A stretch of DNA of 47,759 nucleotides from the NCBI GenBank assembly GCA_903897145.1, contig CAIUAN010000023.1:1-47759 (forward strand). Reading direction: 5' to 3'. Below, one piece after another: positions 1 to 47,759 of this stretch (position 1 is its first letter; each line of letters opens with the position of its first letter). This DNA is from an uncultured Bacteroidia bacterium (GTDB lineage: Bacteria; Bacteroidota; Bacteroidia; Bacteroidales; Prolixibacteraceae). The position numbers and the translations under genes were made by a program. The notes under the pieces are model-generated. The model saw only the letters and a list, made by a program, of their open reading frames with translations, made no database searches and had not been told where the DNA came from.

Positions 1-1
1 A

Positions 2-2404
2 TTTAATACTACAAAACAGCCTGTATTTAATAAAAACTTCGATTTGCTTGGAAGTGATTTAAAGGCTAATCGTCAAAAGGGATATCAGAATGTTCTCCTC
101 ACGTCAAATCCAAAGCAACTTGAACGTTTGCATGCCATCTTTGATGACAAGGGTGATCCACAAAAGATTGAAAGTTTGTTATTTGCGCTGAATGAAGGGT
201 TTGTTGATCACGATTTAAAGATCTGTTTTTATACCGATCATCAGATTTTTGAACGGTATCATCGATTTAAATTAAAGTCTAAAAAATCATCTCGTCAAGC
301 AATAACAATCAAGGAGCTGAGTAAGCTTCATCCCGGTGATTTTGTCGTCCATATCGATCATGGGATTGGTAAATTCGCAGGGTTGGTGAAATCAGAAGTC
401 AACGGAAATATTCAAGAAGCCATTCGTTTGATCTATCGCGATAATGACTCATTACTTGTTAGTATCCATTCATTACATCGGATCTCTAAATACAGGGGCA
501 AGGAAGGGCAGGAGCCTTCGATAAACAAGCTTGGGACTGCAACATGGCAGAACCTCAAAACGAAAACAAAGAATAAAGTTAAAGATATTGCAAGGGAGTT
601 AATAGCCCTCTATGCGAAACGTAAAATGGAAGATGGCTTTGCTTTCTCGACAGATTCTTACCTGCAAGAAGAGCTCGAGGCTAGCTTTATTTATGAGGAT
701 ACACCCGATCAGCTGAAGGCGACTTTTGCGATCAAGGAAGATATGGAGAAGCTAATGCCTATGGATCGTTTAGTATGCGGTGATGTAGGTTTTGGTAAGA
801 CAGAGATCGCTATTCGTGCTGCCTTTAAAGCGGTAGCAGACAATAAACAGGTAGCGGTTCTTGTTCCAACAACAATATTGGCTTTGCAGCATTTTAAGAC
901 TTTTACTGAAAGGTTAAAAGATTTCCCATGTAATGTTCAGTATATTAGTCGTCTGCGAAATCCCGGAGATGTCAAGCAGGTTCTTAAAGATTTAACCGAT
1001 GGAAAGGTTGATATTCTCATTGGGACCCAGAAGATCATCGGTAAAGATGTAAAATTTAAAGATTTGGGCTTACTGATTATTGATGAAGAGCAACATTTTG
1101 GTGTCGCGATCAAAGAGAAGTTAAAGCAGCTCAAAGCCAATATCGACACCTTAACACTTACAGCCACACCAATCCCAAGGACTTTGCAGTTCTCGTTGAT
1201 GGGAGCCCGTGATTTATCGATTATCAATACCCCTCCACCAAATAGGTACCCAATCAATACTGAGGTGAGCGAATTTAGTGAAGAGGTGATCAAAGAGGCA
1301 ATTAATTATGAAGTCTCACGTGGGGGTCAGGTTTTTTTCATTAATAATCGGGTTAATAATATCATTGAAGTTGAGCGACTGATTAATCGTTTGTGTCCGG
1401 ATGTGCGCACGATTGTTGGTCATGGACAGATGGATGGGGAAAAGTTAGAAAAGGTGATGTTTGATTTTGTAAATGGTGATTTTGATGTTCTTGTAGCGAC
1501 TACTATTATTGAGTCGGGACTGGATATTCCAAATGCAAATACGATCATCATTAACAATGCGCAGAATTTTGGTCTCAGCGAACTTCATCAGCTAAGAGGA
1601 CGAGTAGGTCGTTCGAATAAAAAAGCTTTTTGCTATCTGTTAGCGCCGCCATTGAATACGCTCTCTACCGATTCTCGTCGTCGTCTTCAAGCCATTGAAG
1701 AGTTTTCTGAAATTGGTAGCGGTTTTAGCATTGCAATGCAGGATCTAGACATTCGGGGTGCTGGTAATCTTTTAGGTGGCGAACAGAGTGGCTTTATTGC
1801 GGACATCGGTTTTGAAGCCTATCATCGAATCCTCAATGAGGCGATGATGGAGCTCAAATCTGGTGAGTTTCAAGATCTTTTCGAAGATCAGAATAGTGAT
1901 ACTTCGGAGGCCTTTCTGGATGTTAAATTTGTGAATGATTGCAATATTGATACTGATTTGGAATTGTTATTTCCAGATGAGTATATCTCAAGCATATCAG
2001 AGCGTATGTTGCTTTATCGAGAGTTAGATACGATGCAGAATGAGGCTATGCTCGAACAGTTTGAAAAAGGGTTGATAGATCGTTTTGGACCAATACCGCA
2101 GTCTTCTCTCGAATTGATTGACGTAGTGCGTTTACGCTGGATTGCAATCTCCCTTAATATTGAGCGAATTATTCTCAAAGAGGCTCGAATGATCTGTTAT
2201 TTACCTGCTGATCCAGCCTCTAACTACTATCAATCAATTCATTTCCAGAAGATGATGCAATGGGTGGTTCAAAACCCTTCTCAATGTCAAGTTAAAGAGG
2301 GTAGAGGTAAGTTAAGTTTGAATTTCAATTCTGTGAATACTTTGCGCTTAGCAGTCGAAAAGCTATCTACAATGGTTGTTCGTACCATGCAGATTGAGGT
2401 CTAA
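2..2404 (+). CDS. mfd: Transcription-repair coupling factor Mfd (5' end outside window)
   Basis: Mfd is a cytosolic ATP-dependent translocase that displaces stalled RNA polymerase and recruits UvrA for repair. The frame is open to the left edge, so about 800 C-terminal residues are present and the UvrB-like N-terminus lies outside. An RNA-polymerase-interacting module (LHPGDFVVHIDHGIGKF) comes first. The translocase motifs follow: Walker A GDVGFGKT near 779-802, Walker B-type IIDEEQHFG, TATPIPRTL, IIESGLDIPNAN and QLRGRVGRS. A C-terminal TRCF domain completes it. The first in-frame start-like codon is a TTG at 44, but coding similarity (FNKNFDLL) begins before it, so this is not the true start. 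It is a housekeeping gene that marks the left flank of the carbohydrate island. Identity is very secure. Confidence 0.96.
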   Translation, partial: FNTTKQPVFNKNFDLLGSDLKANRQKGYQNVLLTSNPKQLERLHAIFDDKGDPQKIESLLFALNEGFVDHDLKICFYTDHQIFERYHRFKLKSKKSSRQAITIKELSKLHPGDFVVHIDHGIGKFAGLVKSEVNGNIQEAIRLIYRDNDSLLVSIHSLHRISKYRGKEGQEPSINKLGTATWQNLKTKTKNKVKDIARELIALYAKRKMEDGFAFSTDSYLQEELEASFIYEDTPDQLKATFAIKEDMEKLMPMDRLVCGDVGFGKTEIAIRAAFKAVADNKQVAVLVPTTILALQHFKTFTERLKDFPCNVQYISRLRNPGDVKQVLKDLTDGKVDILIGTQKIIGKDVKFKDLGLLIIDEEQHFGVAIKEKLKQLKANIDTLTLTATPIPRTLQFSLMGARDLSIINTPPPNRYPINTEVSEFSEEVIKEAINYEVSRGGQVFFINNRVNNIIEVERLINRLCPDVRTIVGHGQMDGEKLEKVMFDFVNGDFDVLVATTIIESGLDIPNANTIIINNAQNFGLSELHQLRGRVGRSNKKAFCYLLAPPLNTLSTDSRRRLQAIEEFSEIGSGFSIAMQDLDIRGAGNLLGGEQSGFIADIGFEAYHRILNEAMMELKSGEFQDLFEDQNSDTSEAFLDVKFVNDCNIDTDLELLFPDEYISSISERMLLYRELDTMQNEAMLEQFEKGLIDRFGPIPQSSLELIDVVRLRWIAISLNIERIILKEARMICYLPADPASNYYQSIHFQKMMQWVVQNPSQCQVKEGRGKLSLNFNSVNTLRLAVEKLSTMVVRTMQIEV

Positions 2405-2554
2405 ATTTAATTCATTCTCCCTACTTGTTAACTTAGCTTCATCTTTTTATACCTTTACAGCTCCAAAATAGATTGAATTTCTACAGATTAGCACATTTAA
2501 AGCTTATCAATAAGTATTGAATTATGGTCTTAAATTATGAATCCTAATTAGAAT

Positions 2555-3484
2555 ATGAATAGGTCAAATTTTCAAGGTCATCTTGCGATGCTTTTTTCTT
2601 CCCTGATTTTTGGTGTTAATATTCCACTTTCAAAAAATCTGATGCCCGACTGGATTAGCCCAATTGGATTAACCTATTCCCGGTTTCTCTTTGGGGCGAT
2701 TGCTTTTTGGCTTTTCTCTTCGTTCTTTAAATATGAAAAAGTTTCTGGCAAAGATTTAAAGACCTTATTTATAGGTTCATTACTTGGAGTCGGAATCAAT
2801 CAAGGGACTTTTATTGCTGGACTTCAGCGTACTTCGGCCACAAACGCTTCAATTGTTATAACAATCACCCCTATTTTGGCCATGATTATCTCATTCTTTA
2901 TGCTTAAGGAGCCCATTACGCTTCGAAAAGCTGGAGGAGTGATAATTGGTTTAGTTGGCGTATTATCGATGATTCTGACCTCTGAATTAATCGTTCCAGG
3001 ACGACAAGCTTCATTCGTGGGTGATTTATTGTGTATGCTAAGCAGTTTATCTTATGCATTTTTCCTCGTTTTTACTAGGGGAATATCGAAGAGGTATAGC
3101 TCTTGGACGATTATGAAGTGGATGTTTTTGTTCTCATCGGTGATGTTTTTCCCTTTTGGATATAAAGAATTTATAGCGGCTCCGATATTTGTTCATGCCA
3201 CCTCTTTAGCATGGGGAAGTTATATCTACATGCTTGTTGGAGCTACATTTATAACCTATCTATTGATCCCAATTGCTCAAAAACAGATTAGACCAACCAC
3301 TATTGGAATGTATAATTATTTGCAACCTTTAGTCGCTGGTTTTATTGCTGTTATGTTGGGTCAAGATACCTTCTCCTGGACTAAACCGCTTGCAGCTGTT
3401 TTAATTTTTGTGGGAGTCTATTTTGTAACCACCAGTAAGTCACGAGATGATATTGAGCGTGAACGTAATTTAGCAGATTCTTGA
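2555..3484 (+). CDS. EamA/DMT-family permease
   Basis: A 309-residue inner-membrane protein of the drug/metabolite transporter superfamily. It shows about ten hydrophobic segments arranged as two EamA repeats, roughly residues 8-140 and 155-292. The first helix reads LAMLFSSLIFGVNIPLSK, and a typical loop motif is seen in ATNASIVITITPILAMI. The tail after residue 295 is short and charged. Family members export amino acids, nucleosides or other metabolites, and the substrate cannot be read from sequence. It stands alone on the plus strand with 150 bp to mfd and about 250 bp to the next gene, so it is probably its own transcription unit. Nothing ties it to glycan metabolism. Confidence 0.9.
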   Translation: MNRSNFQGHLAMLFSSLIFGVNIPLSKNLMPDWISPIGLTYSRFLFGAIAFWLFSSFFKYEKVSGKDLKTLFIGSLLGVGINQGTFIAGLQRTSATNASIVITITPILAMIISFFMLKEPITLRKAGGVIIGLVGVLSMILTSELIVPGRQASFVGDLLCMLSSLSYAFFLVFTRGISKRYSSWTIMKWMFLFSSVMFFPFGYKEFIAAPIFVHATSLAWGSYIYMLVGATFITYLLIPIAQKQIRPTTIGMYNYLQPLVAGFIAVMLGQDTFSWTKPLAAVLIFVGVYFVTTSKSRDDIERERNLADS

Positions 3485-3736
3485 TACGTACTTAAATGTA
3501 TTGGAGTTTTCATTATTAAAATAGATTAACGTAATATATGGGGATTACCTTAGACCTAAAAATCTTAACCTAGTTTTTCACAAAGCGTGGGCATAAAATT
3601 GACCTTCCCGGACTTTTGTCATTTTTTAGAAAACAATTGGTAGATTAGGGTTTTATTTGAAAGAGTAAAGTGAAAGCATAATAAAGCGATGTGTTTTGAC
3701 TTTAATAACTAGATATCCATAAAATTTATTTTACGA

Positions 3737-4762
3737 ATGAGACATTTTATAGCTACCATTACTCGAAGTGCATTTTTAATTCTCCTGCTATTTACTGGAA
3801 GTTATCAGGCAAAAAGTCAACTTAAATCTCCCTTCAAACCTCTTCCGATCGATCGCACCTATCCGTTGTGGCCGCGCTATAGCATCCCGGCCGCCGACAC
3901 CTCGCATGCTGCTAACCTTTTGATCGACTCCATTTATACGGAGATAAAGAATAACGTTACTTATTCCGGCAATATCCATAATCTTGTTCCCATAATGCAG
4001 CTATACCGACCGTCTGCAAATCAATCGAATGGGAAAGCAATCGTGATTTATCCAGGTGGTGGTTATGGCTTTGTTTATTTGCCCGATGGTTACGGGACTG
4101 CAGCATTTCTTCTGGCTAAGGGATTTACTGTTTTCATTGTCCGGTATCGCTGTACACCTAGCGCTCCTCACCCTATTCCTTTTTGGGATGCGCAGAGGGC
4201 TTTGCGACTGGCCCGCTCCCTCTCCAAAAGGCTGGGATACGACAAGAAGGATATCGGAGTCTGGGGATATTCAGCAGGAGGTCATCTTGCTGGGTCTATA
4301 AGTGTATATTATTCCGAGTCGTTTGGAAAAAAACAGATAGATAAGATAGACCGGATAGATGCCCGTCCTGCATACTCCGTGCTGGTCTGTCCCGTTATAT
4401 CCATGCGAGACTCACTTACCCACCTCGGGAGCAGGATGAGCCTTTTAGGCAATAACCCTGATCCAGCTTTGATAGACAAGCTCTCCCTTGATGAGCATGT
4501 CACATCCAATTCGCCTCCCGCTTTTCTTGCCCATTCCATCAAAGATGGGACGGTAAACTACAACAATTCTAAGCGCTATTACGAGGCTCTAAAATCAAAG
4601 GGTGTCAATACCGTCTATTATCTACTCAATTCGGGAGGACATGGTCCTTTGGGAGAGCGAGATGGAGCTCCCATACTTCCAAAATCTGAAGAAGACTATG
4701 CCAACCGTTTCATTACTTGGTTTTATCAAGGGCGACACACTTCCGCACCGATCAATAAATAA
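3737..4762 (+). CDS. Secreted alpha/beta-hydrolase, probable carbohydrate esterase
   Basis: A 341-residue protein with an N-terminal signal peptide (about residues 1-27, ending near YQAKSQ). The alpha/beta-hydrolase fold is shown by an oxyanion-hole region YPGGGYGFVYLPDGYG, a nucleophile elbow GYSAGGH (Ser179), an acid in IKDGTVNYNN (Asp270) and a base in SGGHGPLGE (His302). This form is common in BD-FAE/acetyl-esterase-like enzymes that remove acetyl groups from polysaccharides. A role on O-acetylated sialic acid or another acetylated glycan is plausible beside sialidases but is inference. Composition differs from its neighbours: positions 4141-4200 hold 35 G/C of 60, and GC-ending codons are frequent. 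This suggests later acquisition. It converges on the GH29 gene with only 13 bp between the stop codons. Confidence 0.82.
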   Translation: MRHFIATITRSAFLILLLFTGSYQAKSQLKSPFKPLPIDRTYPLWPRYSIPAADTSHAANLLIDSIYTEIKNNVTYSGNIHNLVPIMQLYRPSANQSNGKAIVIYPGGGYGFVYLPDGYGTAAFLLAKGFTVFIVRYRCTPSAPHPIPFWDAQRALRLARSLSKRLGYDKKDIGVWGYSAGGHLAGSISVYYSESFGKKQIDKIDRIDARPAYSVLVCPVISMRDSLTHLGSRMSLLGNNPDPALIDKLSLDEHVTSNSPPAFLAHSIKDGTVNYNNSKRYYEALKSKGVNTVYYLLNSGGHGPLGERDGAPILPKSEEDYANRFITWFYQGRHTSAPINK

Positions 4763-4775
4763 GCAATATCGACTT

Positions 4776-6110
4776 TTAGTTCAGTCCTCCTTGACCTCGA
4801 TATAGCCTGATTGGGCTGTCTAGTTTAACTTTTAAGACGGTGATGTATTTGTCGTTTGTATTTTCAGGTACATCGATGTAGACTAATCCGGGTACTGGAC
4901 TCCAGTCGATCTTGCCAACTACTTTAGGTTTTATTTCGGTGCCATTTCCCAAGACGGTTATGTTTGAAATCTTATTAATCAGTCCTTTTAACATGACTGT
5001 TCCAGAGACGTGTCCATGTAAGAATAGATAAAGTGAGGTAGAGTCTTTAGAAAGGGTAGTGGGACCATAGAAATGTCCTTGCGGTATTCCCCCAACGGTA
5101 TTGAAGATCGATTCTCCGTGTTTTTTATTCCACGCTCCGAGCTCTTTGAACACATGAATCTGCTCTTCTGGAATCGTCCCATCTTCCTTAGGTCCCATAT
5201 CAAGCAATAGATTCCCGCCATTGGAGACAGCATCCACAAATATGGTAATAACTTCATACGGTGTTTTCCAATTATTGTCGTTTTGATAACCCCAATTCTC
5301 ATTCGTTGTCATACACAATTCCCACCAGTTGAATTTTGGTCTGGATACTGGAAAATTTTGTTCTGGGGTATCGTAATCGCCGTAACCCTGCAGGCGACCA
5401 TTAATAATCGCTTTTGAGTTTCCTGAGAGAATTAAATTACGCACCTTTTGCGATTCCCACTCTTCTGCACTGTGTTCCCAGTCGCCATCAAACCACCAAA
5501 GGTCTGGTTTGAAAAGTGTGTTTATCTCTTTGATCTGTCCTTGAAAGAAGGAACGAAAGCGATTCCAACGATCGTAATCATTAGCAATTACATATCTTGA
5601 GCTATCTTTTAAGAACCCAGGATAGTTGTTGTCAGACCAGTCGATTAGTGAGAAGTAAGCTCCACATTTAATATCTCTTTTGCGCAGTTCCTCAAAAAAT
5701 GGTTTGATCATATCGCGTTTTGCTGGCGATGCTTTGACGATACTTCGGGTGTTGGCTTTTGTGTCGTACATGGCCACGCCATCGTGATGTTTGGTGGTTA
5801 TGACCGAATATCGAGCACCACTCTCTTTGATTAAATCGGCCCAAAAAGCCGGATTGTAATTCTTCAGGGTGAAGCCATTTAGCTGCTTCATATAGTCGGC
5901 ATGACTGATTCTTTTGTTGTGAAAACTCCAAGATTCTCCAATCCCCTTTACCGAATAGATGCCAGAATGGATGAAAATACCCAATTTGGCATCTGCAAAC
6001 CATTGCATTTTTTCTTTGATCTCTTTTGGATCAATTTTCGACTGGCTTTTACTTTGTTGAGTGCTGAATATAATAACGAAAAGAAGCAAGAGGATTTTAA
6101 TTTTTTTCAT
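4776..6110 (-). CDS. GH29 alpha-L-fucosidase (first copy)
   Basis: A 444-residue exported enzyme that should release terminal alpha-L-fucose. The signal peptide is about residues 1-23 (MKKIKILLLLFVIIF). GH29 TIM-barrel marks are WFADAKLGIFIHSGIYSV, TTKHHDGVAMYDTKAN and LWWFDGDWEH. Asp208 is the expected nucleophile by family alignment. A later strand reads GGNLLLDMGPKEDGTIP, and a small beta-sandwich follows from about residue 345. The ATG at 6110 is the first codon giving a complete signal peptide. It is divergent from the second GH29 across a 228-bp shared upstream region, suggesting joint control. Fucose linkage preference cannot be read here. Confidence 0.93.
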   Translation of the reverse strand: MKKIKILLLLFVIIFSTQQSKSQSKIDPKEIKEKMQWFADAKLGIFIHSGIYSVKGIGESWSFHNKRISHADYMKQLNGFTLKNYNPAFWADLIKESGARYSVITTKHHDGVAMYDTKANTRSIVKASPAKRDMIKPFFEELRKRDIKCGAYFSLIDWSDNNYPGFLKDSSRYVIANDYDRWNRFRSFFQGQIKEINTLFKPDLWWFDGDWEHSAEEWESQKVRNLILSGNSKAIINGRLQGYGDYDTPEQNFPVSRPKFNWWELCMTTNENWGYQNDNNWKTPYEVITIFVDAVSNGGNLLLDMGPKEDGTIPEEQIHVFKELGAWNKKHGESIFNTVGGIPQGHFYGPTTLSKDSTSLYLFLHGHVSGTVMLKGLINKISNITVLGNGTEIKPKVVGKIDWSPVPGLVYIDVPENTNDKYITVLKVKLDSPIRLYRGQGGLN

Positions 6111-6229
6111 GAGCTAAGTTGTTCTGGGTTTAGTTTTTTTTAGACTGGTAAAAATATAAAACTAATTGAATTATTCTATTTGACGCAGTTTTAGCGCCCA
6201 TTTTTATTTCTATTTCTGATATTTTGTAT

Positions 6230-6237
6230 TATTTTTG
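6230..6237 (+). promoter_or_regulatory. Possible Bacteroidota -7 box upstream of the second GH29 gene
   Basis: The octamer TATTTTTG fits the Bacteroidetes -7 consensus TAnnTTTG. It lies about 100 bp before the ATG at 6339. A matching TTTG -33 box at the usual spacing is not evident, so support is weak. If real, transcription would begin near 6244 and the leader would contain the hairpin at 6280-6297. Confidence 0.28.
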
Positions 6238-6279
6238 AAACACTTTATTAAATTTTTTAAAAAGTTTTTAGTCGCCATG

Positions 6280-6297
6280 AGGATGCTCGGGCATCCT
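6280..6297. promoter_or_regulatory. Short perfect hairpin in the leader of the second GH29 gene
   Basis: AGGATGC, a TCGG tetraloop, then GCATCCT form a 7-bp perfect stem 41 bp before the ATG at 6339. It sits between divergent genes, so a terminator for a converging gene is unlikely. It could be a leader RNA structure or a protein-binding palindrome. The function is unknown. Confidence 0.4.
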
Positions 6298-6338
6298 AGT
6301 TTTGAGGCATTAATTTCAACTAAGTTAACTAGTCTAAT

Positions 6339-7787
6339 ATGAAGAATGTACTTTTAATAGTGTTCGTTTTTCTTTGTTCTTTTTCAATGGTTTACGGCCA
6401 GCATGAAGAGCAGAGCTATACCCCCGATCCAAGTCCAATCATTCAAAAGAGAATTGATCAATGGCAGGATATTAAGTTTGGACTTTTAATGCATTGGGGG
6501 CCCTATAGTCAATGGGGTATAGTTGAGTCGTGGTCGATTTGTCCTGAGGATGAAGGTTGGTGCCTTCCCGACACGGTGAAAAATTATTTCGCCTATAAAA
6601 AACAGTATGAAAATCTTGGTAATACCTTTAATCCGACAAAATTTGACCCTGAAAGATGGGCCAAAGCGGCCAAAGGTGCGGGTATGAAATATGTTGTATT
6701 TACGACCAAACACCACGATGGCTTCTGCATGTTTGATAGTAAATACACTGAATATAAAATTACTGGTGCAAACTGTCCATTTCACACAAATCCGAAAGCC
6801 GATGTGACTAAAGAGATCTTCAATGCTTTTCGCAAAGAGGGACTTTGGGTTGGCGCCTATTTTTCGAAGCCCGATTGGAATACTCCCGATTATTGGTGGT
6901 CTCATTTCCCTCCATTAGACCGTAATGTAAACTACGACCCTGCCAAATATCCGGAACGTTGGAATCGTTTTGTCAATTTTACCCACAATCAGGTGATGGA
7001 ACTTTGCACCAACTATGGCAAAATTGATTTGCTCTGGTTCGACGGAGGATGGGTACAGAAAAATGGCCCAATAGGTGAGAAGCCTGCGTATTCTGAAGGT
7101 TACAGAACAAAAAAGCGTTTTGATCAGGATATTAAGATGGATGAATTGGTGACTAAAATTCGCTCTAAGCAGCCTGAAGCAATTGTCGTCGATCGTGCAG
7201 TACCGGGTAAAAATCAGAATTATCTAACTCCAGAAAATACCGTTCCAGATAAGCTATTGCCTTATCCTTGGGAATCGTGCATTATCCTTGGTGGGGGCTG
7301 GTCGTATTCGTTTAATGCTAAGATGAGACCAACGCGTGAAATGATTCATATGTTGAATGATGTTGTTTCTAAGGGTGGTAATCTTTTGTTAAATATCGGT
7401 CCTGGACCAGATGGCACCTGGTATGATGAAGCATATGTTCGCTTAAATGAAATGGGCGAATGGTTAACAATAAATGGAGAAGCTATCTACTCTACGCGTC
7501 CAATTGCGCCTTATACAGATGGTCAGCTGCGTTTTACTCAGGATAAAAAGGGAGCTGCCAATATCATATACCTTTTAAAGGAGAACGAAAACCTTCCTTC
7601 TACGATTGCAGTGAATGGATTTTTTCCTGCCAAAGGATCAAAAATCAACCTTTTAGGAATAAAGGGTAGTCATCTTAAATGGAGTAAGAACGGCACCGGA
7701 TTTACTGTAGCAATACCGAAAGCTGTTGCAACTGCTCTTCCTTCTAAATATGCTGTGGTATTGCATATTAGTCAGATTGAAAAGTAA
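6339..7787 (+). CDS. GH29 alpha-L-fucosidase (second copy)
   Basis: A 482-residue exported enzyme with a signal peptide of about 20 residues (MKNVLLIVFVFLCSFSMVYG). GH29 marks are clear: IKFGLLMHWGPYSQWGIVESW, FTTKHHDGFCMFDSKYTEYK and KIDLLWFDGGWV. Asp235 is the predicted nucleophile. The stretch GGNLLLNIGPGPDGTWYDEA is followed by a C-terminal beta-sandwich from about residue 390. It is slightly longer than the first copy because of an insertion near residues 68-85 (SICPEDEGWCLPDTV). It leads a plus-strand run whose next gene, the ROK kinase, starts 31 bp downstream. The three GH29 copies in the window are clearly diverged, so they probably differ in linkage preference, for example core alpha-1,6 against antennary fucose. 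That is inference. Confidence 0.94.
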   Translation: MKNVLLIVFVFLCSFSMVYGQHEEQSYTPDPSPIIQKRIDQWQDIKFGLLMHWGPYSQWGIVESWSICPEDEGWCLPDTVKNYFAYKKQYENLGNTFNPTKFDPERWAKAAKGAGMKYVVFTTKHHDGFCMFDSKYTEYKITGANCPFHTNPKADVTKEIFNAFRKEGLWVGAYFSKPDWNTPDYWWSHFPPLDRNVNYDPAKYPERWNRFVNFTHNQVMELCTNYGKIDLLWFDGGWVQKNGPIGEKPAYSEGYRTKKRFDQDIKMDELVTKIRSKQPEAIVVDRAVPGKNQNYLTPENTVPDKLLPYPWESCIILGGGWSYSFNAKMRPTREMIHMLNDVVSKGGNLLLNIGPGPDGTWYDEAYVRLNEMGEWLTINGEAIYSTRPIAPYTDGQLRFTQDKKGAANIIYLLKENENLPSTIAVNGFFPAKGSKINLLGIKGSHLKWSKNGTGFTVAIPKAVATALPSKYAVVLHISQIEK

Positions 7788-7795
7788 TTATTCGA

Positions 7796-7807
7796 CCTAA
7801 CCTTAAC
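7796..7807 (+). promoter_or_regulatory. Shared 12-nt leader motif before the ROK kinase
   Basis: CCTAACCTTAAC ends 11 nt before the ATG at 7819. The identical 12-mer ends 11 nt before the third GH29 ATG at 33856. A looser form, CTAATCTTAAA, sits 10 nt before the GH2 start. It could be a translation-enhancing leader or an operator, and function is not established. Confidence 0.3.
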
Positions 7808-7818
7808 TGAAATATAGA

Positions 7819-8754
7819 ATGAGTTCAATTGCAATTGGTGTAGATGTTGGTGGCAGTCATGTGAGTTGTGTCGCCTGCGATTTAAGTGCTAAAAAAACAC
7901 TCGATGGTACTTTTTCAGAGAATGATCTTGATAACCAGGGTACTGCTGACGAAATAATTGCCGTTTGGAGTAAAACGATTAAGGCATCGATCGATAAGGT
8001 GGGAATCGAGAATGTTTCTGGTATAGGTTTTGCCATGCCTGGACCATTCGACTATGCCAAAGGGATAGCCCTTTTTAAAGGGAACAATAAAAAATATGAA
8101 AACATCTATGGTTTAGATGTGCCTCAAGCCCTGCGCAAAACTATCGGGCTAAAAGTAGATTTTCCTATCAGGTTTATTAACGATGCCACGGCTTTCGCAC
8201 TTGGCGAAGATTGGATCGGGAAAAATGTAGGCTTTAAAAAGTCGATGGCTATTACCTTAGGGACCGGCTTTGGTTCTGCCTTTCTGAGTCATAGTCTTCC
8301 TGTGGTTGCTGGTGACGAGGTTCCAGAATCTGGTTGCGTGTGGTATCTCCCTTTTAAAGACGGCAATGCGGATGATTACTTCTCTACACGAGGATTTTTA
8401 AATCGTTATTTTGAACAAACCGGAGTACAACTTAATGGAGTTAAGGAACTTGCTGAAAGTGCAAGCTCAGATCCGAAAGCTAAAGCGCTTTTTGCTGATT
8501 TTGGCACTCAACTTGGATTGTTTTTGTCCCCCTATATCCTTAAATTTGGCGCTGAGTCTTTAGTGATCGGTGGGAATATTTCATACTCATTTGATCTGTT
8601 TGAAAATCAGCTTTTGGAAAGCTTTAAAAGTAAAGGTGTCGAGATTCATGTAGCTGTTTCTGAGTTAAAAGAGTCAGCTGCCATGATTGGAAGTGCCGTA
8701 TTGGTGGATGAAAACTACTACCAGCAAGTAAAAGAGCTATTACCATTGATGTAA
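7819..8754 (+). CDS. ROK-family sugar kinase
   Basis: A 311-residue cytosolic kinase with no signal peptide, expected to phosphorylate a released hexose such as glucose, mannose or N-acetylmannosamine with ATP. The phosphate-1 motif GVDVGGSHVSCV, the catalytic stretch RFINDATAFALGE (Asp122 as base) and the phosphate-2 motif TLGTGFGSAF are seen. The usual ROK zinc motif (Cys-rich CxCGxxGC) is missing: the corresponding stretch reads PESGCVWYLPFKDG. This is known in some family branches, and it makes substrate assignment by homology unsafe. The gene lies in the run GH29-ROK-GH2-(alpha/alpha)6-transglutaminase with gaps of about 30-50 bp or less. A mannokinase role suits the alpha-mannosidase-rich context but is inference. 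Confidence 0.88.
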   Translation: MSSIAIGVDVGGSHVSCVACDLSAKKTLDGTFSENDLDNQGTADEIIAVWSKTIKASIDKVGIENVSGIGFAMPGPFDYAKGIALFKGNNKKYENIYGLDVPQALRKTIGLKVDFPIRFINDATAFALGEDWIGKNVGFKKSMAITLGTGFGSAFLSHSLPVVAGDEVPESGCVWYLPFKDGNADDYFSTRGFLNRYFEQTGVQLNGVKELAESASSDPKAKALFADFGTQLGLFLSPYILKFGAESLVIGGNISYSFDLFENQLLESFKSKGVEIHVAVSELKESAAMIGSAVLVDENYYQQVKELLPLM

Positions 8755-8803
8755 TCATTTCATAACCTTATTATAACCTAGTCTAATCTTAAATTTGTCT
8801 TCA

Positions 8804-11413
8804 ATGAGAATTAAATTTTGCGTGGCTTTAGCCTTTCTAATTTTATCGAATAATGCTTTTTCGCAGCACCAAACAATCATGCTAAACAATGGATGGAAAG
8901 CAAAAAAAGCCAGTGAATTAGTGGTTGATGGAACCATCATATCGAGCAAAGATTTTAAACTTTACGATTGGATGGACGCTGTGGTACCGGGCACGGTCCT
9001 TACGACTTTACTTCACAATGGCAAAGTTCCAGATCCTTTCTTTGGGATGAATAACGAGCAAATACCTGATATTTATGAGGTCGGAGCTGCTCACTATACC
9101 TACTGGTTCTTCAATGAGTTCAACCTTCCGAAAGTAAATAATGGGGATCAAGTTTGGTTGAAATTCCGAGGGATCAACTATTCGGCTGAACTGTTTGTAA
9201 ACGGACAGAAAATTAACCCAGATAATCATCAAGGGATGTATTTACGTGAGAAATATCTCATCACCCCTTATCTTACTAATGGCTCAAACAGATTGGCGGT
9301 ACTCGTTCATCCTCCCGATCCTGTTGGAGCGCCAAATGGCCAGGGTGGTGATGGCACAATCGCGCGGTCTGTGACTATGCAGTTTACTGCTGGATGGGAT
9401 TGGATCTGTCCGATTAAAGATCGAAATACCGGTATTTGGGATGAGGTAAGCATTGAAACTACGGGATCTGTAGATCTTTTGGACCCTTTTGTTCAAACTC
9501 TTGTTCCTGGCAAGCGTGTTCCTGGAGGGAGACAAGAACCAGCTGTGATCCATTCATCAGCCGATCTTCTAAATAGTTCTTTAACAATACAAACAGGAAT
9601 TCTCGTTGCACGTTGCGGTGCTCAGGAGGTTTCTAAAAAGATTTCAATTCCTGCTGGCGAAAAAATATCGGTTAGTCTGCCTGAATTTAAGATTCAGAAT
9701 CCACAACTTTGGTGGCCGAATGGTACTGGCGATCATCCACTCTATCAAATGGAGTTTTCATATAAAAAAGAGGATGGTTCTTTGTCGGATCAAGAAAAAG
9801 TATCCTTTGGCATTCGGCAGACTTCCACGCATTTTGATTCTAAGCTGAATGCCCGGGTATTTTCAATCAATGGACAGAATATTTTTATTAAGGGTGGCAA
9901 TTGGATCGCCTCAGATGCTTTGTTGCGTCTTTCCCCTGAGCGTTATGATGTAGATGTGCGGATGCATGCTCAGATGAATATGAATATGATTCGAGTCTGG
10001 GGCGGATCAATGACAGAACGACCTGATTTTTATGATGCTTGTGATAAATATGGACTTTTAGTCTGGCAAGATCTTTTTATCTCTGGCGATTGCAACGGAC
10101 GCTGGTTCGATCCGATGAAGAAGGAGAGCCAAGATCGTAGACGTGCCTACCCTGATAATCACTCGCTATTTATCTCTACGGTTGTCGATCAGACTAAGAT
10201 GCTACGTAATCATCCTAGTCTTTACCTGTGGTGCGGTGGAAACGAATATCCACCTCCAGCAGATATTGATGCGAAGTTGAAAAATGATATTTTTCCTAAG
10301 TTTGATCCAACTCGCTTCTATTTAGACCAATCCACCTCTACTGATCTATCGAAAAACGAAGCCGGAGTCAATGGTGATGGTCCGTATACCATTCAAAATC
10401 CTCTTAGCTTTTTTACCGTTAAATCCTTTGCCTTTAACCCAGAATTGGGTTCTGTGGGTGTTCCAAACGTGGAGACGATGCGCAAAATAATGGAGGAAAA
10501 AGACCTTGTAGTACCATCTAATGAATTGATAAATCCAGTATGGGTCTATCATAAATACATAAAATACCAGGATTATATTGATAACTATGGTAAGGCAAAT
10601 GAAATTGTAGATTTTTGCAAAAAGGCACAAATTGTTAATTACGAGCAGTATAGGGCGCTTCAAGAAGGTTTTAATGCTGGCATGTGGAAGACTTATACTG
10701 GTATGCTAGTTTGGAAAAATCAAAATCCTTGGACCGCCTTGCGCGGACAGTTTTATGATGTTTTTCTGGAGCAGAACGGCGGTTTCTATGGCTATCAACA
10801 TGGTGCAAAACCGATCCATGCTCAATTAAACTTAAATGATTCATCTGTTTGTATAGTGAATCAAACAGTTAAAGAACTTCGGGATCTGACTGTTGTGGTG
10901 GAGCAAATGGATATTCATGGACGTGTGCTCTCTTCTGAAAAAATTCAATCTACTATTGGCGCAAATATGATTGCGAACGTGGGTCATGTTGCACAGCCAA
11001 AGACCACTGATGAGGTTTACTTCCTAAGGCTTCAGGTGCTTGATCAAGCGAAATCAGTTCAAGATGAAAACATCTATTGGCTTTCAAAACCAGGCAAGAG
11101 TTATACTCAACTAAATAACCTTGTAACAACCTCTATTAATGCCCAAGTAAAATCGGTAGATAAGGGAAAAAAGATCGTTCATGTGGTGAATCCTGGAACT
11201 GAAACGGCCTTTTTTATCCGTCTGAAATTTCTGCAAGGTGACCTTGGCGAGCTTGCCCTTCCTGTGTTCTTTTCCGATAATTATATCACCTTATTTCCAG
11301 GAGAATCGAAAGATGTCGAAGTTGACTGCTCTCAGATTATGAATTCATCTAAATCATTATCATTTGCCGCTGAAGGTTGGAACGTTAAAAACACAGTTTT
11401 TAAATTCGAATAA
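8804..11413 (+). CDS. GH2 enzyme resembling plant endo-beta-mannosidase (N-glycan core)
   Basis: A 869-residue exported glycosidase. ATG 8804 is preferred over an upstream in-frame TTG at 8795 because the signal peptide (MRIKFCVALAFLILSNNAFS) begins there. Order: jelly-roll (about 25-200, FRGINYSAELFVNG), Ig-like (about 205-325, WWPNGTGDHPLYQ), TIM barrel (about 330-650) and C-terminal beta domains. The acid/base is Glu481 in CGGNEYP and the nucleophile Glu547 in FNPELGSVGVPNVETM. The stretches VWVYHKYIKY, FCKKAQIVNYEQYRAL, LVWKNQNPWTALRGQFYD and GGFYGYQHGAKPIHAQLNL closely resemble, from memory, the plant mannosylglycoprotein endo-beta-mannosidase. That enzyme cuts the Man-beta-1,4-GlcNAc bond of the N-glycan core. 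An exo-beta-mannosidase or exo-glucosaminidase is the alternative. Confidence 0.88.
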   Translation: MRIKFCVALAFLILSNNAFSQHQTIMLNNGWKAKKASELVVDGTIISSKDFKLYDWMDAVVPGTVLTTLLHNGKVPDPFFGMNNEQIPDIYEVGAAHYTYWFFNEFNLPKVNNGDQVWLKFRGINYSAELFVNGQKINPDNHQGMYLREKYLITPYLTNGSNRLAVLVHPPDPVGAPNGQGGDGTIARSVTMQFTAGWDWICPIKDRNTGIWDEVSIETTGSVDLLDPFVQTLVPGKRVPGGRQEPAVIHSSADLLNSSLTIQTGILVARCGAQEVSKKISIPAGEKISVSLPEFKIQNPQLWWPNGTGDHPLYQMEFSYKKEDGSLSDQEKVSFGIRQTSTHFDSKLNARVFSINGQNIFIKGGNWIASDALLRLSPERYDVDVRMHAQMNMNMIRVWGGSMTERPDFYDACDKYGLLVWQDLFISGDCNGRWFDPMKKESQDRRRAYPDNHSLFISTVVDQTKMLRNHPSLYLWCGGNEYPPPADIDAKLKNDIFPKFDPTRFYLDQSTSTDLSKNEAGVNGDGPYTIQNPLSFFTVKSFAFNPELGSVGVPNVETMRKIMEEKDLVVPSNELINPVWVYHKYIKYQDYIDNYGKANEIVDFCKKAQIVNYEQYRALQEGFNAGMWKTYTGMLVWKNQNPWTALRGQFYDVFLEQNGGFYGYQHGAKPIHAQLNLNDSSVCIVNQTVKELRDLTVVVEQMDIHGRVLSSEKIQSTIGANMIANVGHVAQPKTTDEVYFLRLQVLDQAKSVQDENIYWLSKPGKSYTQLNNLVTTSINAQVKSVDKGKKIVHVVNPGTETAFFIRLKFLQGDLGELALPVFFSDNYITLFPGESKDVEVDCSQIMNSSKSLSFAAEGWNVKNTVFKFE

Positions 11414-11414
11414 A

Positions 11415-12716
11415 ATGAAAAAGCCTTGGTTGTTGATTTTCGTTTTTTTCTTTGCAAGTCTAGTCTCTCTGCCTACAAAAGCGCAGATAGCTAATGATGC
11501 GCTGAAAAGTCAGATCAAGACAAATACCTATTTTCAGTTTGTGAAGACGAAGGCACTCGAGGTGATGAAAGCTGGGTTTAATGCCGGTGATGGCTACCGC
11601 GAAGTATGGATTCGTGATTTTAATACCTTTATCGAACTCGCCTCTAAAGTCAATGAGAAGGCCATCTTGAAAGAGAATTTGTTGGTCTTCTTTCGAATGC
11701 AAGGCGACAATGGAAATATATTGGATGGTTTTACGCCCATCGATAAGGTGGATAAGTCGGACTACAATTTTTATTATTCCAAACTTGAACTTCGCTATGC
11801 CGGTCATAAAAATACGGTAGAGACCGATCAAGATAGTTCTTTGATTCAAGCGGTGTCTAAATATGTTACCTTAACTGGTGATAGCTCAATCTTACAAGTT
11901 CAAATTGGGGATAAGAAAGTGGGCGAGCGCCTAGAATGGGCTGTCGACTTTCTAATGAAAAACCGGATGAGTAAAAAATATGGATTATTAGTTGGTGCGA
12001 CAACGGCTGATTGGGGTGATGTTCAGCCGGAACATGGGTGGGGCGTGGTGCTCGATGCAAATACCCATCCAGCCATTGATATTTACGATAACGCGATGTT
12101 TCTAATTGCTCTTAATGACTTATCCAAACTCATCCCTACCCACCAAGAAAAATGGAATTCAGTGCATCAGTCGATTTTCCAAAATTGCCGTAAGTACCTT
12201 TGGGATGGTAAAAATCAAAAATTTATTCCGCACCTCTATCTCGAGAAAGGTTCTCCATTCCCGAAAGATTTTGATGAGAATAACATCTACTATTTTGGTG
12301 GAACCACAATTGCTATTGAAGCTGGATTGCTGAATAAACAGGAGATTCATGCCTCCATACTTGAGATGATCAAGCGGGTTAAATTAGCTGGGGCTGGATC
12401 GATCGGTTTAACTTTATATCCTCCATATCCGAAAGGATTCTTCGCCAATAAAATAATGAATCCGGAATATAGCTATCAGAATGGTGGCGATTGGACTTGG
12501 TTCGGAGGACGGATGATACAAGAGCTTGTTCGAAATGGATTTATCCAAGAAGCGTATGAGCAAATTCAACCGATGGTCAAGCGAGTAAAAGATAACAATG
12601 GTTTTTACGAATGGTATTCTGTCGATAATAAGCCGCGTGGATCAGGAACGTTTAGAGGTGAGGCTGGAGTGCTTTATAGCGCAATCACCATATTTGAAAA
12701 CTGGACTAAAAATTAA
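11415..12716 (+). CDS. Putative secreted (alpha/alpha)6-barrel glycosidase
   Basis: A 433-residue exported protein starting one base after the TAA of the GH2 gene, so the two are almost certainly co-transcribed. ATG 11415 is chosen because MKKPWLLIFVFFFASLVSLPTKAQ is a clean signal peptide. A longer frame from 11364 would overlap the GH2 gene. The all-helical pattern and blocks YREVWIRDFNTFIE, TTADWGDVQPE, DIYDNAMFLIALNDL, YYFGGTTIAIEAGL, NGGDWTWFGGRM and GSGTFRGEAGVLYSAI resemble amylo-alpha-1,6-glucosidase/GH63-type toroids. I cannot assign a numbered family. The Asp in WIRDF and the acids in the ADWGD and RGEAG loops are candidate catalytic residues. It may process the mannose-containing product of the GH2 enzyme, which is inference. 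Confidence 0.7.
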   Translation: MKKPWLLIFVFFFASLVSLPTKAQIANDALKSQIKTNTYFQFVKTKALEVMKAGFNAGDGYREVWIRDFNTFIELASKVNEKAILKENLLVFFRMQGDNGNILDGFTPIDKVDKSDYNFYYSKLELRYAGHKNTVETDQDSSLIQAVSKYVTLTGDSSILQVQIGDKKVGERLEWAVDFLMKNRMSKKYGLLVGATTADWGDVQPEHGWGVVLDANTHPAIDIYDNAMFLIALNDLSKLIPTHQEKWNSVHQSIFQNCRKYLWDGKNQKFIPHLYLEKGSPFPKDFDENNIYYFGGTTIAIEAGLLNKQEIHASILEMIKRVKLAGAGSIGLTLYPPYPKGFFANKIMNPEYSYQNGGDWTWFGGRMIQELVRNGFIQEAYEQIQPMVKRVKDNNGFYEWYSVDNKPRGSGTFRGEAGVLYSAITIFENWTKN

Positions 12717-12766
12717 CAATTGATTAAACTTAGCTTATAACAAATAAATTTTTAAAGACTTACACG

Positions 12767-15448
12767 ATGTATCGCACAAAAACCCTTCTTAGCCTTTTAA
12801 TTATTTTACTTATCTCTTCGTTTGTCTCTGGTCAAGCTTTGATAAAAGACCCTTCGAGAATTGCTGATATTCAGCGTATGTTAAAGGTTCAGAAGGATCT
12901 CACCTCAAAAAGTTTAATACCCATTTGGGATGTGTTTAATCGTCCATTAACACAAAGTGAAAAGCAAGCCTTGGAATTTTTATACGCTTATATGCCATTA
13001 AGTGATTTGGCAGATTATAAACCTGAGTTTTTCCTTAAGAATGCTCAATTAAGTCTATTGGCAATGCAAGAGATGCCTTGGGGAAAGAAGATTTCTGAAG
13101 GCGACTTTCTCCATTTTGTTTTGCCATTAAGGGTTAATAATGAAAATCTTGACGATTTTAGAGCCGTTATGTATCCGGAGATTAAGGCACGTATAAAAGG
13201 GATGAGCATGAAGGATGCAGCACTGGAGATCAATCATTGGTGTCACGAAAAGGTCAACTATAGAGGGACTGATTCACGCACCAGTGCACCCTTAAGTACG
13301 GTGAAGAAATCGTTTGGTCGCTGTGGTGAAGAGTCAACATTTACGGTAACAGCTTTGCGTACAGCTGGCATTCCTGCTCGTCAAGTGTATACCCCACGTT
13401 GGGCGCACTCCGATGATAATCACGCTTGGGTGGAGATTTGCATCGATGGCAAATGGAATTATTTAGGCGCTTGTGAGCCAGATGCTGATTTGAATATGGG
13501 CTGGTTTAGTGAGCCTGCAAGTCGTGCTATGTTGGTGCATACTCGTGCCTACGGTCGTTATTTTGGCTCTGATCCAGTTATCCAAGCAAACGATCGCTTT
13601 TCGGAGTTAAACCTTACAGCGAACTATGCCCCTGTAAAGAAGATTGTCGTCCGGATTAAGGATGCCAAAGGGTTGAAAGTGGATAGTGCCAAAGTGGAAT
13701 ATCAACTTTATAATTATGCCGAATATTATCCGATCTCAACGAATTATACATCTAAAAATGGGTTGAGCACGTTGATTACGGGGATGGGCGATTTAGTGGT
13801 CTGGGCCTCTAAAAATGGGAAATTTGCATTTCAGAAATTCTCTGTTCCAGCATCTGATACCCTGGATCTGATTCTTAATCAGCGTGTGCCGAATGAGAAA
13901 AAGGTCTCTTATGATTTTATCCCGCCTCATGCGGCTAAAATTAAGGTAACCGTATCGGAAAAGGCGAGTAAAGAGAATGCGCGCCGATTTGGAGAAGAGA
14001 ATGAAATCCGTAGTGCCTATATGCGCACCTTTAAAGATTCTAGTTATATTGCTGCCTTTGCCTCAAAAAATAAGTTACCTTTTGATACCCTCTCTCGATT
14101 CTTTAAACTGAGTTATGGAAACTGGGCAGATCTTTCTCATTATCTTGAGAAAAATGCTGGTCTGAAACGTCAAAACTTATTGGAGATGATTGTTCAGATC
14201 GCTGACAAGGATTTTAGTGATACTCCGGAAGCTATTCTGACGGATCATTTACTTCAAGCGAATAAGTCAACTGTTCGTCAAGCTGGTCTCTCGAAAGAGA
14301 TTTATACCCGTTATATTCTTTCGCCCCGCATTGATCTGGAGATGCTAACTCCCTGGAGAAGTTTTCTTTATCAGAATTTAGGGTCATTAAAGATCACCGA
14401 CGCGACACAGTTGTCAACTTGGATCCGGCAAAATATTACCATTAATACCGTTTCAAATAATCATTCTCGTACACCTCTTTCACCAAAAGGGGTCTATAAT
14501 TTAAGAGTCGCTGATCCACTTTCACGCGATATATTCTTCGTGGCCGCTTGTCGGACTTTTAATATACCGGCCCGTTTAAACCCTGAAAATCGTCAGCCTG
14601 AATATTATAAAAATGGAACGTGGTTGCGTGCTGGCTTTGAAAATCTGGAAGCCATACAACCTGAAAAAGGGTTTTTAACGTTGATCAACAAAAGTAAGGA
14701 TGTGACACCGCAATACGCCTTGCATTTTACCATCGCTTATCTTAAGAATGGTTTCTATCGAACTCTTGATTTTCCTGAGGGAAAAGCATTAAGTGAGTCG
14801 AAAGATCCTATTCAATTGGATATTGGTCATTATGCCTTGGTGACTGGGAATCGTCAACAGGATGGCTCTGTTTTAAGCAATATGACCTTCTTTACCATTG
14901 AGAAATCAAAGACTACAACCGTGGCAATTGAGATGCGCAAGCAATCGGGTGTGCTGAAGCCAACAGGTAAGCTTAAACTAGCCCAACTGAATTTTCAAGA
15001 TTTGTCAACCAATAAGGTCTCTAGTCTAAATGCTTTAGTGGCATCAAAAAGCTCCGTGATTGTCCTTCTAAACCCAGAGCAAGAACCGTCTAAGCATATC
15101 CTTAATGACCTGGGTCCTTATGCCAGTCATCTGAATAACTGGGGAGGTGAATTTATCTTTGCAGTGGCTGAGGATAAAGTCTCTCAGGCTGGCGTTTTAA
15201 AGACTTATCTCTTGCCGAATCAAAAGTTGGTGGGTGTCGATCAAAAGGGGAATATCTTAAAAGCCCTAACCGACATTTATGGTGAAGGATTGAAAGATAA
15301 GATGCCCTTGGTTGTCTTGGCCGATCAGACAGGGAATATCTTTTTATTCTCTTCAGGTTACAAGATTGGTATTGGAGAGCAGATCCTGAAAGTTATCTCA
15401 GGTCTGCCTAAAGCTTCGGTAACTAGTGCCTCTTGTACCATTAAATAA
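12767..15448 (+). CDS. Secreted transglutaminase-fold protein with Cys-His-Asp triad; possible N-glycan amidase
   Basis: An 893-residue exported protein (signal peptide about 1-22). A transglutaminase core spans about residues 145-260 with a complete triad: Cys186 in GRCGEES, His219 in NHAWVEI and Asp239 in ACEPDAD. A beta-sandwich follows at about 285-375 (VDSAKVEYQLYNY). Residues about 560-640 look like a second, degenerate transglutaminase core (SRDIFFVAACRTFNIPARL) with Pro584 where the catalytic Cys would be. The C-terminus (about 760-885) resembles a thioredoxin fold without CxxC. The family is widespread in Bacteroidota as a transglutaminase-domain protein of unknown function. RCGE and HAWVE also recall peptide:N-glycanase (Png1/NGLY1), and the surroundings degrade N-glycans. 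Peptidase or transamidase activity is the alternative. Confidence 0.75.
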   Translation: MYRTKTLLSLLIILLISSFVSGQALIKDPSRIADIQRMLKVQKDLTSKSLIPIWDVFNRPLTQSEKQALEFLYAYMPLSDLADYKPEFFLKNAQLSLLAMQEMPWGKKISEGDFLHFVLPLRVNNENLDDFRAVMYPEIKARIKGMSMKDAALEINHWCHEKVNYRGTDSRTSAPLSTVKKSFGRCGEESTFTVTALRTAGIPARQVYTPRWAHSDDNHAWVEICIDGKWNYLGACEPDADLNMGWFSEPASRAMLVHTRAYGRYFGSDPVIQANDRFSELNLTANYAPVKKIVVRIKDAKGLKVDSAKVEYQLYNYAEYYPISTNYTSKNGLSTLITGMGDLVVWASKNGKFAFQKFSVPASDTLDLILNQRVPNEKKVSYDFIPPHAAKIKVTVSEKASKENARRFGEENEIRSAYMRTFKDSSYIAAFASKNKLPFDTLSRFFKLSYGNWADLSHYLEKNAGLKRQNLLEMIVQIADKDFSDTPEAILTDHLLQANKSTVRQAGLSKEIYTRYILSPRIDLEMLTPWRSFLYQNLGSLKITDATQLSTWIRQNITINTVSNNHSRTPLSPKGVYNLRVADPLSRDIFFVAACRTFNIPARLNPENRQPEYYKNGTWLRAGFENLEAIQPEKGFLTLINKSKDVTPQYALHFTIAYLKNGFYRTLDFPEGKALSESKDPIQLDIGHYALVTGNRQQDGSVLSNMTFFTIEKSKTTTVAIEMRKQSGVLKPTGKLKLAQLNFQDLSTNKVSSLNALVASKSSVIVLLNPEQEPSKHILNDLGPYASHLNNWGGEFIFAVAEDKVSQAGVLKTYLLPNQKLVGVDQKGNILKALTDIYGEGLKDKMPLVVLADQTGNIFLFSSGYKIGIGEQILKVISGLPKASVTSASCTIK

Positions 15449-15457
15449 GGTGAAGTC

Positions 15458-15487
15458 AAGTAATCTGAATTCGTATTCAGATTACTT
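15458..15487. terminator. Hairpin between convergent genes (bidirectional terminator candidate)
   Basis: AAGTAATCTGAAT and ATTCAGATTACTT form a perfect 13-bp stem around a TCGT loop. It sits exactly between the stop codons of the transglutaminase-fold gene (plus) and the RND exporter (minus), and the right arm overlaps the exporter's stop codon. No long T-tract follows on either side, so termination is inferred from symmetry and position. Confidence 0.6.
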
Positions 15488-17860
15488 CTTAGTGCTGTTG
15501 TATTCATTGAGATCTTGATCGTCGTAGATCTCCACAATTGGCTCTGAAAAGGCTTTGCTAGTCATTCGTTTGTCTAGTGTAAGGAGCAACGAAGGAAGCA
15601 CTAAAATATTGAAAAACATCGCTATTAATAACGTTGTAGAGATTAGTATGCCAAGCGCTTGAGTACCACCAAAGCCAGAGATAATAAATACGCTAAATCC
15701 AAGCACCAGAACGATACTCGTATAGATCATACTAAATCCTGCCTCATGAAGTGCTTTAATCGCTGATTCCTTGATGGCACCATTCGTAACTTTGAGTTCG
15801 TGACGGTAGCGCGAGAGGTACTGAATGGCATTATCTACCGATATTCCAAGCGCAATACTAAAAACAATTATTGTTGATGGCTTGATTGGGATACCGGTGA
15901 AACCCATGATCGCAGCAGTAATCAGTAGCGGAATGATATTGGGAATCATCGATACCAAAATCATTCGAAAGGAGGAGAACAAAAAGGCCATCAAAAGCGA
16001 AATCATAAAAATCGCGATCAGCACACTCTCAAAAAGATTTCGAATGAGGAAGTTTGTCCCTCGAGCGAAAATTACGCTATTCCCAGTTACCGTTACATTG
16101 TATTTTGAAGAGCTAAATATGCTATCTATCTTGGGATGAATCATAGCCATTAAGGAGTCCATGTGATTGGTGCCTATATCAGCCATCTGAAAACTTACGC
16201 GGGTATACCTCTTCGTGCTATCTAAAAAGGAGTAGAGAAGATTACTTTGTTTTCCATTTTTTTCTTTTGGAAGGTATCCCAAAATAAACCCTTTCTCTAT
16301 GGTATTTGGCATCGCATACATATTCGAGTCACCTCCGAAGTAGGCTTGTTTTGAGAACTTAAATAATTCTACGATTGAAAGAGGTTTTGAGAATTCAGGA
16401 TATGCACTAACTACCTTCTGAAATTCATTGATCTTATCTAAGGTTACCCCTGTCAATACCCCATTTTTCTTTTTCGTATCAATAGAGATCTCAAAGGGCA
16501 TGACCCCTCCAAAATTACTTTCGAAAAATTGAAGATCTAAATAGATTGGGTCATCGTGCTGAAAGTCATCAACAATCTTACCCGAAGTTTTCATCATACT
16601 CACACCAAGACTTCCGATTATCAGTAATACCCCCGCAATCCCATAAATAAGATTTCTACGGTGGCTTATCAGGTAGATGATTTTATCAATGATTGCTCCA
16701 AAGAAATTACTGTCTAGATGTTTGACATGTTTCTCTGTGGGTGGATCGATAAAGCTGAAGATGATCGGAAGTAACGTGATGCAAAGCACATATTCAAGCA
16801 TGATGTTTAAGGCTGTAATGATCCCAAACTCACGCAGCATCTGATTGCTGATTAAGATAAACGCCGCAAAGCCAAGTGCAGTGGCGGCGTTGGTCATTAG
16901 TGAGGCAAATCCGATACGCTGAACAACTCGAATTAATGCACGTATTTTATTCCCATGACTACGGTATTCCCAATGGTATTTATTCAGAATATAGATGCAA
17001 TTCTCGATCGCAATAATGACAATTAATGACGGAATAACCCCTGTTAAAATGGAAATTTTAAAGTTGAACATAACCGTTGTCCCGAGCACCCAGACGATAC
17101 TTATCGCCACAATAAGGAGTGAACTTATCACCACCTTGATCGATCTGAAAAATAGATACATAATCAAGGCCGAGATGCCAATACTCATCAAGATGAAAAT
17201 AAGTAGCTCCGACTTGACTTTCTTCATCATGATTGTCCGGATATACGGCATTCCCGAATAGTGCATTGGTGTATTGAAACGCTTCTCATAAGCTGTTGCA
17301 GCACTCACGATGCCAGCGACCAAGGTTATCCTTCGCTTATCGACAATTACTTTTCTGTTTAAGGAGATCGCCATTAAGGTTGCGTTGGATTGCTTATTAT
17401 AAAGCATGCCTTCATAAAATTTAAGGCCTAAAAGTGTGTTCCGTAGACTATCAACCTCAGACTGTCTGGTTGGTCTGTTTTTGACTAATGGGTAATAATC
17501 AAATTGATGTTTTACTTCGTTTTTCGAGAGATTTAATCCTCGTGTTATGCTTACAACCTCTTCTACACCCTCGATTTTTCGTATCTCATTGGCAAGATCA
17601 TACCAAGCATTAAACTGTTCTAGCTTGAAAATATCTGGATTTTTGATGCCAATCATTAATACATTACCATCTTCACCATAGATATCCTTGAACTTTTGGT
17701 AATCGACCATCGCACTATCGCTAGGGCTAAGAAGTGTGGTGTTCTCATAAGACAATTTCACACTTTGCGCCTCGTAGCCCATATAGGCTGTAAATAAAGC
17801 AAGGATAACAATGACTGTTATCCTGTTGCGGAGTAAAAGCTTAGATATTTTCGTAAACAT
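15482..17860 (-). CDS. RND/MMPL-family exporter
   Basis: A 792-residue inner-membrane protein with the duplicated RND layout. There is an N-terminal helix (about 14-30), a large periplasmic loop (about 35-210) and a helix bundle (about 215-370). A second set follows: a helix near 405-425, a second loop to about 610 and a bundle (about 615-765). Motifs such as GVIPSLIVIIAIENCIYILN and ALGISVDNAIQYLSRYRHE are typical helix-4 regions that carry the proton-relay acids. Family members move lipids, hopanoids or hydrophobic compounds. The substrate here is unknown. It heads away from the shared region 17861-18066 and converges on the transglutaminase-fold gene. Nothing links it directly to sugar import. 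Confidence 0.9.
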   Translation of the reverse strand: MFTKISKLLLRNRITVIVILALFTAYMGYEAQSVKLSYENTTLLSPSDSAMVDYQKFKDIYGEDGNVLMIGIKNPDIFKLEQFNAWYDLANEIRKIEGVEEVVSITRGLNLSKNEVKHQFDYYPLVKNRPTRQSEVDSLRNTLLGLKFYEGMLYNKQSNATLMAISLNRKVIVDKRRITLVAGIVSAATAYEKRFNTPMHYSGMPYIRTIMMKKVKSELLIFILMSIGISALIMYLFFRSIKVVISSLLIVAISIVWVLGTTVMFNFKISILTGVIPSLIVIIAIENCIYILNKYHWEYRSHGNKIRALIRVVQRIGFASLMTNAATALGFAAFILISNQMLREFGIITALNIMLEYVLCITLLPIIFSFIDPPTEKHVKHLDSNFFGAIIDKIIYLISHRRNLIYGIAGVLLIIGSLGVSMMKTSGKIVDDFQHDDPIYLDLQFFESNFGGVMPFEISIDTKKKNGVLTGVTLDKINEFQKVVSAYPEFSKPLSIVELFKFSKQAYFGGDSNMYAMPNTIEKGFILGYLPKEKNGKQSNLLYSFLDSTKRYTRVSFQMADIGTNHMDSLMAMIHPKIDSIFSSSKYNVTVTGNSVIFARGTNFLIRNLFESVLIAIFMISLLMAFLFSSFRMILVSMIPNIIPLLITAAIMGFTGIPIKPSTIIVFSIALGISVDNAIQYLSRYRHELKVTNGAIKESAIKALHEAGFSMIYTSIVLVLGFSVFIISGFGGTQALGILISTTLLIAMFFNILVLPSLLLTLDKRMTSKAFSEPIVEIYDDQDLNEYNSTKK

Positions 17861-18021
17861 TGTGCTAGCTAGTTCGGGCTAATTATGATTATTTACTGGT
17901 CGAATAATGATTAGGTTAGCGATGCCAAAAGTAGTACAATAATAAATTAATGCAAAAGAGTTGATTTAATCTTTATAAAACTGATCCATAGTCGGAATTG
18001 TGCTTCACTTTTTTATTTAAT

Positions 18022-18065
18022 GATAAAGGGTCATGAACGAATTTCTCAATGAATGACCCTTTATC
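18022..18065. repeat. 13-bp inverted repeat directly after a stop codon
   Basis: GATAAAGGGTCAT (18022-18034) and ATGACCCTTTATC (18053-18065) are perfect complements around an 18-nt loop, one base beyond the minus-strand stop at 18067-18069. Read on the minus strand the stem is followed by A-rich rather than T-rich sequence, so it is not a standard intrinsic terminator. mRNA 3'-end protection is an alternative. Confidence 0.5.
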
Positions 18066-18066
18066 T

Positions 18067-20742
18067 TTAATGTGAAGTAATCAGATTTCGATCTCTTAAA
18101 GCCTGCAGACTAGTTTCATATTTACCTCCAGCACCCCACATGTAATAGGAGAAATACATGGTGCTTTTTTGATAAATCGGTACCCATGGCTGAAATTCCG
18201 TGTAGTAATGATGTGCATCCGGATTTGAGGGGTGATTCATCCACATATGAAGGAACAGTGGCTCACTAACTGGATAGGCGCCCACAAATGAGATATCTTC
18301 CTTGGTGTCGTAACCAGCATTCCAACCCTCTTTGAGAAAGAAAAGTCTTCCATAATATCTTTCCATCATCATCCGATATTCATGCACCCCATCTTTCTCT
18401 GGTACCATAAACACATCTTCTGGGCCATGAGTGGCTCCAAGCTCTAAAATGGGCTGTGGACCAATCACATTCGCTTCCGGATTTTTAAATGTTAAAGCAA
18501 ATTGAATTTCTAAGAGCGGCGAATTTCCATATAGGGTAAAAATCTTCTCTAGCTTATTGCCGTAGTAATCAGCCGTCATCTTTAATTGAACGTAATCACC
18601 CTCTTTTTTAATCACCTCAACATCATAAATTTTATGAGTCTCCATGCTACCCTGGCCTAAGAAATCTTCAAAACCACCATATGGATAATAGCCTCTTTTG
18701 CGAAATGCACGTCTGTCATCAAGCGATTTGTCTGGCCAGAGTTTAAATAAGATGTTGTCATGTCTCGACTTTACGATATATTCAATAACTCGAGCACCAG
18801 TTGATAGTAAGGTGATTTGAACGCTATCGTTCTCTAACCGGTATTCCATAATTCCATCGCTATTTAAATCCATGGTGTAGAGGTAAGGCGCTCCTTCCGC
18901 TTTACCAACACCTAACTGACTTAAATTGCTTAAGCCCAACGCTGAGACTTTTACCGAGTATTTTCCTGCTGAAATAGGTAAGTTAAAAGACATATTCTTA
19001 AAGGTGCTAGTCGCAGTACTACACATTTGTGAGGTCGTATAAACAACCTTCTTCGGATTTGCCTGATCTAATACTTCAACCTTTACTGGGAAAGACGATT
19101 TGCTGGTGTAATTATGGATCGTTACTGGATAAGTAACTTTTGACGAATGAGCATAAAGCAGTTGCTGCACCGAGATAGCACGTGGTAAGTCGAGCATCGT
19201 TAAGGTGCTCTTTTTTAATGTTCCAGCTTTTAAATGAATAGCTATCGGATTGGTCTTGCCCATTGCAATGGGCTGCGGATTAAGCGCTAATGAGATCGTC
19301 TTAGAGCTGTTTGCTCCAATCTTTATTGCAGTTGTTACTGACCCTGAAATCTTCAGCTCGGGCGGAAGTACCACCTCCACAGTTCCAGAGATCGCATGGT
19401 TGTAAGTATTATTTACCACGATGTTGAGATGATAATCTTTTGTGGTCGCTTCTAGGTTCACTCTACTGCCAAAATATTCTTCTAATGAAATTCGGTCTAA
19501 AAGCAATAATTCAAGCGCATTGCGATAAAGTGCTGGTCCCATCATCTTACCATTGACTAGCACCCCAACTTCACGCCGATCCATAATCGCTTTCCACATC
19601 GATTCTTTCGAAATGGATTCTCCCTTTTTCAAAAATAAAACCATAGAGGGAATTGCATCACTGTCTAAGGTTCCAGTGGTGGTAACAAAAGGGACATTTT
19701 CTGAATCGATCTGCTCTTTATTTCCTTCGCCAGCGATATAACCATCATATTTAAACGGATCAGCTTCTACGTCATAGGGTGCTCTAAAAGCATAACCCTG
19801 TTTCTCCTTGGCAAACTTGATACCTGCATCTTTTGCAAACATGCTCTGAATCTGAAGTCCATCATAATCCTTACAACCAAAGACTTGATTCCCAAAACCA
19901 ACATCAGCAACCACCGGTAGTTTAACTTTGGCCAACCAATCGACTAACTCTTTCTGGGTCAGAAAATCCATATAGCCACTTAAGGTGAACCAGGTATTTC
20001 CTTCATTCATCCCTTTGCCAATAATCTCCAATGGATGACCGGCCGTGCAAGTCACACTTTTTAATAAGGACTCGGCGCCAAACCATCCGCGGTGCATGTC
20101 GTATTGATTAAGAATAGTTTTGGTATCTTCAATTTTAGCAGCTAGCTGATCTCTGAAAGCTTTGTTTTTTGACAAAACAACAAATAATTTCTTGGTGCCA
20201 CTTTCTAGGTAGACCGCTCTAACTTCAACGAAATCCTTAGCTCCATACTGATGACTTTTAAGTTTCTCTCTCCATCCGTTATCCGTTGGTATTTTTGAGG
20301 CTAACTTTTTTCCAGTTTCCGAGTCTGGATCAGCATAGACAAGCACATTGTTTAGTTTAATAGCCTCTTCAAGTTTGCTTAAAATAGGTTGGTCAAGAAT
20401 GGTATATGGACTCTTAAACAGGTTGAAGAGAAACCCTTCTTGTAAGGCTAATCCAGGTATCTGTAGATCATCGGCTATATCGACCTTGCTTTGCGCAATG
20501 GTATAGTCAATATTTGGGGTTGCTATCTTAATGAGGTTGCCATAGCGTGAATAGGTTCGGTAAATATCGTGCCAGTAATTGGTATAACCATTGTATTGGA
20601 ATTGGTTGGTTACAATGTTTTTATCGAGACTTGCACCATCGCTGTGCTTGTAATCAGTAATCGCTTGGCTAAACGCCAAAGTTACCTGCAAGATAAATAT
20701 GATGAAGGAAAGCGAAAGATATTTTTTGAAACTGTTTTTCAT
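18067..20742 (-). CDS. Exported protein of unknown function, tandem paralogue A, with mutarotase-like C-terminus
   Basis: An 891-residue exported protein. The start at 20742 gives a clean signal peptide (MKNSFKKYLSLSFIIF). A longer frame to 20787 adds 15 residues before it and is less likely. An alpha/beta region (about 25-420) contains the strongly conserved block AGHPLEIIGKGMNEGNTWFT, with its His at residue 236. Ig-like or NEW3-like beta domains span about 430-640. A Ca-loop-like DLNSDGIMEY follows, and a C-terminal beta-sandwich (about 655-890, GGFEDFLGQGSME) resembles galactose-mutarotase-like sugar-binding folds. I recognise no named enzyme family. It shares most blocks with the adjacent gene upstream on its strand, only 64 bp away. 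An exported carbohydrate-active enzyme or binding protein is inferred from context. Confidence 0.7.
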   Translation of the reverse strand: MKNSFKKYLSLSFIIFILQVTLAFSQAITDYKHSDGASLDKNIVTNQFQYNGYTNYWHDIYRTYSRYGNLIKIATPNIDYTIAQSKVDIADDLQIPGLALQEGFLFNLFKSPYTILDQPILSKLEEAIKLNNVLVYADPDSETGKKLASKIPTDNGWREKLKSHQYGAKDFVEVRAVYLESGTKKLFVVLSKNKAFRDQLAAKIEDTKTILNQYDMHRGWFGAESLLKSVTCTAGHPLEIIGKGMNEGNTWFTLSGYMDFLTQKELVDWLAKVKLPVVADVGFGNQVFGCKDYDGLQIQSMFAKDAGIKFAKEKQGYAFRAPYDVEADPFKYDGYIAGEGNKEQIDSENVPFVTTTGTLDSDAIPSMVLFLKKGESISKESMWKAIMDRREVGVLVNGKMMGPALYRNALELLLLDRISLEEYFGSRVNLEATTKDYHLNIVVNNTYNHAISGTVEVVLPPELKISGSVTTAIKIGANSSKTISLALNPQPIAMGKTNPIAIHLKAGTLKKSTLTMLDLPRAISVQQLLYAHSSKVTYPVTIHNYTSKSSFPVKVEVLDQANPKKVVYTTSQMCSTATSTFKNMSFNLPISAGKYSVKVSALGLSNLSQLGVGKAEGAPYLYTMDLNSDGIMEYRLENDSVQITLLSTGARVIEYIVKSRHDNILFKLWPDKSLDDRRAFRKRGYYPYGGFEDFLGQGSMETHKIYDVEVIKKEGDYVQLKMTADYYGNKLEKIFTLYGNSPLLEIQFALTFKNPEANVIGPQPILELGATHGPEDVFMVPEKDGVHEYRMMMERYYGRLFFLKEGWNAGYDTKEDISFVGAYPVSEPLFLHMWMNHPSNPDAHHYYTEFQPWVPIYQKSTMYFSYYMWGAGGKYETSLQALRDRNLITSH

Positions 20743-20806
20743 AATAAGTTGTATTTGCAAGCTATAAATACCAAAGTTTAGTGTCAATTAATTTTGAAAA
20801 AGTTCG

Positions 20807-23509
20807 TTAATGAGTCGTAATAAGATTTCTATCTCTTAACTCTTTAACGCCCTTTTCCCATCTGCCGCCAGCTCCCCATAAGTAATAGGTGAAATAAGAG
20901 GTTGTTTTCTGTACAATTGGCACCCATGGTTGGTATTCGTTGAAATCGTAATGAGCATCGCCATTCATAGCTAAATTTTGAAACATATGAAGGAATAAGG
21001 GCCTGGTGACAGGAAAGGCTCCAACAAATGAGATGTCTTGCTGCGTGTCATAACCTGAATCCCAGCCTTCCTTCGGAAATATAACCTTTCCAAAATACAT
21101 TTCAGGTTTCATGCGATACTCGGTTAGACCATTCTTTTCCGGAACGGTGAAAACATCTTCTGTACCATGCTTTTTACCAAGCACTAAGATCGGCACCGGT
21201 GCAATAACATTGGCTTCTGGATTAATAAATGTCATGGCATATCGGACCTCCAAAAGGGGAGAGTTGCCATATAGCGTAAAGGTCTTCTCGAGCTTATTGC
21301 CAAAATAGTCAGCTGTCATGCGAACACTCAACTCATGGCCCTCTTTTTTCAACACCTCAGCCGTATATACTTTATGACCTTCCATACTTCCTTGTCCAAG
21401 GAAATCTTCAAATCCACCAACTGGATAATAGCCTCTTTTGCGGAATTCTCTTTTCACATCAGCTGGTTTTTCTGGCCAAAGCTTAAAGAGCACATTGTCG
21501 TTTCGCGACTTCACAAAATATTCAATCACCCGTGCTCCAGTTGTTAGCAAGGTTATCTTCACGCTATCGTTTTCCATCACAAATTCGTCAACACCGTCTT
21601 TATCTATATCGACAACAGTAAGTTTTGGTTCACCTTCAGCTTTGCCTACACCTAGCTGACTTAAATTTTCTGTATTTAAAGCTGTGACTTTAACATTGTA
21701 ATTTCCTGCCGGAACCTCCAGGTCAAAGAGCAGATCTTTAAAGGTACCTTTTTCGGTGGTACACTCTTTGGAGGCAGTGTAGATAACTTTATTGGCTTTC
21801 GCTGGATCTAAAACCTCTACTTTAACGGGAAAGGTTGATTTCGTGGTGTAGTTATGAATAGATATTGGATAGGCGACTTTGGGTGTTTGACCATATAACA
21901 ATTGATGAGCCGAAATCGCAGGAGGTAAGTCCAGCATAGAGAGGCTACTCTTTTGGTGATTGCCCCATTTGTAATGTATTGCAATCGGATTTGTTAGACC
22001 CATTGCGGAAGCTAATGGTTGAAGTTCGAATTGCAATGTCTGAGCGCCATTGGCTGGCAAATTAACGGCGGTGCTTAAACTTGATTTAAGTTTAAGTTCT
22101 GGAGGTAGAACGAGTTCAAGGTTTCCATTTACGGCATGTGTATAGCTATTGCTTATCGAAATTGTCAGCACATCACCTTTTGTGGTCGGTTCAATGTTTA
22201 TGTGGTCTCCGAAATACTCCTCCAAAAACACACGATCTAATACTAAAAACTCTAGTGCATTCCGATACAATGCAGGTCCCATCATCTTGCCGTTTGCAGC
22301 AATGCCAACTTCTCGACGTGACATGATCGATTCCCACATCTTATCATTATTCCATACTTCCCCTTTTTTATTGAAAAGAACCATACATGCAACGGCATCT
22401 TCTTCTAAATACCCAGTTGAGAGATAAAATGGGACATTGTCATTGTCGATTTGTTCTTTATTCCCATCCACAGCAACATAGCCATCATAATGGAACTGAT
22501 CAGCCTCTGGATCATAAGGTGCACGAAAAGTATACCCCTTTTTCTTGTGGGCGAAATTCATCCAAGAATCAAGTGTGTACATATTCTGAGGAGCCATGCC
22601 ATCCCAGTCTTTGCAGCCAAAAATTGCCTGATTGCCAATGTTTTTAACATAACCAATAGGTGATCCAAAATCAGTGACAATTGGAAGGTTCACCTTTGCT
22701 AACCAATTTTCAATCTCTGTTTTAGCTAGAAAATCCATATAACCACTGAAGGTGAACCAGCTATTTCCTTCGTTCATCCCTTTTCCAATAACTTCCAAGG
22801 GATGCCCAGCCGCGATGGTCACACTTTTCAGCATCGTGCCTGCTCCAAACCATCCACGCTTTAGATCGTAACCTTCTATAACACGCTTGGTATCATTGAT
22901 CAGTTGAACTAACTTATCTCGCAAAGCCGAACTTTTTGAAGAGATAACAAACAGTGTTTTCTCATCTTTTTCAAGATAAAAGGCCTTGATCTCTGTTAAG
23001 TCTACTGCATTATATTGATGACTTTTAAGTTTGTCTTTCCAACCATCGGTTTTTGGAAGCGTACTCATAAGTTTTTTACCCGTTTCACTCTCTGGGTCTA
23101 CTAAAGCGAGCATGTCTCCTAGATTTGAAGCACTTGAAATATCTTTTTCAGATGGTTGGTCTAGCATGACCAATCGCTTCCCAATTAGCTTACTGAAAAA
23201 GCCCTCCTGCATGGTTAACCCCGACAGATCAAGATCTTCAGCAAGCTCAACTTTTCGTTGCGCAATGGTATAGTCGATGCGAGAGGCTGACATCTTGAAA
23301 AGACTGCCATAGGTTGTATTTTCATGATAGATATCTTGCCAATAATTGGTGTATCCATTAAACTGAAAATTCGTGCTGACCTTATTGTCTGAAATATTTT
23401 GTGCACCCGCCACCTTAAAATCATCCAGACTCTGTGCATAGGTTACACCACCGAAAATGGTAAAAAAGATAGCGAATAGAAAACGAAGCTTATTGAACTT
23501 GAAGGCCAT
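20807..23509 (-). CDS. Exported protein of unknown function, tandem paralogue B, with mutarotase-like C-terminus
   Basis: A 900-residue exported protein (signal peptide about 1-25, ending TYAQ), first in the minus-strand pair. Same layout as paralogue A: NFQFNGYTNYWQDIY near the N-terminus, AGHPLEVIGKGMNEGNSWFT with His236 at the identical index, and GKMMGPALYRNALE near residue 415. Ig-like strands and DIDKDGVDEF as a Ca-loop-like stretch come before GGFEDFLGQGSMEGHK. It differs by an insertion around residues 285-300 (SPIGYVKNIGNQAIFG against a shorter loop in A). Absolutely conserved acids, His and Asn in these blocks look like an active site rather than structural residues. It is divergent from GH92 across 278 bp, so its expression may be tied to mannoside degradation. 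Confidence 0.7.
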   Translation of the reverse strand: MAFKFNKLRFLFAIFFTIFGGVTYAQSLDDFKVAGAQNISDNKVSTNFQFNGYTNYWQDIYHENTTYGSLFKMSASRIDYTIAQRKVELAEDLDLSGLTMQEGFFSKLIGKRLVMLDQPSEKDISSASNLGDMLALVDPESETGKKLMSTLPKTDGWKDKLKSHQYNAVDLTEIKAFYLEKDEKTLFVISSKSSALRDKLVQLINDTKRVIEGYDLKRGWFGAGTMLKSVTIAAGHPLEVIGKGMNEGNSWFTFSGYMDFLAKTEIENWLAKVNLPIVTDFGSPIGYVKNIGNQAIFGCKDWDGMAPQNMYTLDSWMNFAHKKKGYTFRAPYDPEADQFHYDGYVAVDGNKEQIDNDNVPFYLSTGYLEEDAVACMVLFNKKGEVWNNDKMWESIMSRREVGIAANGKMMGPALYRNALEFLVLDRVFLEEYFGDHINIEPTTKGDVLTISISNSYTHAVNGNLELVLPPELKLKSSLSTAVNLPANGAQTLQFELQPLASAMGLTNPIAIHYKWGNHQKSSLSMLDLPPAISAHQLLYGQTPKVAYPISIHNYTTKSTFPVKVEVLDPAKANKVIYTASKECTTEKGTFKDLLFDLEVPAGNYNVKVTALNTENLSQLGVGKAEGEPKLTVVDIDKDGVDEFVMENDSVKITLLTTGARVIEYFVKSRNDNVLFKLWPEKPADVKREFRKRGYYPVGGFEDFLGQGSMEGHKVYTAEVLKKEGHELSVRMTADYFGNKLEKTFTLYGNSPLLEVRYAMTFINPEANVIAPVPILVLGKKHGTEDVFTVPEKNGLTEYRMKPEMYFGKVIFPKEGWDSGYDTQQDISFVGAFPVTRPLFLHMFQNLAMNGDAHYDFNEYQPWVPIVQKTTSYFTYYLWGAGGRWEKGVKELRDRNLITTH

Positions 23510-23787
23510 AGCTGTAGTTTGTCATTTAGTGAATGATGAGATTATTGGTTGTGATAGAGCAGATCAGGTTATGGGGTAAATATATGCATAGTAATTTTAC
23601 TAGGAAAGAAATCACTTGTTTTATTTTATTTGACCCATTCTTAATTGTCTCTGTTTGGTGGTAATTTTAAATTGAAGAATTATCTGCTAAATGTCTATTT
23701 TAGGGGCTTGAAAATGGCCGTTTTGCACGCCAGATAGTGTTAATAAGCTTTAAGCAAAATCAAACCAACTAAAATATTCTTCCAAGT

Positions 23788-26019
23788 ATGAAATTAGTAT
23801 TCGCAAATTTCCTCTTTGCTCTTCTCTTTTTTGCATCGTGTCAGTCGATTGATATTACCAAGTATGTCGATCCTAATATCGGTACTCTGGCCACTTTGTT
23901 AGCGGTTAAAAATCCTACCGTTCATCGTCCGCATAGCATGATTCGCGTCTATCCTGTAACTAAACCTGGGTTCACAGATCGCTATTTAAGTGATAAAATA
24001 TATGGTTTTGCATTGAATATGCCGGCATATCGTGTTGGGCATGTGACCGAAATTATGCCTACCTCTGGAATACTTAACGTGAATCAACATGAGTCTGCAT
24101 CTTCCTATGACCATGATCAAGAACAAGTGCACCCTTGGTATCATAAAGTTATATTGGAGGATTCAAACATTGAAGCCGATTGGACAACCACCGAGCGTGC
24201 TGTTGTATATCGGTTTAGTTTCAAAGGTCAGGATGCAAAGCAAATCATTTTCCGGGGAGATCATAAAGCCTTTTTTACGGTTACGGGAAATTCTATCGTT
24301 CAAGGGTGGGAAGATTCTTTTCAGACGAAACAATATTTCTATGCCGAGCTAAGTACTCCTTTTAACCGTTCAGGATCTTTTGAAAAAAATGTCGTGAGTG
24401 ATAAGAGCGAGATTTCTGGAAATAGCGTAGGCGTTTATGTTGGTTTTGAAAAGCTCGACAAGCCGATTGAAGTTCGTGTTGGAATATCTCTGATTAGTCA
24501 GGAGCAAGCTATGAAAAATCTGCATGCCGAAATGCAGGGTAAGAATTTTGACGATATCCAAGGTGAGAGTCATCGTATCTGGGCAAAAGAATTGGGTAAA
24601 GTACAAGTCGAAGGGGGTACAGAACGACAGAAGCGGATTTTTTATACTTCCCTGTATCGTTGTAATGAAAGAATGGTAGATATCACTGAAGACGGTCAAT
24701 ATTATAGCGGATACGATAAGCAAATTCATCAAAGTGACGGACACCCTTTCTTTGTCGATGATTGGCTTTGGGATACCTATCGTGGCTTACACCCTTTGAT
24801 GCTAATTTTAAATCCAGCTCAGCAAGGTGAGATGGTACAGTCCTATGTGAAGATGTATGAGCAGAGTGGCTGGATGCCTAGCTTTCCTCAGTTCTATGGT
24901 GATTTCTCAGCTATGATCGGATTTCATTCAGCTGCCTTAGTCTGGGATTCCTATCAAAAGGGAGTTAAGAATTTTGATGTGCAAAAAGCGTATGAAGGAC
25001 TTCGTAAAAATGCCATGGAAGCAACTATGTTACCTTGGCGCTCTGGTCCGATGTGCTCCTTGGATAGTTTTTATCAGAAAAATGGATGGTATCCAGCTCT
25101 GCCTCAAGATAGCGCAGAGACCGTTTCACTGGTTGATGGGTTTGAAAAACGTCAGGCTGTGGCGCTTACACTTGAACATAGCTACGACGACTGGTGCTTG
25201 GCTCAGTTAGCTAATGCACTTGGAAAAAGGGATGATTACACGTACTTTTTAAAAAGATCAAAGAATTACCGCAATGTGTTTAATCCAGCGACAGGATTTA
25301 TGGCTCCTAAAATGGCCAATGGAAAATGGGTTGAGCCTTTCGATCCGCAGCTTTCAGGAGGAATAGGTAGTCGAGCCTATTATGCAGAGAATAACGCCTG
25401 GACTTGGAATTTTAGCGTAACTCAAGATATTCCAGATCTAATAAATCTATTGGGTGGTAATGAGAAATTTGTCAAACGAGTGGATGCCTTGTTCAATGAA
25501 CCAACACATATCTCCAAATGGCAGTTTATGGGACAGTTTCCCGATGCCACTGGTCTGAATGGGATGTTCGTGACTGGCAATGAACCATCATTTCATATTC
25601 CATACTTGTATAATTATGCTGGTCAGCCCTGGAAAACCCAACGTCGTATTCGTGAAATTATGGACCTCTGGTTCGACGACCGACCATTAGGTATCCCTGG
25701 TGACGAAGATGGTGGTGGATTATGCTCTTGGTATGTGTTCTCTGCTATGGGATTCTTTCCTGTTACCCCAGGAAGTGGTATATATGCCTTGGGAAGTCCA
25801 TTCTTTAGTAGTGTAAAGATTCAACTTCCCGAAGGTAAGACTTTTCAAGTACTCGCCGAAGGATGCTCCCAGAAAGCCAAGTATATTCAGTCGGCTAAGC
25901 TCAACGGAAAGGTACTGGAATCGGCATTTATTCGCCACCAAGATATTATGAATGGTGGAAAACTTCATCTGGTAATGGGGACTAAGCCAAATAAATCATG
26001 GGGTCTAAAACCTTTGTAA
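23788..26019 (+). CDS. GH92 alpha-mannosidase, putative lipoprotein
   Basis: A 743-residue Ca-dependent exo-alpha-mannosidase. The N-terminal region ends in FFASCQS, a plausible though weak lipobox, so it may be surface- or periplasm-anchored. The GH92 opening YVDPNIGTL is followed by VDDWLWDTYRGLHPLM and DFSAMIGFHSAALVWDSY. The block GNEPSFHIPYLYNYAGQPWKT contains the family general acid, expected at Glu599. GDEDGGGLCSWYVFSAMGFFPV supplies Asp639 and Asp641, the usual base region. The His-Glu-Pro-Ser-His-His form tied to alpha-1,2 specificity is absent: Asn precedes the Glu and Phe replaces the first of the two His. Another linkage is therefore likelier. It is divergent from paralogue B and upstream of GH38. 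Confidence 0.94.
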   Translation: MKLVFANFLFALLFFASCQSIDITKYVDPNIGTLATLLAVKNPTVHRPHSMIRVYPVTKPGFTDRYLSDKIYGFALNMPAYRVGHVTEIMPTSGILNVNQHESASSYDHDQEQVHPWYHKVILEDSNIEADWTTTERAVVYRFSFKGQDAKQIIFRGDHKAFFTVTGNSIVQGWEDSFQTKQYFYAELSTPFNRSGSFEKNVVSDKSEISGNSVGVYVGFEKLDKPIEVRVGISLISQEQAMKNLHAEMQGKNFDDIQGESHRIWAKELGKVQVEGGTERQKRIFYTSLYRCNERMVDITEDGQYYSGYDKQIHQSDGHPFFVDDWLWDTYRGLHPLMLILNPAQQGEMVQSYVKMYEQSGWMPSFPQFYGDFSAMIGFHSAALVWDSYQKGVKNFDVQKAYEGLRKNAMEATMLPWRSGPMCSLDSFYQKNGWYPALPQDSAETVSLVDGFEKRQAVALTLEHSYDDWCLAQLANALGKRDDYTYFLKRSKNYRNVFNPATGFMAPKMANGKWVEPFDPQLSGGIGSRAYYAENNAWTWNFSVTQDIPDLINLLGGNEKFVKRVDALFNEPTHISKWQFMGQFPDATGLNGMFVTGNEPSFHIPYLYNYAGQPWKTQRRIREIMDLWFDDRPLGIPGDEDGGGLCSWYVFSAMGFFPVTPGSGIYALGSPFFSSVKIQLPEGKTFQVLAEGCSQKAKYIQSAKLNGKVLESAFIRHQDIMNGGKLHLVMGTKPNKSWGLKPL

Positions 26020-26161
26020 GTTATGCAATTTAGGCCTTTGGCAGCTTCTAAAAGCAAAAATATGTAATAAGTATAGGTGCATGCATGGGATCTAGTAACT
26101 ATTGCTAAATTTGGTGACTAATTTCGGCCTAACCGAAAGCTAAAATCAATCTAATTGCAGC

Positions 26162-26180
26162 TTATAAAATCATTTTATAA
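26162..26180. promoter_or_regulatory. AT-rich palindrome upstream of the GH38 gene
   Basis: TTATAAAA and TTTTATAA form an 8-bp inverted repeat around TCA, about 130 bp before the ATG at 26310. It is too AT-rich for a terminator and could be a regulator-binding site. Support rests on symmetry alone. Confidence 0.25.
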
Positions 26181-26309
26181 TCGCTAATTGTGACTTAGAA
26201 TGGTTGATTTGCCATCTTTGAAATTGCAGAATTAGATGCATGCGATCCTCTGTATTTATAAATACTTAGGGAATTTTGGTGTATTACCGATTGCTAAACT
26301 AGACTAACA

Positions 26310-28979
26310 ATGAAAACTACGATCAATCTATTTTTGATGGCTGTCTTGGGCTTTTGCTTATCATCTGGCACCTGCCATGCTAAAAAAATGACCACGAAAG
26401 TTCCTATGGCAAAAGATACCATTCATGTTGTTGGTCATGCCCACATGGATATGAATTGGCTTTGGACGTGGTCTGAGACCATGAAAACAGCGAATGATAA
26501 TCTTCGTCAAACAGTAGCTTTTATGGATGAATATCCCGACTTTACCATGATCCAAAGTCAGGCTTCGGTGTATACTTTCGTTGAAAAAGTTGATCCACCT
26601 CTTTTTGAACTGGTGAAGAAATATGTCAAACAAGGCAGACTTGAACTTGGTGGTGGTATGTGGACTGAAGGGGATATGAACCTCTCGTCAGGCGAAGCCA
26701 TCACCAGAACATTCCTTCTTGCCCAGCGCTTTTTTCAAAGTCGATTTGGTAAGATGGCGCACGTGGGTTGGCTTCCCGATAATTTTGGACATATCTCTCA
26801 GATGCCACAGATCTTAAAACTCGCCGGCTGCGACTACTTTTATTTTCATCGCACAAAACCATTTAAAGGTTCCTTCTATTGGATGGGTAGCGACTCATCT
26901 AAGGTTATTTGTTATGCCAACGACACCTACAATGGAGAAATTAATCTTAATCTTAAAGATGAGCTGAAGAAGATCACGCCTGATAAGCATCGAATGCTTC
27001 AGATTACCGGTATTGGCGATCATGGCGGTGGTCCAACTCGCGAAAATATTGAGATGGTTCATAAGCTAGATAAGATGCCCGATTACCCTGCCGTAAAATT
27101 TAGCACCGCCGGTAGCTTCTTCAACAAAATTTCACGCGAGATGGCAGGAAGACCGACTCATTTTGGGGAGATGCAGTTTATCTTCGAGGGTTGCTATACC
27201 AATGTCTCCGACAATAAGGAGGGAAATCGGAACTGCGAAAATATGCTTTATAGTAGTGAGTTTTTTAATTCCTTAAGATGGATCAATGGCGAACAATATC
27301 CAGCAACTGAACTGCGCGATTGCTGGACGAATGTGGCCTTTAACCAATTTCATGATATTCTTCCTGGATCAGCTATTAACGAATCAAACAAAGAGACGTA
27401 TGGTCGTTATGCCGATGTTTTGCGTAAATCAACTGATTTAAGGGATAACGCTTTTCGCCACATGGCCGATGAGGTTAAATTCAAAAAAGATCTAGGTCAG
27501 CCAGTAGTTGCTTACAATCAGCATCCTTCAAAACGTAAAACTATTGTGGAGGCAAGCGTTTATAGTCATACCGAACCTTTTACAATTAAAGCGAATAACT
27601 GGGGCGATTTTTATGGTTCGAAGAAAATTAAGCCAATCGATAAAGGTCAAGGTAATGTTGCGACTGTCTTGGTTCGCGATGGTTCGGGTAAGAGCTATCC
27701 AGCACAGATCGTTTGGTCTAAGGTTACCCCTCCAGGATTTACCACGAAGGTTCAATTTGTTGTAGATGATCTTCCTGCTGGTGGCTATAAAACATTTTAT
27801 GTCGATGTAACTAAGCCTGGCGAATTTAATGAGCCAATTTCATATAACGATCAAACCTTTGAAACCGATTTCTTTAAGATTAAGGTCGATCTAAAAACCG
27901 GTGGCATCGTAAGTCTAATCGATAAACGTACGAATGTTGAATGTGTCAAGTCAGGCGGTCGTTTAAATACCTTGAGGATGTTCTTGGAAGATCGTAAAGG
28001 AGGGATGAAATCATGGGTGCTGAATAAAAATATGAAGATTGAAGATGTCACCGATGTGAAGAGTGTAAAAATCGTTGAGAACGGTCCGGTTAGAGCTTGC
28101 ATCGAAACCGTTAAAGGTTGGGGTAAGTCAAAATTTATTGAGCGTGCCTATATCTATCGTGCCTATCCTCGTATTACCTACGATATGGAAGTTCATTGGC
28201 TTGAGACAGGTAGCGACTCGACCGATTCGCCTATGTTGCGCGCCGTCTTTCCTTTAGCCATCCAGAAATCTAAATTTTTCTGTCAGGTTCCTTTCGACAT
28301 CGTGGAAAGACCTGCCGATGGAATGCTTCATGGTCTGCCAGTACCTGAGGCTCTAAAACATCGTAATGATTATGGAGTTATCTCTGAACCCAATGATGGA
28401 CAGGAAGTGCCGGCTCAGAAATGGGTCGATGTGAACGATGGACAAACAGGAATAGCTTTACTCAATAAAACGAAATATGGTCATTCATTCGAAAAAGGGG
28501 AGTTGCGAATCTCGCTGTTGCGATCAGCTGGTGATCCAGATATCTATCCTAACCTTGGTAAGTTTAACATTAGTTACGCTATTTATCCTCATGGAGCCGA
28601 CTGGCAAAGTGAGGTGTGGGCTGAAGGTGATGATTTTAATGTTCCAGTTTATGCCGCTGAACCTCCTTCGTTAGCTCTTGTTAAGGAACATGCCACGCGC
28701 CCAGAAGAGGCTTCATTCTTCTCCTTGCTGCCATCTAATGTGGCGATGACCGGAGTGAAACAAGCCGAAGATGGCAATGAACTTATTGTTCGATTGGTGG
28801 AGATTGCTGGCAAAGAATCTTCGTCTGAACTTACCCTGCCTGCGGATGTAAAAGCTGCCAGAGTTTTAAATATCCTTGAGCTTCCACTTGAGAATGCTCA
28901 AAATCCCACTTTTAAAGATAAGACAGTTCTCATAAAAATTAAGCCACATCAAATAATCACGTTAGGTATAAAATTTTAA
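26310..28979 (+). CDS. GH38 alpha-mannosidase
   Basis: An 889-residue exported Zn-dependent alpha-mannosidase. The signal peptide covers about 1-24 (MKTTINLFLMAVLGFCLSSG). Zinc ligands and nucleophile fit the family: GHAHMDMNWLW gives His45 and Asp47, WLPDNFGHISQMP gives Asp157 as nucleophile, and GDHGGGPTREN gives His238. A helical domain (about 290-390, NVAFNQFHDILPGSAI) and the long C-terminal beta-sandwich (about 420-889) complete the usual length. The next gene starts 5 bp after the stop, so they are co-transcribed. GH38 enzymes trim alpha-1,2/1,3/1,6 mannose from N-glycans, and linkage preference is not readable. Confidence 0.94.
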   Translation: MKTTINLFLMAVLGFCLSSGTCHAKKMTTKVPMAKDTIHVVGHAHMDMNWLWTWSETMKTANDNLRQTVAFMDEYPDFTMIQSQASVYTFVEKVDPPLFELVKKYVKQGRLELGGGMWTEGDMNLSSGEAITRTFLLAQRFFQSRFGKMAHVGWLPDNFGHISQMPQILKLAGCDYFYFHRTKPFKGSFYWMGSDSSKVICYANDTYNGEINLNLKDELKKITPDKHRMLQITGIGDHGGGPTRENIEMVHKLDKMPDYPAVKFSTAGSFFNKISREMAGRPTHFGEMQFIFEGCYTNVSDNKEGNRNCENMLYSSEFFNSLRWINGEQYPATELRDCWTNVAFNQFHDILPGSAINESNKETYGRYADVLRKSTDLRDNAFRHMADEVKFKKDLGQPVVAYNQHPSKRKTIVEASVYSHTEPFTIKANNWGDFYGSKKIKPIDKGQGNVATVLVRDGSGKSYPAQIVWSKVTPPGFTTKVQFVVDDLPAGGYKTFYVDVTKPGEFNEPISYNDQTFETDFFKIKVDLKTGGIVSLIDKRTNVECVKSGGRLNTLRMFLEDRKGGMKSWVLNKNMKIEDVTDVKSVKIVENGPVRACIETVKGWGKSKFIERAYIYRAYPRITYDMEVHWLETGSDSTDSPMLRAVFPLAIQKSKFFCQVPFDIVERPADGMLHGLPVPEALKHRNDYGVISEPNDGQEVPAQKWVDVNDGQTGIALLNKTKYGHSFEKGELRISLLRSAGDPDIYPNLGKFNISYAIYPHGADWQSEVWAEGDDFNVPVYAAEPPSLALVKEHATRPEEASFFSLLPSNVAMTGVKQAEDGNELIVRLVEIAGKESSSELTLPADVKAARVLNILELPLENAQNPTFKDKTVLIKIKPHQIITLGIKF

Positions 28980-28984
28980 TCGTT

Positions 28985-30046
28985 ATGACAGTAAAGAATA
29001 TGAACAAAAGAGAGATGCTTCGGCATGTGGGTGATTTCAGTCAAATATTTGGTATTAAAGAATATACACTCGTAGACGGTAAGTCGAAAGGGGTGAGAGC
29101 TTATGACGTTAAGAATGGCTCGGGCCTTGAGTTTACAATTCTTGCTGACCGATGTCTTGATATTGCTGGACTTTCATTTAAAGGTGTTAACTGCAGTTAT
29201 ATCACCAAGACAGGGGTTGTCGCTCCTGAATATTACGACGAGCAGGGGATTGGATTTCTTCGAAGTTACCTAGCTGGCTTTTTAACCACATGTGGTATGC
29301 GAAACGTGGGGTCTCCATGTGACCAAGATGGAGAATCGTTTCCGCTCCATGGCAGAATGGCGAATACACCGGGTGAACAAGTAAATGCATCGACTGAATG
29401 GATCAACGAGGTGCCTGAATTAACGATCAGCGGTAAGATGCGCGAAGCTCGTCTGTTTGGCGAGAATCTAATCTTAAGTCGTAAGATCACCGTTCGATAT
29501 GGCGAGAACAAAATTTTGCTTCAAAACTCGATTGAAAACATGGGATTTAAACGTGAACAGCTTCACCTACTATTCCATTTTAACATGGGTTATCCATTGT
29601 TAGATGCAGATGCTATCTTAGTGACACCAACCAAAAAACTAGATCCTCGTGATCAAGAGGCACAAAATGGTGCTAGTGCTGTGGGTTTATGTCAGCCTCC
29701 AACAGCCGATTATGCAGAACAAGTTTTTTACCACGATCTAAATACCGATAATGCTGGAAATACATCTGTGGCTTTAATCAATAAAAATCTTCAACTCGGA
29801 GTTGCCCTTCACTATAGCAAAAATCAACTGTTTAATTTTACCCAATGGAAACAAATGGGTGAAGGTGATTATGTGATGGGTATGGAACCTTGCAACTGCT
29901 ATGTTGGCGGTCGAATAGATCCGCGTAATGCCAATGTGGTCGAATATCTAGAACCAGGTGCCGTGAAGAATTTTGATCTCACCATCGAGATTTTAAATGG
30001 TTTGGATGAGATTAATGCGATGATTAAAAAGATTAATAATCTATAG
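28985..30046 (+). CDS. DUF4432 aldose-1-epimerase-like protein
   Basis: A 353-residue protein without a signal peptide, so probably cytosolic. Family blocks are FTILADRCLDIAGLSFKGVN, FLTTCGMRNVGSPC, FPLHGRMANTPGEQV and LLFHFNMGYPLLD, fitting DUF4432 in the galactose-mutarotase-like superfamily. His in PLHGR and His in LLFHFN are likely sugar-binding residues by analogy. Such proteins interconvert anomers or act on sugar derivatives, and the substrate is unknown. It follows the GH38 gene by 5 bp. Anomer exchange of released mannose before phosphorylation is the natural inference. ATG 28985 is used; a second in-frame ATG lies 15 bp downstream. Confidence 0.88.
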   Translation: MTVKNMNKREMLRHVGDFSQIFGIKEYTLVDGKSKGVRAYDVKNGSGLEFTILADRCLDIAGLSFKGVNCSYITKTGVVAPEYYDEQGIGFLRSYLAGFLTTCGMRNVGSPCDQDGESFPLHGRMANTPGEQVNASTEWINEVPELTISGKMREARLFGENLILSRKITVRYGENKILLQNSIENMGFKREQLHLLFHFNMGYPLLDADAILVTPTKKLDPRDQEAQNGASAVGLCQPPTADYAEQVFYHDLNTDNAGNTSVALINKNLQLGVALHYSKNQLFNFTQWKQMGEGDYVMGMEPCNCYVGGRIDPRNANVVEYLEPGAVKNFDLTIEILNGLDEINAMIKKINNL

Positions 30047-30191
30047 TCTGATAGAAAATAGACCCGTTCTTAGATCGATAATAATCTTGTAGAATTATTG
30101 CTGCTTTGTTTGCGCCGAAGGTGCTAAATAATTGCAACCTCCAATATAATTGTGGATACTTAGAATGGTGCTTAGAATAAAGAAGACAAAT

Positions 30192-30249
30192 CAGCCCTGA
30201 AAGGGTTGAATATTTATTTCGATGCCTAAATTCAACCCCTTCGGGGCTG
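30192..30249. repeat. REP-like 20-bp inverted repeat with compensatory changes
   Basis: Left arm CAGCCCTGAAAGGGTTGAAT (30192-30211) and right arm ATTCAACCCCTTCGGGGCTG (30230-30249) pair across an 18-nt loop. Each arm is itself a mini-hairpin: CCCT-gaa-AGGG and CCCC-ttc-GGGG. The two arms differ only at paired stem positions, which keeps each mini-hairpin intact. This resembles the REP/RAYT-type palindromes common between Bacteroidota genes. No transposase is nearby. Confidence 0.65.
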
Positions 30250-30260
30250 CTGTTTATGTG

Positions 30261-30627
30261 TTGCGCTTAACCCCCGGCTCTGCCGAGGGTTAAGAATCTT
30301 AAACCACTTTGTGGCTTAAGTATTGCGCTTAACCCGGCTCTGCATAGGAGTTAAGTATCTTAAACCACTTTGTGGCTTAAGTATTGCGTTTAACCCGGCT
30401 CTGCATAGGAGTTAAGTATCTTAAACCACTTTGTGGCTTAAGTATTGCGTTTAACCCGGCTCTGCCGAGGGTTAAGAATCTTAAACCACTTTGTGGCTTA
30501 AGTATTGCGTTTAACCTGGCTGGCTCTGCATAGGGGTTAAGTATCTTAAACCACTTTGTGGCTTAAGTATTGCGCTTAACCTGGCTCCGCATAGGGTCAA
30601 TAATCTTAAGCCACTTTGTGGCTAAAG
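30261..30627. repeat. Six-unit tandem repeat of about 61 bp, two palindromes per unit
   Basis: Units start with TTGCG at 30261, 30323, 30384, 30445, 30505 and 30570, with lengths 62, 61, 61, 60, 65 and about 58. Each holds palindrome A (TTAACCCGGCTCTGC..., best formed in units 1 and 4, which end GAGGGTTAA) and palindrome B (CTTAAACCACTTTGTGGCTT, stem around TTT). Unit 5 has an extra GGCT and unit 6 is the most diverged. There are no unique spacers, so this is not CRISPR. It may be an expanded REP-type element or a transcription-attenuating array between the epimerase gene and the sugar operon. Confidence 0.85.
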
Positions 30628-30743
30628 AAAGGGCAATTTATAGAAAAATGCTTGTAATAAGTGGTTTTTTGATAGTTCTAGATGATAAAAATGTAATTCA
30701 CTAAGGTGGATTTTTAGTTCTTTAAATTTTAAAAATATACCAA

Positions 30744-31418
30744 ATGAAACGTAGCGAAATAAATCAAATCCTATTAAAAGCGAAGGCTTTTATGGCAGAG
30801 AAGCAATTTATCCTGCCACCATGGGCCTACTGGAGTCTCGACGATTGGAAAAATAATAAGCTGGATACTCACGAAATCATTGATAACATGCTGGGTTGGG
30901 ATATCACCGACTTTGGTTCTGGTGATTTTTATCAACGTGGATTATTCCTATTTACCATTCGGAATGGTAAGTTAAATAAAGATCGTAAGCCCTATGCCGA
31001 GAAGATTATGATCGTTGAGGAGAACCAAGAGACCCCAATGCATTTTCATTGGGCTAAGATGGAAGATATCATTAACCGCGGTGGGGGAAACCTAGTCATC
31101 GATCTTTACCAGTCTGATAAGGATGAGAATTACTCAAATGACTCATTACGTGTTAAGACCGATGGTGTCGCTCGTACCGTTGAGGCTGGAGGATCGGTAA
31201 TTCTTAAACCAGGTGAGAGCATCTGTTTAGAACAAGGTGTTTATCACCGATTTTATGGGGAGCCAGGGAGAGGTAAAGTGCTTGTAGGTGAAGTGAGCAG
31301 CGTGAATGACGATGCCTCAGACAACCGTTTCTATGAGCCTATTGGGCGTTTCCCAATTATTGAAGAGGATGAACTTCCAATCCATCTTCTAGCATCTGAT
31401 TATGCTAATTTCTTGTAA
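30744..31418 (+). CDS. D-lyxose/D-mannose isomerase (cupin)
   Basis: A 224-residue cytosolic cupin of the D-lyxose ketol-isomerase type, which interconverts D-lyxose with D-xylulose and often D-mannose with D-fructose using a divalent metal. The metal ligands are His100, His102 and Glu107 in PMHFHWAKMEDI, and His168 in VYHRFYGEPG. Length and the blocks WAYWSLDDW and GRFPIIEEDE fit the family. It is first in a tight operon: the PfkB kinase starts 3 bp after its stop. Among three alpha-mannosidases, mannose to fructose is the more likely reaction. That preference is inferred from context. Confidence 0.86.
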   Translation: MKRSEINQILLKAKAFMAEKQFILPPWAYWSLDDWKNNKLDTHEIIDNMLGWDITDFGSGDFYQRGLFLFTIRNGKLNKDRKPYAEKIMIVEENQETPMHFHWAKMEDIINRGGGNLVIDLYQSDKDENYSNDSLRVKTDGVARTVEAGGSVILKPGESICLEQGVYHRFYGEPGRGKVLVGEVSSVNDDASDNRFYEPIGRFPIIEEDELPIHLLASDYANFL

Positions 31419-31420
31419 GG

Positions 31421-32620
31421 ATGAGTAAAAAAATTATGGTTGCTGGCACAGGCTGTGCGCTAGCTGACTACCTCTACACTGACATCCGTTTTAACGAAAC
31501 TGCCTTCCAAAAATATCGCTCTGTCAAATCAGGTGATGGGGGATTGGCACCCGGAAGACTTGTCTTTACTGAAGAGTTAGAGGCGTTTTCGGGAGAGTCG
31601 TATGCCGATATTCATAAGGAAATTACAGGAGGTAAAACTCCTACAGCTATTAATGTTGGTGGACCAGGTCTGGTATCGTTAATAAATACTGCTCAACTTC
31701 TTTCATCTGAAAATATTGAGGTTCACTTTTATGGCGGAACTGGCTCGGATGATACCGCTGAATGGATCCATCAATTGGTTAAGAAAACACCGCTTGATAC
31801 AACTCATTATCGCCGTATTTCACAGCGCCGAACCCCATTTACTGATGTGTTATCCGATCAGACGTACGATAATAACCAGGGCGAACGTACCTTTATCAAT
31901 AATATCGGTGCTGCTTGGGATTATACCCCTGATCTATTAGGTTCCGATTTTTTCAAGGCTGATATCGTCTGCTTCGGAGGGACTGCCTTAGTACCACAGA
32001 TTCATGATAGTCTCACTGACTTGCTTCATAAAGCCAAGGATAATGGATGTGTTACGGTCGTAAATACCGTATTTGACTTCCGCAATGAGAAAAAAAATCC
32101 AGATCAACCATGGCCATTAGTTGTTAAGTCCAATCAACATAATTTGATAGATTTGTTAATTATGGATTGCGAAGAGTCTTTGAAAATTAGTGGTCAGAAA
32201 TCCATTGATAGCGCGGCTGAATATTTTATAAACCTTGGGATCTCAACGTTGATCATTACCAATGGAGCGCAAGACCTTTGTGCCTATTCGAATGGTGACT
32301 TGTTTGAAAAGAGTGCGCTTGTGAAATTGCCTGTTTCGAAAAAGGTCAATGAAGATTTTATATCCAATCCAGCTCTAAAAGGGGATACGACCGGGTGTGG
32401 TGATAATTTTGTGGGTGGTGTGATTGCCTCTTTAGCTTTTCAATTAAGTAATCATGCAAAAGGAACTTTAAATTTTATAGATGCCTTGGCTTGGGGAATA
32501 GCTTCTGGCGGATATACGTGTTATTACCTTGGCGGGACTTATATTGAGAAAGTTCAAGGCGAGAAAAGGGCTATCATCGAAGAGTTTAAGAATAATTACC
32601 TTCAGCAAATAGAATCTTAA
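31421..32620 (+). CDS. PfkB-family carbohydrate kinase
   Basis: A 399-residue cytosolic ribokinase-fold kinase. The signature GDTTGCGDNFVGGVIASL holds the anion hole and catalytic base (Asp328). The N-terminal sugar-binding Gly-rich stretch TAINVGGPGLVSLINTAQLL and the acceptor region FYGGTGSDDTAEWI are seen. It is longer than typical fructokinases (about 300 residues), with extra N-terminal sequence and an insertion near residues 210-240. Its stop overlaps the next start (TAATG), which implies translational coupling. Between a mannose/fructose isomerase and a mannitol-1-phosphate dehydrogenase homologue, phosphorylation of fructose is the simplest assignment. A different sugar is possible. 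Confidence 0.86.
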   Translation: MSKKIMVAGTGCALADYLYTDIRFNETAFQKYRSVKSGDGGLAPGRLVFTEELEAFSGESYADIHKEITGGKTPTAINVGGPGLVSLINTAQLLSSENIEVHFYGGTGSDDTAEWIHQLVKKTPLDTTHYRRISQRRTPFTDVLSDQTYDNNQGERTFINNIGAAWDYTPDLLGSDFFKADIVCFGGTALVPQIHDSLTDLLHKAKDNGCVTVVNTVFDFRNEKKNPDQPWPLVVKSNQHNLIDLLIMDCEESLKISGQKSIDSAAEYFINLGISTLIITNGAQDLCAYSNGDLFEKSALVKLPVSKKVNEDFISNPALKGDTTGCGDNFVGGVIASLAFQLSNHAKGTLNFIDALAWGIASGGYTCYYLGGTYIEKVQGEKRAIIEEFKNNYLQQIES

Positions 32621-33816
32621 TGAGTCAAATAAACCTCAATAAACTTGTTCTCTTTGGCGCTGGCAAGATAGGTCGTTCCTTTATTGGACAGCTATTTAGT
32701 CAGGGTGGCTATGAGGTCGTTTTTGTCGATGTTTTTAAACCTGTTATCGACGAGTTGAATCATCGAAGGGGTTACACCGTGGTGGTTAAAGATTCCGTCG
32801 AATCAGTTATTGAGGTTCGCAATGTTCGCGGCGTTTTAGCTAGTGATCAAGAATTGGTCATTCAAGAAATAGCTACTGCTCGTATTGTGGCCGTATCGGT
32901 TGGTCTGCATGGCTTAAAGGCCTTGATGCCACTTTTGGCCAAAGGATTGCAGCGCCGTTTTGAATCACCGAATGCTACTGCTTTAGATATTATCATTGCG
33001 GAGAACTTGCGTAATGCTGCAGAATTTATGCGTGATGAACTGCGACTTTATCTCCCATCTGATTTTCCCCTTGAGGATAGAGTCGGCTTAATCGAGACAA
33101 GCATTGGTAAGATGGTTCCGCTGATGTCGAAAAAAGATATGGATGCTGATATTTTGCAGGTTTTTGCTGAACCATATAATACCTTGATTCTCGATAAAAA
33201 AGCGTTTAAAAATGCCATCCCTTCAATCAATGGTCTAGCACCAAAGGAGAATATGAAAGCATGGGTTGACCGCAAACTTTTCATTCATAATCTGGGCCAT
33301 GCAGCAGCAGCTTACTGGGGTTATTTGGCCTATCCAAAGGCAACCTATTTAGTTGAAGTGTTAGAAGATGTTATAATTCGAGAGAAAGTTCGTGCTACGA
33401 TGCTTCAAGCTGCGGATGTCCTGCTTGCAAAATATCCAGATGAGTTTACCCTTGAGGCGCTCACTTTCCATATTGATGATTTAATCAGTCGATTTCAAAA
33501 CAAAGCCCTTGGCGATACAATTTTCAGAGTTGGTTGTGACCTACAACGAAAATTAAGTGCCGAAGATCGTGTTGCTGGAGCCATTTATCTTGCACGTGAT
33601 CTTCGATTACCATATGATTTAATCTTAAAAACCTTGGTTGCAGGGTGTCGCTTTCGTGCTACCGATGAATCAGGAAATCGGTTACCTTCAGATCTTGATT
33701 TTGATGCTATTTATCAGCGTGGAATTCAAGAGGTGCTGGTTACAGTCTGTGGCTTTGATCCCAATAGCGATAAAGATATCATAGATGCTGCTATTCAAAT
33801 TGATCAAAAACTTTAA
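32620..33816 (+). CDS. Mannitol-1-phosphate 5-dehydrogenase-family protein
   Basis: A 398-residue cytosolic NAD(H)-dependent dehydrogenase of the long-chain mannitol dehydrogenase family. The Rossmann motif LFGAGKIGRSFIGQL opens the protein and Asp in VFVDVF suits NAD binding. The family Lys-Asn-His catalytic group appears in KLFIHNLGHAAAAYWGYL. The reaction of the closest named relatives is mannitol 1-phosphate to or from fructose 6-phosphate. It overlaps the kinase stop by one base. Together with the isomerase and kinase it closes a route from mannose through fructose and fructose 6-phosphate to mannitol 1-phosphate. Other polyol phosphates cannot be excluded. Confidence 0.88.
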   Translation: MSQINLNKLVLFGAGKIGRSFIGQLFSQGGYEVVFVDVFKPVIDELNHRRGYTVVVKDSVESVIEVRNVRGVLASDQELVIQEIATARIVAVSVGLHGLKALMPLLAKGLQRRFESPNATALDIIIAENLRNAAEFMRDELRLYLPSDFPLEDRVGLIETSIGKMVPLMSKKDMDADILQVFAEPYNTLILDKKAFKNAIPSINGLAPKENMKAWVDRKLFIHNLGHAAAAYWGYLAYPKATYLVEVLEDVIIREKVRATMLQAADVLLAKYPDEFTLEALTFHIDDLISRFQNKALGDTIFRVGCDLQRKLSAEDRVAGAIYLARDLRLPYDLILKTLVAGCRFRATDESGNRLPSDLDFDAIYQRGIQEVLVTVCGFDPNSDKDIIDAAIQIDQKL

Positions 33817-33832
33817 ATCCTATATTTTTTAC

Positions 33833-33844
33833 CCTAACCTTAAC
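33833..33844 (+). promoter_or_regulatory. Shared 12-nt leader motif before the third GH29 gene
   Basis: CCTAACCTTAAC ends 11 nt before ATG 33856, the same 12-mer and same spacing as before the ROK kinase at 7819. The role is unknown. Confidence 0.3.
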
Positions 33845-33855
33845 AATCAAATTTA

Positions 33856-35163
33856 ATGAACAGACTACGAATTACCTTAACTTTATTAGCTTTTATTACG
33901 CTGCTTAGTGCCTTCGGAAAATCATCTGACCAGAATCAAGATCGGATGAAATGGTGGAAAGAGGCTCGCTTTGGAATGTTTATTCACTGGGATATGTCGA
34001 GTGTAGCTGGTACCGAAATTAGCTGGTCTCGAAAAGGACCGAAACCTCTTGATGGTCCATGGGGAAGTCCTGCTGGTACTGGCGGTGATCCAGTCTACGA
34101 CAACCTTTATAAAAGCTTTAATCCTTCCCAGTTTAATGCGAAACAATGGGTCGATTTGGCCAAGAAAACGGGGATGAAATATCTAGTGTTTACAGCTAAA
34201 CATCACGGTGGCTTTAGTATGTGGGATTCAAAATATTCTGATTACTCCATTATGAATACCCCATTTAAACGCGACGTAATTAAAGAATTAGCTGATGCTT
34301 GTCATCAGGCAGGAATCCATTTCGGGATCTATTATTCACCTCGTGATTGGCATCATCCTGATTATGGCATTGGTGACAATGCTAAATATGAGACTTATAT
34401 GACTGGTCAGCTGACCGAGTTATTGTCTAATTATGGCAAAGTTGATGTGGTATGGTTTGATAGTTTTGGGACTGGCAAATCGATTGAATATTGGCATGCG
34501 GATAAGGTGCTTGAATTGGTGCGAAAACTTCAACCTCAAACAATAATCAATAATCGCTGCTCGTTTTTTTCAGAAATGGTACCTTCCTTGCAAGCTGATT
34601 TCGATACTCCTGAACAACGTATCGGTGCCTATCAGATCAATCGTGCATGGGAGTCGTGCATGTGCATCGTAAATGCCCCAGGTGGTGGATGGTCGTATCG
34701 GAAAGATGGCACAGTGAAGAAATTTGAGAAGTGTATTGAAAATCTAGTCGATTGCGCTACTGGTAATGGGAACTTGCTGCTCGATGTTGGTCCCGACTCG
34801 TTCGGTAATATTCCAGAAGATCAAACTGGTAGATTGGTTGAGATTGGTGCCTGGATGAAAAAATATGGACATACAATCTATGGCACCCAAGGTGGTCCAA
34901 TTCGCAATGGGAAATGGGGTGGTGCAACCTTTATAGGGAAGAAAGTATACCTTCATTTATTTGCCAATGCACCTGATGAATTAGAGATTCCTTCAGCTTT
35001 AAATCAAAACTTGAAGCGTGTAAAGAATCTAAGCGGAGGGAATGTTCAGGTTGTCCAAGTTGATGGTCGATTGAAAATCTCAAGCACAACGAAAGATCGT
35101 AATTCTCCGGATACAATTGTAGAATTAACCTTTGATAAGCCTGTAACTCGGGTCGACAACTAA
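33856..35163 (+). CDS. GH29 alpha-L-fucosidase (third copy, variant HHGGF)
   Basis: A 435-residue exported enzyme (signal peptide about 1-22). GH29 marks are ARFGMFIHWDMSSVAGTEISW, FTAKHHGGFSMWDSKYSDY and KVDVVWFDSFGTG, with Asp202 as predicted nucleophile. The common KHHDGF is KHHGGF here: both His remain but the Asp is lost. That Asp is not the nucleophile. The core strand GNGNLLLDVGPDSFGNIP is followed by a short C-terminal beta domain. It starts 40 bp after the dehydrogenase and is followed after 15 bp by the second GH38, so the operon may run on from 30744. Sequence distance from the other two copies suggests a different fucose linkage. Confidence 0.92.
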   Translation: MNRLRITLTLLAFITLLSAFGKSSDQNQDRMKWWKEARFGMFIHWDMSSVAGTEISWSRKGPKPLDGPWGSPAGTGGDPVYDNLYKSFNPSQFNAKQWVDLAKKTGMKYLVFTAKHHGGFSMWDSKYSDYSIMNTPFKRDVIKELADACHQAGIHFGIYYSPRDWHHPDYGIGDNAKYETYMTGQLTELLSNYGKVDVVWFDSFGTGKSIEYWHADKVLELVRKLQPQTIINNRCSFFSEMVPSLQADFDTPEQRIGAYQINRAWESCMCIVNAPGGGWSYRKDGTVKKFEKCIENLVDCATGNGNLLLDVGPDSFGNIPEDQTGRLVEIGAWMKKYGHTIYGTQGGPIRNGKWGGATFIGKKVYLHLFANAPDELEIPSALNQNLKRVKNLSGGNVQVVQVDGRLKISSTTKDRNSPDTIVELTFDKPVTRVDN

Positions 35164-35178
35164 TTTTATTTCATTACC

Positions 35179-38112
35179 ATGAGACAATTTAACTTGATCT
35201 TTGTCCTCTTATTTTCATTAGAACTTAGTGGTCTAGAGCTAAGGGCCGATGTGTCTAAAAATGCTTTCCCTGCTCTGCTAAGTTGTACTGCTCAACCATA
35301 TTACAAATTGCGCAGCGATGGTAAACCTGGTCGAGAGGTGATTCTCGATTTTAATGGTCAAAAAGTCTCAGGTAAGATAAGCGTTGAAGTTAGGGTCAAT
35401 GGTAAAATAGAAAAAAATGAACTTTTGCTATCCGAGAATGGGGAAATGAACTGCAAGATTTTATTGCCAGATCAAGTAGGGGTAAAAAAAGAATCGCAGG
35501 CTACTATTCTAATCCGTCAAGATAAGAAGCAGCTTAAAAGCTCTTTTAAAATTTCGCCTATGCGTCAGTGGTCGGTCTATATATATCCTCATTCTCATGT
35601 CGATATTGGCTATACGAACACTCAAGCCAATGTAGAAACTCTTCATAAGCGCAATATTGATGAGGGGATTAAACTTGCTGAGGCTACGAAGAACTATCCA
35701 GAAGGATCAAAATATCGCTGGAATCCTGAAATTACCTGGCCTTTGGAGAGATATTGGCAGAGTGCCAGTATTGAACAAAAAGAGCGCATCGTAAAAGCTA
35801 TCAAGGATGGTTCCTTGTGTATTGATGCGAGTTATTTGAATCTAAATACGAGCAGTAGTTCTGGAGAGGAGCTTTTCCAGGTTTTACGCTTTAGTCGAGA
35901 GATGGAGAAACTTTCAGGTGTTCCCATGCGGGCCTATCAGCAGATGGATATTCCTGGAATGTCATGGGGCTTAGTTCCTGTGTTGGCTCAGCAAGGTGGG
36001 CGTTATATAATGACATGGCCTAACGGCTGTCGTGCTGGTAATGCCCATGTGTTGGATGAGAAACCTTTCTGGTGGATCGGTCCGGATGGAAAATCAAAGG
36101 TTCTATATTTCCAGCCAGGAAGCTACTCCAATAGTGGCAGTATGACTAAAGGTGGTGCCACTGGACGTCCATGGTTTGGCCAGCGAGATATTGATAAAAT
36201 TCCGGCTGTCATTAAAACAGATAGTGCGAATGTAAATTTTTTAGAAGCTTTGTCAAAGCGCGAGCATAGTGATAATCCCTATAATTTCTATGTCGTTTCT
36301 TGGTGCTTGTGGGACAACTGTCCACTTGATGCAGATGTTCCAGATGCCGTGAAGAAATGGAATGAAACCTATGCCTTTCCACATCTTATCATTGCCGGTG
36401 GTACGGAGATCATGCAGATGATTGAGAAAAATTATGGGGATAAGCTACCACAGGTTAAAGGTGATTTTACCGAATATTGGACCGATGGATTAGGCACTGC
36501 TGCAGCACTTACTGCTATGAATCGGAATACGAAGGAGCAACTTGTTCAAGCGGAAACACTCTGGAGTATGCTGGGTCATGGTAAGAAAGCGCCTCGTGCC
36601 GATTTTGATGAAGCATGGCGGTATATCGCCTTAGGTTCAGAACATACCTATACCACTGAAAATCCTACTGAACCTTTCTTTCAGGATGCTATTTGGAAAG
36701 TTAAACAGCACTATTTCCATGAAGCCCAAGATCGAACACAAAGTCTTCTTGAGGAGGCTATAGCACCGGCAACAGACCGCTCTGCTGGTGCCCTGGGACC
36801 AATCGAGGGTCCATCTGGAGGAGGTATCTCCGTAATTAATACTCAGTCGTGGGTTCATAGTGGACTAGTCACACTTACAAAAGCTGAAAGTCAACGAGGC
36901 GACCGGGTTAACGATAGCCACGGAAAAGAGGTGATGTCACAAAGGCTCTCGACAGGCGAGCTTGTATTTTTGGCAACGGATGTGCCGGCTCTTGGGTCTT
37001 CTCATTATCAGGTTTTAGCTGGTAAGAGCCTATTGAATAAGGGATGTTTTCTTACGGGAACAACCATTTCTAATGAACTTTTAGAGGTAACAGTAGATCC
37101 CGTGACCGGAAATATTAGCCGATTATTAAAAAAAGAAATAGGTAAGGATTTTGTCGACTTAAAAACAACGAATGGTCTGAATGCCTTTCGTTGGATGCCT
37201 GGCGATAGTGATAACGCCCAAACGGATTCCGCTATTGTGATTTCTACCGTTGAGGCAGGTCCTTTGGTGGTTGAGTTGAAAGCAACGTCTAAGGCAAAGG
37301 GTTGTCGCAGTGTTTCACGCTCAGTACGCTTGATTTATGGACTCCCATCGGTAGAGATTTCAGATGTTATTGATAAACTTCCGATGCCGGCTAAAGATGG
37401 CGTTCATCTTGGCTTTGGATTTAATATCCCTAAGGCGGTAACTAGGATCGATATTCCTTGGGGTGTGGTGGAGGTTGAAAAAGATCAGCAGCCTGCAGGA
37501 AACCGCAATTGGCTAACAATGCAACGATGGGCCGACCTATCAAACGATAAAGAGGGTGTTACCTGGTGTTCACTCGATGCTCCACTAGTTGAGAGTGGCT
37601 CCATGACTGCCAATCAAACTGGCACCTGGAGTGGCGAACGTAAGCCATGGTTAAAGAAACTTGAATCTGGGTCTGCGATCTACTCTTGGGTGATGAATAA
37701 TCATTGGTTTACAAATTTCCCGCTTACTCAGGAGGGACCAATTACTTTCCGCTACCGAATTTTACCCCACAATGGATATGATGCGGCAGTTGCGAACCGA
37801 TTTGGCCTCGAGCAAGCTCAGCCTTTGGTTTCGTTTGCAGCGAAAAATAATTCTGTTCAGAATCCTCTTGTTGCAATGGAAGGGTCTGCAGCTGTTACAA
37901 CCTCTATTCTTAAATCCACAACGACAGCAAATACAATGATCTTGCGTCTGCGCTCAGTTTCAAATAAGTCAGAACAGGTTAAATTATCTTGGCCTTCAGG
38001 AACACCAAAAGCGGTGTATCTGTGTGAACGTGAGGAGATCTCTGGAGACAAAATTTCAAATGAACTTTCGGTACCTGCAAATGGGATGATAACCTTAAAA
38101 GTTCTATGGTAG
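35179..38112 (+). CDS. Divergent GH38-type alpha-mannosidase
   Basis: A 977-residue exported protein (signal peptide about 1-24). An N-terminal beta domain (about 30-125) precedes a GH38-like catalytic domain. YIYPHSHVDIGYTN supplies His140 and Asp142 as zinc ligands and QQMDIPGMSWG supplies Asp257 as nucleophile. The usual WxPDxFG context is replaced by MDIPGMS, so it belongs to a divergent branch. Other blocks are YRWNPEITWPLERYW, ALGSEHTYTTENP and a beta-sandwich from about 600 to the end (VTVDPVTGNISRLLKKEIG). It shares only the general plan with the GH38 at 26310. Alpha-mannosidase is the likely activity, but substrate and linkage are open. Confidence 0.85.
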   Translation: MRQFNLIFVLLFSLELSGLELRADVSKNAFPALLSCTAQPYYKLRSDGKPGREVILDFNGQKVSGKISVEVRVNGKIEKNELLLSENGEMNCKILLPDQVGVKKESQATILIRQDKKQLKSSFKISPMRQWSVYIYPHSHVDIGYTNTQANVETLHKRNIDEGIKLAEATKNYPEGSKYRWNPEITWPLERYWQSASIEQKERIVKAIKDGSLCIDASYLNLNTSSSSGEELFQVLRFSREMEKLSGVPMRAYQQMDIPGMSWGLVPVLAQQGGRYIMTWPNGCRAGNAHVLDEKPFWWIGPDGKSKVLYFQPGSYSNSGSMTKGGATGRPWFGQRDIDKIPAVIKTDSANVNFLEALSKREHSDNPYNFYVVSWCLWDNCPLDADVPDAVKKWNETYAFPHLIIAGGTEIMQMIEKNYGDKLPQVKGDFTEYWTDGLGTAAALTAMNRNTKEQLVQAETLWSMLGHGKKAPRADFDEAWRYIALGSEHTYTTENPTEPFFQDAIWKVKQHYFHEAQDRTQSLLEEAIAPATDRSAGALGPIEGPSGGGISVINTQSWVHSGLVTLTKAESQRGDRVNDSHGKEVMSQRLSTGELVFLATDVPALGSSHYQVLAGKSLLNKGCFLTGTTISNELLEVTVDPVTGNISRLLKKEIGKDFVDLKTTNGLNAFRWMPGDSDNAQTDSAIVISTVEAGPLVVELKATSKAKGCRSVSRSVRLIYGLPSVEISDVIDKLPMPAKDGVHLGFGFNIPKAVTRIDIPWGVVEVEKDQQPAGNRNWLTMQRWADLSNDKEGVTWCSLDAPLVESGSMTANQTGTWSGERKPWLKKLESGSAIYSWVMNNHWFTNFPLTQEGPITFRYRILPHNGYDAAVANRFGLEQAQPLVSFAAKNNSVQNPLVAMEGSAAVTTSILKSTTTANTMILRLRSVSNKSEQVKLSWPSGTPKAVYLCEREEISGDKISNELSVPANGMITLKVLW

Positions 38113-38138
38113 CAATCATTTGAATAAACTAATTTATT

Positions 38139-39308
38139 ATGATTCAGTTTGTTAGTTTCTTTTTTATCTCTTTTGTAATCTGTTTACAGTCTGCTAACCT
38201 AAGTGCTTCAGTTCCTGTATTTACCTCAGGATCTCAAGGATATAAGAGTTTCAGAATACCAGCTGTCGTAAAAACTCCAGCAGGAACCTTAGTGGCTTTT
38301 GCAGAAGGAAGAGTAAATGGCTCGGATGATTTTGGAAATATCGACTTGGTGGCTAAGCGAAGTTTGGATCAAGGAGCCACCTGGAGTAAAATAAGCGTTG
38401 TGGTCGATTGTAAAAACCTGCAAGCTGGAAATCCTGCTCCTGTTGTCGATCTAACTGATCCTCGTTACCCTAAAGGTCGACTATTTTTGTTCTATAATAC
38501 TGGAAACAATAGTGAAAGTGAAGTACGCAAAGGAAATGGCTGCCGCGAAGTTTGGTACAAGACTTCTATTGACGAAGGCGTTACCTGGTCTGAACCTATC
38601 AATATTACCCTGCAGGTGCATCACCCTAATCAACCCAGATTTAATCCAGCATACCATGACAAGGAAGATTGGCGCTCCTATGCCAATACACCTGGACATG
38701 CGATGCAATTTGAGCAATTGCCTTATAAAGGGAGGATTTATGTGGCTGCTAATCACTCGCAAGGTGACATTTCTAGCACAAATATCGATTACTTTTCTCA
38801 TGGGTTTTATTCCGATGATCATGGAGCTACATTCAAATTAACTCAATCTGTTCCATTGGCTGGAAGTAACGAGAGTTCAGCTGCCGAACTATCGAATGGC
38901 TCCTTGATGCTGAATTGCAGAAATCAAAAAGGTGATGTTCATAATCGAATAATTGCGTTGAGCCATGATGGGGGAGAGAAGTGGGACAAGGTCTATTTTG
39001 ATTCAAATCTTCCAGATCCAATCTGCGAGGGAGCAATTTTAACCGTTGGGTTTGTTAAAGGTAAAGCAACTTTAGCCTTTGTCAATAATGCAGATCAAAA
39101 GGAGCGTAACAACCTTACTTTGCGTCTGAGTGCCGATGAGGGCGCTACTTGGCCCAAGAGTTATTTAATTGATAAAAACCCTACTCGTAATGAAGCTGAC
39201 TATACCGCTTATGCTGATTTGGTTAAGCTAAACAAACGCAACATAGGTGTTCTTTATGAAAAAGCCGACTATTCGTTCATTGTATTTAAATCGGTTAACT
39301 TGAAATAA
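38139..39308 (+). CDS. GH33 exo-alpha-sialidase
   Basis: A 389-residue exported sialidase with a six-bladed propeller. The signal peptide is about 1-24. The FRIP motif (SFRIPAVVKTPAGTL, Arg39) provides the first arginine of the triad. CEGAILTVG gives the catalytic Glu, LMLNCRNQKG another Arg, and DYTAYADLV the Tyr nucleophile. Five Asp-box-like repeats are visible: SLDQGATW, SIDEGVTW, SDDHGATF, SHDGGEKW and SADEGATW. It would remove terminal sialic acid. The start is 27 bp after the GH38 stop and the next sialidase-fold gene begins 21 bp later, so they form one operon. Confidence 0.93.
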   Translation: MIQFVSFFFISFVICLQSANLSASVPVFTSGSQGYKSFRIPAVVKTPAGTLVAFAEGRVNGSDDFGNIDLVAKRSLDQGATWSKISVVVDCKNLQAGNPAPVVDLTDPRYPKGRLFLFYNTGNNSESEVRKGNGCREVWYKTSIDEGVTWSEPINITLQVHHPNQPRFNPAYHDKEDWRSYANTPGHAMQFEQLPYKGRIYVAANHSQGDISSTNIDYFSHGFYSDDHGATFKLTQSVPLAGSNESSAAELSNGSLMLNCRNQKGDVHNRIIALSHDGGEKWDKVYFDSNLPDPICEGAILTVGFVKGKATLAFVNNADQKERNNLTLRLSADEGATWPKSYLIDKNPTRNEADYTAYADLVKLNKRNIGVLYEKADYSFIVFKSVNLK

Positions 39309-39329
39309 TATCACTAAACATATAGCTAA

Positions 39330-40694
39330 ATGAAGAATTTTAAAGTCATCCTGTTTTGTATTGTTGCTCTTTGTTTGACCTCGCCTAGCTTCGCGATGCG
39401 AGGGTTGAAAAAACATAAATCAGATTCTCTCCTTGTAGAGTCTATGTTTCCCTACCAAAGTCAACATTGCCATGGGTCTACAATTGTGGAATTGCCTAAT
39501 AAAGACCTTCTTGCTGCCTGGTTTCAAGGAACTGGCGAGCGAACAGCTGACGATGTAGCTATTAAAGGAGCTCGTTATAATCACAAAACCAAGAAATGGG
39601 GCGAACCATTTGTGATGGCAGATACCCCTGACTTTCCAGATATTAACCCAGTTCTTTACGTCGATAATCAAAATCAACTTTGGCTGTTTTGGTATAGCGT
39701 TATCGCTTATCAATGGAGTACTTCGTTATTGAAATATAAGGTAAGTGCCAACTATATGCAGAAGGATGGAGCTCCAGATTGGAAATGGCAAGATGTTATT
39801 CAGGTGAAGCCAGATGGCGGCGCGTCAACAGAAGGAATTGGACCGAATGATTCTTTTGTCTCCAAATTAAATCAGAAATTTGATGCCTATTATGATTATC
39901 TGAAAAAGTCGGGCCAGGTTAAGACCTCCGGAGAAGATGTGGTCACGGATGAAAAATTGAATAAGGTTAAAAATCTCTTTCTCGACGTGGCTAAAGGGAA
40001 AAACCTGATTAGTAATGGTACACTTACAGATGAGAAAGGCGCTAAAACAAAAGCACAGCTTGGGTATCCATTGATGCGTCGTTTGGGCTGGCAAACACGC
40101 AATAAACCAATTCAGATTGGTAAACGAATGATCTTGCCGCTCTATTCCGATGGTCTGAACCTATCCCTAATGGCTATTACAGAGGATCAGGGAGCTCATT
40201 GGACCTTTAGTGAGCCAATCCTTGGTGGCGGGGCCATTCAGCCTTCACTGGCTTTAAACAAAGATGGATCGCTTTCGATACTCATGCGCGATAATGGACC
40301 AGCGCCCAAGCGTTTAATGACAAGTGTATCAAAAGATGGCGGTTACACATGGAGCTCAGTCGTTGATACAGAGGTTCCTAATCCAGGCTCTGCTGCTGAT
40401 GTGGTAGTCTTGAAAAGCGGAAACTGGGCGTTGGTATGCAACGACTTGGAGGATGGCCGTTATCGGATGTCGGTCTTGGTGTCGAAAGATGAGGGGAAGA
40501 CATGGCCAATCAAGAAGGTTATAATCAATGGATTGCCAAAAAGCAGGGTGCAGGGCCATTATCCAGCAATTATTCAAGGTCGTGATGGAATGATCCATCT
40601 TTCGTATACCAATCAAATTGAAGGTGTAGGTGGCAGTAAAGAGGCGAAAAATATAGCTCACGCCAGCTTTACAGAAGAATGGCTATTGCATTAA
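39330..40694 (+). CDS. Sialidase-fold (BNR) exported protein, probable glycosidase
   Basis: A 454-residue exported beta-propeller protein (signal peptide about 1-22). It has at least three Asp-box-like repeats (TEDQGAHW, SKDGGYTW, SKDEGKTW) and the opening HCHGSTIVELPNKDLLAAWF of the BNR_2 sialidase-like group. It lacks a FRIP motif. An insertion of about 65 residues (near 170-235, FDAYYDYLKKSG) breaks the propeller and looks helical and Lys-rich. It follows GH33 by 21 bp. Members of this group are often labelled neuraminidase without proof. Whether it cuts sialic acid or another sugar cannot be told from sequence. Confidence 0.8.
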   Translation: MKNFKVILFCIVALCLTSPSFAMRGLKKHKSDSLLVESMFPYQSQHCHGSTIVELPNKDLLAAWFQGTGERTADDVAIKGARYNHKTKKWGEPFVMADTPDFPDINPVLYVDNQNQLWLFWYSVIAYQWSTSLLKYKVSANYMQKDGAPDWKWQDVIQVKPDGGASTEGIGPNDSFVSKLNQKFDAYYDYLKKSGQVKTSGEDVVTDEKLNKVKNLFLDVAKGKNLISNGTLTDEKGAKTKAQLGYPLMRRLGWQTRNKPIQIGKRMILPLYSDGLNLSLMAITEDQGAHWTFSEPILGGGAIQPSLALNKDGSLSILMRDNGPAPKRLMTSVSKDGGYTWSSVVDTEVPNPGSAADVVVLKSGNWALVCNDLEDGRYRMSVLVSKDEGKTWPIKKVIINGLPKSRVQGHYPAIIQGRDGMIHLSYTNQIEGVGGSKEAKNIAHASFTEEWLLH

Positions 40695-40742
40695 TATTTA
40701 ACGTGTTTGATATTTTATGTTAATCAAATAAATAAAGCTATT

Positions 40743-42755
40743 ATGAAAAGTTTTAAGCTGATCTTAAGTGTTGTTTTGTTCTCTATTCAAGTCATAGCTT
40801 TGGCTCAGAATCCTAAGCCAGCAGCGAAATTACGGCGAGCAGATTGTTTCTTTGGTATTCATTTCGACCTTCACGCAAGTGAGGATATTATGGATGCTGG
40901 AAAAACGCTAACGCCCGAAATGGTGGATACCTTTCTTGTAAAAGTGCGCCCCGACTTTATTCAAATAGATTGCAAAGGACATCCTGGAATCACTAGTTAT
41001 CCAACCAAGGTGGGATATCATGTTGGCGGTTTCGATAAAGATCCATTGAAACTTTTCCGAGAGGGTACGGCGAAAAATAATGTGGCTTTGTTTATGCACT
41101 ATTCTGGAGTTTGGGATAGTAAGGCCGTGAAGGAGCATCCGGACTGGGCAGTTATAAAAAGTAATGGAGATGTAAGTGTTGAAAAGACCTGTGAGTTTAG
41201 TCCGTATCTCGATAAACTAATGATTCCTGAGCTTAAAGAACTAAGTGATTATGGCGTTGATGGCGCTTGGATTGATGGGGATTGTTGGGCCGTGGAACCC
41301 GATTATTGCGCTGCTTCGGTAAGTCGTTTTACACGGGAGACTGGTATCAATGAGATTCCAAGAAATCAAACTGATAAGTATTATCCCGAATGGATGGAAT
41401 ATACTCGAAGCCTATTTCGTGAGCGACTAGCTAAATATATCAATGCCATTCATCAGTATAATCCAGCCTTTCAGATCACCAGTAACTGGTCGTATTCGTC
41501 AATGATGCCAGAACCAGTAAATACCAATGTCGATTATTTATCTGGTGATGTAACACCTCAGAATGGAGTCTATCGCTCTGCTTTTGAGGCGCGTTGTCTT
41601 GCGCCACAAGGTAAACCTTGGGATTTAATGGCTTGGGGCTTCTCTTGGAATGGGGCGAAAATGCCTTTGAGTGTTAAATCATCTGTTCAGTTGGAGCAGG
41701 AAGCGGCTCAGATTATGGCCATGGGTGGTGGTGTGCAGTTTTATTTCCAACAAAATAGGGATCTTTCGCTGAGGCCATATTTGGCAACGATGCTTTCAGA
41801 GATTGGAATATTTTGTAGAGCTCGTCAGGCATATGTTCATAAAGCGAAGGCCATTCCACAGATCGCTTTGTTATATCCAACCACGTCGTATCAAAAAAGT
41901 ACTTCGCGCCCATTCTGGGGTTCAACAGCCATGTTGCAGGGCACACTAAACGCTATTTTAGATGCTCAGTATCCTGTCGAAGTGCTTATGGAGCACCATC
42001 TACGCGGAAAAATGCAACAATACCCTCTTATTGTTATTCCAGAATGCAATGAGATGGAACCATCGTTTAAAGCAGAATTAGACGCCTATGTTCAAGGAGG
42101 CGGTAAATTGCTTGTCATTGGAACTTCTACTGCGAAGGTATTCAAAGAAGAGTTAGGTATCCAGGAGATTCAATCTGTCGAGGAATCACCCTTGTTTATT
42201 GCTTCGGCTAATCGTTTGGCAGGGGTTGGCTCAGTTGGAACCTCGGTTAAATTAAGCAGGCACGCATTACCTATTACCACGTTTTATAACAGTAGTGATC
42301 TTAGCAATGAAGGCAAGTTTATTTCTTCTTCCAGTTCTAACTTTGGAAAAGGAAAGCTAACTGGAGTCTATTTTAATGCTGGAAGCACCTATTTGGAGTA
42401 TAAGTCGCATGTGTTGCGCGATTTTATGCAAAGTCGCCTTGAGGAGCTATTTCCACAACCATTGGTGAAAGTTCAGGGATCACACTTGGTTCATGTGGCG
42501 GTTAATCAAAAAAATAACCACACCATGGTGAGCTTACTTAATATCGCGGGCGATCATACCAATCCTAAAGCTATTGGTTTTGATGAGATTCCACCTTTGA
42601 CGAATTTAAAAGTTAGTATTTCTACTGGGATCAAACCTAGTTCGATCGTCCTTCAACCGGAAGGTCGCACATTGGATGTTAATTTTAAGGATGGTACTTC
42701 AACAGTCACAGTCCCTGAATTGGCGATCTATTCAATCCTAGAGGTTAAACCTTAA
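40743..42755 (+). CDS. GHL6/GH151-like putative alpha-L-fucosidase
   Basis: A 670-residue exported protein. ATG 40743 begins a clear signal peptide (MKSFKLILSVVLFSIQVIA); an in-frame start at 40707 adds 12 residues and is less likely. A TIM barrel spans about 30-370 (FGIHFDLHASEDI, VRPDFIQIDCKGHPG). The strand DGAWIDGDCW resembles the nucleophile strand of GH29 (LWFDGGW), with Asp178 as candidate. A trimerisation-type alpha/beta domain (about 380-570, QYPLIVIPECNEM) and a small C-terminal beta domain follow. This order fits hypothetical glycosyl hydrolase 6 and the GH151 fucosidases. Beta-galactosidase-type activity is the alternative. It ends 7 bp before the convergent dus gene. Confidence 0.72.
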   Translation: MKSFKLILSVVLFSIQVIALAQNPKPAAKLRRADCFFGIHFDLHASEDIMDAGKTLTPEMVDTFLVKVRPDFIQIDCKGHPGITSYPTKVGYHVGGFDKDPLKLFREGTAKNNVALFMHYSGVWDSKAVKEHPDWAVIKSNGDVSVEKTCEFSPYLDKLMIPELKELSDYGVDGAWIDGDCWAVEPDYCAASVSRFTRETGINEIPRNQTDKYYPEWMEYTRSLFRERLAKYINAIHQYNPAFQITSNWSYSSMMPEPVNTNVDYLSGDVTPQNGVYRSAFEARCLAPQGKPWDLMAWGFSWNGAKMPLSVKSSVQLEQEAAQIMAMGGGVQFYFQQNRDLSLRPYLATMLSEIGIFCRARQAYVHKAKAIPQIALLYPTTSYQKSTSRPFWGSTAMLQGTLNAILDAQYPVEVLMEHHLRGKMQQYPLIVIPECNEMEPSFKAELDAYVQGGGKLLVIGTSTAKVFKEELGIQEIQSVEESPLFIASANRLAGVGSVGTSVKLSRHALPITTFYNSSDLSNEGKFISSSSSNFGKGKLTGVYFNAGSTYLEYKSHVLRDFMQSRLEELFPQPLVKVQGSHLVHVAVNQKNNHTMVSLLNIAGDHTNPKAIGFDEIPPLTNLKVSISTGIKPSSIVLQPEGRTLDVNFKDGTSTVTVPELAIYSILEVKP

Positions 42756-42762
42756 GGATTGG

Positions 42763-43773
42763 TTAGTCTACCGGATTTTCGGCGTAACTGAGTTTTGCCG
42801 CTTGGGCTATTTGATATACTTGTTCAAACGAGGAGGTTTCCATTAGTTCTGCACGTAGCTTCGCCGCATTCGGGAAGTCATTGGTGTAGATCTTGTAAAA
42901 ACGTTTCAGGATATTGAAATTCTTTTTGCCTGCCCAATACTTTTCGAATAATTGGGTGTGCAAGATTAGCTGAGTTAGCTTTTCGTCAATGGAAGGGGTT
43001 GTGATGGTTGGATTAAAGAGCCAAGGATCATGAAAGATACCTCTTCCAACCATAACGCCATCCAGACCATATTGAGTCGTTAATTCTACTCCATGAGCCA
43101 TAGAAAGGACATCGCCATTGCCTAAGAATCGGGTGTCCGGACTTACAGCATCACGCACACGTGCCCCTTTAGCGATCTCTTCCCAGTCAGCTAAGCCATT
43201 GGATAGCTGTCTTTGCGTCCGTCCATGCAAGATGATGGCTGCAGGCTTAGTCTGTGCCACTTGCTCAATCCAAGCCTCGGTAGTGTGTGCGCGAATGCCT
43301 GTTCGTGTTTTGACAGAAACGGGGAGGTGAGTGGCTTCCTTGGTCGCTAGAATTATCTCTTTGGCTAACTCCGGTTGATCAATAAGTGCTGAACAACAGC
43401 CATTCTTGACTACATTTTTTACTGGGCATCCCATGTTGATATCGATCCCATCGAAGTTGTACTCCTCTGTGATAATCTTAGCAACGGAATGGAATAGCTC
43501 CGGTTTATTTCCCCAGATCTGAGCGACAAGTTTGAAGTTTTGCTGATTTAGAATCTCCCTTTCCGTAGAACTTACCTCTAAACGTTCCGAAACACGAGGG
43601 CGACCTTTGGGGTGATTCATCCCATCGACAGAGGTAAACTCCGTAAACAAGATCTGCAATATTTTGGGATCGGAAAGTCGCTCCACAATCTCTCTGAACG
43701 ATGTGTCGGTCACATCTTCCATTGGAGCTAAAGTAAAAATTGGTTTGGAGAGGTCTTTCCAGAAATTCGACAT
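42763..43773 (-). CDS. dus: tRNA-dihydrouridine synthase
   Basis: A 336-residue cytosolic FMN enzyme that reduces uridine to dihydrouridine in tRNA. The family signature DINMGCPVKNVVKNGCCSAL contains the active-site Cys in GCP. The opening FTLAPMEDVTDTSFREIV, the substrate-side VSVKTRTG and HGRTQRQ, and the FMN-phosphate loop GNGDVL and GVMVGRGIF are all present. It lies 17 bp downstream of trhO on the same strand, so the two tRNA-modification genes are probably co-transcribed. I do not assign it to DusA, B or C. Confidence 0.95.
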   Translation of the reverse strand: MSNFWKDLSKPIFTLAPMEDVTDTSFREIVERLSDPKILQILFTEFTSVDGMNHPKGRPRVSERLEVSSTEREILNQQNFKLVAQIWGNKPELFHSVAKIITEEYNFDGIDINMGCPVKNVVKNGCCSALIDQPELAKEIILATKEATHLPVSVKTRTGIRAHTTEAWIEQVAQTKPAAIILHGRTQRQLSNGLADWEEIAKGARVRDAVSPDTRFLGNGDVLSMAHGVELTTQYGLDGVMVGRGIFHDPWLFNPTITTPSIDEKLTQLILHTQLFEKYWAGKKNFNILKRFYKIYTNDFPNAAKLRAELMETSSFEQVYQIAQAAKLSYAENPVD

Positions 43774-43790
43774 GCTAAAAAAGTAGATTT

Positions 43791-44852
43791 TTATCCTTGA
43801 TCTGAATCAGAAGCTGCAAAATTACTGTTTTTTACAAGTCTAAAACTTTTGCGATACATGCTTCTATTACCAAATTTAGGTGTCATCGATTGTCTGATTA
43901 CTTGCTTCTCTTCATCAGAGCTATTTTTGATCTTCTGACAATCGGTGCAGCAACAGTTTTCAAATTTTGCAGCACACGCCTCGCATTGAATAAATAGTAG
44001 ATGGCATAACTCATTGGCACAATTTAGATGCACGTCACACGCAGTACCACATTGATGACACTTCGAAATAACTTGACCGTCAATGGATTCTCCCATTCTT
44101 TCGTCGAAAACAAAGTTTTTTCCAATGAAGCTAGAAGGGATCTTTAATCGCTTAATATTTTGTGCATAATCGATGATTCCTCCATGCAATTGATTCACAT
44201 CGTTAAAGCCATGATGCTTCAAGTAGGCACTTGCTTTTTCGCAGCGAATACCACCCGTGCAGTAAAGGAGCAGTTTTGAGTCTTTTTTATCTTTTAGTAG
44301 ATCAGTAAGTAGCACTAACTCTTCTCTGAAAGTATCTGCTTCAGGGCATATAGCCCCTTTAAAATGACCGATTTCCGATTCATAGTGGTTACGCACATCA
44401 ACAACGATATGCTCTCCAGATTCTACTAGATCGTGAAATTCTTTTGCCTCAAGATGTTTGCCTACATTGGTTACATCAAATGAGTCATCGTCAAGTCCAT
44501 CTGCGACAAGTTTCTCTTTCACTTTCATCGAAAGTTTATAGAACGACTTTCCATTGTCTTCAATGGCATATTTGATTGGAATATTTTCGAATATCGGGAG
44601 GTTTTTAAGCCCTTCAAGAAATGCTTTAAAGTGCTCTTCAGGCACACTCATCTGTGCGTTGATCCCCTCGCGAGCAATGTAAATACGACCAAAACAGTTC
44701 AATGCCGACCATTTTTTGTAGAGTTGATCTCTAAATTCTTGCGGATTCTCTAGAATAAAATAACGGTACAACGAAATTGTTCTCCTGACAAACGGTTCGG
44801 CCATCAGGTTTTCTTTTAAAACTTTCCGATCAACTGAGTTGTAAAGTTGCAT
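43791..44852 (-). CDS. trhO: tRNA uridine-34 hydroxylase TrhO (rhodanese family)
   Basis: A 353-residue cytosolic protein of the YceA/TrhO type, which makes 5-hydroxyuridine at tRNA position 34 using oxygen. An N-terminal acylphosphatase-like domain (about 20-120, IYIAREGINAQMSVPEEHF) precedes a rhodanese domain with the active-site loop LLYCTGGIRCEKAS (Cys198). The C-terminal Cys-rich tail (about 265-315, CHQCGTACDVHLNC and CCCTDCQ) is likely a metal-binding module. Length matches the family. It is upstream of dus on the minus strand. Confidence 0.95.
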   Translation of the reverse strand: MQLYNSVDRKVLKENLMAEPFVRRTISLYRYFILENPQEFRDQLYKKWSALNCFGRIYIAREGINAQMSVPEEHFKAFLEGLKNLPIFENIPIKYAIEDNGKSFYKLSMKVKEKLVADGLDDDSFDVTNVGKHLEAKEFHDLVESGEHIVVDVRNHYESEIGHFKGAICPEADTFREELVLLTDLLKDKKDSKLLLYCTGGIRCEKASAYLKHHGFNDVNQLHGGIIDYAQNIKRLKIPSSFIGKNFVFDERMGESIDGQVISKCHQCGTACDVHLNCANELCHLLFIQCEACAAKFENCCCTDCQKIKNSSDEEKQVIRQSMTPKFGNRSMYRKSFRLVKNSNFAASDSDQG

Positions 44853-44894
44853 GCTATTGTGTTAAATTGTTGTTGAGTAAGCCAATGATTTCAG

Positions 44895-46037
44895 TTAAAC
44901 TATCGGATCTCTTTTAACAAGTTTTGGTTTGCCCATAAAGCGGTTTGGATTCTTCTTGTGTTGTTTTCCAGGACTTTGTGCAGGTTTAGTAAAGAATTTT
45001 TGATCCAAAATGCCAACGTTCATTATGTTTTCTTTTGGTTCCTCTTTTTCTGCAAATCCTTCGATGTTTGGTCTCTCCCCATGTTTATTCATGTTGAGAA
45101 ATTTAATTACATTGGCCAAATCAAGTTCAAAAGTCGGACCTACGTTATTTTCGTATTTGTACCAGATCTTTTTCTGCAGAATATCTGTTTTTAAATGACG
45201 CGCTACCCCTTTGTCAGTGTCAATAGACAAAAGCTCGTTTGGGAAATCTTTTTGCGCCTCAAGATATTGATCTAGCTCATAAGTCAAGCAACATTTTAGC
45301 TTTCCACAACGGCCGGTCATTTTTTCTGCATTAGGCGATAAACCCTGCTTGATCGCTGCTTCTGAGGTGATACTGGTGAAATCAGTTCTCCAAGTCGAAC
45401 AGCATAGTGAACGGCCACAGGAGCCAATGCCACCAATACGACCAGCCTCTTGACGAACGCCAATCTGCATCATCTCGATCTTGATCATAAACTCACGCGA
45501 ATATGATTTGATCAACTCTCTGAAATCCACCCGACCATCAGCGATGTAGTAAAAGATCGCTTTGGTGTTATCGCCACGAAATTCAACATCCCCAATCTTC
45601 ATATTCAAATTGAGCTGATTGGCAATTACACGAGCTCGAATCATTACTTTATTCTCGCGCGATTTTGCCTCTTCCCATTTCACCACATCGGCTGGGGTAG
45701 CCTTGCGGTAAATCTTGTTCCACTCGTAACGATCTTGCTTCTTAACCTTGCGCTTAAACTGCATCTCAGCTAAACGACCAGTTAGCGAAACCGCTCCAAT
45801 ATCATGACCAGGATTGCACGAAACAACCACTAATTCATCACGTTTAAGAGGAATTCCACTCTCGTTTCTGAAAAATTCTTTACGAGTTCCCTTAAAGCGA
45901 ATCTCAACAATATCTGTCTCGTTTGCTGTATCGGGTATATCACTCATCCAGTCGAATGTTCCCAGCATTGCTGGTCGATCTAAATCAGTTGTTGTACTGC
46001 ATCCATTGCATGCCATCTCTCTATCTGTTTTTGTCAA
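44895..46037 (-). CDS. ricT: PSP1-domain protein RicT (YaaT-like)
   Basis: A 380-residue cytosolic PSP1-domain protein. The conserved Cys set is in IGGIGSCGRSLCCSTW and GRCGKLKCCLTYEL, which fit iron-sulfur binding in RicT/YaaT. The stretch MQIGVRQEAGR is also typical. In Bacillus this protein works with RicA and RicF in RNA maturation. In Bacteroidota the role is less clear. Extra Cys near the N-terminus (MACNGC) and a Lys/Pro-rich C-terminal tail (about 340-380) are lineage features. A downstream Met (MACNGC) is an alternative start. The gap to trhO is 42 bp. Confidence 0.93.
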   Translation of the reverse strand: MTKTDREMACNGCSTTTDLDRPAMLGTFDWMSDIPDTANETDIVEIRFKGTRKEFFRNESGIPLKRDELVVVSCNPGHDIGAVSLTGRLAEMQFKRKVKKQDRYEWNKIYRKATPADVVKWEEAKSRENKVMIRARVIANQLNLNMKIGDVEFRGDNTKAIFYYIADGRVDFRELIKSYSREFMIKIEMMQIGVRQEAGRIGGIGSCGRSLCCSTWRTDFTSITSEAAIKQGLSPNAEKMTGRCGKLKCCLTYELDQYLEAQKDFPNELLSIDTDKGVARHLKTDILQKKIWYKYENNVGPTFELDLANVIKFLNMNKHGERPNIEGFAEKEEPKENIMNVGILDQKFFTKPAQSPGKQHKKNPNRFMGKPKLVKRDPIV

Positions 46038-46221
46038 AGGCGTAAAATTATCAATTTTTAATCAAATTTTCTATCTTTATTACGTCTAAATAGAAATAGC
46101 TATCTTAAGGTGTTGAAATTTAGATTCTTATAAAAACAGACTAAGAGCTTGGTTGGAGTCTAAAAAAGGGCTTAAACATTGTTATTTTTACCACTCAAAT
46201 GTAGTCTTGAAATTTTCAGTT

Positions 46222-47759
46222 ATGATTAAAAAATTACTCTCCTTAGCCTTTGTTGGTGCAGCCCTTGGAATACAAGCGAAATCGGCTTCGCATTCGGCAG
46301 ATAGACCTAATATTCTTTTTGTGATTAGCGACGATCAGTCGTATCCTCATGCCTCTGCATATGGCTGCAAATGGATCAAGACACCTAACTTTGATCGAAT
46401 TGCTAGTCAAGGTATTCTTTTTACCAACGCCTTTGTAACTTCACCTGGCTGCAGTCCCTCGCGAGCAAGCATTTTGACTGGTCGCTATCCTTGGCAAAAT
46501 GAAGAAGCAGGAACACATGGGAGTACTTTCCCAACAAAATATAAAGTCTTTACGCAAGTGTTGGCCGAGCATGGTTATGCTGTTGGTTTTACTGGTAAAC
46601 CTTGGGCTCCAGGTGACTGGAAGGTCTCTGGATGGAATCAGAATCCTGTTGGTCCTGAATACAATAAAAAGAAATTAGCAACCCCATATACCGGTATTTC
46701 AAAAGTTGATTACAGTGGTAATTTCGATCAGTTTTTGGCGCAGCGTAAACCTGAGCAACCATTTTTCTTTTGGTTTGGGGCCAATGAGCCTCACCGTCCT
46801 TATGAACAAAATTCGGGAGATAAGGAAGGCAAAGAAAAATCAAGTGCTATTGTTCCTGGCTTTTTGCCTGATCATCCGATCGTAAGAGGCGATCTGCTTG
46901 ATTATGCGGTTGAGATTGAGTGGTACGATAAGCAGCTGGGTAAGATGCTAAGTACTCTTGAGCAAAATGGTGAACTTGAGAATACTCTAATTATTATAAC
47001 GGCGGATAATGGAATGTCGTTTCCGCGTGCCAAAGCCAATTGCTATGAGGCGGGATTGCACGTTCCTTTAGCAATTTGCTGGGCCAATAAGGTTGCCAGC
47101 GGTCAAGTTTCCAACGATCTAATCAGTACCGTTGATCTGGCACCTACCATTCTAGAGAGTGTTAAATTGAAATTTGATGGCAAATTTCCAATGTCTGGAA
47201 CAAGTATGCTGAAACAATTGGTTTCGCCAAAATTCAAAATGAACAAAAAAGAGGCAATTTTTGCTGGTCGCGAAAGACATACCAACGCGAGGTATAACAA
47301 TCAAGGGTATCCGCAGCGAGTGATTCGGACCGCTGAATATTTATACATTCGAAATTTTCATTCCGATCTTTGGCCTGCAGGAGATCCTCAGGTTTATTTG
47401 GAAGATGGCATCTTGAGCGGAATGCATCAGGCGTATCTCGATATTGATCCAGGGCCTACGCATCGGCTTTATGGTCAAAGTAATACGCAAGATCCTGCGA
47501 TTGCACCTTTTTTCCTTGCCGCCATAGCTAAAAGGCCTGCGGAAGAACTTTATCAGATTGTAAACGATAAAGATTGCTTGATCAACATAGCCCTAGATCC
47601 AAAATTTTCGGAAGTTAAAAACCAACTCTCCGATAGACTTATGAATCAGCTTCGAAATATCGGAGATACTAGGATCATGGTTCCAAATCCTGATATCTGG
47701 GAATACTATACACGTTATAAAGTTACTAATCCTAATTTTCCTGCACCTACCAAAGATTG
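46222..47759 (+). CDS. Secreted S1-family sulfatase, resembling heparan N-sulfatase (3' end outside window)
   Basis: The frame is open from ATG 46222 to the right edge with at least 512 residues and no stop. The signal peptide is MIKKLLSLAFVGAALGIQAK. RPNILFVISDDQSYPH holds the metal-binding Asp pair. GCSPSRASILTGRYPWQ is the Cys-type formylglycine signature (Cys-Ser-Pro-Ser-Arg). FTGKPWAPGDW, GANEPHRPYEQ and IITADNGMSFPRAKANCYEAG complete the active-site region. The pattern recalls N-sulfoglucosamine sulfohydrolase-type S1 sulfatases, but the true substrate is open. A Cys-type sulfatase needs a maturase (anSME or FGE), which is not in the window. It faces away from ricT across 184 bp. Confidence 0.92.
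   Translation, partial: MIKKLLSLAFVGAALGIQAKSASHSADRPNILFVISDDQSYPHASAYGCKWIKTPNFDRIASQGILFTNAFVTSPGCSPSRASILTGRYPWQNEEAGTHGSTFPTKYKVFTQVLAEHGYAVGFTGKPWAPGDWKVSGWNQNPVGPEYNKKKLATPYTGISKVDYSGNFDQFLAQRKPEQPFFFWFGANEPHRPYEQNSGDKEGKEKSSAIVPGFLPDHPIVRGDLLDYAVEIEWYDKQLGKMLSTLEQNGELENTLIIITADNGMSFPRAKANCYEAGLHVPLAICWANKVASGQVSNDLISTVDLAPTILESVKLKFDGKFPMSGTSMLKQLVSPKFKMNKKEAIFAGRERHTNARYNNQGYPQRVIRTAEYLYIRNFHSDLWPAGDPQVYLEDGILSGMHQAYLDIDPGPTHRLYGQSNTQDPAIAPFFLAAIAKRPAEELYQIVNDKDCLINIALDPKFSEVKNQLSDRLMNQLRNIGDTRIMVPNPDIWEYYTRYKVTNPNFPAPTKD

Follow-up and report, generated by a model that had tools for sequence, protein, structure and literature searches.

A predicted-secreted protein with a transglutaminase fold (TG), encoded in a 47,759-nucleotide stretch of DNA from an uncultured Bacteroidia bacterium (the window), belongs to a bacterial family without assigned function that probably cuts the last sugar-protein bond of N-linked glycoproteins. 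The specific reading favored, at a probability of roughly 0.55, makes TG a cysteine amidase, secreted and acting on GlcNAc-Asn or on very short glycopeptides, analogous to, and in place of, the unrelated glycosylasparaginase (GA). Its basis is the observed fold, invariant Cys, His and Glu residues, gene context and exclusion of GA, from which we infer which reaction TG carries out and on what substrate, the identity of its third catalytic residue and where in the cell it works. In the proposed scheme, alpha-mannosidases (GH92, GH38), fucosidases (GH29), a GH2 enzyme and GH20 would trim the glycan first. Late in N-glycan breakdown TG would then hydrolyze the innermost GlcNAc-asparagine amide, with Cys186, activated by His219 and with Glu237 as the likely acid, attacking the asparagine side-chain amide. 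The products would be aspartate and 1-amino-GlcNAc, the latter decaying to GlcNAc that could be taken up by a ROK kinase.

TG and GA rarely occur together. In a sample of 393 genomes of the order, TG is present in 129 and GA in 38, with none having both where 12.5 would be expected (p 1.7e-7), and among the 326 that are at least 90% complete and at most 5% contaminated the numbers are 117 and 27 (p 3.8e-6). For 149 relatives, presence was called at E<=1e-150 for TG, above 140 bits for PNGase F and, for GA, by membership of a class of PF01112 scoring ~220-250 bits; one member per PF01112 class was compared with PDB, and that from the excluded class matches glycosylasparaginase at E 3.5e-109. 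Both are present in two of these genomes (G042 and G076, i.e. 2 of 53 with TG), TG only in 51, GA only in 32 and neither in 64, with 12.1 expected to have both (p 1.2e-5). Within the window's own family the corresponding numbers are 2, 37, 29 and 22 (p 1.1e-7), and for GH92-positive genomes exclusion has a p of 2.7e-8. It is specific to GA, as the three control families, the isoaspartyl-peptidase class of PF01112 (p 1), PNGase F (p 0.12) and a second TG family (p 0.84), do not have it among the 149 relatives; the first and last of these were discarded as exclusion partners. GH92 is present in 83 of the 85 genomes with TG or GA, and in 52 of the 53 with TG, compared with 33 of the 64 that have neither gene (p 5e-12), these 33 being among 116 GH92 genomes overall. 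The window's own genome has four GH20 genes and, at E<=0.001, no PF01112 match. In a phylum-wide sample TG is present in 4 of 395 genomes, too few for an exclusion test.

Descent could yield a similar pattern: were TG and GA spread by inheritance in separate clades, exclusion would be uninformative on function and compatible with any functional reading. In the order sample the effect does fade on pooling, from the genome-level value to 0.0029 by genus and 0.045 by family (the last using an estimated 120 families, and all computed without a species tree for genomes that are related). Against this, two genera and four families of that sample include both TG genomes and GA genomes, though never one genome with both, exclusion is strong inside the window's own family and in GH92-positive genomes, and the exchange of operon slot described below is a separate line of evidence. 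An artefact of lineage is accordingly quite improbable.

In two TG loci (L236 and L238) closely packed frames have the order GH20-TG-CutC-GH2, and in L188, L200 and L214 the same gene set is present with GA instead; the full four-gene set is found in 2/40 TG loci and 3/48 GA loci. Neighbors common to TG and GA genes are GH20, GH2, GH92 and CutC. The exclusivity of TG with GA, and its occupation of GA's operon position in some loci, point to the last step, at GlcNAc-Asn. The stretch retrieved includes CutC at 13 of 40 new TG loci (adjacent and co-directional in 10), 5 of 48 GA loci and none of 40 control loci. Nine of the 40 duplicate loci in an earlier set of 80, so the sets are reported apart; without these nine the count is 11 of 31 (p 3.3e-5). 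In the earlier sets CutC is at 6 of 80 and 2 of 19 TG loci, and at none of 20 paralogue or 20 arbitrary loci. For the broader proposition that a transglutaminase-fold cysteine amidase replaced Ntn-type GA across much of Bacteroidales, with the same-operon swap and CutC as shared partner, the odds seem about even.

The preliminary description had taken a preponderance of homologues away from N-glycan genes as counting against its proposal, and on this the picture is mixed. N-glycan-type glycosidases are in the retrieved flanks of 43/80, 8/19 and 8/40 TG loci vs 0/20 arbitrary stretches, the count for the 40 having a p of 0.03 and falling, for the 31 non-duplicated loci, to 5, a non-significant difference from the arbitrary stretches (p 0.07). 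The scored families are absent from 37/80, 11/19 and 32/40, with a contig end explaining some, four of the eight positives in the set of 19 belong to a single genus (L122, L123, L124 and L126), and glycosidases are present in 6/20 paralogue control loci. The neighbor HMMs were built from the 80 loci and the window, making the count in these 80 partly self-selected; the other sets (deep, paralogue, arbitrary, GA and new TG) had no part in that building, with the GA profile deriving from L177. The 40 new loci are a non-random choice, mostly from higher-scoring TG matches, and the arbitrary stretches are 20 hand-picked places in eight genomes, some without TG. At glycosidase-free loci no single alternative theme emerged from 20 of 162 listed neighbors plus nine proteins around CutC and other loci, the mixture including phosphotriesterase, amidohydrolase, esterase, RecA, PdxA, aldose epimerase, ROK and CutC, among others. 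An aspartylglucosaminidase beside CutC was looked for in a rumen clade, where two genes upstream in L100 and in L105 are not one. In 8/80 loci the end of a LacI-type gene lies 8-16 bases ahead of TG, and in L092 and L094 a distant LacI (27-31% identical) precedes GH38-TG-GH92; the pairing is suggestive of sugar control and not decisive.

In the window TG is last in the run GH29-ROK-GH2-GDE-like-TG (Table 1). It had been placed directly downstream of an endo-beta-mannosidase, which is inexact, as the GDE_C-like gene separates it from the GH2 gene, whose domain matches leave the endo-beta-mannosidase identity putative. The nearby GH38, GH92, GH29 and GH33 genes are borne out, the last as sialidase-type (BNR) genes, and so is the absence of PNGase F and ENGase, PNGase F, GH18 and GH85 all being without a match among the 26 ORFs of at least 150 aa. 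PfkB and dehydrogenase homologues also adjoin TG in L057. A promoter and terminator scan of 6100-15700 gave nothing beyond shuffled level.

Table 1. Features of TG and of its neighborhood, in window coordinates.
Feature	Position	Strand	Remarks
GH29 alpha-L-fucosidase	6339..7787	+	Opens the co-directional run ending in TG
ROK-family protein (sugar kinase type)	7819..8754	+	
GH2 enzyme (beta-mannosidase or exo-glucosaminidase type)	8795..11413	+	Matches include Ig_GlcNase and Mannosidase_ig domains
450-aa secreted-looking protein, weak GDE_C match	11364..12716	+	Directly upstream of TG
TG ORF	12767..15448	+	ATG start, 893 aa, intact; predicted-secreted transglutaminase-fold protein, candidate GlcNAc-Asn amidase
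Predicted signal peptide	12767..12832	+	Residues ~1-22, from sequence
Catalytic transglutaminase core	13157..13552	+	Residues 131-262; Pfam and structure model
Cys186, proposed nucleophile	13322..13324	+	Invariant, 138/138 rows
Loop R211-N218 (RWAHxDDN), proposed substrate loop	13397..13420	+	Almost invariant in alignment; residues 213-215 pLDDT <50
His219	13421..13423	+	Invariant, 138/138 rows
Glu237, candidate third catalytic residue replacing Asp239	13475..13477	+	Invariant, 138/138 rows
Beta-sandwich	13634..13918	+	Residues 290-384; domain shared with PDB 3e8v, Bacteroides fragilis
Degenerate second transglutaminase domain	14402..14689	+	Residues ~546-641, without Cys/His pair; overlooked in the preliminary description
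Thioredoxin-like domain	14990..15406	+	Residues 742-880, without CxxC; overlooked in the preliminary description
GH92 alpha-mannosidase	23788..26019	+	
GH38 alpha-mannosidase	26310..28979	+	
D-lyxose isomerase, PfkB kinase and mannitol-type dehydrogenase genes	30744..33816	+	Likely mannose use

The core of TG matches PF01841 (Transglut_core) over residues 143-230 at E 2e-23, its 83.2 bits being above the curated cut-off of 23. Two further Pfam families, PF09113 (the PNGase F N-glycanase C-terminal domain) and PF01112 (Asparaginase_2), gave no match in the scan of TG, so likeness to glycosylasparaginase is one of working only. The signal peptide is of plain type in the window protein and its two nearest relatives, with a lipobox in most others. 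Cys is present at residues 159, 186, 225, 236, 595 and 890 only, with no CxxC, and in the thioredoxin-like domain E773 and H777 are invariant in all 136 rows covering them. The family alignment has 138 rows covering the active site, nine of them duplicating loci already included, and the motif around Cys186 and His219 is mostly invariant throughout. The GRCGEES, RTAGIPAR and NHAWVEI motifs noted at the outset are present in the protein, and of the Cys186-His219-Asp239 triad then proposed, the Cys and the His, conserved in that order family-wide as in PF01841, are as placed. Asp239 is rejected as the acid, residue 239 being D64/E63/A10/S1 and so non-acidic in 11/138 rows. An acid four residues past the conserved Trp is also lacking, with residue 234 there being Gly in 138/138 rows; this position aligns with the catalytic Asp of Png1. 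From the alignment Glu237 is the likely acid of the TG triad.

The fold class is that of Png1, and with it comes the reading that TG is a release enzyme of PNGase type, cutting whole or partly trimmed N-glycans off glycoproteins or longer glycopeptides. As no GlcNAc-Asn would then be left, GA would be unnecessary and its exclusion equally expected, and the window's own genome has neither PNGase F (PF09113) nor GH85 at E<=0.001, its single GH18 being, by motif, what we take to be a chitinase. A profile alignment to mouse PNGase moreover spans GRCGE, the HxWxE stretch and ACE. However, likeness to Png1, as had been suggested, is not borne out: E is 0.35 for mouse PNGase with a single sequence and 0.11 with a profile, Png1 is absent among the 50 matches listed in either fold search, and the Asp position is Gly. 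The zinc site of Png1/NGLY1 consists of two CxxC pairs, with no counterpart in TG. PNGase F-type genes are in 59/149 relatives at E<=0.001, and strong matches coexist both with TG (18/53 genomes, 13.9 expected) and with GA (14/34), i.e. a release enzyme does not displace GA here, and in a few operons it is GA's place that TG takes. TG as a replacement of PNGase F is rejected, there being no exclusion among relatives, and the release-type reading is unlikely. Of the earlier idea of an N-glycan amidase that supplies a missing release step, comparative genomics (GA exclusion and operon position) favors GlcNAc-Asn amide hydrolysis and lends no support to the release step.

Among the listed fold matches to the core a putative cysteine protease (3isr) ranks first, with 3kd4, LapG and CPR-C4 also matching, and many family members are distant from glycosidases. 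TG might in consequence be a cysteine peptidase trimming the peptide part of glycopeptides in glycan-use operons, with GA exclusion reflecting lineages with different pathways. This is rather unlikely: one would expect a peptidase to be complementary to GA rather than to exclude it, the active-site motif is unusually invariant for a broad peptidase, and the three control families are without exclusion. TG2, TG3 and S. pyogenes TglA are also among the fold matches, and these, together with the transglutaminase-like core and the multi-domain, secreted-looking character of the protein, are what a role in crosslinking, or otherwise modifying, proteins or the cell envelope would predict, with the neighbors coincidental. 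Given the recurrent link to GH92, GH20, GH2 and CutC, and the near-constant GH92 of TG genomes, such a role is very remote.

If amidase action on GlcNAc-Asn is correct, a widespread family without known role (129/393 order genomes) would be the GlcNAc-Asn amidase of many N-glycan-degrading bacteria, and would exemplify the exchange of unrelated enzymes at a single operon position. It would also be a new tool enzyme for the GlcNAc-Asn bond, and the protein called CutC would be suggested to belong to the GlcNAc-Asn pathway. In a review of bacterial N-glycan use the releasing families named are GH18, GH85 and PNGases, and the word transglutaminase is absent from its text (PMC10154615). A literature search, with most subscription journals outside its reach, found no report linking transglutaminase to N-glycan, PNGase, GH92 or glycosylasparaginase.

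Among known systems, cytosolic Png1/NGLY1 shares with TG the transglutaminase-like core, the order Cys then His, ACE after the conserved Trp and, presumably, bond type, yet TG is predicted to be secreted, is two-lobed with extra domains, has Gly at the Png1 Asp position and no CxxC pairs, and the sequence match is non-significant (E 0.11-0.35). The likeness to 3isr, from Cytophaga hutchinsonii (Foldseek E 2.8e-4), has a low TM-score (0.31), and no match to other TG domains was seen there. For 3e8v, a ‘possible transglutaminase-family protein’ whose entry comprises the beta-sandwich domain only, its 82 residues match TG ~294-370 (E 8.1e-27), with 41% identity in Foldseek (TMt 0.96). GA (EC 3.5.1.26, e.g. 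that of Elizabethkingia meningoseptica and AsnA2 of L. casei) is an unrelated, autocleaved PF01112 protein with a threonine nucleophile in contrast to the Cys/His transglutaminase core of TG, while being alike in the bond probably cut, in its GH20, GH2, GH92 and CutC neighbors and in the near-exclusive occurrence of the two. AsnA2 acts together with a fucosidase and a ROK kinase, and the window run GH29-ROK-GH2-GDE-TG resembles that Lactobacillus casei pathway of fucosidase, GA and ROK kinase (PMC6960285).

TG, the transglutaminase-fold protein of the window, and glycosylasparaginase (GA), an unrelated enzyme that cuts the GlcNAc-Asn bond, seldom occur in the same genome. Searching 149 relatives with PF01112 gave two classes, of which, from PDB comparison of one member each, the weaker-scoring is glycosylasparaginase (E 3.5e-109) and the stronger-scoring isoaspartyl peptidase/asparaginase (E 1.8e-83). 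With presence calls resting on hand-compiled lists and score cuts, 2 of these genomes have both TG and GA (12.1 expected), 51 TG alone, 32 GA alone and 64 neither (p 1.2e-5); within the window's own family, where both double genomes lie (genera g5 and g11), p is 1.1e-7. Three comparison groups show no exclusion with TG in the 149: p is 1 for the isoaspartyl class, 0.12 for PNGase F and 0.84 for a second transglutaminase family. GH92 is present in 83/85 genomes with TG or GA versus 33/64 with neither.

The 393 genomes of the order, some common to the first sample, include 129 with TG, 38 with GA and 0 with both (p 1.7e-7; 3.2e-7 leaving out G690 and G770, whose GA matches are weaker). Absence from a draft genome can be false; for genomes over 90% complete p is 3.8e-6. 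By genus, TG is in 70 and GA in 25 of 207, 2 being shared (p 0.0029). Among families, whose number is put at an estimated 120, TG is in 50 and GA in 20, with 4 in common (p 0.045). Genera g254 and g72 have TG in some genomes and GA in others. The second transglutaminase family (about 400-450 aa) co-occurs with GA (17/34, p 1.8e-5), and in two genomes a weak match of PNGase F type (PF09113) lies no more than ~1.2 kb from a match to it (Table).

The simplest account is that TG performs the GA reaction, to which we assign a probability of 0.55; its substrates would perhaps be somewhat larger than those of GA. That it hydrolyses the GlcNAc-Asn bond in one form or another, GA-like or as a release step, is the safer proposition and a probable one. 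The preliminary description proposed a possible PNGase-like enzyme supplying a missing N-glycan release step, which fits less well than the GA-like reading. PNGase F, GH85 and PF01112 have no match at E<=0.001 in the window's own genome, which encodes four GH20 and one GH18, the motif of the latter looking chitinase-like. Mouse PNGase matches TG in the PDB at E 0.35 by single-sequence and E 0.11 by profile search, the putative protease 3isr reaching E 0.007 in the latter, and Png1 is absent among the 50 matches listed by Foldseek with either the whole protein or the core. With the core alone 3isr is top, followed by S. pyogenes TglA, 3kd4, TG2, LapG and TG3, a ranking that is soft because the core-only model is of low confidence at fragment residues 137-160, Cys included.

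Transglut_core (E 2e-23) is the sole clear Pfam domain of TG, a DUF553 match being weak, and an NCBIfam search gave no match. Built from 55 sequences, the AlphaFold2 model scores a mean pLDDT of 88.4 and a pTM of 0.88. A strict pattern finds a lipobox in 63 of the 78 relatives having an N-terminus, and inspection by eye adds some of the remaining 15; the signal peptide is of the plain type in the window protein and in the two relatives nearest to it. The TG alignment has 140 rows, nine of them repeats, and 138 span the active site, L081 and L086 being fragments without that region. Invariant in 138/138 are R185, C186, G187, E188, R211, W212, A213, H214, D216, N218, H219, A220, W221, E223, W230, G234, E237 and P238. 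Asp239, earlier proposed as third member of a triad with Cys186 and His219, does not keep that place, as its position is D in 64, E in 63, A in 10 and S in 1. Gly234 aligns with the Png1 Asp position, and Glu237 may be the better candidate for the catalytic acid.

Features of TG, the window and related loci. TG domains were read from secondary structure, sequence and fold matches; their limits, like the second transglutaminase domain itself, are our own interpretation.
Feature	Position	Strand	Remark
GH29	6339-7787	+	start of run toward TG
ROK	7819-8754	+	
GH2	8795-11413	+	
GDE_C-like protein	11364-12716	+	450 aa, secreted-looking; GDE_C match weak only; then TG
TG	12767-15448	+	893 aa
TG N-terminal part	before residue 131		helices
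TG transglutaminase core	residues 131-262		
TG first beta-sandwich	residues 290-384		domain solved as 3e8v, Bacteroides fragilis
TG helices	between first beta-sandwich and second transglutaminase-like domain		
TG second transglutaminase-like domain	residues 546-641		catalytic pair absent
TG second beta-sandwich	residues 654-721		
TG thioredoxin-like end	residues 742-880		without CxxC
Tandem paralogues	18067-20787; 20807-23509	-	~900 aa each, secreted-looking
TG paralogue L137, own genome	contig C7, 9261-11723		820 aa
Second transglutaminase family with weak PF09113 match	G046 contig C1, about 2673242-2675323		
Second transglutaminase family with weak PF09113 match	G067 contig C3, about 89777-91804		

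The genes from GH29 to TG are separated by small gaps or overlap, and farther on in the window are GH92, two GH38, a second GH29, two sialidase-type and likely mannose-use genes. The GDE_C-like protein, near TG in ten loci including the window, is possibly an undescribed glycosidase, and the tandem paralogues possibly an undescribed glycosidase family. The latter have no Pfam match, though by eye their final third resembles a mutarotase-type beta-sandwich, and in the flanks of the 80 TG loci only the two nearest relatives have them. The L137 paralogue has a transglutaminase core with GNHxWVE and the Gly/Glu pattern, then a region resembling by eye an alpha/beta hydrolase, and a GH92 gene is downstream with one gene intervening.

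Scored glycosidases (GH92, GH38, GH20, GH2, GH29, sialidase) are in the flanks, fetched up to 10 kb, of 43/80 TG loci, these being the best 80 of 430 found, on named contigs. They are at 8/19 further TG loci (four of the 8 from one genus), 6/20 paralogue loci and 0/20 arbitrary 20-kb stretches from eight genomes. Forty more TG loci, mostly higher-scoring matches of the order sample and nine repeating loci of the 80, have glycosidases in 8 and CutC in 13 (10 adjacent and co-directional). For the 31 non-repeats the figures are 5 (p 0.07 versus arbitrary stretches) and 11 (p 3.3e-5 versus 40 controls). Other branches are placed elsewhere: a LacI-TG pair then a TonB/FecCD set, a DUF5916 set and a rumen set with CutC. 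At eight loci (L093, L095, L096, L098, L099, L103, L104, L106) a LacI-type regulator gene ends 8-16 bases before TG, and their flanks have no scored glycosidase. In one branch (L063, L065, L067, L069, L070, L074, L077) TG closely follows a DUF5916 (CBM9-like) gene, either immediately or after one or two intervening genes.

The 48 GA loci, all 38 from the order sample plus 10 from relatives, have N-glycan-type glycosidases at 21 (GH92 in 13, GH20 in 12, GH2 in 9) and CutC at 5. Gene order is CutC-GH2-GA-GH20 at L188 and L200 (with ~2.3 kb from GH2 to GA at L200), GH2-GA-CutC-GH92-GH20 at L214, and GH20-TG-CutC-GH2 at TG loci L236 and L238. Only these have the complete four-family set (2/40 TG and 3/48 GA loci), and L236 and L238 count as about one case because they are close relatives (CutC 89%, GH2 80%, GH20 88% identical). 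Between TG and GA loci identity is 35-52% for CutC, 34-42% for GH2 and 35-42% for GH20. CutC, which carries the name of a copper homeostasis protein, adjoins TG at L229, L236, L238, L241, L245, L249, L251, L254, L257 and L263, and is near GA at L180, L188, L200, L212 and L214. Its placement suggests that it takes part in breaking down N-glycans or GlcNAc-Asn. Our odds for TG are the same with repeated loci removed, since neither the exclusion nor the link to CutC is lost.

L. casei uses fucosyl-GlcNAc-Asn by means of a fucosidase, glycosylasparaginase and a ROK kinase, the amidase yielding Asp and 1-amino-GlcNAc (PMC6960285). The window run likewise includes a fucosidase and a ROK gene, here together with TG, and the search of its own genome gave no GA.
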